64,000 nt of DNA from assembly GCA_947446815.1 (NCBI GenBank), contig CANFGT010000007.1, forward strand, positions 1-64,000, in the 5' to 3' direction. Each line of letters opens with the position of its first letter. Position 1 is the stretch's first letter. The position numbers were made by a program, and so were the translations under genes. Below the pieces are notes generated by a model. The model was given only the letters and a program-made list of their open reading frames with translations. It searched no databases and was not told the origin of the DNA. This stretch comes from Acidimicrobiaceae bacterium. GTDB taxonomy: Bacteria > Actinomycetota > Acidimicrobiia > Acidimicrobiales > Ilumatobacteraceae. Shown here piece by piece: positions 1 through 64,000 of the stretch.

Positions 1-139
1 AAGGTGTGTACTCAGCCAACCCACGGTCACCCAAAGTCCTGGAAATAGCAGCCGTCAATGTGGTCTTGCCGTGGTCAATGTGACCCATGGTTCCAATGTT
101 TACGTGAGGCTTATTGCGCTCAAACTTTGCCTTGCTCAT
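1..139 (-). CDS. tuf: Elongation factor Tu, N-terminal part (cut by window start)
   Basis: GTPase that delivers aminoacyl-tRNA to the ribosome in the cytoplasm. Only the first 46 codons are inside the window. They contain the P-loop GHIDHGKT preceded by [10 protein letters not shown], which is diagnostic for EF-Tu. The start codon ATG at 139 is preceded by a good Shine-Dalgarno sequence (AAGGAG). The gene lies directly behind tRNA-Thr and tRNA-Met on the same strand, so the tRNAs and tuf may share a transcript. The rest of the gene lies outside the window. Confidence 0.95.
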
Positions 140-177
140 TGCTGCTCCTTCGCAGTTAATTCGTTTTATTTGTTTTG

Positions 178-251
178 TAGCGTCGATCGGGTTCGAACCG
201 ATGACCTTCCGATTATGAGCCGGATGCTCTGACCAACTGAGCTACGACGCC
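178..251 (-). tRNA. tRNA-Met (anticodon CAT)
   Basis: A cloverleaf can be drawn by hand: acceptor GGCGTCG pairs with CGACGCT (first pair is a G-U wobble), the D arm carries GCTC/GAGC, the anticodon loop is CTCATAA and the T loop is TTCGAAC. CCA is not encoded. A CAT anticodon can also belong to the lysidine-modified tRNA-Ile2. The position between tRNA-Thr and tuf favours elongator Met. The G1-U72 pair is unusual. Confidence 0.88.
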
Positions 252-294
252 CTGGCGTATTGGTCTTCAACCATTCAACAACGCCGAATGGCGG

Positions 295-367
295 AGCCCT
301 CTGTGGGAATCGAACCCACGACCTTTTCCTTACCATGGAAACGCTCTGCCGACTGAGCTAAGAGGGC
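295..367 (-). tRNA. tRNA-Thr (anticodon GGT)
   Basis: The acceptor stem GCCCTCT pairs with AGAGGGC. The anticodon stem TTTCC/GGAAA closes a loop ATGGTAA with anticodon GGT. The T arm is GTGGG-TTCGATT-CCCAC. CCA is not encoded. It lies 43 bases upstream of tRNA-Met on the same strand. Confidence 0.95.
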
Positions 368-437
368 GCGCACGCTGAAGCAAAGCCTCAGTGAGCCGGA
401 CTGAAAATGCTATCGGTCTGTTAGGCACTTACTCCAC

Positions 438-443
438 TAGGTT
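438..443 (+). promoter_or_regulatory. -10 element TAGGTT for leaderless GNAT gene
   Basis: TANNNT hexamer ending 7 bases before the in-frame GTG at 451. No Shine-Dalgarno sequence lies at usable spacing. This geometry is that of a leaderless actinobacterial transcript and decides the start of the acetyltransferase. Confidence 0.55.
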
Positions 444-450
444 CTGTGCT

Positions 451-957
451 GTGGGAGACGTGTTTATTCGCCATGCGACCGAGGCTGATGCCGAAGCCAT
501 CCGCCAGATCTACAACTATGAGGTCGAGCACGAAACGGCCACTTTTGACCTTGTCCCACGCAGTCTTGAGGACCAAATTGAATGGCAAAACGCTCGTCAG
601 GGAGCCTTTTGCGTTTACGTCGCTGAACTAGATGGCGAAGTAGTCGGCTTCGGAGCTCTTTCCCCTTATAAAGAGAGGGCTGCGTACCGCACATCCGTGG
701 AGGATTCGATCTACATCCGCCGTGACCTCGGCCGAAGGGGTATTGGGCGGGTCATGCTCAGCCACCTTCTCACTGCCGCCGCCGATGGGGGCTTCCATTC
801 CGTGATGGCTCGCATCACCACCCTTTCAACGGGCTCCATTGGGCTCCATGAGTCCTTGGGGTTCCAATTAGTGGGAATTGAGCGCGAAATCGGCCGAAAA
901 TTCAATAAATGGCTCGATGTGGCGCTGATGCAGTGCCTTTTGCGCGAAATTGGCTGA
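451..957 (+). CDS. GNAT N-acetyltransferase, phosphinothricin acetyltransferase-like
   Basis: Transfers the acetyl group of acetyl-CoA to a small amine substrate. The 168-residue protein begins with the family pattern (V/I)xIRxATExDAExIRxIYNYEV and has ETATFD, GFGALSPYKERAAY, the acetyl-CoA loop RRDLGRRGIG and the late motif NxxSIGLHESLGF, here with GSIGLHESLGF. This is the PAT/YncA branch of GNAT, whose substrates include phosphinothricin-like amino acids; the real substrate here is unknown. The start GTG451 is chosen because TAGGTT sits 7 bases upstream. An in-frame extension to 391 would reach close to the tRNA-Thr gene and has no family similarity. Stand-alone gene. Confidence 0.88.
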   Translation: MGDVFIRHATEADAEAIRQIYNYEVEHETATFDLVPRSLEDQIEWQNARQGAFCVYVAELDGEVVGFGALSPYKERAAYRTSVEDSIYIRRDLGRRGIGRVMLSHLLTAAADGGFHSVMARITTLSTGSIGLHESLGFQLVGIEREIGRKFNKWLDVALMQCLLREIG

Positions 958-1035
958 TTTTCGCGGTTTTGACCCATTTTTGCGGTGAAACAGGGTGGAT
1001 GACGGCTGATTTTGGGAGATTTACCCTCAAACAGC

Positions 1036-1069
1036 ATTCAACCCCGCTGGCGAACCAGCGAGGTTGAAT
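1036..1069. terminator. Stem-loop between GNAT gene and tRNA-Tyr, possible bidirectional terminator
   Basis: The arms ATTCAACC..CGCTGG and CCAGCG..GGTTGAAT pair around the loop CGAA with a single C/A mismatch. It stands between the ends of two convergent genes. No clear U-run follows on either strand, so intrinsic termination is uncertain. The rest of 958-1120 holds nothing I recognise. Confidence 0.45.
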
Positions 1070-1120
1070 ACGGGTTGGGCTGTTGTGGCTTTCGCCATTT
1101 CAGTTTCATGGATTGCTCCA

Positions 1121-1205
1121 TGGTGGGCCGAGCAGGATTTGAACCTACGTAGGCGTTGCCGGCAGAGTTACAGTCTGCTCCCTTTGGCCACTCGGGCATC
1201 GACCC
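1121..1205 (-). tRNA. tRNA-Tyr (anticodon GTA), CCA encoded
   Basis: Class II tRNA with a long variable arm. The acceptor GGGTCGA pairs with TCGGCCC (one U-G wobble), the anticodon stem GCAGA/TCTGC closes the loop CTGTAAC, and the T loop is TTCAAAT. The 3' CCA is encoded at 1121-1123, unlike in the other two tRNAs of this window. Confidence 0.95.
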
Positions 1206-1235
1206 CTATTTGAACTTCCAAGGTTATCGGGTGAC

Positions 1236-1241
1236 TAGCCT
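1236..1241 (+). promoter_or_regulatory. -10 element TAGCCT for leaderless yajQ
   Basis: TANNNT hexamer ending 8 bases before ATG1250. The intervening bases TCCACCCC hold no Shine-Dalgarno sequence. A TTGAAC at 1210-1215 lies 20 bases upstream, too far for a good -35. Confidence 0.5.
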
Positions 1242-1249
1242 TCCACCCC

Positions 1250-1738
1250 ATGCCTTCATTCGACATTATTTCCGAAGTTGACCGTCAAGAGCTCCGCAAT
1301 GGGGTGGACCAGGCCCAACGCGAGATGTCTCAGCGCTTCGATTTCAAGGGGACCAACTCCTCCATCGAGCAAAACGAGCTGGTCATCACAATCAAGACCA
1401 TTTCTGAAGAAAAAGCCCGCGCCGTGCGTGTTCTCCTCGAAGAGAAGTTCGTCAAGCGCGGAATGTCATTGAAGGGCATCGACTGGGGCAAGTTCGAACA
1501 GGCCAGCGGCGACACGGTTCGTCAAGTCGTGACCATCAAAGTGGGCATCTCTACCGACAAGGCAAAAGAGATCAACAAACTCATCAAGGAAAAAGGTCCG
1601 AAGGGCACGACGAGTCAGACACAGAGTGATCAAGTGCGCGTGACAAGCAAGAAGCGTGATGACTTACAAGCAGTGATGGCATTGCTCAAGGCTGAAGACC
1701 TTGGCATTCCATTGCAATTTGAAAACTTCCGCGACTAA
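1250..1738 (+). CDS. yajQ: YajQ-family nucleotide-binding protein (DUF520)
   Basis: Small cytosolic two-domain protein of the UPF0234 family. Members are reported to bind nucleic acids, and in some proteobacteria c-di-GMP; the role in actinobacteria is unknown. The 162-residue length is normal for the family. The diagnostic N-terminus is seen (PSFDIISEVDRQEL), followed by RFDFKGT, the repeated ferredoxin-like folds and the end GIPLQFENFRD. The ATG is at 1250 with a leaderless-type -10 in front. It is convergent with acs. The RsiG-like protein near 61 kb is a second c-di-GMP-linked family here, but a functional link is only inference. Confidence 0.95.
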   Translation: MPSFDIISEVDRQELRNGVDQAQREMSQRFDFKGTNSSIEQNELVITIKTISEEKARAVRVLLEEKFVKRGMSLKGIDWGKFEQASGDTVRQVVTIKVGISTDKAKEINKLIKEKGPKGTTSQTQSDQVRVTSKKRDDLQAVMALLKAEDLGIPLQFENFRD

Positions 1739-1822
1739 AACTTTTTCTTTGTTACGTTAGTTGCAGCGGTTCTCGAGAATTGGCTTTCACGTCTTCTCAG
1801 CGCTGGCAATGGCTTTCTCTTC

Positions 1823-3775
1823 TTAGTCCTCGGAAGGGGCTTCGGAAGCTCGCTTCTGAAGCTCGTTTACCACACTCGCATCGGCAAGCGTGGTGGTATC
1901 ACCCAAGTTGCGACCTTCGGCAACATCACGTAACAAGCGCCGCATGATTTTGCCACTGCGAGTCTTTGGTAACTCTGGTGTGAAGTAAATCGTCTTTGGT
2001 TTTGCAATAGCGCCGATTTCACCAGCTACGTGATTACGCAACACCTGTTCATCAACTTCCATGCCGCCGACCAAGGTGACGTACGCGATGATTGCTTGGC
2101 CCGTTGTTGCATCATTGGCGCCCACCACTGCAGCTTCTGCAACTGATGGGTGCGATACCAAAGCAGACTCCACTTCTGTTGTGGAGATGCGGTGGCCCGA
2201 CACGTTCATCACATCGTCAACACGTCCGAGCAACCAGAGGTAGCCATCATCGTCCAACTTGGCGCCGTCACCCGCGAAATAACTGCCTTCGAAACGTGAC
2301 CAATAGGCCTCTTTGAAACGCTCGGGGTCTTTCCAAATGCCGCGCAACATGCCAGGCCAAGGATGCGTGAGCGTGAGGTAACCACCACCGTGTTCCACGT
2401 GCTTGCCTTCATCGTCGAGCAGTTCAGCACCGATGCCGGGCAGAGGGAAAGTTGCCGAACCAGGCTTCGTTGTTGTTGCACCTGGCAATGGCGAAATCAT
2501 GATTCCGCCCGTTTCTGTTTGCCACCACGTGTCAACAATCGGGCAGTTTCCACCACCGATGTTCTCGTGATACCACATCCACGCTTCAGGGTTGATGGGC
2601 TCGCCCACGCTGCCTAACAAACGCAACGATGAAAGATCATGTTTTGCAGGTTCTTCAACACCCCACTTCATGAAGGTACGAATCGCTGTTGGCGCTGTGT
2701 AGAAAATCGTGACTTTGTACTTCTCAATGATCTGCCACATGCGGTCGTTGCCCGGGAAGTTGGGAGCGCCTTCATACATCACTTGTGTTGCGCCATTGCT
2801 TAATGGTCCGTACACGATGTAGCTATGGCCGGTAATCCAGCCAACATCTGCGGTGCACCAGTAGATGTCTTTCTCGGGGTTGAGGTCGAACACGTACTTA
2901 TGCGTGTATGTCACGTGCGTGAGATAACCACCAGTGGTGTGCATGATGCCCTTGGGCTTGCCTGTTGTTCCCGACGTGTACAGCAAGAACAACAACTGTT
3001 CAGAATCCATTGGTTCTGCTGGGCAATCAGCATCGGCGGTTGCCATGAGTTCGTGATACCAATGATCGCGTCCGGCTTTCATTTCAACAGGGTTGTTACC
3101 GCGTTGTACAACAACAACACTGGTAATAGTGGAAGTGTTCTCCACTGCTTCATCTGCTTGTGGCTTCAAGGGGAATACTTCACCACGGCGGTAGCCACCA
3201 TCAGCGGTAATGAGAACTTTTGCCTCGGCATCGTTGATGCGATCTGCCAGTGCTTGCGAGGAGAATCCACCGAAGACGACAGAGTGTGCGGCACCAATAC
3301 GTGCGCATGCAAGCATCGCAACTGCTGCTTCAACAATCATCGGTAAATAGATATTGACGCGATCGCCCTTTTGTACCCCAAGACCTTTGAGGACATTGGC
3401 AAACTTCTGCACTTCGTCGAGAAGTTGCGCATAGGTCACGGCGCGAGTGTCGCCGGGCTCGCCTTCAAAATGAATGGCGACTTTGTCGCCCTTGCCAGCA
3501 AGAACATGGCGGTCGAGACAGTTATACGACACGTTGAGCTGGCCACCCACGAACCACTTGCTGAATGGCAGTTCCCACTCGCACACGGTGTCCCATGGCT
3601 TTTGCCATGCGACTAGTTCTGATGCCTGGCGAGCCCAGAACGACTCGTAGTCCACATTGGCTTCGTCATAGAGATGCGTGCCGACGACGAGGGAGTTCTT
3701 CTTGAACGCTTCGGATGGCACAAAGGTGCGCTTTTCCCATTGCAGAGCGTCGATGGTCTCGTGATTCTCGGTCAT
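1823..3775 (-). CDS. acs: Acetyl-CoA synthetase
   Basis: AMP-forming acetate:CoA ligase, which makes acetyl-CoA from acetate, ATP and CoA in the cytoplasm. The 650-residue protein shows the adenylate-forming P-loop [11 protein letters not shown], the motif WWQTETGG, the YxxGDGA region and the C-terminal [15 protein letters not shown], whose Lys is the site of regulatory acetylation in the family. The start ATG3775 is preceded by AGGGGG; a longer frame upstream has no similarity to the family. Monocistronic, convergent with yajQ and divergent from the EamA transporter. It suggests acetate scavenging or salvage. Confidence 0.97.
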
Positions 3776-3854
3776 AAATAGCCCCCTGTAGACATACAGA
3801 ACACTAGTGAAAAGAAGCGTTGTGACCGCAGGGCGACCGACAAGACTGTGCTCT

Positions 3855-4763
3855 ATGAATTCCCCCACCTTGGGTCGCGATACCGACCAGCACTTTGGCC
3901 CCACCGAGTGGGGCATGAGTGCCATGGTCGCAATCTCCTGGGGTGCCTCATTCCTGTTTATCGCCATCGCTATCGATCACGTGGCAACCGGAGTTGTGCC
4001 ATTCGCACGCCTTGCATTCGGAGCACTTGCACTTGCCTGCTTCCCCGCTGCCCGTAAGAAGATTGACCGCAGCGACATGAAGCGTGTGGCCATGTTGGGG
4101 CTCGTTGCAATGACGATTCCCTTCTACCTCTACCCGTTGGCCGAACAATCGGTGTCTTCTTCCATCACCGGAATGATTAATGGGTCGATTCCCATTACCA
4201 CTGTGTTGGCAGCTGCGATTCTCACTCGCCGCGCACCGTCCGGGAAGCGCATCGCAGCTGTCTTGATTGGCTTTAGCGGTATCGCATTGATTTCCTTTGG
4301 AAGCGTTGGCGATGGCAAAGGCGCTTCATTACATGGAGTGATTTTCTTGCTGGCAGCTACGTGTTGTTATGCATTCACCAGCATCATGTCGCGAGAGATG
4401 CAAGTGAAGTACGGGACTCTCACCGTGTTGCTGTGGCAAGAACTTTTTGCCTTGCTGTTTTCATTGCCACTTGCAATTCCCGCGTTGTTGAGTGACGACA
4501 CCCACTTTGCGTGGCCAGCATTCTTTTCGTTGCTCGTGTTGGGAACCGTGGGAACAGGATTCGCATACGTCGTGTATGGCATGTTGATGGTGCGTGCTGG
4601 TGCAGTGCGCGGAGTGATTGGCGTGTTCTTTACGCCCATCGTGGCAACCATTCTTGGTCTCTTGTTCCGTGATGAATCCGTCAGCCTTCTTTCGATTGCC
4701 GGAATGTGCATCGTGATTTGTGGGGCTTACTTAACAAGTCGTCCCGACAAAATCACAGTGTGA
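3855..4763 (+). CDS. EamA/DMT-family transporter
   Basis: Predicted inner-membrane drug/metabolite transporter with about ten hydrophobic segments and the duplicated EamA architecture. Visible hallmarks are [12 protein letters not shown] in the first helix, the end of the first repeat near [11 protein letters not shown], and the second-repeat ending GAYLTSR. The substrate cannot be told; relatives export amino acids or nucleosides. The start is uncertain: ATG3855 gives 302 residues, ATG3915 would remove 20, and neither has a clear ribosome site or TANNNT. It is followed by a TetR gene on the same strand, but the intergenic operators suggest that the TetR gene has its own promoter. Confidence 0.85.
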
Positions 4764-4779
4764 CAATCTCCTAGTCGTG

Positions 4780-4842
4780 CGTAAATAATTTTTTACGGAA
4801 ACACAGGGCGTAAAATTTTTACGTAAATAACCTGTATTTATG
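4780..4842 (+). promoter_or_regulatory. Three inverted repeats with half-site CGTAAA, probable TetR operators
   Basis: Three inverted repeats are packed before the TetR gene. The first (4780-4797) has arms CGTAAA/TTTACG. The second (4809-4823) has arms CGTAAAA/TTTTACG around one base. The third (4822-4842) has arms CGTAAATA/TATTTATG and covers the start codon. The putative -10 TAACCT (4828-4833) lies inside the third, 6 bases before ATG4840. This is the expected layout for autorepression by the adjacent TetR protein; the assignment is inference. Confidence 0.65.
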
Positions 4843-5433
4843 AACATGGGCAAATCACCTCGAAGCGTCGAGAGCGAGAACGCCATTCTGCAGAGTGCAC
4901 GTATTGAGATCGAAGAACAGGGAATTCTTGGACTTCGCGTTGCGGAAGTGGCAGCACGCGCGAACTGTTCAATTACACAGATCTACCGCTACTTCACGGA
5001 CCGCAACGGTCTATTGGCTCGTGTACTAGGCGACATATACGAGGAAAGCCTCGAGAAGTCCTTTAGAACGTATTACAACAAGATGCAGACATTCGAAGTC
5101 ATCACGATCGACGACATCGTCAATAGTCTCGTTTTGCCCTCTCAATACGATGCATTCCATGGCCAGGACATTCGACTTCAAATTCTTGCTGCATCGGCGA
5201 CAAACGAAGAACTAAAAGCACGAATTAAAAAGATCTCTCAGGATTTCGTTCCGAAGTGGAATGAAGGCCTGGACTATATGGAAGAGCACCTCGAAGACGG
5301 AGTGAAAATAGATCGTCGAATCTTCACAATCATGCTTCTTCTTCAAACGATGTACTACCGAACTCTTCTTGAAGATTCCGGTTTCACCGATGAGGAATAC
5401 ATACAGTTCATCAAGGACAAACTCGTCCTCTAA
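4840..5433 (+). CDS. TetR-family transcriptional regulator
   Basis: One-component repressor. The N-terminal helix-turn-helix covers roughly residues 15-60, with GLRVAEVAARANCSITQIYRYF followed by DRNGLL, the typical TetR pattern. The C-terminal ligand-binding part (about 135 residues) is not assignable to a ligand. The 197-residue length is normal. The gene has CGTAAA inverted repeats across its promoter and start codon. ATG4840 fits a leaderless transcript; an in-frame ATG follows two codons later. It converges with an ABC-2 exporter, leaving only four bases between the two stop codons, and follows the EamA gene. Either transporter could be a target. Confidence 0.9.
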   Translation: MNMGKSPRSVESENAILQSARIEIEEQGILGLRVAEVAARANCSITQIYRYFTDRNGLLARVLGDIYEESLEKSFRTYYNKMQTFEVITIDDIVNSLVLPSQYDAFHGQDIRLQILAASATNEELKARIKKISQDFVPKWNEGLDYMEEHLEDGVKIDRRIFTIMLLLQTMYYRTLLEDSGFTDEEYIQFIKDKLVL

Positions 5434-5437
5434 ATTT

Positions 5438-6184
5438 TCAAGCGTCTCGCTTCATAAAGAGTGAAGCACCGACCACTGCAAAGACTGCAACAAAACCGGC
5501 GAAGAGCAACGCAGACACATTCCAAGAGTTGTAGTCATCAAAGCGGAATTCTGAGACCAACTGAAAACCGTTTTGAATGGGTGCCCAACGGAAGAAGTTG
5601 TGAGTTGTTGCGGCAGATAACAGCCCAAACACCATGCTTTCAGCGATTGTTGGCCACAACAGCGTTGCAGAAATAGCTCCAGGGCCACTCTTAAAAATCA
5701 GTCCAAGCGAAAAGCCAAAGAGTGCCACGACGGCCGTAAGTACAAAGAACGACAGCAATACCCGAGCATCGTTACCAATTAGTTCAAACTGCACGCCTCG
5801 TACCTTCAACACAATCACTGTTGCAATCAAGCTGAGGCCAATGAGCACTGCAGTGGAGAAAACAGCGATGTAGAGAGTTGTCAGCAGCTTTGCGAAGTAG
5901 ACACGCTGACGATTGGGAGTCGCCACCAAAGTGATTCGAATAGTTCCTTGGGAGTATTCCTGCGTTGCACACATCACACCAATGACGCCCAGAAGTAAAG
6001 CAACAAGAGGCGCACCGGATGCGATATTCACAACTGCAGGCGAACCCATTTCGCCCCCATCAAATCCATAGATCAAGGTCAACACGTAGATCACAACGGG
6101 AAGTAAAACTGCAAAACCTAAGAGAACCTTTGTTGCTCTCGTCGTTGTCATCTTGAAGAGCTCGGAACGAAAAGTACGCAACAT
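5438..6184 (-). CDS. ABC-2 type transporter permease
   Basis: Membrane half of an exporter. The 248-residue protein has about six hydrophobic segments: one near residues 20-40, one after SGAPLVALLLG, then the long helices of the central core, ending in FMKRDA. The motif CATQEYSQGTIRITLVATPNR is typical for ABC-2 permeases partnered with DrrA/BcrA-like ATPases. Its ATG overlaps the ATPase stop (TGATG), showing translational coupling. The substrate is unknown; relatives move antibiotics, lipids or polysaccharides. It ends four bases from the convergent TetR gene. Confidence 0.9.
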   Translation of the reverse strand: MLRTFRSELFKMTTTRATKVLLGFAVLLPVVIYVLTLIYGFDGGEMGSPAVVNIASGAPLVALLLGVIGVMCATQEYSQGTIRITLVATPNRQRVYFAKLLTTLYIAVFSTAVLIGLSLIATVIVLKVRGVQFELIGNDARVLLSFFVLTAVVALFGFSLGLIFKSGPGAISATLLWPTIAESMVFGLLSAATTHNFFRWAPIQNGFQLVSEFRFDDYNSWNVSALLFAGFVAVFAVVGASLFMKRDA

Positions 6185-7113
6185 CACTGACCTCTTCCAT
6201 TGTGAGAAACAGCAGATTCTCCACGAAACTCCACCGATGCATCCGTGGCATCAAGGAAAGCTTCTTCAAGGGAACCTGTTTGTGGCGAAAGTTCATACAA
6301 CACGATGTTGTTCGCAGCGGCAATTTCGCCAATCTGAATTGCAGTCACTGCGTGGAAGTCTCCACCTTCATTCGTGCGTTCCACTGTGCCACCTTGTGCG
6401 ATAACCAATGCTGCCAACGCATCAAACTGTGGCGATACAACCCGAACCCATGTTTTGGCATGTTGCGACATGAACTGAGAAATAGGCCCAGCAGAGATGA
6501 GCTTGCCTTGACCAATCACGATGAGGTCATCAGCAACCATTGAAAGCTCTACCAATTGGTGGCTGCTGACAAGGACGGAGCGTCCAGCATCAGCGAGACT
6601 GCGCATCACCTCACGCGTCCAACGAATACCTTCCGGATCAAGACCATTCGCAGGCTCATCCAGAATGACCGTTTGTGGATTGCCCAGAAGGGCAACTGCA
6701 AGACCAAGACGTTGACGCATACCGAGGGAGAACTTGCCCACTTTGGTCTTGGCAACTTCACTCATACCCACTTGGTGCAACACCTCATCGACACGACTCT
6801 CAGGGAAACCATGAGTCATTGCGATCCATCGCAGATGATTGCGAGCGCTTCTTCCCTTATGCGCATCGCCTGCATCAAGCAGTGAGCCCACATGCGTGAG
6901 TGGCTGGTCCAGTTCGCTGTACCTCTTGCCATCAAATGTGACGGACCCTATGTCTGCAGCGTCAAGGCCCAACATGCATCGCATGGTGGTGCTCTTTCCA
7001 GAACCATTTGGCCCAAGGAATCCGGTGACGCGTCCGGGGCTCACAGTAAAGGAAAGGTCATCGACCGCCTTCTTAGCCCCGTAGGTCTTTGTCAATCGGT
7101 CGACAACAATCAT
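6184..7113 (-). CDS. ABC transporter ATP-binding protein
   Basis: ATPase that drives the adjacent ABC-2 permease. Walker A GPNGSGKST is at residues 34-42, the signature is FSLGMRQRLGLA, Walker B is TVILDEPANGLDPEG, and the H-loop is SSHQL. The C-terminal extension of about 90 residues is typical of DrrA/BcrA exporters. The start lies 27 bases after the methyltransferase that closes the nuo1 run, so read-through from nuo1 is possible, although a functional link is not evident. Confidence 0.93.
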   Translation of the reverse strand: MIVVDRLTKTYGAKKAVDDLSFTVSPGRVTGFLGPNGSGKSTTMRCMLGLDAADIGSVTFDGKRYSELDQPLTHVGSLLDAGDAHKGRSARNHLRWIAMTHGFPESRVDEVLHQVGMSEVAKTKVGKFSLGMRQRLGLAVALLGNPQTVILDEPANGLDPEGIRWTREVMRSLADAGRSVLVSSHQLVELSMVADDLIVIGQGKLISAGPISQFMSQHAKTWVRVVSPQFDALAALVIAQGGTVERTNEGGDFHAVTAIQIGEIAAANNIVLYELSPQTGSLEEAFLDATDASVEFRGESAVSHNGRGQ

Positions 7114-7140
7114 GAAGTCAACCTACTTCTGATTGATGCT

Positions 7141-8187
7141 CTAGTTATTCCACTGTAAAACGGTGAAATTCCCGAGCCCTGTGGGGTCAAGAAGGGCTTC
7201 AGATTCGCTGATACGACTGCGCATTTTCATTGCGGTCAAGGTGGGTGATGCTGCCGATTCTTCCCAGATACGACGGCCTTCATCTACCAATTCGTCAATG
7301 CCCCACAACTGCAGGAATTGAGACTGGCTACGCACGGCATCGGGTTCACGCACTGCTGCAAGTTGATCAATACACACTTGTGTCGTGATGTCCTGCTCCC
7401 CCGCATTGCGCAGGTAGTGAACTCCACGTTCGTGGCCGGCATACGTACGCAGCCATTCACGCCATGGCATTGATGCGACTTCCGCCGTTAGTGACGTGCA
7501 GTAATCAAATGCAATGAGGCTTCCATGCTGTAGTCGAGACAGAGCATCGGCTAACCATGAAACAGCTGCAGTGTGCACTGGTGCACGTGAACCGTGCGGC
7601 ACTCGTGATGGCAGACAACTAGGCACTTCGCTTGATCGAAGGATCTCTGCGAACCCGTCACCTTGTTCAATGATGTGCGATTCGCGCCAGCCATCATCAA
7701 AGACCCAGAGTTCAAATGGAAGGTTGTCGAACAATTCGTTCGCAATGATGACGCCGAATTCAATCTCTGTGGGCATCACTGCGGTACTAGTGATTCCTTC
7801 TGGATGAGACTCACGTTGCGATGCAGAAACTTCTACTGCGATGTATTCACCATTGGCGAGACACTTCGGTTGTGCGGCAAGGATGGACCGAGCCAATGTT
7901 CCTGGTCCAGCACCTACTTCAACAATCGTGAAGCTCTCTGGTGATCCCAACTTGGTCCACACGTTGTCGATAGCGGTAGCCAACACTTGACCAAACAATG
8001 GGCCGACTTCTGGAGACGTGAGGAAATCACCGCGGCGACCAGCACGACCGGAACTTGTGTAGAAACCATCTTCTCCATACAACGCAAGTTGCATGAAATG
8101 CGCAAATGGAATGGAACCGCCAGCTGCAGTAATTGCAGCGCGAATGGAGTTACTTAATGAATGCACCGGTGAGACCGGCAATGTCAC
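7141..8187 (-). CDS. MidA/NDUFAF7-family SAM-dependent methyltransferase
   Basis: Class I methyltransferase of the family (Methyltransf_28) whose mitochondrial member NDUFAF7 dimethylates an Arg of the complex I 49-kDa subunit (NuoD) and is needed for assembly. Visible family marks are IPFAHFMQLALYG, RRGDFLTSPEVGPLFG, the SAM loop VEVGAGPGTLA and the later IIANELFDNLPFE. The 348-residue length is normal. The 5' end overlaps nuoN1 by 38 bases, so it is the twelfth gene of the nuo1 operon. GTG8187 or the in-frame GTG8166 could be the start. The placement directly behind complex I genes supports a role in NuoD1 maturation; NuoD1 keeps the target Arg (residue 69). The function is inferred from family and context. 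Confidence 0.85.
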   Translation of the reverse strand: MTLPVSPVHSLSNSIRAAITAAGGSIPFAHFMQLALYGEDGFYTSSGRAGRRGDFLTSPEVGPLFGQVLATAIDNVWTKLGSPESFTIVEVGAGPGTLARSILAAQPKCLANGEYIAVEVSASQRESHPEGITSTAVMPTEIEFGVIIANELFDNLPFELWVFDDGWRESHIIEQGDGFAEILRSSEVPSCLPSRVPHGSRAPVHTAAVSWLADALSRLQHGSLIAFDYCTSLTAEVASMPWREWLRTYAGHERGVHYLRNAGEQDITTQVCIDQLAAVREPDAVRSQSQFLQLWGIDELVDEGRRIWEESAASPTLTAMKMRSRISESEALLDPTGLGNFTVLQWNN

Positions 8188-9655
8188 CGAAGTGAATCAC
8201 GATGCCGGGGAATGTTCCCAACACCAATGTGGAGATGCTTGTGATGCCAAGAGCAACGCCCAAAGACGAGTACACCGTGACTGGTGTTGTGTCGCCGTCC
8301 GGGACTGGCTTCATCCACATCTCACGAAGGATCTTGCCGTAGTAACCGAATGCCACTGCAGAGTTGATACCGCCGATGATGGCGAGAACATACGACCACG
8401 TGGTTCCAGCAGAAACAAGTGACTGGAATGCGGTGAACTTACCGAACCAACCACCAAATGGTGGGATACCAGCGAGTGACGCCATGAACATTGTCATGAG
8501 AGTTGCGATGCCTGGCGCGTACGAGAAAAGTCCGCCGTAGGAGGAGATCTCACCGCTACGAGTCTTGCGTGCAACGACCATCACGATGGCGAAGACGCCG
8601 AGGTTGGTTGCTGCGTAGACCAAGAGATAAGTCACGACTGAACGCAATGCAGAGTTAGCTACACCGTCCACACCCGCAACAGCAAGTGGCATGAGGATGA
8701 ATCCACCCTGTGCAATGGACGAGTAGGCCAACATGCGAACAATGTTTGTCTGCTTGAGTGCGAGGAAGTTACCGACAGTCATCGTGAGCGCCGAAAGAAT
8801 CCAGAACACTGGCTGCCACACGTCATGTGAACCTGGGAACGCGACAAATACAACCGTGACCAGGGCAACGAAGCCTGCAGCCTTTGATGCGACTGACAAG
8901 AACGCAGTAACAGGAGTTGGTGCACCTTGGTATGTATCGGGTGCCCATGTGTGGAATGGAACAGCTGACACCTTGAAGGCAAAACCAACGACGATGAAGA
9001 ACACTGCAAGCGCACGCAAAGACGTGAGGTCAGAGCCGAGATACGTTGCGATTTCGACCAACTTGGTGGAACCAGTGATGCCATACAACAACGACATGCC
9101 GTACAGCATGAGTGCGGAAGCAAAGACGCCAAGCAGGTAGTACTTCATGCCGGCTTCATTGCTGCGAAGGTCGCGCTTGCGCCATGCAGCCATCATGTAC
9201 GCAGGAATAGACAACAATTCAAGCGATACGAAGATGGACACCATGTCACGGCTGGAAGCCATCATCACCATGCCTAAGAGGCTGGTGAGCAATAAGAACC
9301 AGTATTCACCTTGGTAGTAATCACCTTCACGCAGATGATCAGCAGTGAGAAGGATGACGACGTACCCGGCAAGAAGGAACAAACCCTTCATCACCAAGCT
9401 GAAATCATCCACCATGTAACGACCATCAAACAGTGAGCGAACTCCCTGATTGCTGAGAGCAAGGGTGAGAACTGGGATGAAGGCACCGAGCACCGTGAAC
9501 GATGCAAGTGGCGTCAGCACCCACTTCTTCGCATCAGGTAGGAAGAGGTCGAGGAGAAGGAGCAGCACGATGCCACCCCCGAGAATGATCTCGGGAGCAA
9601 GCGCGTGGTAATCGATTGACGGCGAAGTCCACGCCGTGGCCAGTGCGCTCAACAC
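8150..9655 (-). CDS. nuoN: Complex I subunit NuoN (nuo1 copy)
   Basis: Antiporter-like membrane subunit of the proton-pumping arm. 501 residues with about 14 hydrophobic segments. It carries the family signatures SLELLSIPAYMMAAW (conserved Glu), KVSAVPFHTWAPDTYQGAPTPVTAFLS and AYSSIAQGG. The start is GTG9655, four bases after the nuoM1 stop; no ATG fits better. It is the last Nuo subunit of the first cluster and overlaps the MidA-type methyltransferase. Confidence 0.95.
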   Translation of the reverse strand: MLSALATAWTSPSIDYHALAPEIILGGGIVLLLLLDLFLPDAKKWVLTPLASFTVLGAFIPVLTLALSNQGVRSLFDGRYMVDDFSLVMKGLFLLAGYVVILLTADHLREGDYYQGEYWFLLLTSLLGMVMMASSRDMVSIFVSLELLSIPAYMMAAWRKRDLRSNEAGMKYYLLGVFASALMLYGMSLLYGITGSTKLVEIATYLGSDLTSLRALAVFFIVVGFAFKVSAVPFHTWAPDTYQGAPTPVTAFLSVASKAAGFVALVTVVFVAFPGSHDVWQPVFWILSALTMTVGNFLALKQTNIVRMLAYSSIAQGGFILMPLAVAGVDGVANSALRSVVTYLLVYAATNLGVFAIVMVVARKTRSGEISSYGGLFSYAPGIATLMTMFMASLAGIPPFGGWFGKFTAFQSLVSAGTTWSYVLAIIGGINSAVAFGYYGKILREMWMKPVPDGDTTPVTVYSSLGVALGITSISTLVLGTFPGIVIHFGDIAGLTGAFIK

Positions 9656-9658
9656 GGA

Positions 9659-11203
9659 TCAGCCTCCGAAAGCCTTGAGGGTCACGCCCACTGCGGGGTC
9701 GAGAATCTTGAACATCAGTTGTGGGTAAACACCGAAGACAACGATTGCAATCAGCAATGGTGTCCATGCCATCCACTCAAACTTGTTGACGTCGTGAATG
9801 TCTTCGTCGTGACCATGACCAGCAGCGAACTCTGCAGTGGGCTCACCGAATGCGGTGCGCTGGTAGAGCCACAAGAGGTAACCAGCTGCAAGCACGGTGC
9901 CGACTGCTGCGATAACCATAAAGATGCGGAAGACCTGAACATTGAGACCTGCTGCTGGCTGGTAGGCCGACATGATTGCGGGGAACTCACCCCAGAATCC
10001 TGCAAGACCTGGAAGACCAAGTGATGCCATTGCACAGAATCCAAGAATCCATCCGAGTTTTGGCATTTGCACCAACATGCCTGAAAGACGCTTGATCTCA
10101 AGTGTGTGGTAGCGCTCTTTCACAGAACCCGCCACGAAGAACAACATGCCGGTAATGAGACCATGCGCAACCATTCCGAACATCGCAGCGTTCATACCGA
10201 ACGACGTGAGTGTTGAAATACCGAGCATGACATAACCCATGTGAGCAACAGACGAGAAAGCGATAAGGCGCTTCATGTCCGTCTGTGCGAGACATCCGAG
10301 TGCACCGTAGATAATGCCGATGACTGCAAGAAGACCAATCCATGGAGCCCATGCTTTTGCAGCGAGCGGAAGGATTGGAATCGCAATGCGAACGAAACCG
10401 TAGGTACCAAGCTTCAACAAGATGGCGGCCAGAATGACCGAACCCTGTGTTGGTGCTTGTGTGTGCGCATCAGGCAACCAGGTGTGGAATGGGAACATCG
10501 GAACCTTGACGGCAAAGCCCACGAACATTCCGGCAAAGATCCAGATCTGAGTGTTCTTAGGAATCATCGCATTTGCATGAGCGATGAGATCTGGAATTGC
10601 GAAGCTTGCTCCACCTGTCTTCCAGAACAATGCAAGGAACGCAACAAGCATGAGTGCTGATCCGAACATTGTGTAGAGGAAGAACTTGAGCGATGCGTAC
10701 TGGCGATTCTCGCCACCCCAGACACCAATCATGAAGTACATCGGCAACAACACGAGTTCGAAGAACACGAAGAAGAGAACAAGGTCGCGAGCGATGAATG
10801 TTCCGGCCATACCTGTCTGGAGAACCAGCATGAGGATGAAGAATGCCTTTGCATTGCCTGGCGAAGGAACGTGGTTCCAGCTGTAGATCATGACGAGCAA
10901 CGTGATGACCATTGAGAGGAAGTACAACGGCAAGCTGATGCCGTCGAGTCCGATGTAGTACGTCGACTTGATGACTGAGATCCAGTCATGTCGTGCAACA
11001 AACTGCATCTCCCCTGCTTTGTCAAAGTTGAACTGAGTCAACGTGTACACGCCGACTGCCAACGTTGCCGTTGCGGTGCCGATGGCGACTGCCTTCGACA
11101 GCGCCTCGTCTGCCTTCGGAATGAAGAGCATGATGAGGACACCAACAAGCGGCAAGAACGTGCCGACTGTCAGTACCCAATTGTGGTCGCTGAGGACTTC
11201 CAT
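9659..11203 (-). CDS. nuoM: Complex I subunit NuoM (nuo1 copy)
   Basis: Antiporter-like proton-pumping subunit, 514 residues. Family motifs are FFVFFELVLLPMYFMIGVWG, KVPMFPFHTWLPDAHTQAPTQGSVILA and AYSSVAHMG-like IAFSSVAHMGYV. A small His/Asp-rich segment, AGHGHDEDIHD, sits near the C-terminus before the last helices, echoing the much larger one in NuoL1. Preceded by the Shine-Dalgarno sequence AAGGGAG. Part of the operon nuoABCDHIJKLMN-midA. Confidence 0.95.
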   Translation of the reverse strand: MEVLSDHNWVLTVGTFLPLVGVLIMLFIPKADEALSKAVAIGTATATLAVGVYTLTQFNFDKAGEMQFVARHDWISVIKSTYYIGLDGISLPLYFLSMVITLLVMIYSWNHVPSPGNAKAFFILMLVLQTGMAGTFIARDLVLFFVFFELVLLPMYFMIGVWGGENRQYASLKFFLYTMFGSALMLVAFLALFWKTGGASFAIPDLIAHANAMIPKNTQIWIFAGMFVGFAVKVPMFPFHTWLPDAHTQAPTQGSVILAAILLKLGTYGFVRIAIPILPLAAKAWAPWIGLLAVIGIIYGALGCLAQTDMKRLIAFSSVAHMGYVMLGISTLTSFGMNAAMFGMVAHGLITGMLFFVAGSVKERYHTLEIKRLSGMLVQMPKLGWILGFCAMASLGLPGLAGFWGEFPAIMSAYQPAAGLNVQVFRIFMVIAAVGTVLAAGYLLWLYQRTAFGEPTAEFAAGHGHDEDIHDVNKFEWMAWTPLLIAIVVFGVYPQLMFKILDPAVGVTLKAFGG

Positions 11204-11217
11204 GCTGAGTAGCTCCC

Positions 11218-13734
11218 TTAGAAGTTGATGATGACGAGTACGAGTGCACCGATGGCGGCAGCGCCGAACAACAATGCACCGTATTGGTTGACTTTTCCGG
11301 ACTGAACGGGTTGCAATGCACCACCAGCATTCTCAGCTGTTGTACCTGCTCCGTTCACCGCTCCGTCAACCAATTTCTGGTCGACGTTGCGGTAGACCCA
11401 ACCGGCAACGGTCTTGGTGCAGATACCTGCGCCATTCACGATGCCGTCGAGGACGTTCTGATTGAACCAATACGCAGCGCGAGCAATTGGATGCGCGATG
11501 GATCGGACAATGATTTTTTCGTAGAGAGTGTCAAGGAAGTACTTGTTCTCGAGGAACAAGTATCCGGCACCCAGAAGTTTGTTGCGCTTGGTGAGACCAA
11601 CAAGCTTCTTGTTCTTACGGTCGTACAACTGAACACACAGCAACCAGCTGAGAAGCATGCCTGCGAACACGATGATCATTGACATTGCAGCCTTTGACCA
11701 CTTGAACGGTGCATGGTGCAACTGCGGTGCGTAACAAACGCCGTGTTCTGGTGTTTCAGTACCGCATGGAGATTCATGCATAGCTTCGCCTTCAGCGCCA
11801 ACAACCTCAGCAGACTTTTCGTCATACATTGGCATTGGCTCTTCGCCATCAGCAACGGGCTCTTCAGAAACAACTTCACCATCGACAGGAACGACTGAAT
11901 CGCTGGATACAGCGGCGTCTGGAGCAGGAACTGTTGTATCGGTGGTGCCTTCTGCAATGCGAGCTTCGCCTGCGCCACCTGTAGGTGCAGGAATACCTGT
12001 GATGCTCACGACTTCTGCGCGAGGCTCCACCCACTTCTTGAAGTTCTCCCACTTCTCACCAAATGGTGCGGCATTCAAGAAGCCAGAACCAATGGCGAGC
12101 GTGGCCAAGATAATCAAAGGAATAGTGATGATGCGACCGGACTCGCGAGGTCCGTGTGAACCATGGTCGTCGTGCGAGTCATGTGCGTGTGCATCATGTG
12201 AATCGTGAGCATGATCGTCATGACCGTGATCATCATGTGCTGCAGGGGTGTCATGACCGTGCTCTTCTTCATGGTGCTCGCCAGCAGCAGCGCCACGTGG
12301 CTCACCAAAGAATGTGAGGTACGTCGCGCGAGTCATATACGCAGCAGTAAGGAATGCACCGGACAAACCGATGATCATGAAGAACGTATAACCGTTATGG
12401 CCAACGTTGTCGATGATTTCATCCTTCGAGAAGAAACCAGAGAATGGGAACACGCCACACAGAGCGAGCGTGGAAAGAATCCATGTTGCAAAGGTGATCG
12501 GCATGAACTTGCGAAGACCACCCATGTCTTTCTTCATGTCGAACGAGTGGTGTGATGCGCTATGGCTGATGGAGCCAGCACCGAGGAACAAACAAGCCTT
12601 GAAGAATGCGTGAGTGAAGATGTGGAACACTGCGGGCAACCACGCACCAGCGCCGAGACCCATCATCATGTAACCCAACTGCGAAACGGTTGAGTATGCG
12701 AGCACCTTCTTGATGTCGGTCTGCACAAACGCCAACGCGGCAGCGATGACAATGGTGATGCCACCAATCAGAACAATGAAGTTCAAACTGGTTCCCATGA
12801 TGTTCATTCCCTTGAAGAACACGGGATACAGACGAGCGACCAAGAACACACCAGCCACGACCATGGTGGATGAGTGCAAGAGCGAGCTGACTGGTGTTGG
12901 ACCGGCCATTGCGTCGGGCAACCAGGTGTGCAGTGGGAACTGACCCGACTTACCGATACAAGCGATAAACAGAGCAACAGCACCAACGGTGATTGCTGCA
13001 TGCCCAGGGTGACCCGAGAGTGCCCAGGCGGACAAGCCGCGGATGCTGAAACCAGAAACGCCGAGGTTCTTCTGTGTCCAATCGTTGGCAGAGAAGAACA
13101 AGACTGACGTTCCGACAAGAAGTCCGATGTCGCCGGTACGTGTGGTGAAGAACGCCTTCAGCGCAGCGCGGCTGTTTGCGCCCTCTTCCCACCAGTGACC
13201 GATGAGCATGAAGGAACACAGGCCCATGATTTCCCATCCGAGGATGAGTTGAATCATGTTTTCTGCAACAACCATGTTGAGCATGCCTGCTGAGAACAGC
13301 GTGAGCGATGCGAAGAAATGGGTATAACGACGATCGCCATGCAAGTACTCAGTGGAGTAAATCTGCACCAAAGAAGAGATGAACGCAACGACACACAAGA
13401 TGGTGATGGAGAGTCCATCAATATGTTGACCAATGCCGAATGAGAATCCGTTGTTCTGCCACCATGTCCAGGTCTTGATGACTGGCTTGATGTAGGCCTC
13501 TTCTGGCGCACCGTTGACACGCTGGATCCACTGATACGCAGCGCCAGCCGACATGGCCAACGCACCGAACATGGAAAGAATGCCGAATTCGGAACCCTTC
13601 ATTGGCATCTTCTTGCCGAAGAAAATAATGAGCGCAAAAGCAATCGCTGGAATCAGCGGGATGATGTATGCGTGCTCGAGGAACCAACCTGACTTCAAGA
13701 TGACCTCGGTTGCTTCAGTAACTGCAGAGAACAT
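11218..13734 (-). CDS. nuoL: Complex I subunit NuoL (nuo1 copy), long form with His/Asp-rich insert
   Basis: Distal antiporter-like subunit with the lateral helix. At 838 residues it is about 200 longer than its nuo2 paralogue (636). The core is ordinary, with GWEIMGLCSFMLIGHWW, KSGQFPLHTWLPDAMAGPTPVSSLLHSSTMV and AYSTVSQLGYMMMG. The extra length is a segment at about residues 482-525 with 15 His among Asp, Glu and Ala, followed by a Pro/acidic stretch (about 560-650) containing two Cys. These insertions lie after the FFGEP loop, where NuoL2 also has a few His. The insert is probably soluble and metal-binding, but that is inference. The ATG lies three bases after the nuoK1 stop. Confidence 0.95.
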   Translation of the reverse strand: MFSAVTEATEVILKSGWFLEHAYIIPLIPAIAFALIIFFGKKMPMKGSEFGILSMFGALAMSAGAAYQWIQRVNGAPEEAYIKPVIKTWTWWQNNGFSFGIGQHIDGLSITILCVVAFISSLVQIYSTEYLHGDRRYTHFFASLTLFSAGMLNMVVAENMIQLILGWEIMGLCSFMLIGHWWEEGANSRAALKAFFTTRTGDIGLLVGTSVLFFSANDWTQKNLGVSGFSIRGLSAWALSGHPGHAAITVGAVALFIACIGKSGQFPLHTWLPDAMAGPTPVSSLLHSSTMVVAGVFLVARLYPVFFKGMNIMGTSLNFIVLIGGITIVIAAALAFVQTDIKKVLAYSTVSQLGYMMMGLGAGAWLPAVFHIFTHAFFKACLFLGAGSISHSASHHSFDMKKDMGGLRKFMPITFATWILSTLALCGVFPFSGFFSKDEIIDNVGHNGYTFFMIIGLSGAFLTAAYMTRATYLTFFGEPRGAAAGEHHEEEHGHDTPAAHDDHGHDDHAHDSHDAHAHDSHDDHGSHGPRESGRIITIPLIILATLAIGSGFLNAAPFGEKWENFKKWVEPRAEVVSITGIPAPTGGAGEARIAEGTTDTTVPAPDAAVSSDSVVPVDGEVVSEEPVADGEEPMPMYDEKSAEVVGAEGEAMHESPCGTETPEHGVCYAPQLHHAPFKWSKAAMSMIIVFAGMLLSWLLCVQLYDRKNKKLVGLTKRNKLLGAGYLFLENKYFLDTLYEKIIVRSIAHPIARAAYWFNQNVLDGIVNGAGICTKTVAGWVYRNVDQKLVDGAVNGAGTTAENAGGALQPVQSGKVNQYGALLFGAAAIGALVLVIINF

Positions 13735-13737
13735 GGA

Positions 13738-14037
13738 TTAGCCCTTCATCTCTGAAAGTTCGTCAAGACCAACGGAACGACGGTTGCGGTACATCAACAA
13801 CACCATTGCGAGACCAACGCCAACTTCGGCAGCAGCAACAGCAATGACGTAGAGAGCAAACGTGTGTCCATCAACTGAGTTATTACGCAACGAGAACGCC
13901 AACAAGTTGATGTTGACGGAGTTGAGAATGAGCTCGATGGACATGAGAACAAGCACAGCGTTCTTGCGAACAATGACGCCATAGACGCCGATGCAGAAAA
14001 GAACTGCGCCAAGCATGAGGAACTCGTTAAGCAACAT
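13738..14037 (-). CDS. nuoK: Complex I subunit NuoK (nuo1 copy)
   Basis: Three-helix membrane subunit of 99 residues, the usual size. It carries the conserved Glu in SIELILNSVNINLLAFS and a second Glu in AAAEVGVGLAMVLLMYRNR, both part of the proton path. The start ATG14037 is set by the Shine-Dalgarno sequence GAGGAGGG just upstream; the frame extends further but without similarity. Two bases separate it from nuoJ1. Confidence 0.95.
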   Translation of the reverse strand: MLLNEFLMLGAVLFCIGVYGVIVRKNAVLVLMSIELILNSVNINLLAFSLRNNSVDGHTFALYVIAVAAAEVGVGLAMVLLMYRNRRSVGLDELSEMKG

Positions 14038-14039
14038 AG

Positions 14040-14552
14040 TTAGTCCCTCCTCGCGAGCACGATGGCTCCGATTGCTGCAGCAAGCAACACAAATGACAAT
14101 GCCCAAAATGGCAAGAGGTAGGCGCCGAAGATCTGGTCGGACACCTGTTGGGTGGTGACAACAGGAGCGTCGACAGGCAACTTCTCTGCCTTAAAGCCAT
14201 CATTCAATGCCATGAGCATTGTTGCCAACAACAAAACTGCGATGGGCAAGCCAATAAACCAGTTCTTGTTGTTGAGATCTTGTTCTGCGCCAATTCGTGC
14301 ACGCGTGAGCATCGTTCCGAAAAGGAATAACACCATCACTGCGCCGATGTAGACCATGACTTGGGTGATGGCAACGAACTCTGCTGCAAGCAATACATAC
14401 TGAGCAGCAGCGCCGGCGAGCACTACAACTAGCCACAGTGCAGCATGCACAACATTCTTAGTGGTGACGACACGCAAGGCACCGACGACCATGATGGCGG
14501 CGATGATCGCAAAGCCCACGTTCTGGGCGACGAGCACATCGGAAGCGAGCAT
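14040..14552 (-). CDS. nuoJ: Complex I subunit NuoJ (nuo1 copy)
   Basis: Membrane subunit with about five helices; 170 residues. The conserved stretch AAEFVAITQVMVYIGAVMVLFLF, including the pi-bulge helix, identifies it. The ATG at 14552 overlaps the nuoI1 stop (TGATG), showing coupling. Confidence 0.94.
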   Translation of the reverse strand: MLASDVLVAQNVGFAIIAAIMVVGALRVVTTKNVVHAALWLVVVLAGAAAQYVLLAAEFVAITQVMVYIGAVMVLFLFGTMLTRARIGAEQDLNNKNWFIGLPIAVLLLATMLMALNDGFKAEKLPVDAPVVTTQQVSDQIFGAYLLPFWALSFVLLAAAIGAIVLARRD

Positions 14553-15049
14553 CACTTCTTGCCCTTCTTTTCTGCGCCAGCTTCAAGCTCTGGTGCTTCA
14601 GGCACGGTCTGCATCCATTCACCAAGCTTTGACTTGTCATGAAGCAAGTCAGCAATTCGTGTTTCGGAGTATTCGTATTCAGGGCTCCAGAAGAGCGCAT
14701 CAAACGGACACACTTCAACGCAGATACCGCAGTACATGCACAGTGCATAGTCGATGTCGAAACGATCAAGCTTGTTCACCTTGCGAGCTGCGCCACCGGC
14801 GCGACGAGGTGGGGCAAGTTCCTTGTGGCCTTCGATATAGATGCACCAGTCGGGACAAGAACGCACACACAACATGCACGAGGTGCAGTTGCCTTCGTGC
14901 AATGCAATAACACCGCGTGCACGAATAGGAGGAGTCTCCTTTTCGTGTGGGTACTGAACGGTGTCCGCACCATTTTTTGCAGTCGCCAAGAGAGTGGCGA
15001 ATGTGACACCAAGACCCTTGAACATGCCGGGAACTTTTGGCTTAGCCAT
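14552..15049 (-). CDS. nuoI: Complex I subunit NuoI (nuo1 copy), 2[4Fe-4S] protein
   Basis: Peripheral-arm subunit that carries clusters N6a and N6b. 165 residues. Both CxxCxxCxxxC motifs are intact: [12 protein letters not shown] and [12 protein letters not shown]. The start ATG15049 overlaps the nuoH1 stop. In a complex without NuoEFG this subunit would be one of the few routes by which electrons can enter toward NuoB, so it is the likely docking surface for a ferredoxin-like donor (inference). Confidence 0.95.
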
Positions 15050-16113
15050 CAGAAAGCCACCTTCAGAACAGCAGTCAACATGATGTTGACAAGCGAAATT
15101 GGAATGAGCACTTTCCATGCGAAGCGCTGTAATTGATCCTCACGCAAGCGCGGGGAAGAGAAGCGGATCCACATAATGAAGAAAACAAGGGCCATCATCT
15201 TGGCGAACAAAATGAGCGGTCCGGCAACATTCATCCAGTTATCAATGCTGTCGATGGTTGTCCAACCGAACCATGAGAACGGAACGCCCCAACCACCAAG
15301 GAAAAGAACCGATGCAATCATCGCGAAGACACCTGCTGTTGCAAACTCACCGATGAAGAAGATCAGGAAGCGGAAACCTGAATACTCCGTCATGTAGCCA
15401 GACACAAGTTCGGATTCCGCGATGGGCATGTCGAACGGAGTTTGTGAGAGTTCTGCCTGCACAGAAATCATGAAGATAAGGAAAGCAACGAACTGAGTGA
15501 GTACGTATGGGTTGCCTAGGCCATCCCAGCCGAACATCGAACCCGCGTTCTGCGCAACAACGATTTCCTGAAGGTTCATCGTGCCTGCCTGAATGACAAC
15601 ACCAATCACTGCGAGAACCATGGGGAGCTCGTACGCAACAAGCTGACCAGCAGCGCGCAAGCCACCCAACAAGGAGTACTTGTTTGCACTGGACCAACCT
15701 GCGATGAGAATGCCCAACACGGAAACTGACGACACTGCGAGTGCGTAGAAGATTCCCGTTTCGAAGTTGGTGAACCATGCATCGGGTCCGAATGGAACAA
15801 CAACAACCAACAGGAAGGTGCTTGCCAACACGATGAGCGGTGCCATCTTGAAGATGCGAGCTTCAGGCTGAGCGCTAGCAGGAACAATGTCCTCCTTCTG
15901 CAGCCACTTGCCCACTTCGGCAAACAACTGCATCGATCCGTATGGACCAGCTTCCATTGGGCCGAGACGTGACTGCATGAACGACAACATCTTGAAAAGG
16001 AACAAGTAAACGACGGTGCCCGCAGGGAGCAACACAGCCACGAGTCCACCCAAGACGCGAAGAAGCGAGATCGCCCAGTATGGAAGATCAGCGGAAAGAA
16101 GAACAGCATTCAT
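15049..16113 (-). CDS. nuoH: Complex I subunit NuoH (nuo1 copy)
   Basis: Membrane subunit that forms the quinone channel with NuoB and NuoD; 354 residues, eight helices. Family motifs are [42 protein letters not shown] and [22 protein letters not shown]. The acidic residues of the E-channel region are present. The ATG overlaps the nuoD1 stop by one base. Confidence 0.95.
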
Positions 16114-17285
16114 CAGCGATCAATGTCTCCGAGAATGAAATACAGCGACGCAAGGATGGTGATGATGTCAGGGACATACACACCCTTCAACAACCAAGGA
16201 ACAATCGAGATGTTGTTGAACGAAGCGCTGCGAATCTTGACGCGGAATGGACCTTGGTCACCTTGAGAGACAACGTAATAACCCATCTCGCCGAGTGGGT
16301 TCTCCGTTGATACCCATGCTTCGCCTTCAGGAACCTTGATGATCTTTGGAACCTTGGCCATCACTGGACCAGCAGGAATCGTGTCGAGAAGTTGATCAAC
16401 GATCTTTGTTGACTCACGCACTTCCTGCAGGCGAACCCAGCAACGTGCGAACGAGTCGCCGTCTGGGTGCGTGATGACTTTGAACTCTGTCTTGTTCCAG
16501 GCCATTGGGATGTCCTGGTCACGACGAAGATCCCAGTCGACTCCGCTTGCACGAAGGTTTGCGCCGGACAAGCCGTATGACAAGGCAACGTCTTTTGGAA
16601 TGACACCGATACCGCGGGTACGGGCTTGGAAGATTTCGTTTCCGAACAAGAGGTCTTCAATCTGATCGCAGAATGTGCGCAACTTCTTCATGACAACACG
16701 CGTCTCGTCAATGAAGCCAGCTGGCAAGTCGTCCTTCAATCCACCGATGCGGTCGAAGTTCGGGTGGAAGCGTCCACCGGTTGCAGCCTCGATGAGGTTC
16801 AGAACATATTCACGGTCACGGAATGCGAAGAACACTGGAGTGATTGCACCCAGCTGCACACCGAGGTCACCAAGGAATAGGGACACGTTTGCGATGCGAG
16901 AGAGCTCGAACAAGATGGTGCGAATGTGCTGCGCACGTGATGGCGCTTCGACACCCATCAGTTTTTCTGCAGCGAGAATAAATGGCACTTCGTTTGCAAA
17001 CGAACCCAACCAGTCGATGCGGTTAACCAACGCAGTGACTTGCGGGAATGTGCGAACTTCTGTGAGCTTTTCGTAACCGCGGTGCATGTAACCGGCAGAT
17101 GGTTCTGCCCACACCACTTGCTCACCATCAAGGCGGGCAATGATGCGCAGTGTTCCGTGAGTTGCAGGGTGCTGCGGTCCGATGTTGAGGGTCATGCCCT
17201 CGGTTTCAAGTTCTACGTTGACACGAGCATCAGCTGCTTGCGCAGCGATGTATGCAAGTTGTTGACGGTCGCCAAGCATGGTCAT
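16113..17285 (-). CDS. nuoD: Complex I subunit NuoD (nuo1 copy) with altered quinone site
   Basis: Catalytic-core subunit that shapes the quinone-reduction site next to cluster N2; 390 residues. GPQHPATHG keeps the quinone-site His (His43, bovine His59). Two key positions differ from nuo2. Arg69 in YMHRGYEKL matches the Arg that NDUFAF7 methylates in mammals, where NuoD2 has Thr. Trp92 in NRIDWLGSF replaces the quinone-head-group Tyr (bovine Tyr108), where NuoD2 has Tyr. The spacing between the two positions is 23 residues in NuoD1, NuoD2 and human NDUFS2, so the alignment needs no gap. The C-terminus ends FILGDIDR instead of the usual GEVDR. ATGA overlap with nuoC1. Confidence 0.95.
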
Positions 17286-17965
17286 GATGCTTCGCCTTCC
17301 TCTGAATCATCACCAGGCAATGGCTCAACATCAACGATGCCTGGCCATGGCTTGACAATGCGTGCAAGCAACGGGAAGTCCTTGCGCATTGGGTGGCCTT
17401 CGAAATCTGATGGGAGATACATGTTGCGTAAATCAGGATGACCGTTAAAGCCAATCCCGAACATTTCATGTGCTTCGCGCTCGTGCCAGTTAGCACCAGC
17501 GAAAACACTGGACCAAGAATCAACTGCCATCACTGCATCGTCGACGTCAACTTTGATGTTGATGCCGAGAGTGGTGAACGGCTGTACCAAACGTGCAAAT
17601 ACTTGGAAGCGTGTTTCGCCACCGGCGTATCCCTGCTTGATAGTGGTTGAACGCTCAACTGGTGGTGCTGTTGGGTCGTCCTCGCCTTTACCAAATGGCG
17701 AAGGAAGCCAGTCGATTACTGACAAGAAACCAAAGTACGTGAAACCAAGAGACTTCAATGTCTCGCCTGTTGCACGCCATGACTCTGCGGTCACGCGAAT
17801 CCAGATGTCATCGTTTGGCTTCAACAAAGAGTCGACGACATTTGCACCGAGTGCTTCAAGAACTCGTGCAAGCGCTTCTTCGCGAACGGTGTCGCGTGGA
17901 GCTTCGGTTGGGGTATCAGTTGTTGACGACAACGGGGACACCACCCTTCTCTGCTGATTCGCCAT
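17282..17965 (-). CDS. nuoC: Complex I subunit NuoC (nuo1 copy)
   Basis: Peripheral-arm 30-kDa subunit; about 227 residues. The signature is [39 protein letters not shown]. The N-terminal 30 residues are not conserved and overlap the end of nuoB1 by about 50 bases, so the start could be ATG17965 or a downstream GTG (17944 or 17941). The acidic C-terminal tail reaches nuoD1. Confidence 0.92.
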
Positions 17966-18473
17966 CGACAACATTCATTGGCTTGGTGCCTTCACCGCGC
18001 CAGCGTGCACCCATGTCTTCGTTCTTAATGCGTTGTTGCAATAAAACAATTCCTTCAAGCAAGGCTTCGGGACGTGGTGGGCAACCTGGGACGTACACGT
18101 CAACAGGAATGATTTGATCCACACCCTTTGTCACTGAGTAACTGTCCCAATACGGACCGCCGCAGTTTGCGCAGCTACCCATTGAGATCACGTACTTCGG
18201 CTCTGGCATCTGCTCGTACAAACGCTTGATAGCAGGAGCCATCTTGTCGGTGACAGTGCCAGAGATAACAACAAGGTCTGCTTGACGTGGTGATGCAGGC
18301 AAGGGGATAACACCCAAACGCATCACGTCATAACGAGGTGAACCGAAGGCTGCACCCATTTCAATAGCGCAACATGCAAGACCCCACTGGTACACCCACA
18401 GGGAGTACGAGCGTCCCATGTTAAAGAGTGTTGTGAGTGGCTTTGGAAGCCGACCGCGATCAACAAGTCCCAT
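17916..18473 (-). CDS. nuoB: Complex I subunit NuoB (nuo1 copy)
   Basis: Binds the terminal cluster N2 that reduces quinone; 185 residues. The four ligand cysteines are Cys34, Cys35, Cys101 and Cys131 ([27 protein letters not shown]). An additional Cys104 in [10 protein letters not shown] is absent from NuoB2, which has VCASSGGMF there. The C-terminal tail after the core is extended by about 40 residues. Confidence 0.95.
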
Positions 18474-18491
18474 AATCGAAGAACCTTTTCC

Positions 18492-18857
18492 CTATACCCA
18501 GCGCAGGACGCCCTTGCGCCACGCATAGACAAGACCAAGCAGAAGAATGGCAACGAAGATGCCCATCTCTACAAGTCCGAATCCGGCGTAACGCTCGAGT
18601 TGAGTAGCCCACGGGAAGATAAACACAGCTTCAACGTCAAAGATGACGAAGAGAAGCGCGAAGACGTAATAACGAATCTGACTTTGCGACCAACCATCGC
18701 CAACAGGATCCACACCACTTTCGTAGGTGAGCATCTTTTCTCTGTTGGGCTTGTTGGGGCGGATGAGTGCAGAGATACCCAGCAATAATCCAGCGACTAA
18801 AAATGCGGCAAGTCCAAACCACACAACAGTGAGATAGGACCGTAGAAACGGAGACAT
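18492..18857 (-). CDS. nuoA: Complex I subunit NuoA (nuo1 copy)
   Basis: Three-helix membrane subunit; 121 residues. YESGVDPVG and FALLFVIFDVEAVFIFPW are the family marks. The start ATG18857 is chosen because the hexamer TAGTTT (18871 to 18866 on this strand) ends 8 bases upstream, as for other leaderless genes here; the frame extends upstream without similarity. First gene of nuo1, 53 bases after an amidotransferase gene on the same strand. Confidence 0.93.
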   Translation of the reverse strand: MSPFLRSYLTVVWFGLAAFLVAGLLLGISALIRPNKPNREKMLTYESGVDPVGDGWSQSQIRYYVFALLFVIFDVEAVFIFPWATQLERYAGFGLVEMGIFVAILLLGLVYAWRKGVLRWV

Positions 18858-18865
18858 CGCTTTTG

Positions 18866-18871
18866 AAACTA
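18866..18871 (-). promoter_or_regulatory. -10 element TAGTTT for leaderless nuo1 operon
   Basis: TANNNT hexamer ending 8 bases before ATG18857, in the short gap after the amidotransferase gene. It suggests that the 11-subunit operon is transcribed from its own promoter. Confidence 0.5.
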
Positions 18872-18910
18872 CTACGGGGCCCCATTGCGCCCCCAACTTC
18901 ACTTGCGAAT

Positions 18911-19618
18911 TCAGTCGTTCGGCATGTGCCTTTGTGCGACATCAGCCAGAAACCAGCCGACTAATTCGTCACATCGACGCTCAGAATCATCCTGATATAG
19001 CCGGGTGGTTGTCAGCAGTTCCTCACGATCAATCCCCTGAGCAACTAGCTCTTCGACTCCTTCATCTGAAGACCACATCCGCACGATGGTTTCGGTGGCT
19101 TCCGGATGAAATTGCAGCCCCAGAGACCGCCCACAGACAATCGCCTGAGGGCCCGCTAGGGACTGGGCAAGGGGTGTGGCGCCCGTTGGCACCGTGAAAC
19201 TGTCGTAATGCCACTGCATCCACGGGCCTTGAAAGAGGGTTTTAGGTGCCAAATGAGCTGTTTCTGAGAGATTTTCGACCGAAAACCACCCGATTTCGGT
19301 ACTTTGTGCTTTTGTGACGGCCCCACCGAGGACGGTAGCCAGCTGCTGGCCACCGAAACAGATGCCCAAGATGGGGATACCCCGAACGATGGCCTCACGT
19401 ATCAGGGCCTGCTCGGCCTGCACCGGTTCCGCCACATGGTCCCAGTAGGTACTCCACCCCGACCCCATCGCGACAACGAGATCAAAGCCATCAAGGCTTG
19501 GCCACTCGTGGAACTGCTCTCGCAAGAAATCAGTGAACCCATACCCCCGACGGCGAAGGGACCGACCGACAAAACCAGGGTCTGCTTCATTCGTATTCAC
19601 GACAAGGGCTGCGCGCAT
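18911..19618 (-). CDS. Class I glutamine amidotransferase domain protein
   Basis: Stand-alone GATase1-fold protein of 235 residues. The nucleophile elbow GICFGGQQLA carries the Cys, and the His-Glu pair is in GLQFHPEAT. Members of this group act as amidases or transferases with unknown acceptors, sometimes called GMP-synthase-like. The N-terminus (RAALVVNTNEADPGFVGRSL) is usual for the type. Divergent from ilvA: the two start codons are 20 bases apart and the -10 hexamers overlap. It precedes nuo1 by 53 bases. Confidence 0.87.
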   Translation of the reverse strand: MRAALVVNTNEADPGFVGRSLRRRGYGFTDFLREQFHEWPSLDGFDLVVAMGSGWSTYWDHVAEPVQAEQALIREAIVRGIPILGICFGGQQLATVLGGAVTKAQSTEIGWFSVENLSETAHLAPKTLFQGPWMQWHYDSFTVPTGATPLAQSLAGPQAIVCGRSLGLQFHPEATETIVRMWSSDEGVEELVAQGIDREELLTTTRLYQDDSERRCDELVGWFLADVAQRHMPND

Positions 19619-19624
19619 GACTAC

Positions 19625-19631
19625 TACGGTA
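19625..19631. promoter_or_regulatory. Overlapping divergent -10 elements in the palindrome ACTACGGTAGT
   Basis: On plus, TACGGT (19625-19630) ends 8 bases before ATG19639 of ilvA. On minus, TACCGT (19631 to 19626) ends 7 bases before ATG19618 of the amidotransferase. The two hexamers share five base pairs within the palindrome at 19623-19633, so one RNA polymerase site could serve both directions. Confidence 0.55.
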
Positions 19632-19638
19632 GTGACGC

Positions 19639-20850
19639 ATGTCCGACTTCCCTATTGATTCCGCCGCCATCATTGCCGCATGCTTGGCAGGCACGGGCGT
19701 GGTGAAGAGAACTCCCATCACCGAATCAGCTGCCCTCTCTGAAAAGTTTGGGGGCAACGTGGTCTTCAAAGCAGAGAACTTGCAGCGCACAGGATCGTTC
19801 AAAATTCGCGGAGCAATGAACAAGTTGGCATCGCTTGGCGAGGCAGTGAAGAACGGAGTTGTTGCAGGAAGCGCAGGTAACCATGCCCAAGCTCTTGCAT
19901 TCGCTGCAAAGCATTACGGCGTTCCATGCCAAATTTTTGTTCCCACTGGTGCATCGCTCTCGAAGATGAAAGCCGTGCTGTCCTACGGTGCAACACTCAC
20001 CGAGGGCGGTGACACGTTGTCCGATGCTGTTGCGGCGGCGCAGTTACACGCAGAAAAAACCGGAATGAATTTCTGTCATCCATTTGACGATCCATTTGTT
20101 GTCGCAGGGCAGGCAACCCTCGGTCTCGAACTTGTGGAAGACATTCCAGATCTTTCAACCGTGATTGTTCCTCTTGGTGGCGGCGGACTCACAGGTGGTG
20201 TTGCCATTGCGGTGAAGCAAGCAATGCCTCACGTGCGCGTGATTGGTGTGCAAGTTCGTGCATGTGCCCCGTACGCCGGAGATCCCCCTGCAGATGGCCC
20301 CATCGTCACACTCGCTGATGGAATTGCCGTGAAGACTCCTGGGGAATTCACTCGTCCCATCATTGAGAAATTTGTTGATGAGATCGTTGTTGTTGAAGAA
20401 GATCTTGTGGCAGATGCGATGGTATTCCTGATGGATCGCGGAAAGTTATACGTCGAAGGCGGTGGAGCCGTCGGAGTTTCCGCTCTTCTCAGTGGTCAAG
20501 TTGTTCCGGATGCAGAAGGAACAACATGCATTGTTCTCTCTGGTGGAAATGTTGATCTCGGAATTCTTCCCAATCTCATACGACGTAATGAAACCAAGGC
20601 AAACCGACGGCTCATCCTGTTTGTGCGAATCTCTGACCGCCCAGGCGGGCTCGCCCAACTTCTTGCTTTGTTCGCTACTGCTGGAGCCAACCTCATTGAA
20701 GTTGAACATGTTCGCGAAGGCGTCACATTGCATGTTCGCGAAACCGGAGTGCAAGTTGTTCTCGAAGTACGTGGCCGTGAACATTCAGATTCCGTTATCG
20801 CCGCAGCTCGCGAGAATGGCTACGTCGTTGACGAAGTCGTGTCACGATGA
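19639..20850 (+). CDS. ilvA: Threonine ammonia-lyase (threonine dehydratase) with ACT domain
   Basis: PLP enzyme that converts threonine to 2-oxobutyrate and ammonia. 403 residues. The PLP lysine lies in GSFKIRGAMNKL, the phosphate-binding loop is VPLGGGGLTGG, and the serine/asparagine site is AGSAGNHAQALAFAAK. The last 80 residues form one ACT domain (LFVRISDRPGGLAQLLALF), so this is the shorter, single-ACT type, between biosynthetic IlvA and catabolic TdcB. The symbol is therefore tentative. The next gene overlaps its stop (ATGA). Confidence 0.93.
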   Translation: MSDFPIDSAAIIAACLAGTGVVKRTPITESAALSEKFGGNVVFKAENLQRTGSFKIRGAMNKLASLGEAVKNGVVAGSAGNHAQALAFAAKHYGVPCQIFVPTGASLSKMKAVLSYGATLTEGGDTLSDAVAAAQLHAEKTGMNFCHPFDDPFVVAGQATLGLELVEDIPDLSTVIVPLGGGGLTGGVAIAVKQAMPHVRVIGVQVRACAPYAGDPPADGPIVTLADGIAVKTPGEFTRPIIEKFVDEIVVVEEDLVADAMVFLMDRGKLYVEGGGAVGVSALLSGQVVPDAEGTTCIVLSGGNVDLGILPNLIRRNETKANRRLILFVRISDRPGGLAQLLALFATAGANLIEVEHVREGVTLHVRETGVQVVLEVRGREHSDSVIAAARENGYVVDEVVSR

Positions 20851-21539
20851 CAAAACCACTCATCGCAATTCCTGGTCGTCGATCCGACGAGGCAAAGGGC
20901 CACCGCACCCCTGTTGTTAGTGGCGGCCGACTGTATGCCGATGCAATCCAGCGCGCTGGCGGACTTCCAATCGTTATTCCACCAACCGATGACATTGAAC
21001 TCATTCGCGCAACTGTCGCGCGATGTGACGGCATGGTTCTTCTCGGTGGTGGTGACGTCAGCCCAACAAAGTATGGGCAAGTAGAAAACTCGCGCCTCTT
21101 TGGCGTTAACGAATTCACCGATGATTTCGAGATAGCTGCGGTGCAACATGCGATGTCGTTGGACCTTCCCATCCTTGCCATCTGCCGCGGTCATCAGATT
21201 TTGAACGTGGCACTTGGCGGCACCCTCATTCAGCATCTGGAAAATTATGAAGTGCACCGCGACACAATGCATCTTGTGAAGTTGGCTGATGGCTCCAAGG
21301 CAGCTATCGCAATGGGCACCACCACTCCAATGACGCATTCGTTTCACCATCAGGCGATTGATGTCGTTGCACCCGGCCTGATTGTCACCGGATCATTCGA
21401 GGATGGCACTGTTGAATCAGTGGAACACACAACAGCATCGTGGGTTGTCGGCGTGCAGTGGCACCCTGAAGATACGGCAGAAGAAGACCCTGCGAATCAG
21501 GCATTGTTCAACGCGTTAGTGCAACGCGCGACGAGGTAA
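20847..21539 (+). CDS. Gamma-glutamyl-gamma-aminobutyrate hydrolase (PuuD-like)
   Basis: Class I glutamine amidotransferase fold, peptidase C26 type; 230 residues. Cys is in AICRGHQILNVALGG, and His/Glu are in GVQWHPEDT. The typical N-terminus is IAIPGRRS with GGRLYADAIQRAGGLPIVIPP and the strand GMVLLGGGDVSPTKYG. It may hydrolyse gamma-glutamyl-linked compounds. The ATG overlaps the ilvA stop, so the two are one operon. Its TAA directly abuts the stop of the convergent protease gene, with no base between. Confidence 0.9.
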   Translation: MTKPLIAIPGRRSDEAKGHRTPVVSGGRLYADAIQRAGGLPIVIPPTDDIELIRATVARCDGMVLLGGGDVSPTKYGQVENSRLFGVNEFTDDFEIAAVQHAMSLDLPILAICRGHQILNVALGGTLIQHLENYEVHRDTMHLVKLADGSKAAIAMGTTTPMTHSFHHQAIDVVAPGLIVTGSFEDGTVESVEHTTASWVVGVQWHPEDTAEEDPANQALFNALVQRATR

Positions 21540-24500
21540 CTACTTCTTCACCTTAATCTTGACCGTTTTTGTAATTGTTTTTTTAGTTGAACTATTCACG
21601 ACAGTTACCTTGATGACACAAGAACCAGTTTTCACCGCCACAACTTTCCCGGACTTAATCTTGCAGTACTTTGCGGAAGAAGAAGGCACCACGGCAGTTA
21701 CTTTTGATCCACTAGGAACGCTGAGATTCGCTGTCATCGCAAGAACCATGAACGTTGCAGGATTACTTGACGTAAGAACGCTTACTTTCATTGCCGCAGG
21801 AGACGGAGAAAGGGAAGGCGCTGGTGTCGCGGGCAATGGAGCTACATAAGCCGGCACTGTTGTAGTGCTTGTGCTCGGCACCGTAGTGCGAGGAAGTGTT
21901 GTTGTTGTAGTAGGCGTGGTGCTTGGCGTCGGAGTGACAACCGAGGACGAGCAATTAATACCAGCAGCGGTAGCAACATCACACTTTGACAACGCCGTAA
22001 AGAGCAAATTGTTCACGGTCCCACTAGAAACATTCGTCAATGCATTTGGTGTTGCCGAGCCTGTGATCGCAGCAGCAACGGCAGATGGGCTTGCCGATGG
22101 GAACAGACCTTTGACGACTGCCGCATAACCGGCCACATGTGGGGACGCCATCGAGGTACCGCTCTTCACGGCCGTTGATGTATCAGTTGCAATACCCGCA
22201 GCAGTTATGCCGCTTCCTGGCGCAAATACATCAACGCATGAGCCGTAATTGGAATAACCCGCCTCACTATTGGTGTCTGTAGAAGCAGCAACCGTAATTG
22301 CCAACGGCTCACCTGCAGGTGACGAATTGCACGCATCTTGTGCGTCATTACCTGCAGCTACGACAACAGGAACTCCAAGATTGACAATGTTTCGAACAGC
22401 AGTATTCAAGATGGCATCAAAAGAACCGCCAAGACTCATATTCACTACTGCTTGACTATTGGTGCTTTGAATATTTGAGGCCACCCAGTTCAATCCACTA
22501 ATGACGTCTGAAGTACTACCAGAGCCATCGCAATCAAGAACTCGGACAGGGACAACAGTGGCCAACGTCGCAACACCAAAAGTAGTGCCAGCCGCTGACG
22601 ATGCGACATGAGTTCCATGACCATTGCAATCTGAAGTTCCATATTGGTCGATGACAGTTGAAAATCCAGAAGAAATTCGACCTGTAAATTCCGAGTGTGT
22701 TGCTCGCACGCCAGTGTCGACAATGTAAATACGTGTACCTTGGCCACGCCCTGCCGCTGAATAAAATCCGTCGCCAACGGGCGTACGCTCATCAATGCGA
22801 TCAATGCCCCAGACCGTCGCTAAGGAGCGTGTTACCTCTGCCGATGTCGGAGAAATTGAACTCGACGATGTTGAACTCGGAGAATTACCTGCTGGATTAA
22901 TAGCAATAACGGTAAAGGTGTAGGACGTTCCATTCGTGAGTCCTGAAATCGAACACAGGTACACATCTGTTCCAACATCGCAGGTTCTTCCATCGGGTGA
23001 ACTGGTTACGCGATAGCCCGTAATTGCTGAAAAGTTTGTATCTGGTTTGCGCCAGGAAATGGACGCGCCGCCGTTGACGGACACCGCAAGAACACGCGTT
23101 GGCGAACTCGGGGCATAGAGACTTTGGGCAACAGTGTTCAATGTAATCGCACCAGAAGCAGGACCACCCCAAGCGTCGTATCCATCGACAGCGATGTAAT
23201 AAACGACATTGGGCTGTGCAACAAATGAAAGCGCACTAGTTCCTCCAAGACCATTTGGATCATCGTCATTTTCTTGAACAAGATGCAACCCACTCATAGT
23301 TGCTGGAGTGACCGAGTTGTACACGGCCAGAATTGTGTCAAAGTCACTGCCGATTGTGTTCAGGCTCACTTCTTTCAGACTTGAGGATGAATATCTAAAC
23401 CACATCGATTTGCCACCAGACACGCCTGCATGGTCTGGTTCACCCGATTCTGACGTAGCTTGCGAGTTATTCGAATAGACAGTCCCTGCAGAAATTACTA
23501 ATGCACCTGAAAGATTGTCATTCTCAAAACCAAAGACGACCGAGTTCGATGGAACAGATGGAGAACTAGTACCAGCGCTGTTTCTAGCTGTCACCGTAAA
23601 TGTATAGGCAACATAATTACCAAGCCCGGTGACAGTGCAAGACAAAGAACTGGTAGTACAGGTATAACCGCCGGGCGACGAGGTGACAGTGTAAGAGGTG
23701 ATTATTGCTCCTCCATTTGATGAGGGCGCATTCCAAGAAACAGTCGCAGAGTTTGTACCTCTTGTCGCTGTGGCACCAGTTGGAGTTCCTGGAACCACAA
23801 TTGGCGAAGTGATGTTCATTGACCAACGCAGTGCTATCGATCCGTAACTACAAGAGTAGGAAAGGCTGTTCCAATAACCCGCTATACGAACAAAGTAGGT
23901 ATAGCCGTTTGTTACCGATTGACTACCGAGATAACTCGTACGATCTGTTGGATATGAATAGTCATCATTTTCATTGACATAAAACAATGACGAATAAGTT
24001 CCATTCGAAGATGACGACCGATACAGCGTCATGACTGTGTCAATACTGCTGCCGTATGCATCGAAAGTTGCAGTACCCGATCCAGATGGAATGATCTTGT
24101 ACCACAGTGACTTACAAATACGTGTGGTGCCCGGCTCCGAATATTCGAGGGATGCATTTGTATTGTTCGAATAAATTGTTCCACTCGTTCCACTGAGAAG
24201 AGTTGCACAACTGAGATTGTCATTAATAGGTGATCCGTAACATGATGCCGAACCAAGAGACCAGTTCAATGTAATAGCGCCCGTGACACCAGACGCATAA
24301 GAACCAACTTGGACAAAATACGAAACTCCTGACGACACCGAGAGTGAAGCAAGACTGCTCGAACCATCACCGCTGTCATCGTCACTTATTTGAGTCGTGA
24401 GAGATGAAACCGATGAGCCAGTGAATACACCGAGCACTGTGTCAAACGAACTTCCGTTTGTGTTGATAGTCAAATATCCACTCGAAGAAGGGACGTAGGA

Positions 24501-26324
24501 ATACCACTTCGTTGATGATGTTGAACCACTGGTTATCGGTTCGCCCACCTCACGAGTAGCTGAGGTATTACTGTCCGAAATCGTCCCACTCGTTCCAGAG
24601 AGAACACGTGCAGAAGAGAAGAAATCATTGTTACCCGATGTTGTGACAACAACTGAATTTGACAATGACGAATACGGAGAGGTTCCCCCAGCAGAAGATG
24701 CGGAAACCTTGAACGTATAAGTACCGCCGGAAAGCGACGACGACTGACACTGAAGTGGTCCCGATGTCCAGGAACACACTGGTGTTCCTCCACTTGTTAC
24801 CACCTGATAGGAAGTGATCGCATTGGTCCCAGAACTAGCTGGTTGAGTCCAACTAACCGATACAACACCCGATGCAAATGTGGCCGAAATAGAAGGCGGT
24901 GCGCCCGGTGCTACACCACTACTTGGGGCGAGATACAACAGTCGGTTTGGTGAACCCATTGCATCATAAATTTTGTTTGTTGTAGCGCTATTAATTAGTG
25001 CGCTTGACACTTGCGAGTTTGTGTAGCTCGTGTTAAGCGACCAAATTACAGCTGCAGCCCCAGCCACGTGAGGTGAAGCCATTGACGTTCCATCTTTGGT
25101 CCCGCTTCCGCCAGAATTCAATGTGGAAAGAATAGAAACTCCGGGCGCAAACACATCAACGCAGGAGCCATAGTTGGAGAACGAAGCGCGATAATCCGAT
25201 TGGTCTGACGCAGCAACTGTGATTGCCGCAGGCGTACTTGCGGGGGACTTGGTGCAAGCGGAAACACTTTCATTACCTGCAGCAACTGCCATGACAACAC
25301 CATCGTTAATCACTCTGTTGACTGCATCGTTCTCCACGCTCGAAAAACTTCCGCCAAGGCTCATGTTGGCAACAGCCTTTACGCCAGCAGCATGGTCTGA
25401 AACGACCCAGTCAAGGCCCGCGATGATGTTTGCAGTTGTACCAGTACCTGCACAATCCAGTACTCGAACGGAAACTAGTGACACATTTTTTGCCACACCG
25501 TATGTGTTGGACCCCACTGTTCCAGCAACATGAGTTCCATGGCCTTGGCAATCAGATGCTCCCGTTGAGGGCCATCCAAGTCGGACTCGACCACCAAACT
25601 CACTGAGGGTTGAGTTGATTCCGGTATCGATGATGTACGCCGTCACGCCACTTCCAGAACCTTGATAGCTATACCGAGAGTTCAGCGGCAGATTCTGTTG
25701 ATCGAGGCGGTCTAGTCCCCATGTTGGCGATAATTGTTCGCCCGTGACTCGAATGATTCGGTCAGGTTCTACTGACTTCACTGATGGGTTGGTACGTAAA
25801 AGCTTTACTTCGCTAAGAGTCAGGCGCGCAGCGAAACCTCGAATTGCTTGCGTGTACTGATATGTCACATTGTTATCAAGAAATGCAAGAACGCTTTCTT
25901 CAGCCGAAGCGCTTGCTCTTGGCAACATCTCGATGATGTACGCGCCCGGAATGACATCGGAATTGCTCAGTGAACTTTCTTCCGAACTAATGAATTGGTC
26001 TAATTCGATTGAATTAACACGCGGATCATTCTGCAGAGCTTGTGCTTGCTCTAGGGAGACAAGGACAGCTGCGCCGTTGAAGATGTTCGAATACTCTTCT
26101 AGAATTTCGGCACCAGCATTCTGAAGATCGCTTCGCAACGACGTGTAATCACTGGCAGAAGAAGCAATGATCACATACTTCGCACGTGAGACATTTTGCG
26201 AAACCGGAATCGGATTTGATATCGCACTAACCGCTTCTGTCATGGGTGTTGGCAAAACAACACAAGCTCCGGCGAGGCTCAATGCGGCGATATACGACCA
26301 AAACAAGCGTGTTTTCTTCATCAA
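21540..26324 (-). CDS. Secreted two-headed subtilisin-like protease
   Basis: Very large exported serine protease, 1,594 residues from TTG26324 (ATG at 26321 is the alternative). Order: signal peptide (1-33), two Inhibitor_I9-like propeptides (about 48-113 and 127-193), S8 domain 1 (about 200-460; Asp233, His262, Asn351, Ser414), a fibronectin III-like domain, two PPC-like beta domains, a second Fn3, a third PPC-like, a third Fn3, S8 domain 2 (about 1170-1445; Asp1203, His1236, Asn1326, Ser1391), a Thr/Pro linker (1463-1510) and a basic C-terminal beta domain. Both catalytic domains look complete and both start after a W-G-hydrophobic-D-R motif, which suggests internal duplication. The second has no propeptide of its own. 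No sorting signal is seen. Follows nuoN2 by 110 bases. Confidence 0.93.
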   Translation of the reverse strand: MMKKTRLFWSYIAALSLAGACVVLPTPMTEAVSAISNPIPVSQNVSRAKYVIIASSASDYTSLRSDLQNAGAEILEEYSNIFNGAAVLVSLEQAQALQNDPRVNSIELDQFISSEESSLSNSDVIPGAYIIEMLPRASASAEESVLAFLDNNVTYQYTQAIRGFAARLTLSEVKLLRTNPSVKSVEPDRIIRVTGEQLSPTWGLDRLDQQNLPLNSRYSYQGSGSGVTAYIIDTGINSTLSEFGGRVRLGWPSTGASDCQGHGTHVAGTVGSNTYGVAKNVSLVSVRVLDCAGTGTTANIIAGLDWVVSDHAAGVKAVANMSLGGSFSSVENDAVNRVINDGVVMAVAAGNESVSACTKSPASTPAAITVAASDQSDYRASFSNYGSCVDVFAPGVSILSTLNSGGSGTKDGTSMASPHVAGAAAVIWSLNTSYTNSQVSSALINSATTNKIYDAMGSPNRLLYLAPSSGVAPGAPPSISATFASGVVSVSWTQPASSGTNAITSYQVVTSGGTPVCSWTSGPLQCQSSSLSGGTYTFKVSASSAGGTSPYSSLSNSVVVTTSGNNDFFSSARVLSGTSGTISDSNTSATREVGEPITSGSTSSTKWYSYVPSSSGYLTINTNGSSFDTVLGVFTGSSVSSLTTQISDDDSGDGSSSLASLSVSSGVSYFVQVGSYASGVTGAITLNWSLGSASCYGSPINDNLSCATLLSGTSGTIYSNNTNASLEYSEPGTTRICKSLWYKIIPSGSGTATFDAYGSSIDTVMTLYRSSSSNGTYSSLFYVNENDDYSYPTDRTSYLGSQSVTNGYTYFVRIAGYWNSLSYSCSYGSIALRWSMNITSPIVVPGTPTGATATRGTNSATVSWNAPSSNGGAIITSYTVTSSPGGYTCTTSSLSCTVTGLGNYVAYTFTVTARNSAGTSSPSVPSNSVVFGFENDNLSGALVISAGTVYSNNSQATSESGEPDHAGVSGGKSMWFRYSSSSLKEVSLNTIGSDFDTILAVYNSVTPATMSGLHLVQENDDDPNGLGGTSALSFVAQPNVVYYIAVDGYDAWGGPASGAITLNTVAQSLYAPSSPTRVLAVSVNGGASISWRKPDTNFSAITGYRVTSSPDGRTCDVGTDVYLCSISGLTNGTSYTFTVIAINPAGNSPSSTSSSSISPTSAEVTRSLATVWGIDRIDERTPVGDGFYSAAGRGQGTRIYIVDTGVRATHSEFTGRISSGFSTVIDQYGTSDCNGHGTHVASSAAGTTFGVATLATVVPVRVLDCDGSGSTSDVISGLNWVASNIQSTNSQAVVNMSLGGSFDAILNTAVRNIVNLGVPVVVAAGNDAQDACNSSPAGEPLAITVAASTDTNSEAGYSNYGSCVDVFAPGSGITAAGIATDTSTAVKSGTSMASPHVAGYAAVVKGLFPSASPSAVAAAITGSATPNALTNVSSGTVNNLLFTALSKCDVATAAGINCSSSVVTPTPSTTPTTTTTLPRTTVPSTSTTTVPAYVAPLPATPAPSLSPSPAAMKVSVLTSSNPATFMVLAMTANLSVPSGSKVTAVVPSSSAKYCKIKSGKVVAVKTGSCVIKVTVVNSSTKKTITKTVKIKVKK

Positions 26325-26330
26325 TAGAAG

Positions 26331-26336
26331 ACCCTA
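26331..26336 (-). promoter_or_regulatory. Possible -10 (TAGGGT) of the protease gene
   Basis: TANNNT hexamer ending 6 bases before TTG26324 and 9 before ATG26321. The same AGGG could instead act as a weak ribosome site for ATG26321. The -35 position falls inside the CAAA repeat. Confidence 0.4.
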
Positions 26337-26346
26337 ATGGTTGTAC

Positions 26347-26377
26347 CAAACAAACAAACAAACAAACAAACAAACAA
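26347..26377. repeat. Tetranucleotide tandem repeat (CAAA)7
   Basis: Seven exact CAAA units plus a partial CAA, read as TTTG on the protease strand. It lies 26 bases upstream of ATG26321 and ends 10 bases before the putative -10, so it occupies the -35 zone of the protease promoter. Tracts of this type change length by slipped-strand mispairing. Confidence 0.9.
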
Positions 26378-26434
26378 TCATCAGTAAGTTTTTTTACGAG
26401 ACCTATTGGAAGTAAGCAGATTTCTTAAAGATAC

Positions 26435-27931
26435 TCAGCGAGGTGCGAAACGTACCAAGTCAATTGCATTGAGCAAGAGGCTTGGGAAGAATCCGATGAC
26501 CAGTGCGAACGCAACAGAAATTGCAATCACCACAGTTACTGGAACAGGAATCACAATTGCTTCATCAGTGGTTGGTTCTTCCATCCACATGCTGACAACA
26601 ATGCGCAAGTAGAGGAATGCACCAATAACTGCACCCACCATCGCAGCAATACCAATGCCGTATGAGTGCGCTTCAACTGCGGCCTTGATTACACCAAACT
26701 TAGCGACGAAGCCCGAAGTGAACGGCACGCCCGCCTGTGCAAACAACAACGTGCTGAATGCCAATGCAAGTGCTGGGCGTCGCTTAGCAAGTCCCTTGAA
26801 AGAATCAAGGCTTGTTGCTGAATCACCATTACCGGCAACAGCGATCAGGATGGCAAAAGAACCCAAGACCAACATCGTGTAAATGGACAGATACGCCATT
26901 GATGCAGACAAACCATTGCTCTTCGCATGGGCTGCTGCTTCAACGCCCACCAGGATGAATCCGGCGTGGCTGATTGATGAATACGCAAGCATGCGCTTCA
27001 CATTTGTCTGAACTACTGCCATGGTGGAACCGACAAAGATGCTCAAGATTGCAAGAACCCAGATGACAGGTCGCCAATCGTCGACGCGCGAATCAAGCCC
27101 AACGATGAAGACTCGCAAGATGGCCGCGAATGCAGCAACCTTGCCGGCAGAAGCCATATAAGAAGTGACTGATGTTGGCGCACCTTCATATACATCAGGT
27201 GTCCACATCTGGAATGGTGCAGCTGAGACCTTGAACCCCAAGCCGACAAGCATGAGACCAATGCCGACAAGCAGCATTGCGTCAGAGCCACCAACCTCAA
27301 CGCGGTCAGCCAACGACTGAGCAATTCCAGAGATATTCGTCGTTGCTGTCGAGCCGTACACAAGGGCAATTCCGTAGAGCAAAAATGCAGAAGCAAATCC
27401 ACCAAGGATGAAGTACTTCAAACCAGCTTCTTGGCTCTCCACTCGACGACGATCACTTGCGGCCATGAGATACAGAGAGAGGCTGAGAACTTCTAGCCCC
27501 AGGAACAAAACAATGAGGTCATTCGCTGATGCCATGACAACAGCACCAATCGCTGACGTAAGCAGCAAGGCGTAACGCTCCAAAGGGTCACCATTTGCCG
27601 CGTCGTTGTGAGCAGCAGCCAAGAGCGCACCCAACGCTACGGCAACAGTGATGATGATGGTTGCGGCAATTGCAAAGCGATCAACACTGACTGAATCAGA
27701 AATGATCGTAAAGCCCTTGCGGTAATACAGATCGTTCCATTGCACGCACGAAGCGATTCCGGCTGCGACTGCAGTAGAGATCGTCACGATAGGTGTTGCA
27801 ACTCGTGGCCAGTTCGGAACAAGCGAACCCAGCATGAGCAGGGCGCATGCACCGCCAAGAAGAATGAGAAGTGGAAGAAGATTGCTCCATGGAATATCCG
27901 GAGTCGTCATCGTTGCAGCGAGAAACATCAC
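26435..27931 (-). CDS. nuoN: Complex I subunit NuoN (nuo2 copy)
   Basis: Antiporter-like membrane subunit, 498 residues, last gene of the bc-nuo2 run. Motifs LGLEVLSLSLYLMAA, KVSAAPFQMWTPDVYEGAPTSVTSYMA and AYSSISHAGF are conserved. It differs from NuoN1 in helix and loop sequence throughout, so the two copies are old paralogues and not a recent duplication. ATGA overlap with nuoM2. Confidence 0.95.
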   Translation of the reverse strand: MMFLAATMTTPDIPWSNLLPLLILLGGACALLMLGSLVPNWPRVATPIVTISTAVAAGIASCVQWNDLYYRKGFTIISDSVSVDRFAIAATIIITVAVALGALLAAAHNDAANGDPLERYALLLTSAIGAVVMASANDLIVLFLGLEVLSLSLYLMAASDRRRVESQEAGLKYFILGGFASAFLLYGIALVYGSTATTNISGIAQSLADRVEVGGSDAMLLVGIGLMLVGLGFKVSAAPFQMWTPDVYEGAPTSVTSYMASAGKVAAFAAILRVFIVGLDSRVDDWRPVIWVLAILSIFVGSTMAVVQTNVKRMLAYSSISHAGFILVGVEAAAHAKSNGLSASMAYLSIYTMLVLGSFAILIAVAGNGDSATSLDSFKGLAKRRPALALAFSTLLFAQAGVPFTSGFVAKFGVIKAAVEAHSYGIGIAAMVGAVIGAFLYLRIVVSMWMEEPTTDEAIVIPVPVTVVIAISVAFALVIGFFPSLLLNAIDLVRFAPR

Positions 27932-29523
27932 TTGCCTTCCTCAGACGGAGTTTCGGAATCAGTCATATGGCTCACTTCATGTACCGGAGCCTTGTAACTC
28001 GAGTGTGATTCAACATGTTCGATCAATTTGTCGACGCTTGGTTCAATACGGCTCAACATTGGCTTGGGGAACACGCCAGTGAAACCAATAAGACCAATAA
28101 AGACGAGCAGCAGTGCACTCTCACGCAACGTGATCTCCTTAAACGTGGAGTTCGCTTCATCAGGTTCACCATGGAAAACGCGTTGGTAGGCCCAAAGCAG
28201 GTACAGCGCGGCAAGAATCACACCTGTTGCTGCGACCACTGTCCACCAACGTGCAGTTTCAAATGAACCGATGAGAATAAGGAATTCGCCAACGAAACCG
28301 TTGAGTCCGGGAACACCAATGGATGACAACATCACCACCATAAATGCAGCAGCGAAAATAGGAGCAACAGCCTGGATGCCCTTAAGTTCAGCGATCGCAC
28401 GAGTGTGGCGGCGTTCGTAAATCATTCCGACCAACAGGAACAACGCGCCAGTGGAGATGCCGTGGTTCACCATTTGCATCACACCACCGGTGAGAGATTG
28501 AGACGTGATTGCAAAGGTGCCCAACACGATGAAGCCAAGGTGGGCAACAGAGGAATACGCGACAAGACGTTTGAGGTCTGTCTGCATTGTTGCTGCAATG
28601 GCTCCATAGATGATGCCAATCGTCGCCAATGTCAGAAGAACTGGTTTTGCCCACACAGCTGCTGCTGGGAAGAGATACAGACCGAATCGAAGGAAACCGT
28701 ATGTACCCATCTTTAACAACACGCCAGCAAGGATGACGGAGCCACCCGTTGGTGCCTGCGTGTGTGCGTCAGGCAACCATGTGTGCAGTGGGAAAATAGG
28801 AACCTTGACAGCAAACGCGATGGCGAATGACAGAAACAGCCAACGCGCAGTATTTGTCGCGAAGGTTGCGTGTTCCGCAATCTTCACCAAGTCAAACGTG
28901 AGATAACCAATGTCGCGACGCGCCAACGCTGCCGTGGCAATGATTCCCACCAACATAAATGCGGAACCGAACATTGTGTAGAGAAAGAACTTCGTCGCCG
29001 CATAAATGCGCTTGTCGTATCCCCAACCACCGATAAGGAAATACATCGGCACCAGAACAATTTCAAAGAAAATGAAGAACAGGAAGAGGTCGAGGCTCAG
29101 GAAACTTCCCATCACGCCGGCTTCTAGCAACAGCAACCAGCCGAGGTACCGCTTCTCATCGTGATGCGGATCAACTCCGAGAATCACCAATGGGAACAAG
29201 ATGCCGGTGAGCACCACAAGGAATAAAGAGATTCCGTCAACGCCAAGATGCCATGAGATTCCCCAGGCCTTGATCCATGAATGCTGCGACACAAACTGGA
29301 ACCCAGCCTCATGCGTCTGGAACTTGGCCAACATCCACAAGGACATCGCACCGGTACCGACACTGACGAGAGCGGCTACAAGCTTGATGTACTCCGGACG
29401 ACGATTTGACAACAACGTGATGGCAATCGCGCCGAACAACGGAATGAGAATAAGAGCCGAGAGGATCGGGAATGACGTTGTTGCTTTGGCAACGCCTTCA
29501 TTCATCACGAGAGTGGACAGCAT
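27928..29523 (-). CDS. nuoM: Complex I subunit NuoM (nuo2 copy)
   Basis: Antiporter-like subunit, 531 residues from ATG29523, which overlaps the nuoL2 stop (TGATG). Signature sequences are FFIFFEIVLVPMYFLIGGWG, KVPIFPLHTWLPDAHTQAPTGGSVILA and AYSSVAHLGF. The C-terminus carries a soluble tail of about 50 residues rich in Ser, His and Glu. Confidence 0.95.
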   Translation of the reverse strand: MLSTLVMNEGVAKATTSFPILSALILIPLFGAIAITLLSNRRPEYIKLVAALVSVGTGAMSLWMLAKFQTHEAGFQFVSQHSWIKAWGISWHLGVDGISLFLVVLTGILFPLVILGVDPHHDEKRYLGWLLLLEAGVMGSFLSLDLFLFFIFFEIVLVPMYFLIGGWGYDKRIYAATKFFLYTMFGSAFMLVGIIATAALARRDIGYLTFDLVKIAEHATFATNTARWLFLSFAIAFAVKVPIFPLHTWLPDAHTQAPTGGSVILAGVLLKMGTYGFLRFGLYLFPAAAVWAKPVLLTLATIGIIYGAIAATMQTDLKRLVAYSSVAHLGFIVLGTFAITSQSLTGGVMQMVNHGISTGALFLLVGMIYERRHTRAIAELKGIQAVAPIFAAAFMVVMLSSIGVPGLNGFVGEFLILIGSFETARWWTVVAATGVILAALYLLWAYQRVFHGEPDEANSTFKEITLRESALLLVFIGLIGFTGVFPKPMLSRIEPSVDKLIEHVESHSSYKAPVHEVSHMTDSETPSEEGK

Positions 29524-31433
29524 CAGAGGACTCCCCTCAAGAGGAACCATGCAAGCATGAGGACTGCGCCGAGCCCGATGATTGCGGCATAGGAACGAAC
29601 AAGCCCGCTTTGAACACGATGCAGAATTCCGCTTGCTGCGCGCACTTCTGTACCAACGCCAACAACGGCTCCGTCAATGACGTGCGCATCGAATGCAGCA
29701 ACTGCATCAAATGCCTGACGGCCAGGGCCACCAACTAATGCGGAAATGCCAGCGTCATAACGCCATGCATCAGCAAGGATCGCAGGCTCAATTGGTTTGG
29801 CCCTGCCCTTTGCATAGACCGCAATGCTTGCAGCGATACCGGCACATGCAACGACAACGGCAAGTGCAAGAAGCAACCACTTGTTATCGCTTGCCCATGT
29901 GCCTTCAATATTTGCTTCAGCGTGATGTACCACCGGCTCAAGCCAATGTTCCAACCAATGTGTCTTGTTGGAGAACGGCAACTGCATCACACCACCAGCG
30001 ATGGCAAGTCCAGACAAAATCACCAATGGAGCAGTCATTGTCCATGGGCTTTCGTGTGGTGTGTGATCACCATGTGCGCCATTTTCTTCGGCGTGGTCAT
30101 TCCATTGTGCCTTACCAAAGAACACCATGATGACTTGACGAGTCATATAGTAAGCGGTCAACAATGCAGCAAGCACTCCGATGAAATACAGCAGACGATT
30201 GTTTGCGAATGCATACAGCAGGATTTCGTCTTTCGACCAGAAGCCTGCAAACGGTGGCACACCAGCAATGGCCAACCAGCCGATGATGAACGTGATTGCA
30301 GTGATCGGCATGACTTTGCGAAGTGCACCCATGCGGCGCATGTCTTGTTCATGATGCATTCCGTGAATAACAGAACCTGAACCCATGAACAGAAGTGCTT
30401 TAAAGAATGCATGGGTCACCATGTGGAAGATGGCCGCCACATAGGCGCCAGAACCAATGGCTAAGAACATGAAGCCAAGTTGCGACACTGTCGAATACGC
30501 GAGAACTTTTTTAATGTCGGTTTGCGCAACTGCGATCGTTGCGGCAAACAGCGCCGTCAGCACACCAACGGTTGCGATGACATCGCCCATCCATGGGTAG
30601 GCAGCGTGAAGCACTGGGGCCATTCGAGTCAACAAGAACACACCCGATGTCACCATGGTTGCTGCGTGGATGAGCGCCGAGACAGGTGTGGGGCCCTCCA
30701 TCGCGTCGGGCAACCAGATGTACAGAGGTAGCTGCGCGCTCTTGCCGCATGCGCCAACAAACAACATCATTGCGATACCGGTGGCGGTGACCGCAGCAAG
30801 GCTGCCATTTGCAGCTGCATGGTTGATGCCGTCATACGACAAGGTTCCTACTGCGGAGAATGCAAGGAACATCGCCGTCATCATTCCCCAGTCACCAACG
30901 CGGTTGGTCACAAAAGCCTTCTTGCCAGCAGTCGCTGCTGAATCACGGGTATGCCAGAAAGAAATAAGGAAGTACGAGCACGTACCGACGCCTTCCCAGC
31001 CAAGGAAAGTGACGAGCAAGTTCTCGCCCAAGACCAACATGAGCATCGAAAAGATGAACAAGTTGAGATACATAAAAAACTTGGGGAACTTTGCGTCGCC
31101 ATGCATGTAGCCGATGGCATACAAGTGAATGAGCGAACCAATGCCGGTGACAAACAAAGCCATCGTGATGCTGAGTGGATCAACCAGCCATGCCATATCG
31201 ACATGCAACCCGCCGACTGGAATCCAGGTGAAGAGTTTGACCACATGATGACGTTCCTCGGAAGGAAGCGACAGCAACTTGAAGTAGATAGAGGCCACAA
31301 CGATGAACGACGATGCCGTCATGACTGTGGCGAGGATGCCAGCGAATGGCTCTCCCAACTTTCGTCCAAAGAGAACAATGAGCAGGAAACCCGCGAGTGG
31401 CAGTGCGGGGACAAGCCAGATGAGATTCAACAT
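29523..31433 (-). CDS. nuoL: Complex I subunit NuoL (nuo2 copy)
   Basis: Distal antiporter-like subunit, 636 residues, normal length. Motifs GWEGVGTCSYFLISFW, KSAQLPLYIWLPDAMEGPTPVSALIHAATMV and AYSTVSQLGFM are present. After the FFGK loop there is a short His-containing stretch with six His, at the point where NuoL1 carries its long insert. Confidence 0.96.
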   Translation of the reverse strand: MLNLIWLVPALPLAGFLLIVLFGRKLGEPFAGILATVMTASSFIVVASIYFKLLSLPSEERHHVVKLFTWIPVGGLHVDMAWLVDPLSITMALFVTGIGSLIHLYAIGYMHGDAKFPKFFMYLNLFIFSMLMLVLGENLLVTFLGWEGVGTCSYFLISFWHTRDSAATAGKKAFVTNRVGDWGMMTAMFLAFSAVGTLSYDGINHAAANGSLAAVTATGIAMMLFVGACGKSAQLPLYIWLPDAMEGPTPVSALIHAATMVTSGVFLLTRMAPVLHAAYPWMGDVIATVGVLTALFAATIAVAQTDIKKVLAYSTVSQLGFMFLAIGSGAYVAAIFHMVTHAFFKALLFMGSGSVIHGMHHEQDMRRMGALRKVMPITAITFIIGWLAIAGVPPFAGFWSKDEILLYAFANNRLLYFIGVLAALLTAYYMTRQVIMVFFGKAQWNDHAEENGAHGDHTPHESPWTMTAPLVILSGLAIAGGVMQLPFSNKTHWLEHWLEPVVHHAEANIEGTWASDNKWLLLALAVVVACAGIAASIAVYAKGRAKPIEPAILADAWRYDAGISALVGGPGRQAFDAVAAFDAHVIDGAVVGVGTEVRAASGILHRVQSGLVRSYAAIIGLGAVLMLAWFLLRGVL

Positions 31434-31441
31434 GGTGCTAC

Positions 31442-31768
31442 TTATCCCTTCAATGCCGTGAGATCATCGGCAGTGACGCCGTTTCGACGACGCATGATCG
31501 CAACGATGATGCCGAGGCCAACAACAACTTCTGCCGCAGCTACAACCATCACGAAGAACACCACGACTTGGCCGTTGATGTCTGTCAGGCCGGTTGCCAA
31601 CGAAACAAAGGTGAGGTTCACAGCGTTGAGCATCAGCTCGATACACATAAACATCACAAGTGGATTACGACGAACCATGACGCCAAATGCGCCGATACCA
31701 AATAACACCGCAGCGAGGATGAGGTACCAGCTCGTGGTGGGTTGAATTGCCGACAGCATGGCGATCAC
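31442..31768 (-). CDS. nuoK: Complex I subunit NuoK (nuo2 copy)
   Basis: Three-helix subunit, up to 108 residues with a slightly long N-terminus. The conserved [15 protein letters not shown] and [19 protein letters not shown] carry the two channel Glu. ATGA overlap with nuoJ2; an in-frame ATG three codons on is also possible. Confidence 0.95.
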
Positions 31769-32304
31769 TTCCCTGCTCCAGTTGACTTCACACGACGGGC
31801 CATTAAGACCGTGCCGATAACAGCGACGAGCAACAGCACGGAGGTGAGTTCAAAGGCGAACACGTTGTTGCTAAAAATGTGTCGAGCAAGTTGGCGAATA
31901 TTGGCGTCCGCAGACTCGAGCGTGGGTGTATCAATACCATCACCACGATGGCCAATCATGTCCTTCGATGCGACAACAGCAGCGATGATGATGCCCATGA
32001 CTCCGACACCGATAACCAACGCCAACGGCCGTTGACCTGTGATGGGCTCAACATTGATGTCCTCAGATTCATCAACACCAAGAAGCATGATGACAAAGAG
32101 GAAAAGCACGACGATTGCTCCGGCGTACACAATCACCTGCACGGCGGCAAGGAATTGTGCGTTTTGCGATACGAACATCACGGCGATACCAAACAGTGTG
32201 AGCACAAGGCTCAACGCAGCGTGCACAGGGTTTGAACGAGTAATCACACCGAGCGCACCACCGAGAACCATCAATGCTGCTACGACGAATACGAACAGTT
32301 CCAT
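31765..32304 (-). CDS. nuoJ: Complex I subunit NuoJ (nuo2 copy)
   Basis: Membrane subunit of 179 residues with [29 protein letters not shown], the conserved pi-bulge helix. Between the third and fourth helices is a hydrophilic loop containing [20 protein letters not shown]. Its ATG abuts the nuoI2 stop. Confidence 0.94.
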
Positions 32305-32960
32305 TAGTGGCTGCCTCCGTCTGCTTCATCTCGAACAAGCTGAGCGGGCTCAGGCTTACGCACTCCGTAGCCAAGTTCTCCGCTCCACGAAACAACACCT
32401 TCGAATGAGGCATCGCCCGAAGGAGCAGTGGCACGCATCCAACCAGAAGTGTTCTGGTCTTCACCTGGACGCCAGTCTTCCCACGGCATGTGCTGTGGCA
32501 TTCCGTCATCACCAACAAGCAATTCGTTCTTTGTATAAATCGCATCGCGTCGGTTTGTGAAAGAGAACTCGAACAATTTTGTTTCAGTGATTGCTTCTGT
32601 CGGACAGGCCTCAACGCACATGTCGCAGTGGATGCAACGGAGGTAGTTGATTTCGTAGACAAAACCAAAACGCTCACCTGGTGACGTCGGATTGTCAGGG
32701 TCGTTATCTGCACCACGTACGTAGATGCACTTCGCAGGACACACACCGGCGCACAGTTCACACCCAATGCACTTTTCCATGCCGTCTTCATAACGATTCA
32801 GAACGTGACGGCCGTGCAAACGCTCCGGCTTTTCGATCTTCTCGTCCTTCTCATCGCGATTCTTGCGCTTGAAGACGCGACCGCCTGAATACTCAGTTGT
32901 CACCTTGTTCTTTGCGCCGTGTTGGCGCATGGTGACGAGGAATCCTCCGAAGTAACCCAT
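32304..32960 (-). CDS. nuoI: Complex I subunit NuoI (nuo2 copy), 2[4Fe-4S] protein
   Basis: Peripheral-arm ferredoxin-like subunit, 218 residues. Both cluster motifs are complete: [12 protein letters not shown] and [12 protein letters not shown]. It has longer N- and C-terminal extensions than NuoI1 (165 residues), as is usual in actinobacterial NADH-type complexes. Its ATG overlaps the end of nuoH2. Confidence 0.95.
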
Positions 32961-34189
32961 TAGAAGCTTGCTCCGTCCTTCTCACGATTGGCGCGACTCA
33001 CACGGTGCGCCAATTGCAACAACACATATCCGAGGATGAGAACAACTGCCGTCACCAACGTGACCACGATTTGATCCCATCCAGCATCACGACCGACACG
33101 CTGTGCAGCCAACAACATGAACCAACCAAGAGACGCTGGAATCAACACGCGCCAACCGAGGTCCATCAACTGGTCGTATCGGAAACGCGGAAGCGTTGCA
33201 CGGAACCACACATAGATATAGAGGAAGACCAAAACCTTGAGGATTAACCACACCGTTCCTTCAATTCCGTTTGGAATGAGAGGAATGTCAAGCGTGGTGT
33301 TACCAATCGAGATGGGCTGAGGTCCACCGAAGAACAGTGTGACGATGAGCGCCGACATTGTGATCGTGTTCATGAACTCTGCGAGGAAAAACAGAGCGAA
33401 ACGAATCGATGAGTACTCAGTGTTGAATCCACCTACAAGTTCTTGCTCTGCTTCGACCAAGTCGAATGGTGGGCGATTCATTTCAGCAGTGGCGGAAATG
33501 AGGAAGATGAAGAACGGTATGAAACCCGTTGCTACAACGTTCCAGTTGCCAACAGATGACTGCATGTTGACGATGCCAGCTGTGGACAATGTGCCCGAGA
33601 CCAACAGAACCGCCGCCAACGACAAGCCCAATGCTGCTTCGTACGACACCATCTGTGCAGATGCACGAACTGATCCAAGCAATGGATACTTTGATCCACT
33701 TGACCAGCCAGCCAACATGATGCCGTACACCGCGATGGAAGAAATTGCGAGTGCGAACAGCACGCCAACTGGTGGATCAGCTAATTGCAAACGTGTTTGA
33801 TGTCCGAACAAGGTGACAATGCCGGCTTTGCCATTGCGGAAGTCTCCGCCCAAAGGGATGATGGCAAACGCGAGGAAAGCTGGAACAAGTGCCAAGTACG
33901 GCGCGAGGCGGAAGACAAAACGGTCAGCACGATCCGGAAGTAGGTCTTCTTTGAAAAAGAGTTTGGTTCCGTCTGCGAGAGTCTGCAACAAGCCCCATGG
34001 GCCTGCCTTGTTTGGACCAACGCGGTTCTGCATGCCCGCAATGACCTTGCGTTCAAACCAGACCATCAACATGGTGGCAACGAGACCAACAACGAAGACC
34101 ACCAAGACTTTGATGACGATGATGAACAGTGGTGTCCACAACAGACCGCCATCTAGAAGTGGATCAATTGCAAACAATGACGACATCAC
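32960..34189 (-). CDS. nuoH: Complex I subunit NuoH (nuo2 copy)
   Basis: Quinone-channel membrane subunit, 409 residues. Motifs are [43 protein letters not shown] and [24 protein letters not shown]. Compared with NuoH1 it has a longer N-terminal helix and a charged C-terminal tail. ATGA overlap with nuoG. Confidence 0.95.
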
Positions 34190-36555
34190 ATCGACTCAAT
34201 TCTCACATCGACCACGGAATCACCGTGGCGGACCAACTCACGAATATCGGCGCCTGGCTGGTTAAACGGAACAACTGCTGTTCCGCGAGGAACCTTTTCG
34301 TTTGAACGAACCGGCAACACAATGCTGCTGTGATTGTTGGACACGCGAACATTTGCACCTTCTGCAGCTCCCACTCGTTCAAGGTCAAGTGGGTGAATTG
34401 TCACGCTTGCCCCAGGTGCAAGATTGACCAATGCGGGGCTGGTGATTGTGCCGACGGCGCGGTCGTACAACTTGCGGCTGACATCAACACGGAACTCGTA
34501 CGAGTTGCGCGCTGCAATGGTTGGAGCTGCAAATGCTGTGCGGGTTGGTGTGGGGATAGATACCACGACACCATCACGCTTGACCGCAACTGCTGTTGTG
34601 GTGGTTCCGAAACCTGCAACCTTTTTCGCCATCAACTTTTGAACATCAGCAAGTGTCGTTACATCGGTGTCGTGACCCAGCAAGAAGCCAAGTTCTGCAG
34701 CAATCATCCAGTCGGCACGCGATGTGCCACGTGGAGTGATTTTCTGAACAACGTTCGTCACGCGACCTTCAAGGTTCATCGTGGTGCCATCTTTTTCACC
34801 GTATGCGGAGGCAGGAAGAACAATGTCTGCATGTGCCGCACTCTGAGTGAGGAATGTGTCAATCGCGACAACAAACCTTGCGCCTGCGATACCGCGTCGC
34901 GCAAGGTCTGCATCCGCGACGTCATTCATCGGATCAGCACCCAACAAGATCAGGCACTCAACATGGCCGTTTGCAGATGCTTCAAGAATGGACACTGCGT
35001 CGTTTCCATTCTGAGGGGCAAGTCCGAGTGTCAGTGCACCGCGCACATTGCCGCGACGCAATGCAGGCAACACACTGGCAGTTGGAACTGCAGCAATCAC
35101 TGCATCGACTGCAGCCATCGTGTGTTCTGCGCCTTCCGCCAGGTTGGCACGTCCCGCGACGACAACAACTGAACCGCTTGCAATCTGCGCAGCAACGACA
35201 GGATCAGCCATGAGCTGCTGAACAGCTGTCACAGATGTTCCGGACTCTGCGCGCACTGAACGCCATGCGTGCTTGGTCAGTCCAGTTTCACAAGCAGAGA
35301 TTTCGATGATGCGAATCTTCTTCTTCTCTGCAGCATCACGTAAGCGAATGTGCAAGACAGGAAGTTCTTCCTTGAGATCAGGCGCGAGCAAGATGACAGT
35401 GGCAGCCTTGCATGCAGCGTCGATTGTTGCCTGCGAGTAGTTAAAGATTGATGCGGGTAAACCATCGTCAAGTTGCGCATCGCGCATCGTGACACCCATT
35501 GCATCAGCAAGTTGCGCCCACATAAACGCATCTTCGTTTGTGCCACGTGCGCCACCAAGAATTGCAACGGAGCCTGGTGTTGCATGACGGATCGTGCGCG
35601 AAATTGTGTCAAGAGCTGCAGACCAAGAAGTCGTCTCGAATGAATCGCCCGACTTCACTTGAGGGGATTCCAAGCGATCTTCTGAATTCACGGACTGGAA
35701 GTTGAAACGACCGCGGTCGCACAACCAACCCCAGTTCACTGGGTCGCTGTCCACTCCTTGATAACGAAGAAGTTCATCACGGCTGGACTGCACAACGGTG
35801 CGGCATCCAACAGAACACGTAGTGCAAGTGCTTTCGCGCTGTTCAAGGTCCCATGGGCGAGCTTTGAATCTGTACGGCTGAGCAGTCAGCGCACCCACTG
35901 GACAAATCTGAACAACGTTGCCACTGAAATATGAAGCAAATGGTTCATCAGGGAACGTCATCACCTGCGTGTTGTTGCCACGCTGCGTGAAACTAATCAG
36001 CGGGTCACCTGCAACTTCATCGGCGAATCGCGTGCAGCGGTCACACAGAATGCAACGCTCACGGTCGAGGAAAACTAATTCGCTGATAGCGATGGGCTTC
36101 TCGTAGTGACGCTTTTCTTCAACGAAACGACTCTCGCCCGCACCATGGCTGAATGCCTGGTCTTGCAACGGGCATTCGCCGCCCTTGTCACAAACTGGAC
36201 AGTCAAGCGGGTGGTTTGCCAGAAGAAGCTCAATCATTCCTTCTTGAGCGCGCTTGACCTGTGGAGTGTCTGTACGAACAATTTGACCCTCTGCCACTGG
36301 AGTCATGCAGCTCACGACCATCATTGGCCCACGTGGACCTTCAACTTCTACAAGACACTGACGACACATGCCGACAGGGCTCATACGTGGGTGATAGCAA
36401 AAACGAGGAATGAATTCATCTGCTGCATCAGCTGCAGCGATGATGAGGTCACCCTTCTGGGCTTCAACGGTGCGACCGTTGATGGTGATGCTCACTGCAT
36501 TTGGATCGCGCTCTGGCATCTCCGCTGCTTCAGTGTTGGTATCAATTGTTGTCAT
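34186..36555 (-). CDS. nuoG: Complex I subunit NuoG
   Basis: Large iron-sulfur subunit of the NADH module, 789 residues. An N-terminal [2Fe-2S] domain (CYHPRMSPVGMCRQC) and the His/Cys and Cys ligand motifs (CPVCDKGGECPLQ, CILCDRCTRF) come first. CxxCxxxC with a fourth Cys 27 residues later (CTTCSVGC to CDRGRF) would bind the extra cluster N7. A molybdopterin-oxidoreductase-like domain without visible cofactor chemistry follows. Only the nuo2 cluster has this subunit. Confidence 0.96.
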   Translation of the reverse strand: MTTIDTNTEAAEMPERDPNAVSITINGRTVEAQKGDLIIAAADAADEFIPRFCYHPRMSPVGMCRQCLVEVEGPRGPMMVVSCMTPVAEGQIVRTDTPQVKRAQEGMIELLLANHPLDCPVCDKGGECPLQDQAFSHGAGESRFVEEKRHYEKPIAISELVFLDRERCILCDRCTRFADEVAGDPLISFTQRGNNTQVMTFPDEPFASYFSGNVVQICPVGALTAQPYRFKARPWDLEQRESTCTTCSVGCRTVVQSSRDELLRYQGVDSDPVNWGWLCDRGRFNFQSVNSEDRLESPQVKSGDSFETTSWSAALDTISRTIRHATPGSVAILGGARGTNEDAFMWAQLADAMGVTMRDAQLDDGLPASIFNYSQATIDAACKAATVILLAPDLKEELPVLHIRLRDAAEKKKIRIIEISACETGLTKHAWRSVRAESGTSVTAVQQLMADPVVAAQIASGSVVVVAGRANLAEGAEHTMAAVDAVIAAVPTASVLPALRRGNVRGALTLGLAPQNGNDAVSILEASANGHVECLILLGADPMNDVADADLARRGIAGARFVVAIDTFLTQSAAHADIVLPASAYGEKDGTTMNLEGRVTNVVQKITPRGTSRADWMIAAELGFLLGHDTDVTTLADVQKLMAKKVAGFGTTTTAVAVKRDGVVVSIPTPTRTAFAAPTIAARNSYEFRVDVSRKLYDRAVGTITSPALVNLAPGASVTIHPLDLERVGAAEGANVRVSNNHSSIVLPVRSNEKVPRGTAVVPFNQPGADIRELVRHGDSVVDVRIESM

Positions 36556-37958
36556 TGGGCAACCGCCGTCACAGGGATAAGCGTGCGCTTCGTCACGCGA
36601 GCTTCGAACTCTTCACGGAACAATGTGAGTGCTGAGTGCACTGGTGCATATGCCGATGGTCCAACGAAACAAATGGTGTTCATGCGGTATGGGAACGGCA
36701 CAGCAGTAATACCGAGTTTCTCGTTAGATGCATGAGGGAATGCGCCGGGGCAGATCGATTCGCCCACTTCAAACATCTGGTCGAGGTCTGCATCGGTTCC
36801 CTTGCCATCGACGACACGAGACAAGATGCGCTCCAACCAAGTGCCACCTTCACGACAGGGCGTGCACTTTCCGCACGACTCATGTGCATAAAAACGCGTG
36901 AGAGTGAGTGCTGCGCGAGGAATATCCGTTGTGGAATCCATCACCATGATTGCGCCCGAGCCAAGCATTGAACCTGCAGGTCCCACTTGACTTGCTTCAA
37001 AAGGAAGATCAAGTTGATCGGGTGTGAACCATGGAGCAGAACCGCCACCAGGAACAAACGCCTTCAGTTCATTTCCGTTACGAATGCCTTGGCAGAACTC
37101 TTCTCCGTACAACAAGTCACGGAATGTGGTGATGCCGTTGATGATTTCGTATACACCTGGACGCTTGACATGACCCGACACGGCGACCATACGCGTGCCA
37201 GGTGATGTTGCTGTTCCGATTGCTGTGTACGCCTCAGCACCATTGCGCAACAACCACGGAAGGTTGGCCAAGGTTTCAACATTGTTCACGATGGTCGGCT
37301 GACCATACAGACCAATTGCGGCGGGGAAATACGGAGGCTTCAGACGCGGCATGCCACGGTTGCCTTCAAGACTTTCAATCAACGCAGTTTCTTCACCGAC
37401 GACATACGCGCCTGCACCCCAGTGCAACACGATGTCGACAGAAAACTTTGAACCGAGAATGTTCTTGCCTACATAACCAGCGGCGTATGCCTCATTTAGC
37501 GCTGTAGCAATACGCTCCTGCGCAAGTGCCATTTCACCACGGACGTAGAGGAAGCACTGTGAAAGACCAGCGGCATAACAAGCGATGAGGCAACCCTCGA
37601 TGAGTTGATGCGGATCGCGCTCCATGAGCAAGCGGTCCTTATAAGTGCCTGGCTCTGATTCGTCACCATTGACAACGAGGTAACGCGGCCAAACACCTTG
37701 AGGCGTGAGTCCCCATTTGTTACCTGCAGGGAAACCAGCACCACCACGACCAAGAACTGTCGCGTTCTTTACTTCGTCGTGTACTTCAGTAGCAGGACGA
37801 CCAAGTGCCGCGCGCAATCCGGAGTAACCATCTGTGGCGAGGTATCGCTGCAGTGTGTATGAGTCTTCGTATTCGAAACGTGATGTCACGATGCGTGGGC
37901 GATCACCTTCAATAAAGCCAGGTGCGTGTGGCCATGTGCCACCAGGATTGCTGGTCAT
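36552..37958 (-). CDS. nuoF: Complex I subunit NuoF (NADH- and FMN-binding)
   Basis: Oxidises NADH with FMN; 468 residues. GRGGAGFPAGNKWG is the FMN/NADH glycine-rich loop, NGDESEPGTYKDR is the NADH site, and ESCGKCTPCREGG plus a later Cys bind cluster N3. It overlaps nuoE and nuoG by four bases each. It marks nuo2 as the NADH-dependent complex. Confidence 0.97.
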   Translation of the reverse strand: MTSNPGGTWPHAPGFIEGDRPRIVTSRFEYEDSYTLQRYLATDGYSGLRAALGRPATEVHDEVKNATVLGRGGAGFPAGNKWGLTPQGVWPRYLVVNGDESEPGTYKDRLLMERDPHQLIEGCLIACYAAGLSQCFLYVRGEMALAQERIATALNEAYAAGYVGKNILGSKFSVDIVLHWGAGAYVVGEETALIESLEGNRGMPRLKPPYFPAAIGLYGQPTIVNNVETLANLPWLLRNGAEAYTAIGTATSPGTRMVAVSGHVKRPGVYEIINGITTFRDLLYGEEFCQGIRNGNELKAFVPGGGSAPWFTPDQLDLPFEASQVGPAGSMLGSGAIMVMDSTTDIPRAALTLTRFYAHESCGKCTPCREGGTWLERILSRVVDGKGTDADLDQMFEVGESICPGAFPHASNEKLGITAVPFPYRMNTICFVGPSAYAPVHSALTLFREEFEARVTKRTLIPVTAVAQ

Positions 37959-38569
37959 AGCGCAGCCTTTCCGTCAAGCCATGCAGGGCCTTCAGTGACA
38001 TCTTCTGGTGCGACAGCACCAACACCGCGATCTGCAGGAATGTGCTGACGAACGGATGCAACTGTTCCGTGAGCAGGAATCTCGCTGTTGAGCTCCCCGG
38101 CCTGCAGTTGATCAATCAGAGTGTCGAAATTTTCCGATGTAACCCGGTATCGGTAGCGGTAGTTCACTTGCAGACACGGAGCCTCTGTGCACGCTGCTTG
38201 ACATTCAGCTTTTTCCAAAGTGAAAAGGCCGTCAGAAGTTGTTCCGCCCATGTGAATGCCTAAACGAGATTCAGCGTGGTGCATCAGCTCTTCACCACCC
38301 ATCAGGGCACATGACATTGTTCCGCAAATATTGATGAGGTACTTGCCGACAGGCTCGAACTTAAACATCTCGTAGAACGATGCGGTGCCATACACCTCTG
38401 CGGAAGTTGCACCAACAAGTTCACCGATATGCGCCATTGCGTCGTTGGTGATATGTCCGTCTTGTTCTTGCGCAAGATGCAACAACGGAATCGTTGCCGA
38501 ACGTGGCTTGGGGTAACGACCGATGATCTCGCGAGCGAGACGGACATTCTCTTCAGTCAGGCGTGCCAT
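37955..38569 (-). CDS. nuoE: Complex I subunit NuoE ([2Fe-2S])
   Basis: 24-kDa thioredoxin-like subunit, 204 residues. The four ligands of cluster N1a are in CGTMSC and ECQAACTEAPC. N-terminal helices LLHLAQEQDGHI and VYGTASFYEMF are family-typical. The C-terminus has about 35 extra residues rich in Ala and Pro. The start overlaps the nuoD2 stop. Confidence 0.96.
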   Translation of the reverse strand: MARLTEENVRLAREIIGRYPKPRSATIPLLHLAQEQDGHITNDAMAHIGELVGATSAEVYGTASFYEMFKFEPVGKYLINICGTMSCALMGGEELMHHAESRLGIHMGGTTSDGLFTLEKAECQAACTEAPCLQVNYRYRYRVTSENFDTLIDQLQAGELNSEIPAHGTVASVRQHIPADRGVGAVAPEDVTEGPAWLDGKAAL

Positions 38570-39900
38570 TAGCGATCAACCTCTCCCAATACAGGGTCAA
38601 CAGATGAAATAACTGCAACAGCATCGGCAACGAGGCCACCACGCATCATGTGTGGCAATGCCTGAATGTTGACGAACGATGGTGCACGCATATGCATGCG
38701 ATAGGGATTGGAAGAACCATCAGACACGATGTAGCAACCGATTTCGCCACGAGGACTTTCGATACCCACGTACACCTCACCCTCAGGAACTTTGAATCCT
38801 TCGGTAAAGATTTTGAAGTGGTGAATCAGCGCTTCCATTGATTCATCGATACGTGCACGCGGTGGCGGCGTGACCTTTTTGTTCTGAATGCGGTAATCAC
38901 CAGAAGGCATGTGATCAAGAATTTGATACACAATCTTCATTGACTCACGAATTTCATTGAATCGAATTGCGTATCGGTCGTATGCATCACCGTATTGACC
39001 AACAACAACGTCAAACTCAACATCTTCATAACGCAAGTACGGCACGTCACGACGTAAGTCCCACGCAACACCGGTGGAGCGCAAGATTGGGCCAGTAGCT
39101 CCAAGGGCCATTGCCTCACGTGCGGTAATTGCACCAACGCCCTGCAAACGATCACGCCAGATGGGCTGACCGGTCATCAGGATGTCGTATTCCTCAAGAC
39201 GTGATGGCAAGTTCTCAAGAATGTTGAGAACGTCTTCACGCCAACCTGCAGGCAAGTCGGCGGCAACGCCACCAGGGCGAATGAAGTTGTGATTCATACG
39301 AAGGCCAGTGACCTTCTGGAAGAATCGCAACACATCCTCGCGTTCACGCCATCCGTACAACATCATCGAAACAGCGCCGATGTCCATGCCGTTTGTAGCA
39401 AGGAACAACAGGTGGCTGCTCATACGGTTGAGTTCGGACAGGAGCATGCGCATCCAGACAGCGCGCTCGGGAATGTCACCATCAATACCCAATAACTTCT
39501 CTACTGCAAGGGAGAAAACAAGTTCGTTGTTTAGTGGAGACAAGTAGTCCATACGCGTGACGTTGGTGCCGCCTTGCATATACGTGAGCGACTCACCGGT
39601 CTTTTCCATTCCCGTATGCAAGTAACCAATGATGGGCTTGCAACGCAGAACTGTCTCACCTTGTAGTTCGAGCATGAGACGCAACACACCGTGAGTACTG
39701 GGGTGTTGTGGTCCCATGTTGATGATCATTGTCTGATCTTCGGGAGCCTCTGTTTGTACTTCTGCCAACTTGGCTGCTTCGGACTCACTGAGTCGAAGAA
39801 CAGAACCAACTTCGCGAAAGAGTTCCTTCGCTGTGAGTTCACTACGCGATTGAAGTTCCTGGCCACCTTCATTGGTGCCAGCCGAAATGACAGTGCTCAC
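38569..39900 (-). CDS. nuoD: Complex I subunit NuoD (nuo2 copy)
   Basis: Quinone-site subunit, 443 residues from GTG39900, which overlaps the nuoC2 stop (GTGA); the frame runs further upstream without similarity. The canonical quinone ligands are present: His70 in GPQHPSTHG and Tyr119 in TRMDYLSP. The position of the NDUFAF7 target Arg is Thr96 (YLHTGMEK). It ends DPVLGEVDR as usual. An N-terminal extension of about 55 residues precedes the core. Confidence 0.96.
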   Translation of the reverse strand: MSTVISAGTNEGGQELQSRSELTAKELFREVGSVLRLSESEAAKLAEVQTEAPEDQTMIINMGPQHPSTHGVLRLMLELQGETVLRCKPIIGYLHTGMEKTGESLTYMQGGTNVTRMDYLSPLNNELVFSLAVEKLLGIDGDIPERAVWMRMLLSELNRMSSHLLFLATNGMDIGAVSMMLYGWREREDVLRFFQKVTGLRMNHNFIRPGGVAADLPAGWREDVLNILENLPSRLEEYDILMTGQPIWRDRLQGVGAITAREAMALGATGPILRSTGVAWDLRRDVPYLRYEDVEFDVVVGQYGDAYDRYAIRFNEIRESMKIVYQILDHMPSGDYRIQNKKVTPPPRARIDESMEALIHHFKIFTEGFKVPEGEVYVGIESPRGEIGCYIVSDGSSNPYRMHMRAPSFVNIQALPHMMRGGLVADAVAVISSVDPVLGEVDR

Positions 39901-40400
39901 GAGTTCGACCCCTTGAACTGAACAGGGATAAACCCAGCGTCGTAATCCTTGCGCAATGGATGACCATCCCAATCTTCCGGCATGAGAATGCGCGTCATGT
40001 CGGGATGACCATCAAAGGTGATGCCGAACATGTCGAATGTCTCGCGTTCGTGTGCTTCAGTACCTGGGTGCACATCAAACAAGGTGGGAAGTGTGGCGTC
40101 TTCTGCTGGAACCTGCACACGCAAACGAATGCGCTCGCGCTTGGTCAGTGACAACAAGTTGACTACAACCTCGAAACGTTCTGGTTTCACTCCTGCACCC
40201 ACTGTGCGGTTGGGTAGTGAGAGGTAGTCAACACCGGTGAGGTCAATACACATTTCAAAGCCGTCGTCAGTAAGAGCCTTCACTACTGCGACGTATTGAT
40301 CGCGACCAACGAGCAACACACGCTGTTCATGTGAATACACCACGGGGCAACCGTGCAGAGTCTCGACGGTTTGCTCCACTTGTTCCACTGCGTCACTCAT
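39897..40400 (-). CDS. nuoC: Complex I subunit NuoC (nuo2 copy)
   Basis: 30-kDa subunit, 167 residues. The signature ERETFDMFGITFDGHPDMTRILMPEDWDGHPLRKDY is complete. Shorter than NuoC1 and without the acidic tail. It is two bases from nuoB2. Confidence 0.95.
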   Translation of the reverse strand: MSDAVEQVEQTVETLHGCPVVYSHEQRVLLVGRDQYVAVVKALTDDGFEMCIDLTGVDYLSLPNRTVGAGVKPERFEVVVNLLSLTKRERIRLRVQVPAEDATLPTLFDVHPGTEAHERETFDMFGITFDGHPDMTRILMPEDWDGHPLRKDYDAGFIPVQFKGSNS

Positions 40401-40402
40401 GA

Positions 40403-40984
40403 TTACTTCGACCCGAGCGCGACAGAGATAGCTGATGGACCCTGGGCATCCAGCTCCACACCAGCACCACCATTGTTGGCTTCACGACGGCGCATGATTT
40501 CACCGTCTTCAATGAGTTGATGAAGAGTTTCGATTGCGTGGATGAGAGTTTCTGGCGTTGGCGGACAACCAGGTGCATACACATCAACTGGAACAATCTG
40601 ATCAACACCTTGCACGATGGCGTAGTTGTTGAACATGCCGCCACTTGATGCACATACGCCCATGGAGATAACCCACTTCGGTTCCATCATTTGGTCGTAC
40701 ACCTGGCGAAGAACGGGAGCCATCTTCTGGCTGACACGTCCCGCAACAATCATGATGTCGGCTTGACGTGGTGAAGCACGGAACACTTCCATTCCGAAAC
40801 GTGAGATGTCGTAGTGCGAGGCACCAGTGCCCATCATTTCAATGGCGCAACATGCCAGACCGAATGATGCTGCCCAGCTGGAACGAGAACGCGCCCACTT
40901 CACGAGATCTTCAACACGCGCAGTGATGAAGTTGTGATCGAGACCACCAAGGCCATCGTCAAGAACATTTTGCGCCAGACCCAT
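40403..40984 (-). CDS. nuoB: Complex I subunit NuoB (nuo2 copy)
   Basis: Cluster N2 subunit, 193 residues. The ligands are in [18 protein letters not shown] and [22 protein letters not shown] and [19 protein letters not shown] are the usual NADH-type sequences. The ATG abuts the nuoA2 stop. Confidence 0.96.
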
Positions 40985-41454
40985 TATGCGGCCTTTCCGT
41001 CTTTGGTTGCACGTCCCTCTGAACCGACAACGCGAACGCTGCGTAATGGTTGCAATGCGGGTGCATCAGAAATTTCGCTGCTGCCATTGGCACGCTTCAT
41101 TGGGCCCCAGTCGAGTGCGCCACGTGCGATGACGTACACAAACGCGACGAAGAAGACAGCGCTAAACGACACCATCTCTAAGAAACCAAACGACCCAAGG
41201 AACTCGCGATCAACTGCGTATGGATAGGCAAAGATGATTTCAATGTCGAACATGATGAACAACATTGCAATGACATAGAAGCTGACGGGGAATCGTTCTG
41301 GTGGTTCACGACCAGGAACAATTCCGCACTCATATGGTGCTTCCTTTGCTGAACTTGGACGATTTGGCGCCAAGAGGCGCGATGCGATGAGGCTAAGCAA
41401 CCCAAAGAGAACGGCCAGCACCATCAATGCGACGATGGGGAGGTACTGACCCAT
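40984..41454 (-). CDS. nuoA: Complex I subunit NuoA (nuo2 copy)
   Basis: Three-helix membrane subunit, 156 residues, with [40 protein letters not shown]. The C-terminal tail of about 35 soluble residues is longer than in NuoA1. It begins four bases after the last gene of the bc cluster, so nuo2 has no room for a promoter of its own and belongs to the same transcription unit. Confidence 0.95.
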
Positions 41455-41457
41455 GGG

Positions 41458-42273
41458 CTATGCCGCCGTTGACTTCAGTGCAAGGTTCTTACGAAGAAGT
41501 ACTTCGCGACGATGCAAGACCCAGCAGAGCAGGAAGAAAATAATTCCTGATCCGATTCCGATGAGGAAACCAGGACGACGCCGTGCTCCCAAATCGCGAA
41601 TCATGACCACGTAGCGATGAGGCTTTGTGGTGTCCACCTGCACGCGTGCGGGTGCACGACCTGGTTCTGCGCGCTGTTCAACAACCGGAGCGATTTCAAC
41701 AACTGCATAGTGGGGAGTGTGCTTGAAAGCGAAGAAGTCAATGGAATTGCCAATCTTTGGCCAACGCTCGCCGCCCTTGTCAAACACATTGATTGCTGTG
41801 TATTCGCCAAGAACGAATTCCTTCGCTTCGACCTGAATGATTTCATCAGCGGAAGCAATGGCCTGTCCACGACCTGGGTCAGCTTCATCAAGAATCTTCC
41901 AACCGCCGTCGACCATTGTGTTTGATACTTTGGTTGCTGCAGCAGTTGCATCAAGTCCATCAATGTTGATTGAACTATCGACCACATTCGCTTGATCAAG
42001 CAAAGCACCATCTCTCACAATGGTGATCGGACCTGCCGGTTTCCATGCAGGCATTGGCCCTTTCAGACCAATTCCGTAGATTGCCCAGGTTGCACACATG
42101 CACATCATCCATCCAGCAAGCGCTGTGATGGATACCAAGAAGCCAAGTCGCGCGCCGAGGTTACTTCCAAGCAACAAATAGGTGGAGCCCATGAGCACTG
42201 TGACGGCGATAAGAACAACGACGTACCCGCGGATCTCGGGTTGGAAATCGATGGAGAGTAAAGCAGACAACAT
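41458..42273 (-). CDS. Uncharacterised membrane protein of the cytochrome bc cluster
   Basis: Not recognised. 271 residues: three hydrophobic helices at the N-terminus (about 15-35, 42-62 with MCMCATW, and the segment before GIGLKGP), a soluble domain of about 150 residues, one further helix near 235-255 (FLIGIGSGIIFFLLCWVL) and a short basic tail. No cofactor motif is evident. Its position between the cytochrome c and nuoA2, with overlaps on both sides, suggests an accessory or assembly subunit of the bc complex or of a supercomplex. That is inference only. Confidence 0.75.
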   Translation of the reverse strand: MLSALLSIDFQPEIRGYVVVLIAVTVLMGSTYLLLGSNLGARLGFLVSITALAGWMMCMCATWAIYGIGLKGPMPAWKPAGPITIVRDGALLDQANVVDSSINIDGLDATAAATKVSNTMVDGGWKILDEADPGRGQAIASADEIIQVEAKEFVLGEYTAINVFDKGGERWPKIGNSIDFFAFKHTPHYAVVEIAPVVEQRAEPGRAPARVQVDTTKPHRYVVMIRDLGARRRPGFLIGIGSGIIFFLLCWVLHRREVLLRKNLALKSTAA

Positions 42274-43337
42274 CAGAGACCTCGCACGTATTGGACGATC
42301 AATTTAATTTGTTCATCGGTGTAGAGCTGTCCAAATGCAGGCATTCGACCGCTTCCCTGACCTTGCTCGCCGTAACGCTTACCAAGTTCAGATCCACCTC
42401 TAATGAAAGCAATCATGTCGGACTGGTTCGGGAACTGACGCACTGACGAACCACCCGTGAGGTTTGGTCCAAGTGCCCCGCCGCCTGTGGCTTGTGGATC
42501 ACCGTAGGACCAACCCTTTGTGTGGCAACGCGCGCAAGAGTACGCACCAGAGCCAAGATCAAGATTGAACATTGCCTCACCAAGTGAGCCATAAGTACCA
42601 GCGTCGACTTGACGTTGTGCTTCTGCAATCACGTCTGCATTGTTTGCTTTGGGCAACTTACCTTCATCACACGTTGGGTTGAATGAAGCGCGAACCTTCA
42701 AACATCCTTCTTGTGGAATCTGAATTGACTTCAAGTACTCCACCAAAGTGGTGATGGATTGATCGTTCATTGGGCCACCACCAATGGTGCCCCACGCCGA
42801 CATTGGCGAGAACGGACGTCCGTAGTTAAGGATGAAACGAATCTCATCTTCGCTAAAGCGGTAAAGAACAGTATTCAGTGCTGGAGCTTTCCAGTTCACT
42901 GCCTTCACTTCGCCAGTCTTTGGATCGGTGACTGCAAAAGGAGCAACACCACCGGTTCCCTTCATGCCGCCGTGACAACCTGCGCAGTTGAAACCACCGT
43001 CGGCTGTCGGAGCAAACAATTGTGAGCCCCAGTTAACGAAACGCTTTTCGAAACCAAACTTTGCTCCTGCTTCACGACCGGGTTCAAGAATCCAGTAGAG
43101 AGGTAGTGCAATGGTGATGATGACGAGGAACAAGAGACCAAGCACTTGCACGCGCTCAAGTCGTGAACCTTCGAGAACTTCGTCGTCGTAGTACGGCTTA
43201 CGGTTTGCTGCGAGTGTTTGCTCGGAGCCAATCTCGTCACGTCCCTTACGGATGTTGAGAATGCCGTACACAGCCCAGCCGCCAATTGAGACGACAAGGA
43301 TGAGCCAGGCAATTGATGTACTTGTTGCAGCAATCAT
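42273..43337 (-). CDS. Membrane-anchored diheme cytochrome c of the bc complex
   Basis: 354 residues. Two N-terminal membrane helices (about 8-28 and 63-83) are followed by two c-type heme domains outside the membrane: CAGCH at residues 118-122 and CARCH at 268-272. Likely axial Met ligands are in SPMSAWG and SGRMPAFG. It would take electrons from the Rieske protein and pass them on, in the role of QcrC in other actinobacteria, though the anchor is at the N-terminus. Next to the Rieske gene (two bases apart). Confidence 0.9.
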   Translation of the reverse strand: MIAATSTSIAWLILVVSIGGWAVYGILNIRKGRDEIGSEQTLAANRKPYYDDEVLEGSRLERVQVLGLLFLVIITIALPLYWILEPGREAGAKFGFEKRFVNWGSQLFAPTADGGFNCAGCHGGMKGTGGVAPFAVTDPKTGEVKAVNWKAPALNTVLYRFSEDEIRFILNYGRPFSPMSAWGTIGGGPMNDQSITTLVEYLKSIQIPQEGCLKVRASFNPTCDEGKLPKANNADVIAEAQRQVDAGTYGSLGEAMFNLDLGSGAYSCARCHTKGWSYGDPQATGGGALGPNLTGGSSVRQFPNQSDMIAFIRGGSELGKRYGEQGQGSGRMPAFGQLYTDEQIKLIVQYVRGL

Positions 43338-43339
43338 GA

Positions 43340-44188
43340 CTAGTGATGTCCTCCGGTAGATCCGATGCAGTGCGGGCCTTCAGCTTCTTGACCAGTGGTG
43401 TTCACACCAATTGCTGGACCAGCGAAAACCGAACCTGTGTCGATTGTGAGATTGCCATTGCTGATGGTGACAGCGAAGCGGTCCATTCCGCGAGGAGCGG
43501 GTCCGCCCTTCTTTTCACCAACACGGTTGTACTGCGATCCGTGACATGGGCATTCGAACCACTGCGAAGTAAGGCAGTTAGGAACACGGCAACCAAGGTG
43601 TGGGCACTTCTGATACAAAGCGACGATTCCGGACTGCATGCCCGTAAACACAGGAGCTTGATTTCCGTACACAGCTTTTGCCTTGCCAAGGGAACTCTTT
43701 GGATATTCCGTCACCCAGGCGCGTGCTTCAGACAAGTACAAGAAACCTTTGTTCTGACGAATCAACTGAACAACGTCATCTAACTTGCCAGCATTGATCT
43801 TTGAGCCAAAGCCGCCTTCGGCGCCCTTCCATAAAAATGCAACAACAGATGCACCGAATGAACCAACACTTGCAGCCATCAAAGTGATTGCAGTGCGGTT
43901 GAAGAATTGGCGACGCGAGACGCCAATTGCTTCAGGGTCTGGTGCAACGAATGGCGCAACTTCAACAGGTGCAGCCTTCACAATGTCAGTCGTGCGTGCA
44001 GCAGCCTCGACCTCACGGCCAGTTGCTGCTTCAGCACCCACGGTTGCTTTTTTGTCGCGTGAACGTGTCTCGCGCGACAACGAACCAGCGCCACGTACTT
44101 CCGTGCTGCGCGCCGTGGTTAACACCACGATCGCGCCGAACACGACCGCCGCAATGATCACGATGGCGATTACGAATCCGGTACTCAT
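43340..44188 (-). CDS. Rieske [2Fe-2S] protein of the bc complex
   Basis: 282 residues. A first membrane helix (about 5-24) is followed by a charged linker, then a Tat-like SRRQFFNR and a second helix (about 99-120). The Rieske domain has box 1 CPHLGC (Cys195, His197, Cys200) and box 2 CPCHGS (Cys213, Cys215, His216), so cluster ligands and disulfide are complete. The additional first helix and linker of about 70 residues resemble the multi-helix Rieske proteins of actinobacteria. It accepts the first electron of quinol oxidation. Confidence 0.93.
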   Translation of the reverse strand: MSTGFVIAIVIIAAVVFGAIVVLTTARSTEVRGAGSLSRETRSRDKKATVGAEAATGREVEAAARTTDIVKAAPVEVAPFVAPDPEAIGVSRRQFFNRTAITLMAASVGSFGASVVAFLWKGAEGGFGSKINAGKLDDVVQLIRQNKGFLYLSEARAWVTEYPKSSLGKAKAVYGNQAPVFTGMQSGIVALYQKCPHLGCRVPNCLTSQWFECPCHGSQYNRVGEKKGGPAPRGMDRFAVTISNGNLTIDTGSVFAGPAIGVNTTGQEAEGPHCIGSTGGHH

Positions 44189-44252
44189 GCCTTTACGTTC
44201 CTTGTTCCTTTGTCTTTACGTCGAATGTTGTGAGTTGTGGTCTTCTGTGAGA

Positions 44253-44948
44253 TCACAACTCGAAGAAAATTCCATCCCGCCAAGGGAAGGTGAAGTTGAA
44301 TCCGGGACCTCGGAAGAATGAGCCGATGATGACCAGTACTGCCCAGAACATCAGGAACAACGTCATCATGGATGTGATGAACTTGCGATCTTCCGGCTTG
44401 TTCGATGGGTTGCGGTCGAGATAAGGCGTCAGCATCAGAGCAAGAACACCCACACCAGGCAAAGTCACACCAGCAATCATTGGGTGGAACATGGTGAGCA
44501 ATTCCTGCAAACCGAGGAAGTACCACGGTGCCTTCGATGGGTTTGGTGTCTTGTTGAAGTCAGCTGCCTTCAACAATGGAGCATTCACAATCCAAGAGAA
44601 AACGAAGAGGAATGAAATCAGAGCAAGGCTTGCTACAAATTCCACTGCAAGAAGGTGTGGCCATGTGTGCACCTTGTCTACGGGTGCAGCCTTTGCTTCT
44701 TGGATTGAACCTGACTTAACAACTGTCAGTAATCGCTGGGTGTGCCCTCCAGGACCAGCGCCAACAGGCAAGCCTGCAGCCGGCGCTGCAGCAACAAGTG
44801 TTGCACCAGCACCCGCGGCCTTGGTGCGGTCGAGCAATGCGTCAGGAATACGGTCACCTGCCGGTGCCGCATCTCCGCTTGCTGCGCCAGCGGCCTTTTC
44901 ACGAGCAGCTTGTGCTCGCTTCAGGAGGTGTTCGGGGATTTCAGTCAT
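44253..44948 (-). CDS. Cytochrome b C-terminal subunit (subunit IV/PetD-like)
   Basis: 231 residues. Three membrane helices and the Qo-site loop identify it as the separate C-terminal part of cytochrome b, as in b6f complexes. The PEWY motif is replaced by APWY (KAPWYFLGLQELL). The first 80 residues are soluble, rich in Ala, Pro and Gly, and begin MTEIPEHLLKRAQAAR, repeated in weaker form at about residue 34 (RIPDALLDRTKAAG). The same start is found in the cytochrome c at 47049. The Shine-Dalgarno GAGGGAG precedes the ATG. Confidence 0.9.
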   Translation of the reverse strand: MTEIPEHLLKRAQAAREKAAGAASGDAAPAGDRIPDALLDRTKAAGAGATLVAAAPAAGLPVGAGPGGHTQRLLTVVKSGSIQEAKAAPVDKVHTWPHLLAVEFVASLALISFLFVFSWIVNAPLLKAADFNKTPNPSKAPWYFLGLQELLTMFHPMIAGVTLPGVGVLALMLTPYLDRNPSNKPEDRKFITSMMTLFLMFWAVLVIIGSFFRGPGFNFTFPWRDGIFFEL

Positions 44949-44965
44949 TTTTGTTCTCCCTCAGA

Positions 44966-45748
44966 TCAGAGCGGTCCGGAAATTCCGCCGTCCTTGCGGA
45001 CGCGCCAGAAGTGGATAGCCATGAAGATAACGATGACGAACGGAAGCATGAGTACGTGCAACACGTACCAACGCAACAACGTTTCGGAACCAATTTCGAC
45101 ACCGCCAAGAAGTACGAAGCGCACCTGAGAACCAATGACGGGTGAATAACCCATCATGTTGGTACCCACGGTGACCGCCCACAGTGCCAACTGGTCCCAA
45201 GGAAGCAGGTAGCCGGTGAACGAAAGAAGCAATGTAAGCGTGAGCAATACAACGCCAATAACCCAGTTGAACTCACGTGGTGGCTTGTATGCACCGTGGT
45301 AGAAAACGCGAGCCATGTGAAGGAAAACGCTGAGAACCATGAGGTGAGCGCTCCATCGATGCATGTTGCGCACTAGTAGTCCGAATGTCACCGATGTCTG
45401 CAGCGTTTGAATGTCTTGCCACGCGTTCGCACCAGTTGGTCGATAGAAGAACATCAAAAAGATGCCCGTCACGGTGAGCAAAATAAAGAGGAAGAAGCTG
45501 AGTCCACCTAGGCAGAGTGTGTAGCTCACCTTGACTGCGTGTCGCTTCACTTTCACTGGGTGCAAGTGGTACAGCACCGAGTTCATGATCACATACGAGC
45601 GGTTACGTGGGCTGTCCGTGTAACCCTTACGGAAAATTGATCCGGGTCGAAAGATTGAGTTCCACGCTTGGCTTCCTTGGAGTTGTTGTCCAATTTGAGC
45701 GGCCCGCTCTTTGAGCGTTGGGCGGGGGTTATCGAGCACTTTTGCCAT
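44966..45748 (-). CDS. Cytochrome b N-terminal subunit (b6/PetB-like)
   Basis: 260 residues from ATG45748 (an ATG two codons upstream is too close to the GAGGTG ribosome site). Four helices bind two b hemes: His130/His144 and His231/His246, that is 13 and 14 residues between ligands, the b6f spacing. Cys79 in YTLCLGGL aligns with the Cys of chloroplast b6 that holds heme ci, directly before the conserved ending FYRPT. TGYLLPWDQ is in place. Together with the separate subunit IV this is a b6f-type and not a fused bc1-type cytochrome b. Confidence 0.93.
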   Translation of the reverse strand: MAKVLDNPRPTLKERAAQIGQQLQGSQAWNSIFRPGSIFRKGYTDSPRNRSYVIMNSVLYHLHPVKVKRHAVKVSYTLCLGGLSFFLFILLTVTGIFLMFFYRPTGANAWQDIQTLQTSVTFGLLVRNMHRWSAHLMVLSVFLHMARVFYHGAYKPPREFNWVIGVVLLTLTLLLSFTGYLLPWDQLALWAVTVGTNMMGYSPVIGSQVRFVLLGGVEIGSETLLRWYVLHVLMLPFVIVIFMAIHFWRVRKDGGISGPL

Positions 45749-45759
45749 GTTCATTCACC

Positions 45760-46173
45760 TCAGAGGCGCATTCCATAGCCGTAGCCATGGTTGTTTGTTC
45801 GGGTATGGCTATCGCCTTCTGGGTCAGGTGCGCCGACCTTGCCCAGAATGATGACGCCAGTAGGACAACGATCGACGCAGAGTGCACAACGAGTACACAC
45901 GTCGTCATCGATGATGAAGATCACATTGTCGGACGGATCCGCGCCAGGCATATCGACTGCTTCTGCTTCGGCAACTGCTTCAGGAGTCACCATGTGAATG
46001 CACTTCCATGGGCAGATGTCAACGCATCCTTCGCACATGATGCATTCGCTTTGATCAATATGGATGAATTGCTTTGGCTTAACAGCCCTGCCCAAATAGT
46101 CGGCATCGACCTCGACGAGTTGATACTCAGTCGACCACTCCGGCATGGGTGGGTTGGCGTCGGTGCGCGTCAT
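45760..46173 (-). CDS. 2[4Fe-4S] ferredoxin of the bc cluster
   Basis: 137 residues, no membrane helix. Two complete motifs: Cys44, 47, 50, 54 (CIMCEGCVDICP) and Cys93, 96, 99, 103 (CTRCALCVDRCP), separated by an unusually long acidic linker of about 38 residues. The N-terminal 40 residues and the C-terminus are extensions beyond a normal ferredoxin. The gene stands between a membrane protein and cytochrome b within the operon, so it is probably a subunit or direct partner of the bc complex, a possible entry for low-potential electrons. That role is inference. Confidence 0.9.
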   Translation of the reverse strand: MTRTDANPPMPEWSTEYQLVEVDADYLGRAVKPKQFIHIDQSECIMCEGCVDICPWKCIHMVTPEAVAEAEAVDMPGADPSDNVIFIIDDDVCTRCALCVDRCPTGVIILGKVGAPDPEGDSHTRTNNHGYGYGMRL

Positions 46174-46179
46174 TAGAAA

Positions 46180-46656
46180 TCAGCCCTTCCGGACCAATGG
46201 ACGGCCGTAGGACGACGTCTCGACTTCTTTGCCGACCTTTTCGCCGCGCTTCTGCCATACAGCGAAGAGGAAAATCATGAGACCAATGAAATAGACATGC
46301 AAGCCAACAACCAAAATGTCGCGTAATGCTTCATAGCTAACGGTGAAAGGGAAACTTCCGCCGTTCGCCTTTGCCTTCAGAATGCCAAAAGGACCTGTGA
46401 GCAATTTGTCTTTACGCCAACCCAGGTTCTTGTCCATGTGGTCGATGAACTGGTGAGGCACGACGCCAAACGCAAGGAACATGCAGAAAAACACGTACAC
46501 AGCGCCCACCATTGCTTCACCCCATGTTGTTGGAGTACCAACAGGGCGACGCTTTCCGAATGGGATTACAGCTAACGCCATTGCTGTCGTAAACAGCAAT
46601 GAAAACAAAAAACCCTGATTCATTCCGGGCCACTTGAGGATGTCAATTGCGAGCAT
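46180..46656 (-). CDS. Uncharacterised membrane protein, first gene of the bc-nuo2 operon
   Basis: Not recognised. 158 residues with three hydrophobic helices: about 14-32, 47-66 (AMVGAVYVFFCMFLAFGVV) and 112-131 (ILVVGLHVYFIGLMIFLFAV). Loops contain PHQFIDHMDKNLGW. His residues in the second loop and third helix could bind a cofactor, but no known motif is complete. The start ATG46656 is set by GGAGAAG upstream. It is six bases before the ferredoxin gene, so it may be the membrane anchor of that ferredoxin. Confidence 0.78.
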   Translation of the reverse strand: MLAIDILKWPGMNQGFLFSLLFTTAMALAVIPFGKRRPVGTPTTWGEAMVGAVYVFFCMFLAFGVVPHQFIDHMDKNLGWRKDKLLTGPFGILKAKANGGSFPFTVSYEALRDILVVGLHVYFIGLMIFLFAVWQKRGEKVGKEVETSSYGRPLVRKG

Positions 46657-47048
46657 GGACTCTTCTTCTTCTCCGGTCCTGGTGACGGTTTGGTCCTGGG
46701 GCAGGTGCCTAAGCACTTAGAACACTAGTCACGGGGCAGGGGGTAACACCCATTTCCTTGCGAACAACTTTGGTCACTTCATTTCGACCCCGGCAGCCGA
46801 GGATGGTTGTGCTTTTGTGCGGAAACATTGTGCTTTTGTGCGTTTTCAAGCCCGTGGGAGCGATGGTCTCGGGCAGGGCCATCGTCACCTGAACCCAATC
46901 GGACCCCCAGAAATCTTTTCTCCCCTACCCCCTCGGATAATTGCGATGACGGGTGTGGATTTGTCTATCGTGGAGAGGTCAGGCGCCATAAAGAGGTGAG
47001 CAATCCGCTCACTCAGGCTCTGAACAGGTCTTCCGAGAGGTAAGTGCA
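46657..47048. promoter_or_regulatory. Divergent intergenic region between bc-nuo2 operon and cytochrome c gene
   Basis: The longest gene-free stretch (392 bases). Toward the cytochrome c gene there is TTGCGA (46941-46946) and TATCGT (46966-46971), a possible sigma-70-type promoter with a 19-base spacer and a leader of about 70 bases. Toward the bc operon a TAGTGT hexamer on minus near 46727 is a weaker candidate. The middle holds the tandem TTGTGC repeats listed separately. Both flanking genes have ribosome sites, so they are not leaderless. Confidence 0.45.
46808..46843. repeat. Direct repeat of TTGTGCTTTTGTGCG, four TTGTGC half-sites
   Basis: Two perfect 15-base copies (46808-46822 and 46829-46843) start 21 bases apart, two helical turns. 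Each contains TTGTGC twice, 8 bases apart. The position in the divergent promoter region suggests binding of a regulator that controls respiration genes; TTGTG is also the half-site of Rex-type operators, but the orientation here is direct and not inverted. Confidence 0.7.
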
Positions 47049-47861
47049 GTGACCGAGATCCCCGAGCACCTTCTGAATCGTTCCAAGGCACGCCGTGCGG
47101 CTGCTTCTGGCGAATCGACTGGCGACGCCACTCCGGCCGTCGCTGCGGCAGCGACTCCTGCTGCGGCTGCGCCTGCCAAAGCGGCACCCCAGCCAAAGGC
47201 CATTATTCCTGATCCCCCGTATGTTGCAGCAGCGAAAAAGCGCGGACGCATCCCATTCTGGGCCATGGCTGGCTTGGCTTTGCTCCCATTGTGGGGCTTC
47301 ATGTACATGATGGCCATGGAACCAGCAGTCAAGGTTGTTGAAGGCCCTACGACTGCTGGCGCCGCAGTCTTTTCTGGCTGTGCGGGTTGTCATGGTGCCG
47401 ATGGTGCAGGTGGTGCTGGCCAGGTTTTGTACCAGGGCAACGTCCTGAAGACCTTCCCTCACATCGAGGACATGTTGAACTTCGTATATAACGGCAGTCA
47501 GCGTTTCGTTGCTGCAGGTTTAGCCGTGTACGGCGACCCCAACCGTGAGGGTGGCCCACACAAACCACTTGGTTACAACGGCAACCCCATGCCAATGCAG
47601 GGCGAGAAGGCAGGCGGCGGATTAACCGAAGCACAAATTCTTGCTGCGGTCTGTCACATTCGTTATGACCTCTCTGGTGCAGATCCAAAGAGCGAGCAGT
47701 GGGGCACCGAGTACACCGCATGGTGCTCACCCGACTCTGAGATATACAAGGCCCTTGAAGCCGGAAGCACCAGCTTCGACACCATTGCAAAGGACTTTGC
47801 TGCAAGCCCAGCCAAGCCAATTGCAATTGGCACAGCGCCTCGCCCTGGCACTACCAAGTAA
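47049..47861 (+). CDS. Membrane-anchored monoheme cytochrome c
   Basis: 270 residues from GTG47049 (AGAGG ribosome site). A cytoplasmic N-terminus begins MTEIPEHLLNRSKARR, almost the same as the start of the PetD-like subunit, followed by an Ala/Pro linker, one membrane helix (about 69-88) and a c-type heme domain with CAGCH at 111-115. Possible axial Met residues lie in GNPMPMQG. Two further Cys (in AAVCHIRYD and TAWCSPD) could form a disulfide. Transcribed divergently from the bc operon; probably shuttles electrons between the bc complex and an oxidase not in this window. Confidence 0.88.
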   Translation: MTEIPEHLLNRSKARRAAASGESTGDATPAVAAAATPAAAAPAKAAPQPKAIIPDPPYVAAAKKRGRIPFWAMAGLALLPLWGFMYMMAMEPAVKVVEGPTTAGAAVFSGCAGCHGADGAGGAGQVLYQGNVLKTFPHIEDMLNFVYNGSQRFVAAGLAVYGDPNREGGPHKPLGYNGNPMPMQGEKAGGGLTEAQILAAVCHIRYDLSGADPKSEQWGTEYTAWCSPDSEIYKALEAGSTSFDTIAKDFAASPAKPIAIGTAPRPGTTK

Positions 47862-47906
47862 TTAGTCGCGCACTCTGCGCGCAGTACCAACGAATTTATA
47901 CAACGT

Positions 47907-48515
47907 CTATTTGCACGTCACGGAGACAATGTTGTCCGTTATGAGATTCATCGTTGATGTACTAAGTGCATCAGGGAATCGCGTAATGAAATCACGAAGC
48001 GATGTTGTGTCGGTGTTTTCACACACACGTTTCACTGGTGTTGCAAGTTTTACAATCCAACCGTTTTTTAAAATACCTTGATCACCATTGGCCTGCATAT
48101 CGACAAGGCCAGGCAACGTCAATGTTTGCATGCCAGAAACTTTGTCTGCTGGTACTAACGCAAACCACACGACAGCATCGCCCAACATATCTGCAAGCAA
48201 CACACAAGCATTAGGCGTTGTGAAGTCAGCGCATTTGGAAACGCTCTTGTAATTGTCAACAAGTGTTCCTTCAGGAATCGTGAGAGTTCGCAAGTCATCA
48301 AGTGCGAGGCGCAATACGCCTGCGCTCGTTACTCCGTCTTGTTTCCAATTCTGATCTGCACTCACGGTGTTCACGCTCGCAACGAGATCAACGTTGTGTC
48401 GAACATCAGAAGCAACAACCGCAGAGCTGTTATTGCTCAATGACGAATAAATTCCGTTTCCTATAAATATGACAGCAACAACTGCGCCAATTATTAACGG
48501 AAGGCGACGATTCAA
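47907..48515 (-). CDS. Hypothetical exported or membrane-anchored protein, coupled to hemL
   Basis: Not recognised. 202 residues with an N-terminal hydrophobic segment (about 6-25, LPLIIGAVVAVIFIGNGIY) and a soluble domain with no motif I know. Four Cys (in SKCADF, NACVLL, KRVCEN and VTCK) could form two disulfides outside the cell. Its start overlaps the hemL stop (ATGA), so it is translated with the heme operon. It is convergent with the cytochrome c gene, 45 bases away. A role in heme or cytochrome biogenesis is possible but unsupported. Confidence 0.75.
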   Translation of the reverse strand: MNRRLPLIIGAVVAVIFIGNGIYSSLSNNSSAVVASDVRHNVDLVASVNTVSADQNWKQDGVTSAGVLRLALDDLRTLTIPEGTLVDNYKSVSKCADFTTPNACVLLADMLGDAVVWFALVPADKVSGMQTLTLPGLVDMQANGDQGILKNGWIVKLATPVKRVCENTDTTSLRDFITRFPDALSTSTMNLITDNIVSVTCK

Positions 48516-49861
48516 CGTGCAAGACCCTTGAGTGCCGCTGCCACTCGATCAGCAAGTTCATTCATGACGCTGTCGGTATGTGCGAGTCCGACAAACAATG
48601 CTTCATACGCACCGGGTGCCAGTGCAACACCGCCGCTCAACACTGCATGGAAGAACTGTGCATACAACTTCTCGTCAGTTGTCTTTGCTTCATCAAAGTT
48701 TGTTGGCGCATCAGCGAGTGCATCACCAAAGTGCATTCCAACCAAAGTGCCAACAACTGGAAACTGTGCACGGATGCCAACAGCAGAACATGCATCACGC
48801 AACATCGCAGACAATGCACGAGCACGCGCCAACAATTCCATATACACGTCGGCATTTAATTCATTTAATGCTGCAAGGCCAGCAGCTGTTGCCAATGGAT
48901 TACCCGCAAGTGTGCCTGCATGGAACACGCTTCCAAGTGGAGTGAGATTTTCCATGATGTCGCGGCGACCACCGACTGCACCAATAGGTAAACCACCACC
49001 AATGACTTTGCCGAAACAAGTGAGGTCTGGTCGAACATCAAACTTTGCTTGTGCTCCACCTGTACCTAAACGAAAACCTGTGATGACTTCATCAAATACA
49101 AGCAGTGCGCCGACGCGGTCGCACTCAGCACGCAGACCTTCAAGGAAGCCTTTTGCTGGGGCAACGACGCCCATGTTTGCTGCAACTGGCTCAACAAATA
49201 CGGCCGCAACATCATCATCAAGCTTCGGAACAATGTTGTACGGAACTACCCAGGTATTTGCAACAGCTTCTTCTGGAACACCAGCGGTACCAGGAAGACC
49301 AAGAGTTGCAAGTCCGCTTCCACCTGCTGCCAACAACGCATCGGTTGCGCCATGGAAGTTTCCATTAAATGTCACGATGCGCTTGCGACCCGTTGCACCA
49401 CGTGCCAATCGCACAGCGGTGCTCGTTGCTTCAGTGCCACTATTCATGAAGCGCACTCGTTCGCATGATGGAACACGTTCGCCAATTGCTTCAGCCAATT
49501 TCATTTCTCGCGGAGTCGGCGCACCATATGAGGTTCCATCGCCGGCTGCAGAACGAATTGCTTCAGTCACCTTTGGATGTGCGTGACCGAGAATGATTGC
49601 GCCGTAACTCTGCACGAGATCAATGAGGTCATTGCCTTCAACGTCCCAGACGCGTGCACCTTCGGCACGCGACACGATGTATGGGTTTCCTCCCACAGAT
49701 TTGAATGCGCGAATGGAAGAGTTCACGCCACCAGGAATTGCCTGTGCTGAACGCTGAAAGACTTCATCGTTTGACGGCATGCCTGCGCCCTTGCACACAG
49801 TTGCAACGCAACCAGCTGCAACACAACGTGTGGGATCACAAAAGGGAATGGTGCCCGACAT
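48512..49861 (-). CDS. hemL: Glutamate-1-semialdehyde 2,1-aminomutase
   Basis: PLP enzyme of the C5 heme route: glutamate-1-semialdehyde to 5-aminolevulinate. 449 residues from ATG49861, or 422 from the internal ATG49780 where similarity starts. The PLP lysine is in TCFGKVIGGGLPIGAVGG, with RFMNSGTEAT and FDEVITGFR. The upstream ATG has the much better ribosome site (AGGAG, 5 bases) and lies 8 bases after hemB, so a 27-residue N-terminal extension with Cys8, 13, 18 and 23 is probably made. It is the last hem gene of the rex operon. Confidence 0.94.
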   Translation of the reverse strand: MSGTIPFCDPTRCVAAGCVATVCKGAGMPSNDEVFQRSAQAIPGGVNSSIRAFKSVGGNPYIVSRAEGARVWDVEGNDLIDLVQSYGAIILGHAHPKVTEAIRSAAGDGTSYGAPTPREMKLAEAIGERVPSCERVRFMNSGTEATSTAVRLARGATGRKRIVTFNGNFHGATDALLAAGGSGLATLGLPGTAGVPEEAVANTWVVPYNIVPKLDDDVAAVFVEPVAANMGVVAPAKGFLEGLRAECDRVGALLVFDEVITGFRLGTGGAQAKFDVRPDLTCFGKVIGGGLPIGAVGGRRDIMENLTPLGSVFHAGTLAGNPLATAAGLAALNELNADVYMELLARARALSAMLRDACSAVGIRAQFPVVGTLVGMHFGDALADAPTNFDEAKTTDEKLYAQFFHAVLSGGVALAPGAYEALFVGLAHTDSVMNELADRVAAALKGLAR

Positions 49862-49869
49862 AGGAACTC

Positions 49870-50853
49870 CTATTTAGCGACGTACTCTGCGAACCAACGC
49901 GTGAGATACGTGAGAATGATGTCAGCGCCTGCGCGCTTGATTGACGTGAGATGTTCAAGTGCAACTGCATCATGATCAATCCAGCCACGTTCTGCTGCAG
50001 CTTTAATCATGCTGTATTCACCGCTCACGTGATACGCAGCAACTGGTGTATCAACCGATGCGCGCACTTGACCAATGACATCAAGGTACGACAACGCTGG
50101 CTTCACCATCACAATGTCTGCACCTTGTTCAATGTCTTCAAAAACCTCGCGCATTGATTCGCGAGCATTGCGCCAATCTTGTTGGTATCCCTTGCGATGA
50201 CCACCGCCAGCAATTTGCACATCAACTGCATCGCGGAATGGTCCGTACAACGCCGACGCATACTTTGCCGAATACGCCATGATCGCAATGTTCTGAAAAC
50301 CTGCATCATCAAGTGCTGCGCGAATCGCACCAACTTGACCGTCCATCATTCCGCTTGGCGCAACAACATGCGCTCCCGCCGTGGCCTGAGCAATCGCTGC
50401 CTTGCAATAGATCTCGATGGTTGCGTCGTTATCCACATCGCCATTTGCACCAACGATGCCGCAATGCCCGTGCGAGGTGTACTCATCAACACATAGGTCG
50501 GCCATAATCACCATGTCGTCACCGACGGCATCACGTAATGCACGAAGAGCCACTTGAGCAATGCCCTTCGGATCAAAAGCTCCTGAACCAATGTCGTCCT
50601 TTGTGGCAGGAACGCCAAACAAAATGACTGCTTTGACACCAAGGTCACGAAGTGCGACAACTTCTTCCACTAACGAAGCCACAGTGTGCTGCACGACTCC
50701 CGGCAACGACAGAATCGGCTGGGGCTCGGTAATGCCCTCGCGCACGAACAATGGAGCAACGAGGTCCGAGACGTGAAGTCTGGTCTCAGCGACCAACTCA
50801 CGCATGGCCTGGGAGGTGCGAAGCCGACGGGGGCGTGAAACGGGGAAGGTCAC
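49870..50853 (-). CDS. hemB: Delta-aminolevulinic acid dehydratase (porphobilinogen synthase)
   Basis: Condenses two 5-aminolevulinate to porphobilinogen. 327 residues. The metal site is DLCVDEYTSHGHCG (zinc-type Cys/His), the catalytic lysines are in MAYSAKYASALYGPFRDA and VMVKPALSYLD, and YHVSGEYSM closes the site. It starts 57 bases after hemD and ends 8 bases before hemL. Confidence 0.96.
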   Translation of the reverse strand: MTFPVSRPRRLRTSQAMRELVAETRLHVSDLVAPLFVREGITEPQPILSLPGVVQHTVASLVEEVVALRDLGVKAVILFGVPATKDDIGSGAFDPKGIAQVALRALRDAVGDDMVIMADLCVDEYTSHGHCGIVGANGDVDNDATIEIYCKAAIAQATAGAHVVAPSGMMDGQVGAIRAALDDAGFQNIAIMAYSAKYASALYGPFRDAVDVQIAGGGHRKGYQQDWRNARESMREVFEDIEQGADIVMVKPALSYLDVIGQVRASVDTPVAAYHVSGEYSMIKAAAERGWIDHDAVALEHLTSIKRAGADIILTYLTRWFAEYVAK

Positions 50854-50910
50854 GCCCCGATGCTATTGGCAAGCACGCCCTGCCCGACCTGCGGGGACGA
50901 CTCGGGCTTC

Positions 50911-51651
50911 CTATTCAGCGTCAAGAACGCGTTCGGCGGTCTCAATTAGCGACTCAAGGCTCTGATCTTCGGCCACGGCGGAGAGGTCAATGCCTAGGGC
51001 GTCCGCGACTTTTGCCGTCGAAGGGCCAATGGCCACCACGACAGGAGGCGTCGACGTCCCGAATGCTTCAAACCAGGCGGTGACTGCGCTTCCGGATGCC
51101 AACAACAAGACGTCGGCGGCAAGGGCAGGTTCCATGATCTCTGGAGTGGGACGCAACTGCACCGTTCGGTACGCCACCACTTTGGTGATGGTCCAACCCT
51201 TTGCAGCGATGGCATCAGTCAACGTCTCGTCTGCCATGTTGCCTTGCACCACGAGAACGGTTCCCGCACCCGCTGGGAATTCTTCAGCGAGCACCTCGGC
51301 GCGCGCTGGATTCGCAATCAATGCGACAGCTGTATCAAGCGACCGCGCGGTGGCTTCGCCTACCGCTGCAATGAGAGGAAATCGTGGAGCATCACCTGCA
51401 GCTTCTGCAGCGGAAATAAATGGCGCAACACGATCGGCACCATTCGGCGATGTCACCACAATCCAATCAAATTTGTGAAAACGGTGAAGTACTTCATCAC
51501 GCTCGCGACCCTCATCGTCTGGCTCTGCAATTGCAATCAGCGGAACTTCAACAACATCAGCGCCACGGGCTTCTAACAAACGACGCAGTGATTCGTTCTG
51601 AGTAATCGCACGTGTAATGACGACGGATTTACCATCGAGGGACGACGACAT
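50911..51651 (-). CDS. hemD: Uroporphyrinogen-III synthase
   Basis: Cyclises hydroxymethylbilane to uroporphyrinogen III. 246 residues from ATG51651, two bases after the hemC stop. The fold is poorly conserved in sequence, but VVITRA, the middle FDWIVVTSPNGADRV, AAVGEATA and the late LLASGSAVTAWFEAF are typical. Context between hemC and hemB makes the assignment firm. Confidence 0.93.
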   Translation of the reverse strand: MSSSLDGKSVVITRAITQNESLRRLLEARGADVVEVPLIAIAEPDDEGRERDEVLHRFHKFDWIVVTSPNGADRVAPFISAAEAAGDAPRFPLIAAVGEATARSLDTAVALIANPARAEVLAEEFPAGAGTVLVVQGNMADETLTDAIAAKGWTITKVVAYRTVQLRPTPEIMEPALAADVLLLASGSAVTAWFEAFGTSTPPVVVAIGPSTAKVADALGIDLSAVAEDQSLESLIETAERVLDAE

Positions 51652-51653
51652 GA

Positions 51654-52532
51654 TTACGCCTCGCCCTGCAATCTGTTTCGACACTCGACAGCCATTGCAA
51701 TACCAACAACGATGTGGTCATCAGAATCACCAATTTCGCCTTCTAATTGCACTGAATCGCTGATGTCATCGGATGCCATGAATGCACGGAATACGCCATC
51801 CGATGAAAGATGCGCACCCACAGGAAGTGAACATCCGGCACCAAGCTCGGCAAGGAACGCACGTTCTGCCTCAACAGCGCGACGACTTGCTGCATGATCG
51901 ATGCCGGCGAGAACATGCGCTGTTGTTTCATCATCAACACGACATTCCACTGCAACGGAACCCTGGCCAACCATTGGCACCGCAACATCAAGTGGCAACA
52001 CTTCAGCGATGCGATCAGTGATACCAAGAATTTCCATTGCCGCTACCGCCATCACGATTGCGCCACCATCGGGAATCTTCGACAAGCGTGTCTGAATATT
52101 TCCACGCAAGTCAACAAACTGAAGATCAGGACGCAGCCGAGAGATTTGTGCACGACGGCGCACCGAACCAGTGGCGATTGTCGCGCCCTGCGCAAGGTCC
52201 TTGAGCGTGCATCCAACAAGGGCATCGTGTGCAGAACGCCGTTCACCGATTGCAGCAATGACTAAGCCCTCCGCCTGCTGTGAAGGAAGATCCTTTGCAG
52301 AGTGCACCGCGATATCTGCTCGGCCTTCGAGGACTGCTCGCTGGACTTCCTTCACGAAGACTCCCTGGCCACCCATCTGATGCAATGGCGTGGTGGCATT
52401 GAGATCACCTTGCGTATCAACGTAGACATATTCAACGGTGTCGGAGGAAGACTTCTCAATGAGCCCACCCACGTATTCCGCCTGAGTACGAGCTTGCAGG
52501 CTGGAGCGAGTTGCGATGCGGAGAACAGTCAT
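51654..52532 (-). CDS. hemC: Porphobilinogen deaminase (hydroxymethylbilane synthase)
   Basis: Polymerises four porphobilinogen on its dipyrromethane cofactor. 292 residues. IATRSSLQARTQAEYV, HSAKDLPS, GSVRRRAQISRLRPDL and LRGNIQTRLSK are conserved, and the cofactor Cys is in GAGCSLPVGAH. It lies 8 bases after hemA. Confidence 0.96.
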   Translation of the reverse strand: MTVLRIATRSSLQARTQAEYVGGLIEKSSSDTVEYVYVDTQGDLNATTPLHQMGGQGVFVKEVQRAVLEGRADIAVHSAKDLPSQQAEGLVIAAIGERRSAHDALVGCTLKDLAQGATIATGSVRRRAQISRLRPDLQFVDLRGNIQTRLSKIPDGGAIVMAVAAMEILGITDRIAEVLPLDVAVPMVGQGSVAVECRVDDETTAHVLAGIDHAASRRAVEAERAFLAELGAGCSLPVGAHLSSDGVFRAFMASDDISDSVQLEGEIGDSDDHIVVGIAMAVECRNRLQGEA

Positions 52533-52540
52533 AGAGATGG

Positions 52541-53800
52541 TTATTCGAGATTAAACAAATCTCGGACCGCAGCAGACAAACGCTCGCCCTGCGGTGTTCC
52601 GGCAGCTTCACGTAAGCGCACAGAAGGGGTATGCAACAACTTTGCAACGATGCCGCGAGTGATGGATTCCACTGCTTCGCGCTGTTCGTCCGTCAGATCG
52701 CCAAGGCGAGTACCGAGACGGTCAAGTTCAGCGGCGCGCATGCCTTCAACGACCTCACGCAATTGGGCCACCAACGGGGCTGCTTGCCGCTGTGTTTGCT
52801 CTTGCGCGAAACGCTCGACTTCAGCTTCGATGATGGTGCGCACCTGATCGACTTCGGCTGCTCGTTGTTCAAGACCACGCTGGGCCCATTCGCTGAGATG
52901 ATCAAGGTCGCGCAATGTGACGCCATGGAGATCTGAAACTTTGTCGTCTACATCGCGGGGCAATGCAATATCAACAATAAGCAACGGCGAGTCAATTCCT
53001 ACTCGTGCGCGGTGCAACATGGCCTGATCAATCACGATGTTTCCTGCGCCAGTGCAAGCGACAACAACGTCTGCGCCGGATAGTTCTGTTTCCAAATTCT
53101 CAAACTTAGAAACGCGTGCTCCAACTTTTTCTGCGAGTGCTTCACCACGAGATTCTGTGCGGTTAATCACAGTCACATGTTCTGCACCTTCGCGTGCAAG
53201 TGCTGTCGCGACGCCTTCGCCCATCTCGCCTGCACCCACAACAAGTACATGCTTGCCAGTGAGCGAACCAATGATGTCCTCTGCCATTTCCACTGCGGCA
53301 TGAGAGACAGATGCGGTTGAACGGCTGATGGCAGTTTCTGTGCGTGCTCGCTTGCCCACTTCGAGGGCATAACGGAACAACAAATTCAGGGTATTTCGCG
53401 ATGCGCCTTCGGCCATTGCAACTTCCCATGCGTTACGCACTTGACCAATGATTTCACTCTCACCAAGTACGGCGGAGTCGAGACCAGATGCAACTTCAAA
53501 CAAATGCTTGATGGCTTCTTCGTCCCACTGGCTATACAAGTGTGGCGTTACCTCATCAGCGTCAAAGCCACTGGTTTCACACAAGAAATTCTGAATCTCG
53601 TCGTATGCGCCATGGAAGCGTTCCACAACTGCGTACACCTCAGTGCGGTTGCACGTTGAGAGAACAACTGCTTCACGAATGTCTGCACGATTTGAAAGAG
53701 TGCGAAGTGCAGCCGGCATCGTTGCTTCTGAAATCATCACCTTTTCAAGAAAGGCCACAGGCCCTGTGCGGTGATTGACGCCAATAACAACGATGGACAT
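52541..53800 (-). CDS. hemA: Glutamyl-tRNA reductase
   Basis: First committed step of C5 heme synthesis: glutamyl-tRNA(Glu) to glutamate-1-semialdehyde with NADPH. 419 residues. The active-site Cys is in VVLSTCNRTEVYAV, the substrate-binding GVNHRT starts the protein, and VVGAGEMGEGVATAL is the NADPH fold. The C-terminal dimerisation helix is present. It follows rex by six bases, the order known from other actinobacteria, where Rex regulates these genes. Confidence 0.96.
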   Translation of the reverse strand: MSIVVIGVNHRTGPVAFLEKVMISEATMPAALRTLSNRADIREAVVLSTCNRTEVYAVVERFHGAYDEIQNFLCETSGFDADEVTPHLYSQWDEEAIKHLFEVASGLDSAVLGESEIIGQVRNAWEVAMAEGASRNTLNLLFRYALEVGKRARTETAISRSTASVSHAAVEMAEDIIGSLTGKHVLVVGAGEMGEGVATALAREGAEHVTVINRTESRGEALAEKVGARVSKFENLETELSGADVVVACTGAGNIVIDQAMLHRARVGIDSPLLIVDIALPRDVDDKVSDLHGVTLRDLDHLSEWAQRGLEQRAAEVDQVRTIIEAEVERFAQEQTQRQAAPLVAQLREVVEGMRAAELDRLGTRLGDLTDEQREAVESITRGIVAKLLHTPSVRLREAAGTPQGERLSAAVRDLFNLE

Positions 53801-53806
53801 GACGAC

Positions 53807-54496
53807 CTAGGCGCTCACTGCACCGGTGTTGTCACCCGTAGGCGATGCAAGATGATTATTGGTACGGCACTGCTCGTAGTAACTAAGGATCTGCAACTCA
53901 AGAGCGAGATCTACCTTGCGCACATTGACACCGTTTGGCACAGACAAAACAGTTGGAGCAAAGTTCATGATGGAACCGACGCCAGCGCGCACCAGTGCAT
54001 CAGCGGCTTCTTGAGCGTGCTGTGCCGGCGTGGCGATGATGCCGATGCTGACCGTCTTTGATTGAACAATCTGAGTGAGCTCATCGGCATGAGTCACGCG
54101 TACGCCACCAACGATGGACCCAATTTTTGTTTCGTCCTTGTCGACAACGCCCACAATGTGGAAGCCGCGCTCAGAGATACCGGTGAAGTTGGCGAGCGCC
54201 TGGCCCAGGTTGCCTGCACCAACGATGACCACGGGCCATGACTGGTTGAGGCCCAGCTCACGCTGGATTTGATACATGAGGAACTGCACGTCGTACCCGA
54301 CACCACGGGTGCCATAGGTGCCGAGATATGAAAGGTCCTTACGCACCTTTGCTGCATTGACGGCAGCCAACTCAGCCAGCTGTTCGCTGGACACCTGCGT
54401 CACTTCGTCGGCCGCAAGATCGACAAGGATGCGCAGATAGATCGGTAGGCGGCTCAGAGCTGCCTCTGGAATTTTGCGGCGGGGGGTTTCCGACAT
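53807..54496 (-). CDS. rex: Redox-sensing transcriptional repressor Rex
   Basis: Senses the NADH/NAD+ ratio and represses respiratory and heme genes when NAD+ is high. 229 residues from ATG54496. The winged helix begins with IPEAALSRLPIYLRIL and includes NAAKVRKDLSYLGTYGTRGVGY; the Rossmann fold is VVIVGAGNLGQAL, and the domain-swapped C-terminal helix LALELQILSYYEQ is present. A 20-base inverted repeat lies just upstream. The start is supported by TAGCGT 8 bases before the ATG and by the family start. Confidence 0.96.
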   Translation of the reverse strand: MSETPRRKIPEAALSRLPIYLRILVDLAADEVTQVSSEQLAELAAVNAAKVRKDLSYLGTYGTRGVGYDVQFLMYQIQRELGLNQSWPVVIVGAGNLGQALANFTGISERGFHIVGVVDKDETKIGSIVGGVRVTHADELTQIVQSKTVSIGIIATPAQHAQEAADALVRAGVGSIMNFAPTVLSVPNGVNVRKVDLALELQILSYYEQCRTNNHLASPTGDNTGAVSA

Positions 54497-54504
54497 CGGA
54501 GTCC

Positions 54505-54510
54505 ACGCTA
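54505..54510 (-). promoter_or_regulatory. -10 element TAGCGT of the rex-hem operon
   Basis: TANNNT hexamer ending 8 bases before ATG54496 of rex; leaderless geometry. The Rex-like operator palindrome begins four bases upstream of it. Confidence 0.55.
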
Positions 54511-54514
54511 TTCC

Positions 54515-54534
54515 TTCGTGCACACATTCACGAA
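54515..54534 (-). promoter_or_regulatory. Inverted repeat TTCGTG-N8-CACGAA, probable Rex operator
   Basis: Perfect 6-base arms with an 8-base spacer over 20 bases. It covers the spacer region of the rex promoter, where a repressor would block RNA polymerase. Known actinobacterial Rex sites are inverted repeats of TGTGAA/TTCACA type with similar size; this one shares the central GTG/CAC steps but is not identical, so the assignment is by position and symmetry. Confidence 0.55.
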
Positions 54535-54551
54535 GTCCGTACGAGCCCGCC

Positions 54552-54557
54552 TAGCCT
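54552..54557 (+). promoter_or_regulatory. -10 element TAGCCT before the 54566 membrane-protein gene
   Basis: TANNNT hexamer ending 8 bases before GTG54566. It favours this start over GTG54518, which would lie within the Rex-like operator. Confidence 0.45.
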
Positions 54558-54565
54558 TGACCAGC

Positions 54566-55315
54566 GTGACCTTCAACACGGCTCTCGCTGCAGCCTCCGC
54601 CATCATCGCCCTGGCATTCGGGCTCAGCACCCTTGACCGCTGGTTACGCCGTCGCCGCCCCCATGAGTTGGCCTGGTCCATAGCCATGGGGCTCTTTGTG
54701 ATTGCGGCCTTGTCTCTGTGGTGGGCCGAGGGGCACGGTTGGAGCACCGTCTCTTTCCGGCTGTTCTTCACCTTTGGCGCCATTATCAATGTGCCGTGGC
54801 TAGCTCTCGGCACGGTGTTTCTGCTGGCAGGTCCACGCGCCGGGCGTGCAGCAACACGAGGGCTACTAGTTTTCAGCGGTTTTGCAGCCGGCGTCGTCTT
54901 GACCAGTCCGATCCATGGATCCATCGACCCACACACATTGCCAACGGGCAGCGAACACTTTGACGCCCTGCCCCGCATTCTGGCTGCCGTTGGTTCTGCG
55001 GTACCGGCCCTCGTCATCTTTGTTGGCGCGGCGTGGTCGGCGTGGCGCGTTCTCCGTGGAGCGAACCCTGCTCTCACCACTGCAGCTGGTCGTCAAGTGC
55101 GCTCGGCACGACTTCTCGCGTTAGGCAACATTCTCATTGCAGTCGGTGCAGCCATCTTGTCCGCCAGTGGGGCGTTCTCTGGTCGCCTCGGCGCAGATCG
55201 CGCTTTTGCCACCACATTGCTCGTGGGCATCTCAGTGTTGTTTGCAGGATTCCTGGTGGCAAGCAATGCCACGCACGGATCTAGCGCAGTGCGAAGCGCT
55301 GCACCTTCCCGCTGA
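54566..55315 (+). CDS. Uncharacterised seven-helix membrane protein
   Basis: 249 residues from GTG54566 with about seven hydrophobic helices. Between the first two is an Arg-rich loop LDRWLRRRRPHELAWSIAMG, and there is a conserved-looking WWAEGHGWSTVSFRLFFTFGA. I know such proteins next to rex or hem genes in other actinobacteria, but no function is established. Divergent from rex. Its 3' end overlaps the acyl-CoA ligase gene by 35 bases in antisense. Confidence 0.8.
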   Translation: MTFNTALAAASAIIALAFGLSTLDRWLRRRRPHELAWSIAMGLFVIAALSLWWAEGHGWSTVSFRLFFTFGAIINVPWLALGTVFLLAGPRAGRAATRGLLVFSGFAAGVVLTSPIHGSIDPHTLPTGSEHFDALPRILAAVGSAVPALVIFVGAAWSAWRVLRGANPALTTAAGRQVRSARLLALGNILIAVGAAILSASGAFSGRLGADRAFATTLLVGISVLFAGFLVASNATHGSSAVRSAAPSR

Positions 55316-56774
55316 TATTGCGCGGAAGCGAATCAACGAGGATCACCTTCGAAGGGCACTTGTACCGTGCCAACTTGGTCCGACAAAAATCAATAATGGC
55401 GTCTTCATCAAGATGCACTCCGTTACGTGAAACAACATATGCACGCACCGCCTCGCCAGTATGAGGATGATCCGTCCCCACGACCGCAACTTCTGCAATG
55501 TCAGGGTGGGATGACAACACGCCTTCTACCTCTGCAGGGAAGACATTAAAGCCCGACACGATGATGAGGTCTTTGGCTCTATCCACCATGTACAAGTGGC
55601 CTTGTTCATCAACAACTGCAATGTCACCAGTACGCAACCATCCGTCGCTCGACAACACGCGCGCTGTTGCTTCAGCATCATCGAGATAGCCCGCGAAAAT
55701 ATTTTCACCGCGGATCCAAATTTCTCCGCTGTCGCCCATCAACACGTCCCCACCGTTTTCATCAACGATGCGAAGTTCGATGCCAGGTACAGGACGACCG
55801 ATGGAACCCGGAATCCAATCAAGGCCAATTGCCGTTGTTACAACAGGAGCTGCTTCTGTCAGGCCGTACCCCTCGAATACCTGCAACCCGAATCGAGCAC
55901 TCAGTGAATGTGCAATTTGTTCTGGCAACTTCGCAGCACCGGATAATGCAATGCGCACCGACATAAAACCATCTGGCGTGGGGTGATCGAGTTGCGCCAA
56001 CGCCATCCACATGCTGGGTGCCCCCGGAAGAATCGTGACGTTTCGTTCGGCGATTGTTTCCATCGTGGACACTGGATCAAAACGCTGTACCAATACAACA
56101 CAACCGCCGCCCGCCAACGTTGTTCCGAGTACAACATTGAGACCAAAGATATGAAACAACGGCAAAAGTCCAAGCGTTACATCGTCTGGTCCGATGTGTT
56201 CCGCGATATTTGCTTGACGAATATTTGTGAGCAAATTGTTATGCGTCAGAATCGCAGCCTTCGGTGAACCAGCGGTGCCGCTCGTGAACATGTACACAGC
56301 TGGATGTGATGGCTCTACGTCAACAATCGGCGCCGGTACAGCACTCAAGAATTCATCAATGGTGTGTGCACCTTCGATGGAATGGCCCTCCGTCGAAATC
56401 ACGACGCGCACAGCTGAAGTGGTGATGGTGGGAATCTGTAACCATGCAGCAACTGCAGATGGTTCAATCACCACTGCACTCGGCTTCACAACGTTGAGTT
56501 CACTCTCAATCTCTAGAGCTGGACTTGTGGGGTTCAATGGCGCAACAATGGCGCCGATGCCAACAGCCGCAAGATACGACACTGCGAAGTAGCGGCTGTT
56601 GCCACATAACAATGCGACAACGTCGCCTTTACCAATGCCGAGACGCGAGAGTTCTCCACGCATGGAAGCAACTTGTGAGCGAAGTGCTGCGTAGGTCGTC
56701 GGTCGACCACGACTAATCAGTGCAATGGAGTCGTCAGCATGACCCTCAATGATGTGCGAAAGGTTCATGGACAT
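55281..56774 (-). CDS. AMP-dependent acyl-CoA ligase (long-chain fatty-acid-CoA ligase-like)
   Basis: Adenylates a carboxylic acid, probably a fatty acid, and transfers it to CoA. 497 residues. YMFTSGTAGSPKAAILTH is the P-loop, FEGYGLTEAAPVV the acid/adenine site, WLRTGDIAVVD and RAKDLIIVSGFNVFPAEVE the hinge, and NISGKVQRF carries the catalytic Lys. The chain length of the substrate cannot be read from sequence. It starts 8 bases after a small membrane ORF. Its last 35 bases overlap the convergent membrane-protein gene. Confidence 0.93.
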   Translation of the reverse strand: MSMNLSHIIEGHADDSIALISRGRPTTYAALRSQVASMRGELSRLGIGKGDVVALLCGNSRYFAVSYLAAVGIGAIVAPLNPTSPALEIESELNVVKPSAVVIEPSAVAAWLQIPTITTSAVRVVISTEGHSIEGAHTIDEFLSAVPAPIVDVEPSHPAVYMFTSGTAGSPKAAILTHNNLLTNIRQANIAEHIGPDDVTLGLLPLFHIFGLNVVLGTTLAGGGCVVLVQRFDPVSTMETIAERNVTILPGAPSMWMALAQLDHPTPDGFMSVRIALSGAAKLPEQIAHSLSARFGLQVFEGYGLTEAAPVVTTAIGLDWIPGSIGRPVPGIELRIVDENGGDVLMGDSGEIWIRGENIFAGYLDDAEATARVLSSDGWLRTGDIAVVDEQGHLYMVDRAKDLIIVSGFNVFPAEVEGVLSSHPDIAEVAVVGTDHPHTGEAVRAYVVSRNGVHLDEDAIIDFCRTKLARYKCPSKVILVDSLPRNISGKVQRFALR

Positions 56775-56782
56775 TCTTCTGC

Positions 56783-56869
56783 CTACTTCAACATCAAGAG
56801 GTTGACAATGCCAGCAGCCATGATGATGCCAATCAGCAAGGCGATGGTAAGGGTGGTTGCGGGGCGCAC
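56783..56869 (-). CDS. Small membrane peptide ORF (28 residues)
   Basis: GTG56869 opens a frame of 28 codons ending TAG. After a short RPATT start it is one hydrophobic helix (LTIALLIGIIMAAGIVNLLMLK). It begins 10 bases after the SAM hydrolase stop and ends 8 bases before the acyl-CoA ligase ATG, filling the gap exactly. No homologue is recalled. The clean single-helix composition and spacing support a real gene, but the length makes chance possible. Confidence 0.45.
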   Translation of the reverse strand: MRPATTLTIALLIGIIMAAGIVNLLMLK

Positions 56870-56879
56870 GAACCGAACC

Positions 56880-57737
56880 TTAGTTCCCTAAACGAAGGGT
56901 CACGGAAGAGGTGGTCACGCCGCCGTCACCAGCAAAGACAAGTACGGCGTCGCCGGTCCCCAAACGCAGGATTTGTGCGGCCGAATCCCGATCAACACAG
57001 AGAGCAACCATGCCGTACGAATCAACAACCGCTCCAATTGCACCGCCGTCAATCTCTGCATAGTGCGACACAACACGGGCGCTGCGCACGTCCTCGCCCA
57101 TCACTAGTTTCAACACGGGCCCAAACGGAGCTACGTCATCTGGCCCAACGTTGAGCTGGCAGTTACCAAATGCATCCACCCACGTGACTTCACAACGCAT
57201 GCCATCACCATGAACGGAATGCGTCTCGTCACTCGGCACTGGCACCAAGCCAGGCATCACGCTTGCAGTGTCAATCTCGCGACCAACTTCTTCAATTGCC
57301 CCACCATTGGCAAGAAAAGCAGCCACTGGTGCGAAAACATCACGGCCAGCAAAAGTGGTGCCAGGCGCTTCTAAATGCAGCTCTGTATTGGTGAGTTCAA
57401 ATGCGCGATCAGCTCCACCAGCCATCGCAACGCCTGAACCAAGTAATCCATTGTCCGGGCCTAGAAAAATTCCACGCCCACCGGCAACTTCCACAGCAAT
57501 TGCACGACGCGTTGAACCAACACCTGGATCAACCACCGCGATGATGATGCCCGGTGCAACGTATTGCACTGCACGCGCTAATGCGAGCGAACCAGCGCGA
57601 ACATCAAATGCAGGAATGCCATGTGTGAGATCTGTGATGCGCACGTGAGGTGCCATGTCGATGATCACACTTTTCATCACACCGACAAACTCATCATTCA
57701 GTCCGTAATCAGTGAGGAGCGCCACGTGGTTGTGCAT
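56880..57737 (-). CDS. S-adenosyl-L-methionine hydrolase (DUF62, SAM hydroxide adenosyltransferase)
   Basis: Cleaves SAM to adenosine and methionine, the activity shown for the non-halogenating members of the fluorinase/chlorinase fold. 285 residues from ATG57737. VALLTDYGLNDEFVGVMKSVI is the SAM site, ITDLTHGIPAFDVRAGSLAL follows, and VVDPGVGSTRRAIAVE, FLGPDNGLL and WVDAFGNCQLN mark the family. The longer upstream frame crosses a terminator hairpin, so it is not used; TACTCT 6 bases before the ATG suggests a leaderless mRNA. The biological purpose is unclear. Confidence 0.92.
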   Translation of the reverse strand: MHNHVALLTDYGLNDEFVGVMKSVIIDMAPHVRITDLTHGIPAFDVRAGSLALARAVQYVAPGIIIAVVDPGVGSTRRAIAVEVAGGRGIFLGPDNGLLGSGVAMAGGADRAFELTNTELHLEAPGTTFAGRDVFAPVAAFLANGGAIEEVGREIDTASVMPGLVPVPSDETHSVHGDGMRCEVTWVDAFGNCQLNVGPDDVAPFGPVLKLVMGEDVRSARVVSHYAEIDGGAIGAVVDSYGMVALCVDRDSAAQILRLGTGDAVLVFAGDGGVTTSSVTLRLGN

Positions 57738-57743
57738 TGGGTC

Positions 57744-57749
57744 AGAGTA
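57744..57749 (-). promoter_or_regulatory. -10 element TACTCT for the SAM hydrolase gene
   Basis: TANNNT hexamer ending 6 bases before ATG57737 and just downstream of the hairpin that ends proC transcription. Confidence 0.5.
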
Positions 57750-57754
57750 AACGA

Positions 57755-57793
57755 AAAGGACCGGTGCCAACCCCCCGACGGCACCGGTCCTTT
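57755..57793 (-). terminator. Strong stem-loop terminator after proC
   Basis: 14 perfect base pairs (AAAGGACCGGTGCC with its complement) around an 11-base loop. On the minus strand the stem ends in CCTTTT followed by CGTTT, an acceptable U-tract. It separates proC from the SAM hydrolase promoter. Confidence 0.85.
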
Positions 57794-57909
57794 CGGCGCT
57801 GCCCTTTTCGGGGCGCGACTCCCGGTGTTGGTTTCCCAGCACTGGTGACCTCTGTCACAGACACTACACCGCACATTTAGAGAAATAGAAAATCCTCAGA
57901 GGATTTCTT

Positions 57910-58713
57910 TTATTTGTTTGTGTTGCCCATTTCAGCGCTACGAGCAGCAGCAGCCCGCACAACTTTGTTCACGGTTTCACGAAGTCCTGCGGCCTCAAAT
58001 TGTGCAAGTCCTGCAGCGGTTGTGCCGTTTGGCGAAGTGACTCGCTCTCGAAGTGTTGCGGGGCTCTCAGGTGAATCGGCCAACAAAATGCCAGCGCCAC
58101 GAAACAGCTGTCGCACAAGAGTATTTGCAACATCCTCGGGCAAACCTTCTGCCAGTGCGGCGTTCAACATGGCCTCTGCCATCAGGAAGATATAGCCAGG
58201 TCCAGATCCGGCGACTGCAGTCACGGCGTCCATTTGCGATTCAGGAACGCGCACCACAACGCCGACTGCTTGAAGCAACGATTCTGCCCACACATAGTCG
58301 CTTTCAGTGCAGGTACTGCTTCCGCAAATAGCGGTGACTCCTTCTTGCACTAAGGCGGGCGTGTTTGGCATTGCCCGCACCACAGCAGTCTTGCTGCCCG
58401 CAGATGCCTGCAGGGTTGCGAGTGAGATTCCTGCTGCAATCGACAAAACACGCGGAATTCCTAATGCCGATGCGTCTGTGCACACCGCTGCCGCATCATT
58501 TGGCTTCACAGCGATGAGCGCACCCTCGGCGGCAACGATTACATCGCTCGTGCGCACACCAAATTGAGATTCGAGCATCTTTCGTTTTGTTGCATCAAGT
58601 TCCACCACTGTGATGGTCGATGCATCCCACCCGCCATTGACGAGGCCGCCAACTAATGCAGTGCCCATGTTTCCGCCACCGATAATGACGAGACGGGAAG
58701 TTTCAGAAGACAT
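57910..58713 (-). CDS. proC: Pyrroline-5-carboxylate reductase
   Basis: Last step of proline synthesis, NAD(P)H-dependent. 267 residues. IIGGGNMGTALVGGLV is the Rossmann loop, VRAMPNTPALVQEG and the C-terminal signature VTAVAGSGPGYIFLMAEAMLNAAL with LRERVTSPNGTTAAGL are diagnostic. TAGTCT ends 6 bases before the ATG; a perfect hairpin terminator follows 117 bases after the stop. Apparently a single-gene unit. Confidence 0.96.
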   Translation of the reverse strand: MSSETSRLVIIGGGNMGTALVGGLVNGGWDASTITVVELDATKRKMLESQFGVRTSDVIVAAEGALIAVKPNDAAAVCTDASALGIPRVLSIAAGISLATLQASAGSKTAVVRAMPNTPALVQEGVTAICGSSTCTESDYVWAESLLQAVGVVVRVPESQMDAVTAVAGSGPGYIFLMAEAMLNAALAEGLPEDVANTLVRQLFRGAGILLADSPESPATLRERVTSPNGTTAAGLAQFEAAGLRETVNKVVRAAAARSAEMGNTNK

Positions 58714-58719
58714 GTACTG

Positions 58720-58725
58720 AGACTA
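58720..58725 (-). promoter_or_regulatory. -10 element TAGTCT for leaderless proC
   Basis: TANNNT hexamer ending 6 bases before ATG58713. The gap 58714-58861 between proC and the YbjN-like gene holds no other feature I can support. Confidence 0.5.
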
Positions 58726-58861
58726 ATGGTGCACAGCAATGGGAGAACGATGAGTTCTGTGAGGCTGCTGGCCTTGGGTTGCCGGGGCGGAGGTGGCTTC
58801 CCCGACCATCTCAACCCCGGCGCAGTCATGTGCACTCCAGGGATGTTGAGTTGGCAGTTGT

Positions 58862-59323
58862 TTATTCAGCGAAACGACTGGCGAAACCGATGCGGATGAT
58901 GACGGGGAAGATTCGTTCCACGGTGGCATAGAGCGTGCCAATTACTCGATCGATCTCTTCTTCATAGACCATGCGCAATGGCATCTCACCGCGAAGAAAT
59001 ACGGCGTCTTCCATGCCGATTGAGAAATGAGCGCCCACCAAAGATTCATTTCGGCGCAACAGATGCTCGTACAACTGCTCTCCGTTTTCTTCCGGTGCTG
59101 GCATCACATACGTTTCGTACTTCAGGGTGCGCTGGCCCAACGTGATCCACACTGTCGTGAATTCTTTTTCTTCACCACGCATGCGCACGTACCAACGCCG
59201 CTCGCCAATCTCGCCACGATCAACGGCAACAATTGTGTCGTTGCGCTGCTTCATATCAAGCAACCAACCGGTGAGTGCGCCTTCTAACGAATCAAGATCA
59301 TGTGCCCCAAAAAGTTCACTCAT
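58862..59323 (-). CDS. YbjN-domain protein
   Basis: 153 residues of the YbjN fold, related to type III secretion chaperones. TTVWITLGQRTLKYETYVMPAPEENGEQLYEHLLRRNESLVGAHFSIG is the typical core. Orthologues sit beside mshA in many actinobacteria, and the gene starts two bases after mshA here. The function is unknown. Confidence 0.88.
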   Translation of the reverse strand: MSELFGAHDLDSLEGALTGWLLDMKQRNDTIVAVDRGEIGERRWYVRMRGEEKEFTTVWITLGQRTLKYETYVMPAPEENGEQLYEHLLRRNESLVGAHFSIGMEDAVFLRGEMPLRMVYEEEIDRVIGTLYATVERIFPVIIRIGFASRFAE

Positions 59324-59325
59324 GA

Positions 59326-60537
59326 TTACTTACACACCACACGGTCACGCGATGTGAGGTCGGCATACGCGCGACGCAAACGAGCAGCAGCAAAACTCCA
59401 TGTGTATCCAAGCGCACGTTCTGCTGCGGCAGCAGACATGCGCGCTGAGAGAGCAGGGTCATCAAGGATTTGTGCGATGTGTTTTGCAAATACTTCAGGT
59501 TGACGGTCTGCGACAAGAAAACCTGTGCGACCGTGCTCAACGATGGTGAGTAGTCCACCAACAGCGTTAGCGACGACGGGTGTGCCACACGCTGCAGCTT
59601 CTAATGCAACCAAACCAAAACTTTCACTACGACTTGGCACTAACACCACATCAGCTGCGCGGTAGTACGTAGAGAGCATGTGATGTTGTTGTGGTTCAAC
59701 AAAGCGCACTTGGCTATCTAGTCCGTGCTGCTGAATAAGCGAATAAACCTTGGCTAATTCCGCTTCGCCCTCGGCACCACTAGCGCCACCAACGATAAGC
59801 AATTTTGCATCGCGACGATTCAGTGCCGCCAACGACTTCACTGCCACATCGGCGCCCTTCAGCGGTTGAATGCGGCCAACGAATAACAACACGGGGCCAT
59901 CGCCTAGTTCTAATGCTTTGCGTGCTCCGCGCTTATCGCCCGGTGCAAAGAATGCATGTTCAACTCCGGGAGCAACGATTTCAATTGACCCTGGCGGATT
60001 GCCGTATAGATCAATGAACTGCCGCTCTTCTTCTGTGCAACTCACGCAGATGGCATCAGAACAACCGATGACTTCGGCTTCGGAACGCTCGCGCAATTCT
60101 GATTCAGGGTCTCCACCTAATGCCTTTACACGAGCGAACGTATGAAACGTACTGACGAGTGGAACATTGAGTTCATGCTTCAATGAATGTCCGCTGAGAC
60201 CGCTGAGCCAATAGTTCGCATGGATGATGTCGGTGCCACCGTGTGCGTTGATGTGGCGTAGCACTCCATCGGTGAATTCCGGAACGATGTCGAACATGTT
60301 GTCTTTCGGCATGTCAACTGCGCCCGCAGGAATATGCACCACCTTGTGATTGGGCTCAACCACAATCTCTGCAGGTAGATCTGCGCTGTGCGCACGTGTG
60401 TACGTGGTGCAATCGATGCCCGCATGCGCAAGAGCCGAAACAAGCTCACGCACATAGACATTCATTCCACCACCGTCGCCAACGCCTGGCTGAGCCAGTG
60501 GTGAGGTGTGAAGCGAGAGAATGGCTACACGACGCAT
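59326..60537 (-). CDS. mshA: D-inositol-3-phosphate glycosyltransferase (mycothiol synthesis)
   Basis: Transfers GlcNAc from UDP-GlcNAc to inositol 3-phosphate, first step of mycothiol, the main thiol of actinobacteria. 403 residues from ATG60537 (a TTG two codons upstream is possible). GVGDGGGMNVYVRELVSALA, HANYWLSGLSGH, STFHTFARVKA, FVGRIQPLKGADVAV and the GT4 site SRSESFGLVALEAAACGTPVVAN are seen. It is the best taxonomic marker for Actinomycetota in the window. Downstream of the XRE regulator in the rsiG-xre-mshA-ybjN run. Confidence 0.94.
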   Translation of the reverse strand: MRRVAILSLHTSPLAQPGVGDGGGMNVYVRELVSALAHAGIDCTTYTRAHSADLPAEIVVEPNHKVVHIPAGAVDMPKDNMFDIVPEFTDGVLRHINAHGGTDIIHANYWLSGLSGHSLKHELNVPLVSTFHTFARVKALGGDPESELRERSEAEVIGCSDAICVSCTEEERQFIDLYGNPPGSIEIVAPGVEHAFFAPGDKRGARKALELGDGPVLLFVGRIQPLKGADVAVKSLAALNRRDAKLLIVGGASGAEGEAELAKVYSLIQQHGLDSQVRFVEPQQHHMLSTYYRAADVVLVPSRSESFGLVALEAAACGTPVVANAVGGLLTIVEHGRTGFLVADRQPEVFAKHIAQILDDPALSARMSAAAAERALGYTWSFAAARLRRAYADLTSRDRVVCK

Positions 60538-60549
60538 GCTCAATGCAAC

Positions 60550-60960
60550 CTATCTAGGGGCGTCTGGATTCCCCTCGTTGGAGGTACCCATATCACGGGG
60601 CATTCCAGGCTCATTGCTGCCCACAAACGAGCGATACACAGACAAAAGGCTTGACTTCTGTTCAGCAGTCAATTTTCCATCGGCATTAATTGCTTCGGCA
60701 ACTGAACTGATCTCGGGCACACTGCCATCAAGAATGCCGGCACGCACATACAAGGTCTCCGATGAAATCTCGAGAGCACGTGCAATCTGCTGCAAAATTT
60801 CTGCAGATGGCCGGCGCATCCCGCGTTCAATCTGTGACAAGTACGGATTCGATACGCCCGCTGAACGTGCAAGATCACGAATGCTCTTCTGAGCACTCTC
60901 ACGTTGCAGACGAATGAACTCCCCAACGTCATGCAGTGCTTCGCTTGGGTTCATTGGCAT
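60550..60960 (-). CDS. XRE-family helix-turn-helix regulator
   Basis: 136 residues. The DNA-binding domain at about 12-67 has SIRDLARSAGVSNPYLSQIERGMRRPSAEILQQIARAL. The C-terminal part (LTAEQKSSLLSVYRSFVG) is short and probably dimerises. It lacks the RxD-x8-RxxD c-di-GMP signature of BldD, so it is not BldD. The ATG lies four bases after the rsiG-like stop, so the two regulators are made together. Confidence 0.9.
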   Translation of the reverse strand: MPMNPSEALHDVGEFIRLQRESAQKSIRDLARSAGVSNPYLSQIERGMRRPSAEILQQIARALEISSETLYVRAGILDGSVPEISSVAEAINADGKLTAEQKSSLLSVYRSFVGSNEPGMPRDMGTSNEGNPDAPR

Positions 60961-60964
60961 GAGG

Positions 60965-61447
60965 TCAGTTGTCCTTCACGATGGAGCCAGCTCCACCTTC
61001 ACGCACGCGACGAACAAGTTCTGCAGTCAGTGCATCAATCTTTTCGAAGAGTTCATGGCGTTGACCGGAACAAGACTTTTCAAACATTCCAAGAGCACCT
61101 GCAAGCTCATCAAGAGACTTGTCATCAATGTTTTCCATTGATTCGAACTGATAGTGCTCACACAACTGATCAAGTTCAAGCACCAACGGATGATCGGCCG
61201 GCACGTTCGTTTCACGTGGCGGACGTGCACTGCCACCACCATGTTGTTGGCCAAAAACATCGGCGAGTCGATCTGCAAGTGAGCCTGCAGGCTGTTCAGA
61301 ACCATTGGCGCGTCGGCGCTCTTCGTCCTGCACTAAATCAAGACGACCTTGCGCGAGACGACGTACGAAAGAGATTGCATCTTCTTCGCCCTGCAAAGCA
61401 TTTCTTTGCGCACGAATGTCAGCAAGGGTGAGTTCTTCGTCTGCCAT
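60965..61447 (-). CDS. RsiG-like anti-sigma factor with c-di-GMP-binding motifs
   Basis: 160 residues, mostly helical. Residues 22-37 match E(X)3S(X)2R(X)3Q(X)3D exactly (Glu22, Ser26, Arg29, Gln33, Asp37), the c-di-GMP signature of Streptomyces RsiG, the anti-sigma of WhiG. A second copy at 123-138 (Glu123, Ser127, Arg130, Phe134, Asp138) deviates only at the Gln position. A flexible Gly/Pro linker separates the helices, as needed for an antiparallel coiled coil. ATG61447 overlaps the moaD stop. No sigma factor is in the window, so the partner is unknown. Confidence 0.85.
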   Translation of the reverse strand: MADEELTLADIRAQRNALQGEEDAISFVRRLAQGRLDLVQDEERRRANGSEQPAGSLADRLADVFGQQHGGGSARPPRETNVPADHPLVLELDQLCEHYQFESMENIDDKSLDELAGALGMFEKSCSGQRHELFEKIDALTAELVRRVREGGAGSIVKDN

Positions 61448-61686
61448 CACATGCCTCCAGAAACGGGCGGAAGTACCGCTACCTCATCTTTATCGGTGAC
61501 CGCATGCGAGCGTGGCACCTCTTCACCATTGACCCATACTTTGCTCATGTTGACGACGGCCTCAAAGGTGGCGCCGTACTGAGCAATTGCTGCCTTGACC
61601 ACGTCGTCAACTGTTGCCCCAGGGAATGTGGCCGAGCCTGTGCCGGCAGCTTCGCGAGCTTGAGCAAAGAGTCGAAGTATGGCCAC
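61447..61686 (-). CDS. MoaD/ThiS-family sulfur carrier protein
   Basis: 79 residues from GTG61686, ubiquitin-like fold. It begins AILRLFAQAREAAGTG as MoaD (small subunit of molybdopterin synthase) does, and contains VWVNGEE and DKDEVAVLPPVSGG. The C-terminal Gly-Gly is followed by one extra Met before the stop, which would need removal before adenylation. TACCAT ends 6 bases before the GTG. The stop overlaps the rsiG-like start. It could serve molybdopterin or another sulfur transfer. Confidence 0.85.
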   Translation of the reverse strand: MAILRLFAQAREAAGTGSATFPGATVDDVVKAAIAQYGATFEAVVNMSKVWVNGEEVPRSHAVTDKDEVAVLPPVSGGM

Positions 61687-61692
61687 ACGCTG

Positions 61693-61698
61693 ATGGTA
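61693..61698 (-). promoter_or_regulatory. -10 element TACCAT before the moaD-like gene
   Basis: TANNNT hexamer ending 6 bases before GTG61686, within the 55-base gap after selD. Confidence 0.45.
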
Positions 61699-61741
61699 TC
61701 GGCACGTGACGACGCGACATCAGAAGCGAGCAAGGAACGTG

Positions 61742-62752
61742 TCAACGCAGATTGATGCCAGGTCCACCTGGCTCAAAATCTCCGATTTCCGTCCAAAGGC
61801 CAGAGCCAATCAATTCAGTCGCAAGGTCTTTAGTGACAGCCGCCAACAAGCCTCCCGATGTTTGAGGGTCCATACACAGCGCCACATGTGCATCATCAGC
61901 CGTACTTGTCATGTGTTCACCGACATAAGACCTATTACGGGGATCGCCGCCCGTGCGGTGACCTGCAAGAGCGATATCAAGTGCGCCGGGATACAACGGC
62001 AACAAGCCCGTATTGATGTTCAACACCACACCGGATCGTTCCGCGATTTCCCAACCGTGACCAGCAAGTCCATAACCCGTCACATCAGTCACGGCATGAA
62101 CATTTTGATGATGAGCTTGCAATGATTCAGCGGCTGCTCTGTTCAGTGTGCGCATACCAGCGATTGCGACTCGCTTGTCTTCTTCCGAACCTTGCGCCGT
62201 TACTAGCCCAGTACCAAGTGGCTTCGATAAGACCGCAACATCACCTGGCTGAGCTCCGCCTTTACGGAAAATTCGTGAAGGATCTACAACCCCCTGAACA
62301 GCCAGCCCAAAAATTGGTTCAGGGTTACGAATGGTGTGTCCGCCTGCAATCGTTCCGCCCGCTTCCAACACAGTTGCTGATGCAGCGGCAAAAATTGCCG
62401 CGATGACATCGGGAGGAAGTTCTTCGGGAAATGCAGCGATATTGACGGCTATCACCACTCGGCCGCCCATTGCGAAAACATCGCTACAGGCATTCGCCGC
62501 GGCTATGGCACCAAAGTCGGACGGGTCATCAACTAAGGGCGGAAAGAAATCTGTCGTGCTCACCAATGCGAGATCGGGAGTCAGTTGATACACGGCTGCA
62601 TCGTCGAACGGAGCAAGACCAACCAATAAAGAGGTGTCAAAACCTGTTGGCATCTCTTTCACCATGCCAGCCAGTAAAGAGGCCCCCCACTTAGCGGCAC
62701 AACCACCACACGAAGTCCACTCGGTCAGTTTGATGGATGCGTTATCGGGCAT
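61742..62752 (-). CDS. selD: Selenide, water dikinase
   Basis: Makes selenophosphate from selenide and ATP. 336 residues from ATG62752. The active site is LTEWTSCGGCAAKW, with the catalytic Cys18 and Lys21; it uses Cys, not selenocysteine, here. PFDDAAVYQL, STTDFFPPLVDDPSDFG and IAGGHTI are further family motifs, with LDPQTSGGLL-like MDPQTSGGLL at the end. Divergent from selA, start codons 26 bases apart. Shows that the organism uses selenium, at least for selenocysteyl-tRNA. Confidence 0.95.
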   Translation of the reverse strand: MPDNASIKLTEWTSCGGCAAKWGASLLAGMVKEMPTGFDTSLLVGLAPFDDAAVYQLTPDLALVSTTDFFPPLVDDPSDFGAIAAANACSDVFAMGGRVVIAVNIAAFPEELPPDVIAAIFAAASATVLEAGGTIAGGHTIRNPEPIFGLAVQGVVDPSRIFRKGGAQPGDVAVLSKPLGTGLVTAQGSEEDKRVAIAGMRTLNRAAAESLQAHHQNVHAVTDVTGYGLAGHGWEIAERSGVVLNINTGLLPLYPGALDIALAGHRTGGDPRNRSYVGEHMTSTADDAHVALCMDPQTSGGLLAAVTKDLATELIGSGLWTEIGDFEPGGPGINLR

Positions 62753-62759
62753 GGTTCGC

Positions 62760-62772
62760 AAACTACTAGGTT
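62760..62772. promoter_or_regulatory. Adjacent divergent -10 elements for selD and selA
   Basis: On minus TAGTTT (62765 to 62760) ends 7 bases before ATG62752 of selD. On plus TAGGTT (62767-62772) ends 6 bases before GTG62779 of selA. The -35 regions of each promoter must lie inside the other gene's first codons. Confidence 0.5.
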
Positions 62773-62778
62773 GACCAC

Positions 62779-64000
62779 GTGACGACTACGACGACACACC
62801 CGCCTTCAGTTGACTCGCTCGCACGTCAACTGTCCCAGACGAGTTCTCTTCCACATTCCCTGTTGGTGGATTGTGCCCGTCGTGCAATTACGAGCGCACC
62901 AACCAATGCAGTTGCTATTGCAGAGCAATACGCACACGAACTCTCTTCTGCACTTCTGACGGACGTCATCAATGCAACAGGTGTGTTACTACACACCAAC
63001 CTGGGTCGGGCACCTCTGGCTCACCACAATGCTGCTCGCCCCAGCAATATTGAATTCAATCTCTCTACCGGTGAACGCGGTTCTCGACAGACTGCAATCT
63101 CAGCTCTCGTTTCATCACTCATCGGTGCAGAAGCAGCCATCGTGGTGAACAACAACGCAGCTGCTGTCATGTTGGTTCTTGCGGCACTTGCAGATGGGCG
63201 AGATGTCGCAGTCTCGCGAGGTGAAAGTATCGAGATTGGTGGGGGCTTTCGCATTCCCGACGTCATGGAGCAATCGGGCGCACGACTCGTTGACGTTGGC
63301 ACCACTAATCGCACGAGATTGCGCGACTATGCGAAAGCCGTTGATAACAAGCGCAACGACATTGCGCTCATCATGAAAATTCACCCATCAAATTTCGCTA
63401 TCGAAGGCTTCACTGAATCAACAACTGTGGAACAACTCGCAACATTGTCCGTTCCTGTGGTGTCCGATATTGGTTCAGGTCTTCTCGATAACACTGCACC
63501 GTGGCTGCAAGGTCATACGCCCACTGTTCCATCGTGGTTAATGAATGAACCAGCAGCAAAGCAAGCACTTGCAGATGGCGCATCCCTCGTTACTTTCAGC
63601 GGCGACAAACTTCTGGGTGGCCCACAGTGCGGCATCATTGCTGGACAGGCAGATCTCGTTGCTCAATGTGCATCACACCCTCTCATGCGTGCACTTCGCC
63701 CAGGTAGCTACACGATGATCTTGTTGCAACAGGTATTGCTTTCGTACGCCTCTCGCAGTGTGTGTACCGATGTTCCCTTCTGGCGCATGGTCGCAGCTTC
63801 GATATCCGACTTACGCGAACGCGCCGAGAGCATCGTTTCTTCAACAGGAGTTGGCTCGGTTGTCGATGTCGAGTCCCTCGTAGGGGCTGGATCAGCGCCC
63901 GGCAGCACGATTGCATCTGTCGGCATTGCGATCCCTGGCGACATTCGCGCCAATCTTCGTCAGCATTCAATACCAGTGATTGCACGCACACTTGGCAACA
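62779..64000 (+). CDS. selA: L-seryl-tRNA(Sec) selenium transferase (3' end outside window)
   Basis: PLP enzyme that turns Ser-tRNA(Sec) into Sec-tRNA(Sec) with selenophosphate. 407 codons are in the window. SLPHSLLVDCARRAI, DVINATGVLLHTNLGRAPLA, LSTGERGSRQ and IHPSNFAIEGFTE are conserved, and the PLP lysine is in TFSGDKLLGGPQCG. GTG62779 is the start by the -10 TAGGTT at 6 bases; no other start lies between it and selD. selB and tRNA-Sec would be expected further on. Confidence 0.95.
   Translation, partial: MTTTTTHPPSVDSLARQLSQTSSLPHSLLVDCARRAITSAPTNAVAIAEQYAHELSSALLTDVINATGVLLHTNLGRAPLAHHNAARPSNIEFNLSTGERGSRQTAISALVSSLIGAEAAIVVNNNAAAVMLVLAALADGRDVAVSRGESIEIGGGFRIPDVMEQSGARLVDVGTTNRTRLRDYAKAVDNKRNDIALIMKIHPSNFAIEGFTESTTVEQLATLSVPVVSDIGSGLLDNTAPWLQGHTPTVPSWLMNEPAAKQALADGASLVTFSGDKLLGGPQCGIIAGQADLVAQCASHPLMRALRPGSYTMILLQQVLLSYASRSVCTDVPFWRMVAASISDLRERAESIVSSTGVGSVVDVESLVGAGSAPGSTIASVGIAIPGDIRANLRQHSIPVIARTLGN

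Follow-up and report, generated by a model that had tools for sequence, protein, structure and literature searches.

The window (the whole 64,000-nucleotide stretch of DNA analysed here) carries on its reverse strand a tight run of twelve genes, in which nuoABCDHIJKLMN, the genes for eleven subunits of complex I, are joined by midA as the last gene. The run opens with nuoA1 (18492-18902; PF00507, 124.6 bits) and continues through nuoB1 (17916-18473; PF01058, 105.8 bits), nuoC1 (17282-17974; PF00329, 102.5 bits), nuoD1 for an Arg-type 49-kDa subunit (16113-17285; PF00346, 264.8 bits), nuoH1 (15049-16113; PF00146, 322.5 bits), nuoI1 (14552-15118, with 4Fe-4S domains and a start possibly nearer 15049), nuoJ1 (14040-14555; PF00499, 125.4 bits), nuoK1 (13738-14106; PF00420, 95.1 bits; start uncertain, with an ATG at about 14040), nuoL1 (11218-13734; PF00361, 244 bits, and PF00662), nuoM1 (9659-11203; PF00361, 265.1 bits, and PF01059) and the final subunit gene, nuoN1 (8150-9655; PF00361, 235.3 bits), all eleven being matched by Pfam within 8150-18902. 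The close-packed ORFs leave no room for NuoE, NuoF or NuoG, which Pfam places in a second cluster (37955-38569, 36552-37958 and 34186-36555, respectively). By gene content, the first run codes for an 11-subunit complex I without NuoE/F/G, and the second cluster for a separate, 14-subunit complex that includes a Thr-type 49-kDa subunit, nuoD2 (38569-39972, reverse strand; PF00346, 383.9 bits), and nuoB2 (40403-40984, reverse strand; PF01058, 98.5 bits).

The last gene of the run, midA (7141-8187, reverse strand), is an ORF of 348 amino acids with a predicted product of the NDUFAF7/COG1565 family of SAM methyltransferases. It scores 99.2 bits in a Pfam profile search with PF02636 (curated cut-off 23.3; E 3.4e-28), the single match in the whole genome assembly, which is 90.85% complete. 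Its sequence relatives of known structure are 4f3n (COG1565), 1zkd and 5ztz (the Dictyostelium NDUFAF7 homologue), and its predicted structure (pLDDT 90.5) lies closest to 4f3n, 5zu0, 4g67, 5ztz and 1zkd (TM 0.74-0.80), the next match standing at TM 0.36. The SAM-fold motifs GxGxG and NE..DN are unchanged across 14 MidA homologues, and we take the residues of GxGxG and NE..D to be the SAM residues. By sequence and modelled fold, MidA belongs to the MidA/NDUFAF7 family (COG1565, PF02636). The first-pass annotation had proposed that a methyltransferase of the NDUFAF7 type is linked to the NuoD that bears its target arginine; the PF02636 match, the fold and the tight 12-gene run bear this out. 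Its further claim that midA overlaps nuoN1 depends on the start codon: a GTG at 8187 lies 38 nt within nuoN1, whose stop ends at 8150, and a GTG at 8166 preserves an overlap, whereas an ATG at 8094 leaves a 55-nt gap instead. No clear Shine-Dalgarno sequence was found upstream of any of these three candidates, and the overlap is therefore probable rather than certain. The tight spacing of midA and the nuo genes is independent of which start is right.

The predicted methylation site is Arg69 of NuoD1, read as the codon CGC at 17079-17081 on the reverse strand within the motif YMHRGYEKL, just as first reported, and it pairs in a gap-free alignment (Thermus chain 4 of 2fug/4hea) with position 64 of Thermus Nqo4. 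A degenerate DNA motif for HRGYEK occurs once in the window, against an expectation of 0.00 from 100 shuffles. NuoD2 carries HTGMEK at this site; its threonine, called Thr96 in the first-pass annotation, is there, although it is Thr120 when counted from the TTG start (codon ACG, 39613-39615), the lower number presuming a later start. The partner subunits are reciprocal: NuoB1 has Thr73 (GTVTDKMAP) where Thermus Nqo6 has Arg83, and NuoB2 has an arginine (GRVSQKMAP), such that NuoD1 Arg is matched by NuoB1 Thr and NuoD2 Thr by NuoB2 Arg. NuoB1 also has a proline at the position of the hydroxylated arginine of PSST. Judged from these alignments, NuoD2 Thr with its compensating NuoB2 Arg is the Thermus-like state. 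An arginine in NuoD is the usual state of complex I (PMC8042128), so that the NuoD1 arginine is indeed present as described, but is less a residue that one paralogue alone has kept than the common condition. By alignment, with matches below 180 bits dropped, this arginine is present in all NuoD1 proteins whose site can be read, and it is retained even where the following glycine changes (HRAAEK, HRSAER, HRSVEK, HRSLEK). Because all readable NuoD1 sites have it, an association of MidA with the arginine is inseparable, by NuoD1 alone, from an association with this NuoD lineage.

Surveys of related genomes extend the linkage well beyond the window. Absence of a gene or motif in them means that a genome is missing from the match table where rows without matches are not shown, and the counts are not independent, given the kinship among the genomes and some overlap in genomes between the three surveys. 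Across 198 genomes of the organism's own class, Acidimicrobiia, midA and the Arg motif were both present in 159 and both absent in 22, with 10 Arg-only and 7 MidA-only genomes (Fisher 8e-16, with kinship ignored). Contig ends explain, or are compatible with, 14 of these 17 mismatches: the contig stops before the place of midA in 8 of the 10 Arg-only genomes and may do so in G107, nuoD1 is truncated before the motif in 3 of the 7 MidA-only genomes, G144 offers a 4-kb contig, and midA stands at a contig start in G163. Without explanation are G192 and G165, with MidA and no NuoD1 found (in G165, no NuoD of any type), and G170, with NuoD1 and no MidA found. In the order of the window's organism, 42 of 63 genomes have both, 20 neither and none MidA only; in the sole Arg-only genome, the contig stops before the place of midA. 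Extra PF00346 matches in MidA-less genomes were considered as hidden copies of NuoD1 and ruled out at 24-30% identity to the window's NuoD proteins; they are presumably hydrogenases. As for position, among the 129 genomes with both that were in the matches listed (of 159), the two genes share a contig in 96, where midA is always downstream on the same strand and lies within 12 kb in 85. Around midA itself, 77 of 80 related loci have nuoN1 at most 1.5 kb upstream (in 73, within 100 nt or overlapping); the other three are two contig ends and one locus with nuoN1 about 7 kb away.

A second actinobacterial class of 246 genomes gave 67 with both midA and an Arg-type nuoD, 3 Arg-only, 17 MidA-only and 159 with neither. 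The first DNA motif pattern missed arginine variants with different neighbours, and such cases were re-read from the DNA: 16 of the 17 MidA-only genomes proved to have an Arg-type nuoD near midA, and in 2 of the 3 Arg-only genomes midA or a fragment of it adjoins nuoD, leaving G425 and G470 without explanation. PF02636 is weak in this class, and the MidA of G471 was missed. Of the 67 genomes with both, the genes lie within 12 kb in 64 (47 on the same strand, 17 on opposite strands) and on different contigs in 3. Outside the organism's own class, 47 phylum genomes bear MidA, and about 20 of them have midA and an Arg-type nuoD within 10 kb, so that close linkage is not universal; in G225, MidA accompanies an Arg-type NuoD (HRGMEK) in a cluster of other make-up that holds nuoF and nuoG. 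The survey called for in the first-pass annotation did, then, find midA linkage and the arginine to be correlated, and paralogue specificity holds as a prediction, midA being linked to the Arg-type NuoD in actinobacterial genomes in more than one gene arrangement. This link is well supported. Among the top-listed open-access papers, we found no description of midA beside nuoD.

The reading we consider likely is that the 11-subunit complex I has in MidA an arginine methyltransferase of its own, which methylates NuoD1 Arg69 during assembly. MidA would recognise freshly synthesised NuoD1 and methylate Arg69, by symmetric dimethylation if the analogy with NDUFAF7 holds; methylation would precede or accompany the joining of NuoD1 to NuoB1 and would aid assembly of N2 and the Q module. 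NuoD2 would be out of reach at this site, as it has a threonine there because its partner NuoB2 brings an arginine from the opposite side. In mitochondrial complex I, the counterpart of Arg69 sits where NuoD meets NuoB, packed against cluster N2. It is from NDUFAF7/MidA of human and Dictyostelium (NDUFS2 Arg85) that we infer the enzyme's activity, its target site, symmetric dimethylation as the outcome and a part in assembly. The window's protein shares with them the family, the fold and the HRGxEK position in the 49-kDa subunit; unlike there, the gene adjoins its presumed NuoD, the cell has a second complex I without the arginine, and the activity is predicted. The chemistry itself is established elsewhere (PMC3750175; PMC3829151; PMC9006661), and arginine methylation of a bacterial complex I, whose existence the first-pass annotation suggested, is not new, having been measured in 2013 as symmetric dimethylation of the equivalent arginine of Paracoccus denitrificans Nqo4 (PMC3750175). 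The available text of that paper mentions no paralogue contrast, whereas here an 11-subunit complex without NuoEFG stands beside a Thr-type one. Similarly, the inter-subunit arginine switch between Yarrowia (NDUFS2-R121/NDUFS7-T122) and Thermus (Nqo4-Thr/Nqo6-R83), the same two states as NuoD1/NuoB1 and NuoD2/NuoB2, is known between species (PMC8042128), while here both occur in one genome with a methyltransferase linked to one. One Arg-type and one Thr-type complex per cell form an internal control: if MidA is paralogue-specific, its loss should harm one complex and spare the other.

An arginine alone does not imply MidA or methylation; E. coli has the same arginine unmodified (PMC3750175), and 13 of 197 phylum genomes have GYMHRGFEK without a PF02636 match. 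G257 likewise has two other Arg motifs and no MidA, and PF02636 matches 3 of 14 control genomes (taken as the same control set), E. coli not among them. Retention without MidA implies that the arginine has a role of its own, which lends something to an improbable alternative: that MidA is an assembly chaperone of NuoD1, or that its methylation target is a different residue of NuoD1 or a different subunit of the 11-subunit complex, with Arg69 kept for a structural role near N2. Gene linkage, moreover, does not specify the residue on which MidA acts. Against this alternative stand the intact SAM-fold motifs of the 14 homologues and the finding that NDUFAF7 acts on exactly this arginine (PMC3829151). 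Action on another subunit is disfavoured by four genomes (G219, G363, G242, G203) in which nuoD1 adjoins midA while, in a nuo operon elsewhere, nuoH1 comes next after nuoC1 with no NuoD match between; midA goes with nuoD rather than with the rest of the operon. The pairing, kept in many relatives and in some with the other genes of that complex elsewhere, points to NuoD as the partner of MidA in bacteria. Far less credible is that midA hitchhikes in the operon, or keeps its place by inherited synteny, with no functional tie to NuoD1. The nuoN1-midA order in Acidimicrobiia does look like a single inherited arrangement, but other families differ (the genes in tandem or on opposite strands, or nuoD set apart together with midA), family f30 has both genes in 15 of 19 genomes though midA does not adjoin nuoN1 in the four read (G013, G034, G154, G160), and presence and absence go together within mixed families (f108, both in 10 and neither in 14 of 24, none discordant; f115, both in 1 and neither in 19 of 20). 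We give equally little credence to MidA acting on the 14-subunit complex or on a substrate that is not part of complex I, since, although G279 (with two MidA copies) and G376 have only Thr-type NuoD found among the 62 MidA-bearing phylum genomes, threonine cannot undergo arginine methylation and family f4 of the organism's own order has the Thr motif in 13 of 13 genomes with neither Arg motif nor MidA.

Ca. Actinomarinales, with its 11-subunit nuo cluster, presumably belongs to the same class as the window's organism. As here, a second nuo cluster without EFG has been described in these marine Actinobacteria, the available text of that paper making no mention of MidA, the arginine or the tryptophan considered next (PMC7771536). 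We raise tentatively, as a possibility short of an even chance, that the quinone site of the 11-subunit complex has been rebuilt (methylated NuoD1 Arg, Trp for Tyr, and NuoB Pro for the hydroxylated Arg), so that the acceptor would be reduced without the tyrosine on which current mechanisms depend, or another acceptor would be used, MidA tuning N2 for that chemistry and nuoD1-midA serving in some actinobacteria as a two-gene cassette by which an operon lacking nuoD is made complete. The tryptophan is Trp92 of NuoD1 (codon at 17010-17012, reverse strand), which aligns with the quinone-binding Tyr87 of Thermus Nqo4; no description of a tryptophan at this position was found among the top-listed open-access papers. 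It is unexpected, as the tyrosine is described as strictly conserved, and the substitution offers a test of current models of quinone reduction.

On the minus strand, a close run of 12 genes from 18902 to 7141 comprises, by open reading frames and Pfam matches, nuoA1, B1, C1, D1, H1, I1, J1, K1, L1, M1, N1 and midA; the same approaches found no nuoE, nuoF or nuoG within it. Pfam matches place these three genes in a second nuo cluster (26435 to about 41450), together with nuoD2 (38569-39972). The product of midA (7141-8187, minus strand), a predicted methyltransferase of the NDUFAF7 family, matches the PF02636 profile at 99.2 bits and is the sole such match of the whole genome assembly. It is similar in sequence to 5ztz, the solved structure of the NDUFAF7 homologue of Dictyostelium (E 3.1e-11), and its predicted fold (pLDDT 90.5) matches 5zu0 and 5ztz with TM scores of 0.78-0.80. 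The overlap of midA with nuoN1 proposed in the first-pass annotation amounts to 38 nt if translation starts at the GTG at 8187, and other starts are possible. Its distinction between the two NuoD paralogues is borne out by the translations: NuoD1 (16113-17285) carries Arg69 in YMHRGYEKL, whereas NuoD2 carries Thr in YLHTGMEK.

Symmetric dimethylation of the equivalent Arg is reported for bovine, human, Pichia and Paracoccus denitrificans complex I, and the E. coli Arg is described in the same report as present and unmodified (PMC3750175); in human cells this dimethylation is attributed to NDUFAF7 (PMC3829151). Arginine methylation of bacterial complex I, earlier put forward as a novelty, is therefore not new, because it has been measured in Paracoccus. 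By analogy with NDUFAF7 acting on NDUFS2, MidA would methylate NuoD1 Arg69 during assembly, before closing of the NuoD1-NuoB1 interface that bears cluster N2. Of 14 control genomes, three have PF02636 matches (Caulobacter, Synechococcus and Haloferax) and 11 have PF00346 matches, E. coli and Thermus among them; presuming that both searches used the same 14 genomes, E. coli possesses NuoD without MidA, in keeping with the unmodified state of its Arg.

The Arg is described as residing in NDUFS2 in Yarrowia (R121) and in NDUFS7 in Thermus (R83), with Thr at the opposite place each time and both side chains occupying the same space (PMC8042128). Whereas that switch lies between species, the two paralogues of the window show it side by side, NuoD1 Arg69 being paired with NuoB1 Thr73 and NuoD2 Thr with NuoB2 Arg83. 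Among distinct proteins of the fetched DNA that scored at least 180 bits, aligned and classed by best match (weaker matches being left out), Thr occupies the site in 87 of 88 NuoB1-class proteins (one unreadable) and Arg in 32/32 of the NuoB2 class; Arg occupies it in 140 of 146 NuoD1-class proteins, the other six being unreadable there, and the 40 NuoD2-class proteins divide into 34 with Thr and six with Arg. A NuoB of 170 bits at locus L257, seemingly among those left out, has Thr next to an Arg-type NuoD; E. coli likewise combines NuoB Thr with an Arg-type NuoCD. Both fit the switch. Judged by these residues, the Thr-type complex would offer MidA no site.

Across 198 genomes of the class Acidimicrobiia, PF02636 was matched in 166 and PF00346 in 196, and the Arg and Thr motifs occur in 169 and 182, respectively; these and all other survey counts ignore kinship among genomes. 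The expected association of midA with the Arg holds, as 159 genomes have both, 22 neither, 10 the Arg only and seven MidA only; the corresponding figures for the 63 genomes of the order Acidimicrobiales are 42, 20, 1 and 0. In eight Arg-only genomes the contig stops ahead of the place of midA (G039, G025, G081, G096, G112, G186, G188, G021), and G107 is compatible with a contig end, having 14.9 kb of sequence where same-family G030 has midA 15.5 kb away; G170, the tenth, has NuoD1 with no midA found. Among the MidA-only genomes, nuoD1 is truncated ahead of the motif in G040, G154 and G160, and G144 has a 4-kb contig bearing nuoN1 and midA; NuoD1 was not found in the genomes of G163, where midA lies at a contig start, or G192, nor NuoD of any kind in that of G165. 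Of the 22 genomes with neither, the 10 that were searched with the NuoD1 sequence yielded no NuoD1 (further matches were 24-30% identical), and the remaining 12 have one PF00346 match apiece.

As to linkage in this class, 129 genomes among the matches listed have places for both midA and the Arg-type nuoD, 96 of them on one contig, and in all 96 midA lies downstream of nuoD1 on the same strand, within 12 kb in 85 and at 12.5-58 kb in 11. In 77 of 80 loci from named records, midA has nuoN1 at most 1.5 kb upstream, and in 73 of these the two genes overlap or are no more than 100 nt apart; two others are contig ends, and in L153 nuoN1 is about 7 kb upstream. Forty-five of the 77 contain nuoD1, with HRGYEK in 42 and fragments in three. 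Titles of the best 80 loci from named genomes mostly name Ilumatobacteraceae, Acidimicrobiales or Actinomycetota. Four Ilumatobacteraceae-like midA loci (L114, L124, L171, L186; 52-73% identity) stand in records titled Bifidobacterium breve or Acidobacteria, which are probably mislabelled MAGs.

It is nuoD that midA goes with, and not the operon. Both in 7-10 Mb genomes and in families f56 and f57, nuoD1 adjoins midA, and most fetched stretches lack any other nuo match (L272-L278, L280, L284-L286; L279 has an additional nuoC frame). Four genomes (G219, G363, G242, G203) have a separate nuo operon whose nuoC1 precedes nuoH1 without an intervening NuoD match (L332-L335), and an Arg-type nuoD beside midA elsewhere. 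This operon retains A, B, C, H, I, J, L, M and N in G219 and G363 (K was not queried); the G242 stretch stops in L and the G203 contig after I. Whole-genome searches found no second NuoD1 in G363, G242 or G203. G253 (L276, L336) has a nuoD1-midA pair and no evident second complex I, as its second NuoH match reaches just 30% identity.

In 246 genomes of a second actinobacterial class around G363, a set partly overlapping the phylum survey, 67 have both genes, three the Arg only, 17 MidA only and 159 neither. The genes lie within 12 kb in 64 of the 67 (largest distance 11.6 kb; 47 pairs on the same strand, 17 on opposite strands) and on different contigs in three. An Arg-type nuoD is present in the stretch (up to 19 kb) around midA in 16 of the 17 MidA-only genomes, which the pattern missed owing to a lost Gly or to different residues ahead of the His; none was found around midA in G425, where the stretch stops with the contig. 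Of the Arg-only genomes, G471 has midA adjoining nuoD and G473 a piece of midA at a contig end, while no midA was found in 19 kb around nuoD in G470. Pair presence varies within families: in f108 (24 genomes) 10 have nuoD1 and midA together and 14 lack both, and in f115 (20 genomes) the pair is present in one and absent from 19.

A survey of the wider phylum covered 197 genomes, of which 18 belong to Acidimicrobiia, and found MidA in 62, the Arg pattern in 83 and both in 52. Ten genomes have MidA without the pattern. All six of these from f57 have HRAAEK, and G353 (HRSVEK) and G237 (HRSLEK) likewise retain the Arg; only Thr-type NuoD was found in G279 and G376, which are exceptions to the rule that MidA implies the Arg. 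G279 has two MidA copies (L330, L331). Conversely, Arg without MidA is real: the 31 such genomes comprise 13 with GYMHRGFEK, nine with GF(V/I)HRGLEK, whose proteins are taken for hydrogenases by motif, and nine others, including one contig end (G039), G257 and G218. The five GYMHRGFEK genomes read (G207, G320, G206, G244, G274) all place the motif in nuo operons. Loci L322-L326 (f88, f59, f60, f81) are nuo operons with an HRGFEK NuoD1 from genomes lacking a PF02636 match, with nuoA to nuoN visible in L324 and L325 (K was not queried) and the others cut by stretch or contig. Of the 47 genomes outside Acidimicrobiia that carry MidA, about 20 have both genes within 10 kb; the rest have them on different contigs or far apart, or have no Arg NuoD. 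In G218, PF02636 gave no match and NuoD1 appears only as pieces (C2:5-601 and C1:1408757-1409364), one of them bearing stop codons; the pair may have decayed jointly.

The genomic evidence for NuoD1 as the partner of MidA is strong. We infer Arg69 as the target because homologues act there and because the Arg is kept where the next Gly is lost; the enzyme activity, methyl product and assembly role of MidA would follow by homology. No NuoD1 lacking the Arg was found among fetched proteins with a readable site, so within NuoD1 the effect of the Arg cannot be told apart from that of lineage; MidA alongside other Arg-type NuoD (G225, G353, G237) eases this confounding a little.

Two further residues of this complex were unexpected. 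NuoD1 Trp92 (codon 17010-17012, minus strand) aligns without gaps to Nqo4 Tyr87, given as the counterpart of Yarrowia NDUFS2 Tyr144 (PMC8042128), a quinone ligand called strictly conserved in a review (PMC8119997). Where both sites can be read in the NuoD1 class, 139 of 140 proteins combine Arg with Trp, the only Arg/Tyr protein (L287) coming from a cluster that also carries nuoF and nuoG; the NuoD2 class has Tyr in 40/40. Trp is also found in six distinct HRGFEK proteins, one from a genome with MidA (G235, L222) and five from genomes without it, and is thus not tied to MidA. NuoB1 (17916-18473, minus strand) has Pro in place of the Arg reported as hydroxylated in PSST (PMC3750175), LPASPRQ versus FRASPRQ, as do relatives whose motif was read.

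At the borders of the run, a class I glutamine amidotransferase gene (18911-19618, minus strand) stops 8 nt ahead of nuoA1, a neighbour shared by L062. An ABC transporter ATPase gene (5438-7113, minus strand) begins 27 nt past midA and is followed by a membrane protein gene; both may share the midA transcript, and an ABC gene likewise lies downstream of midA in L123.
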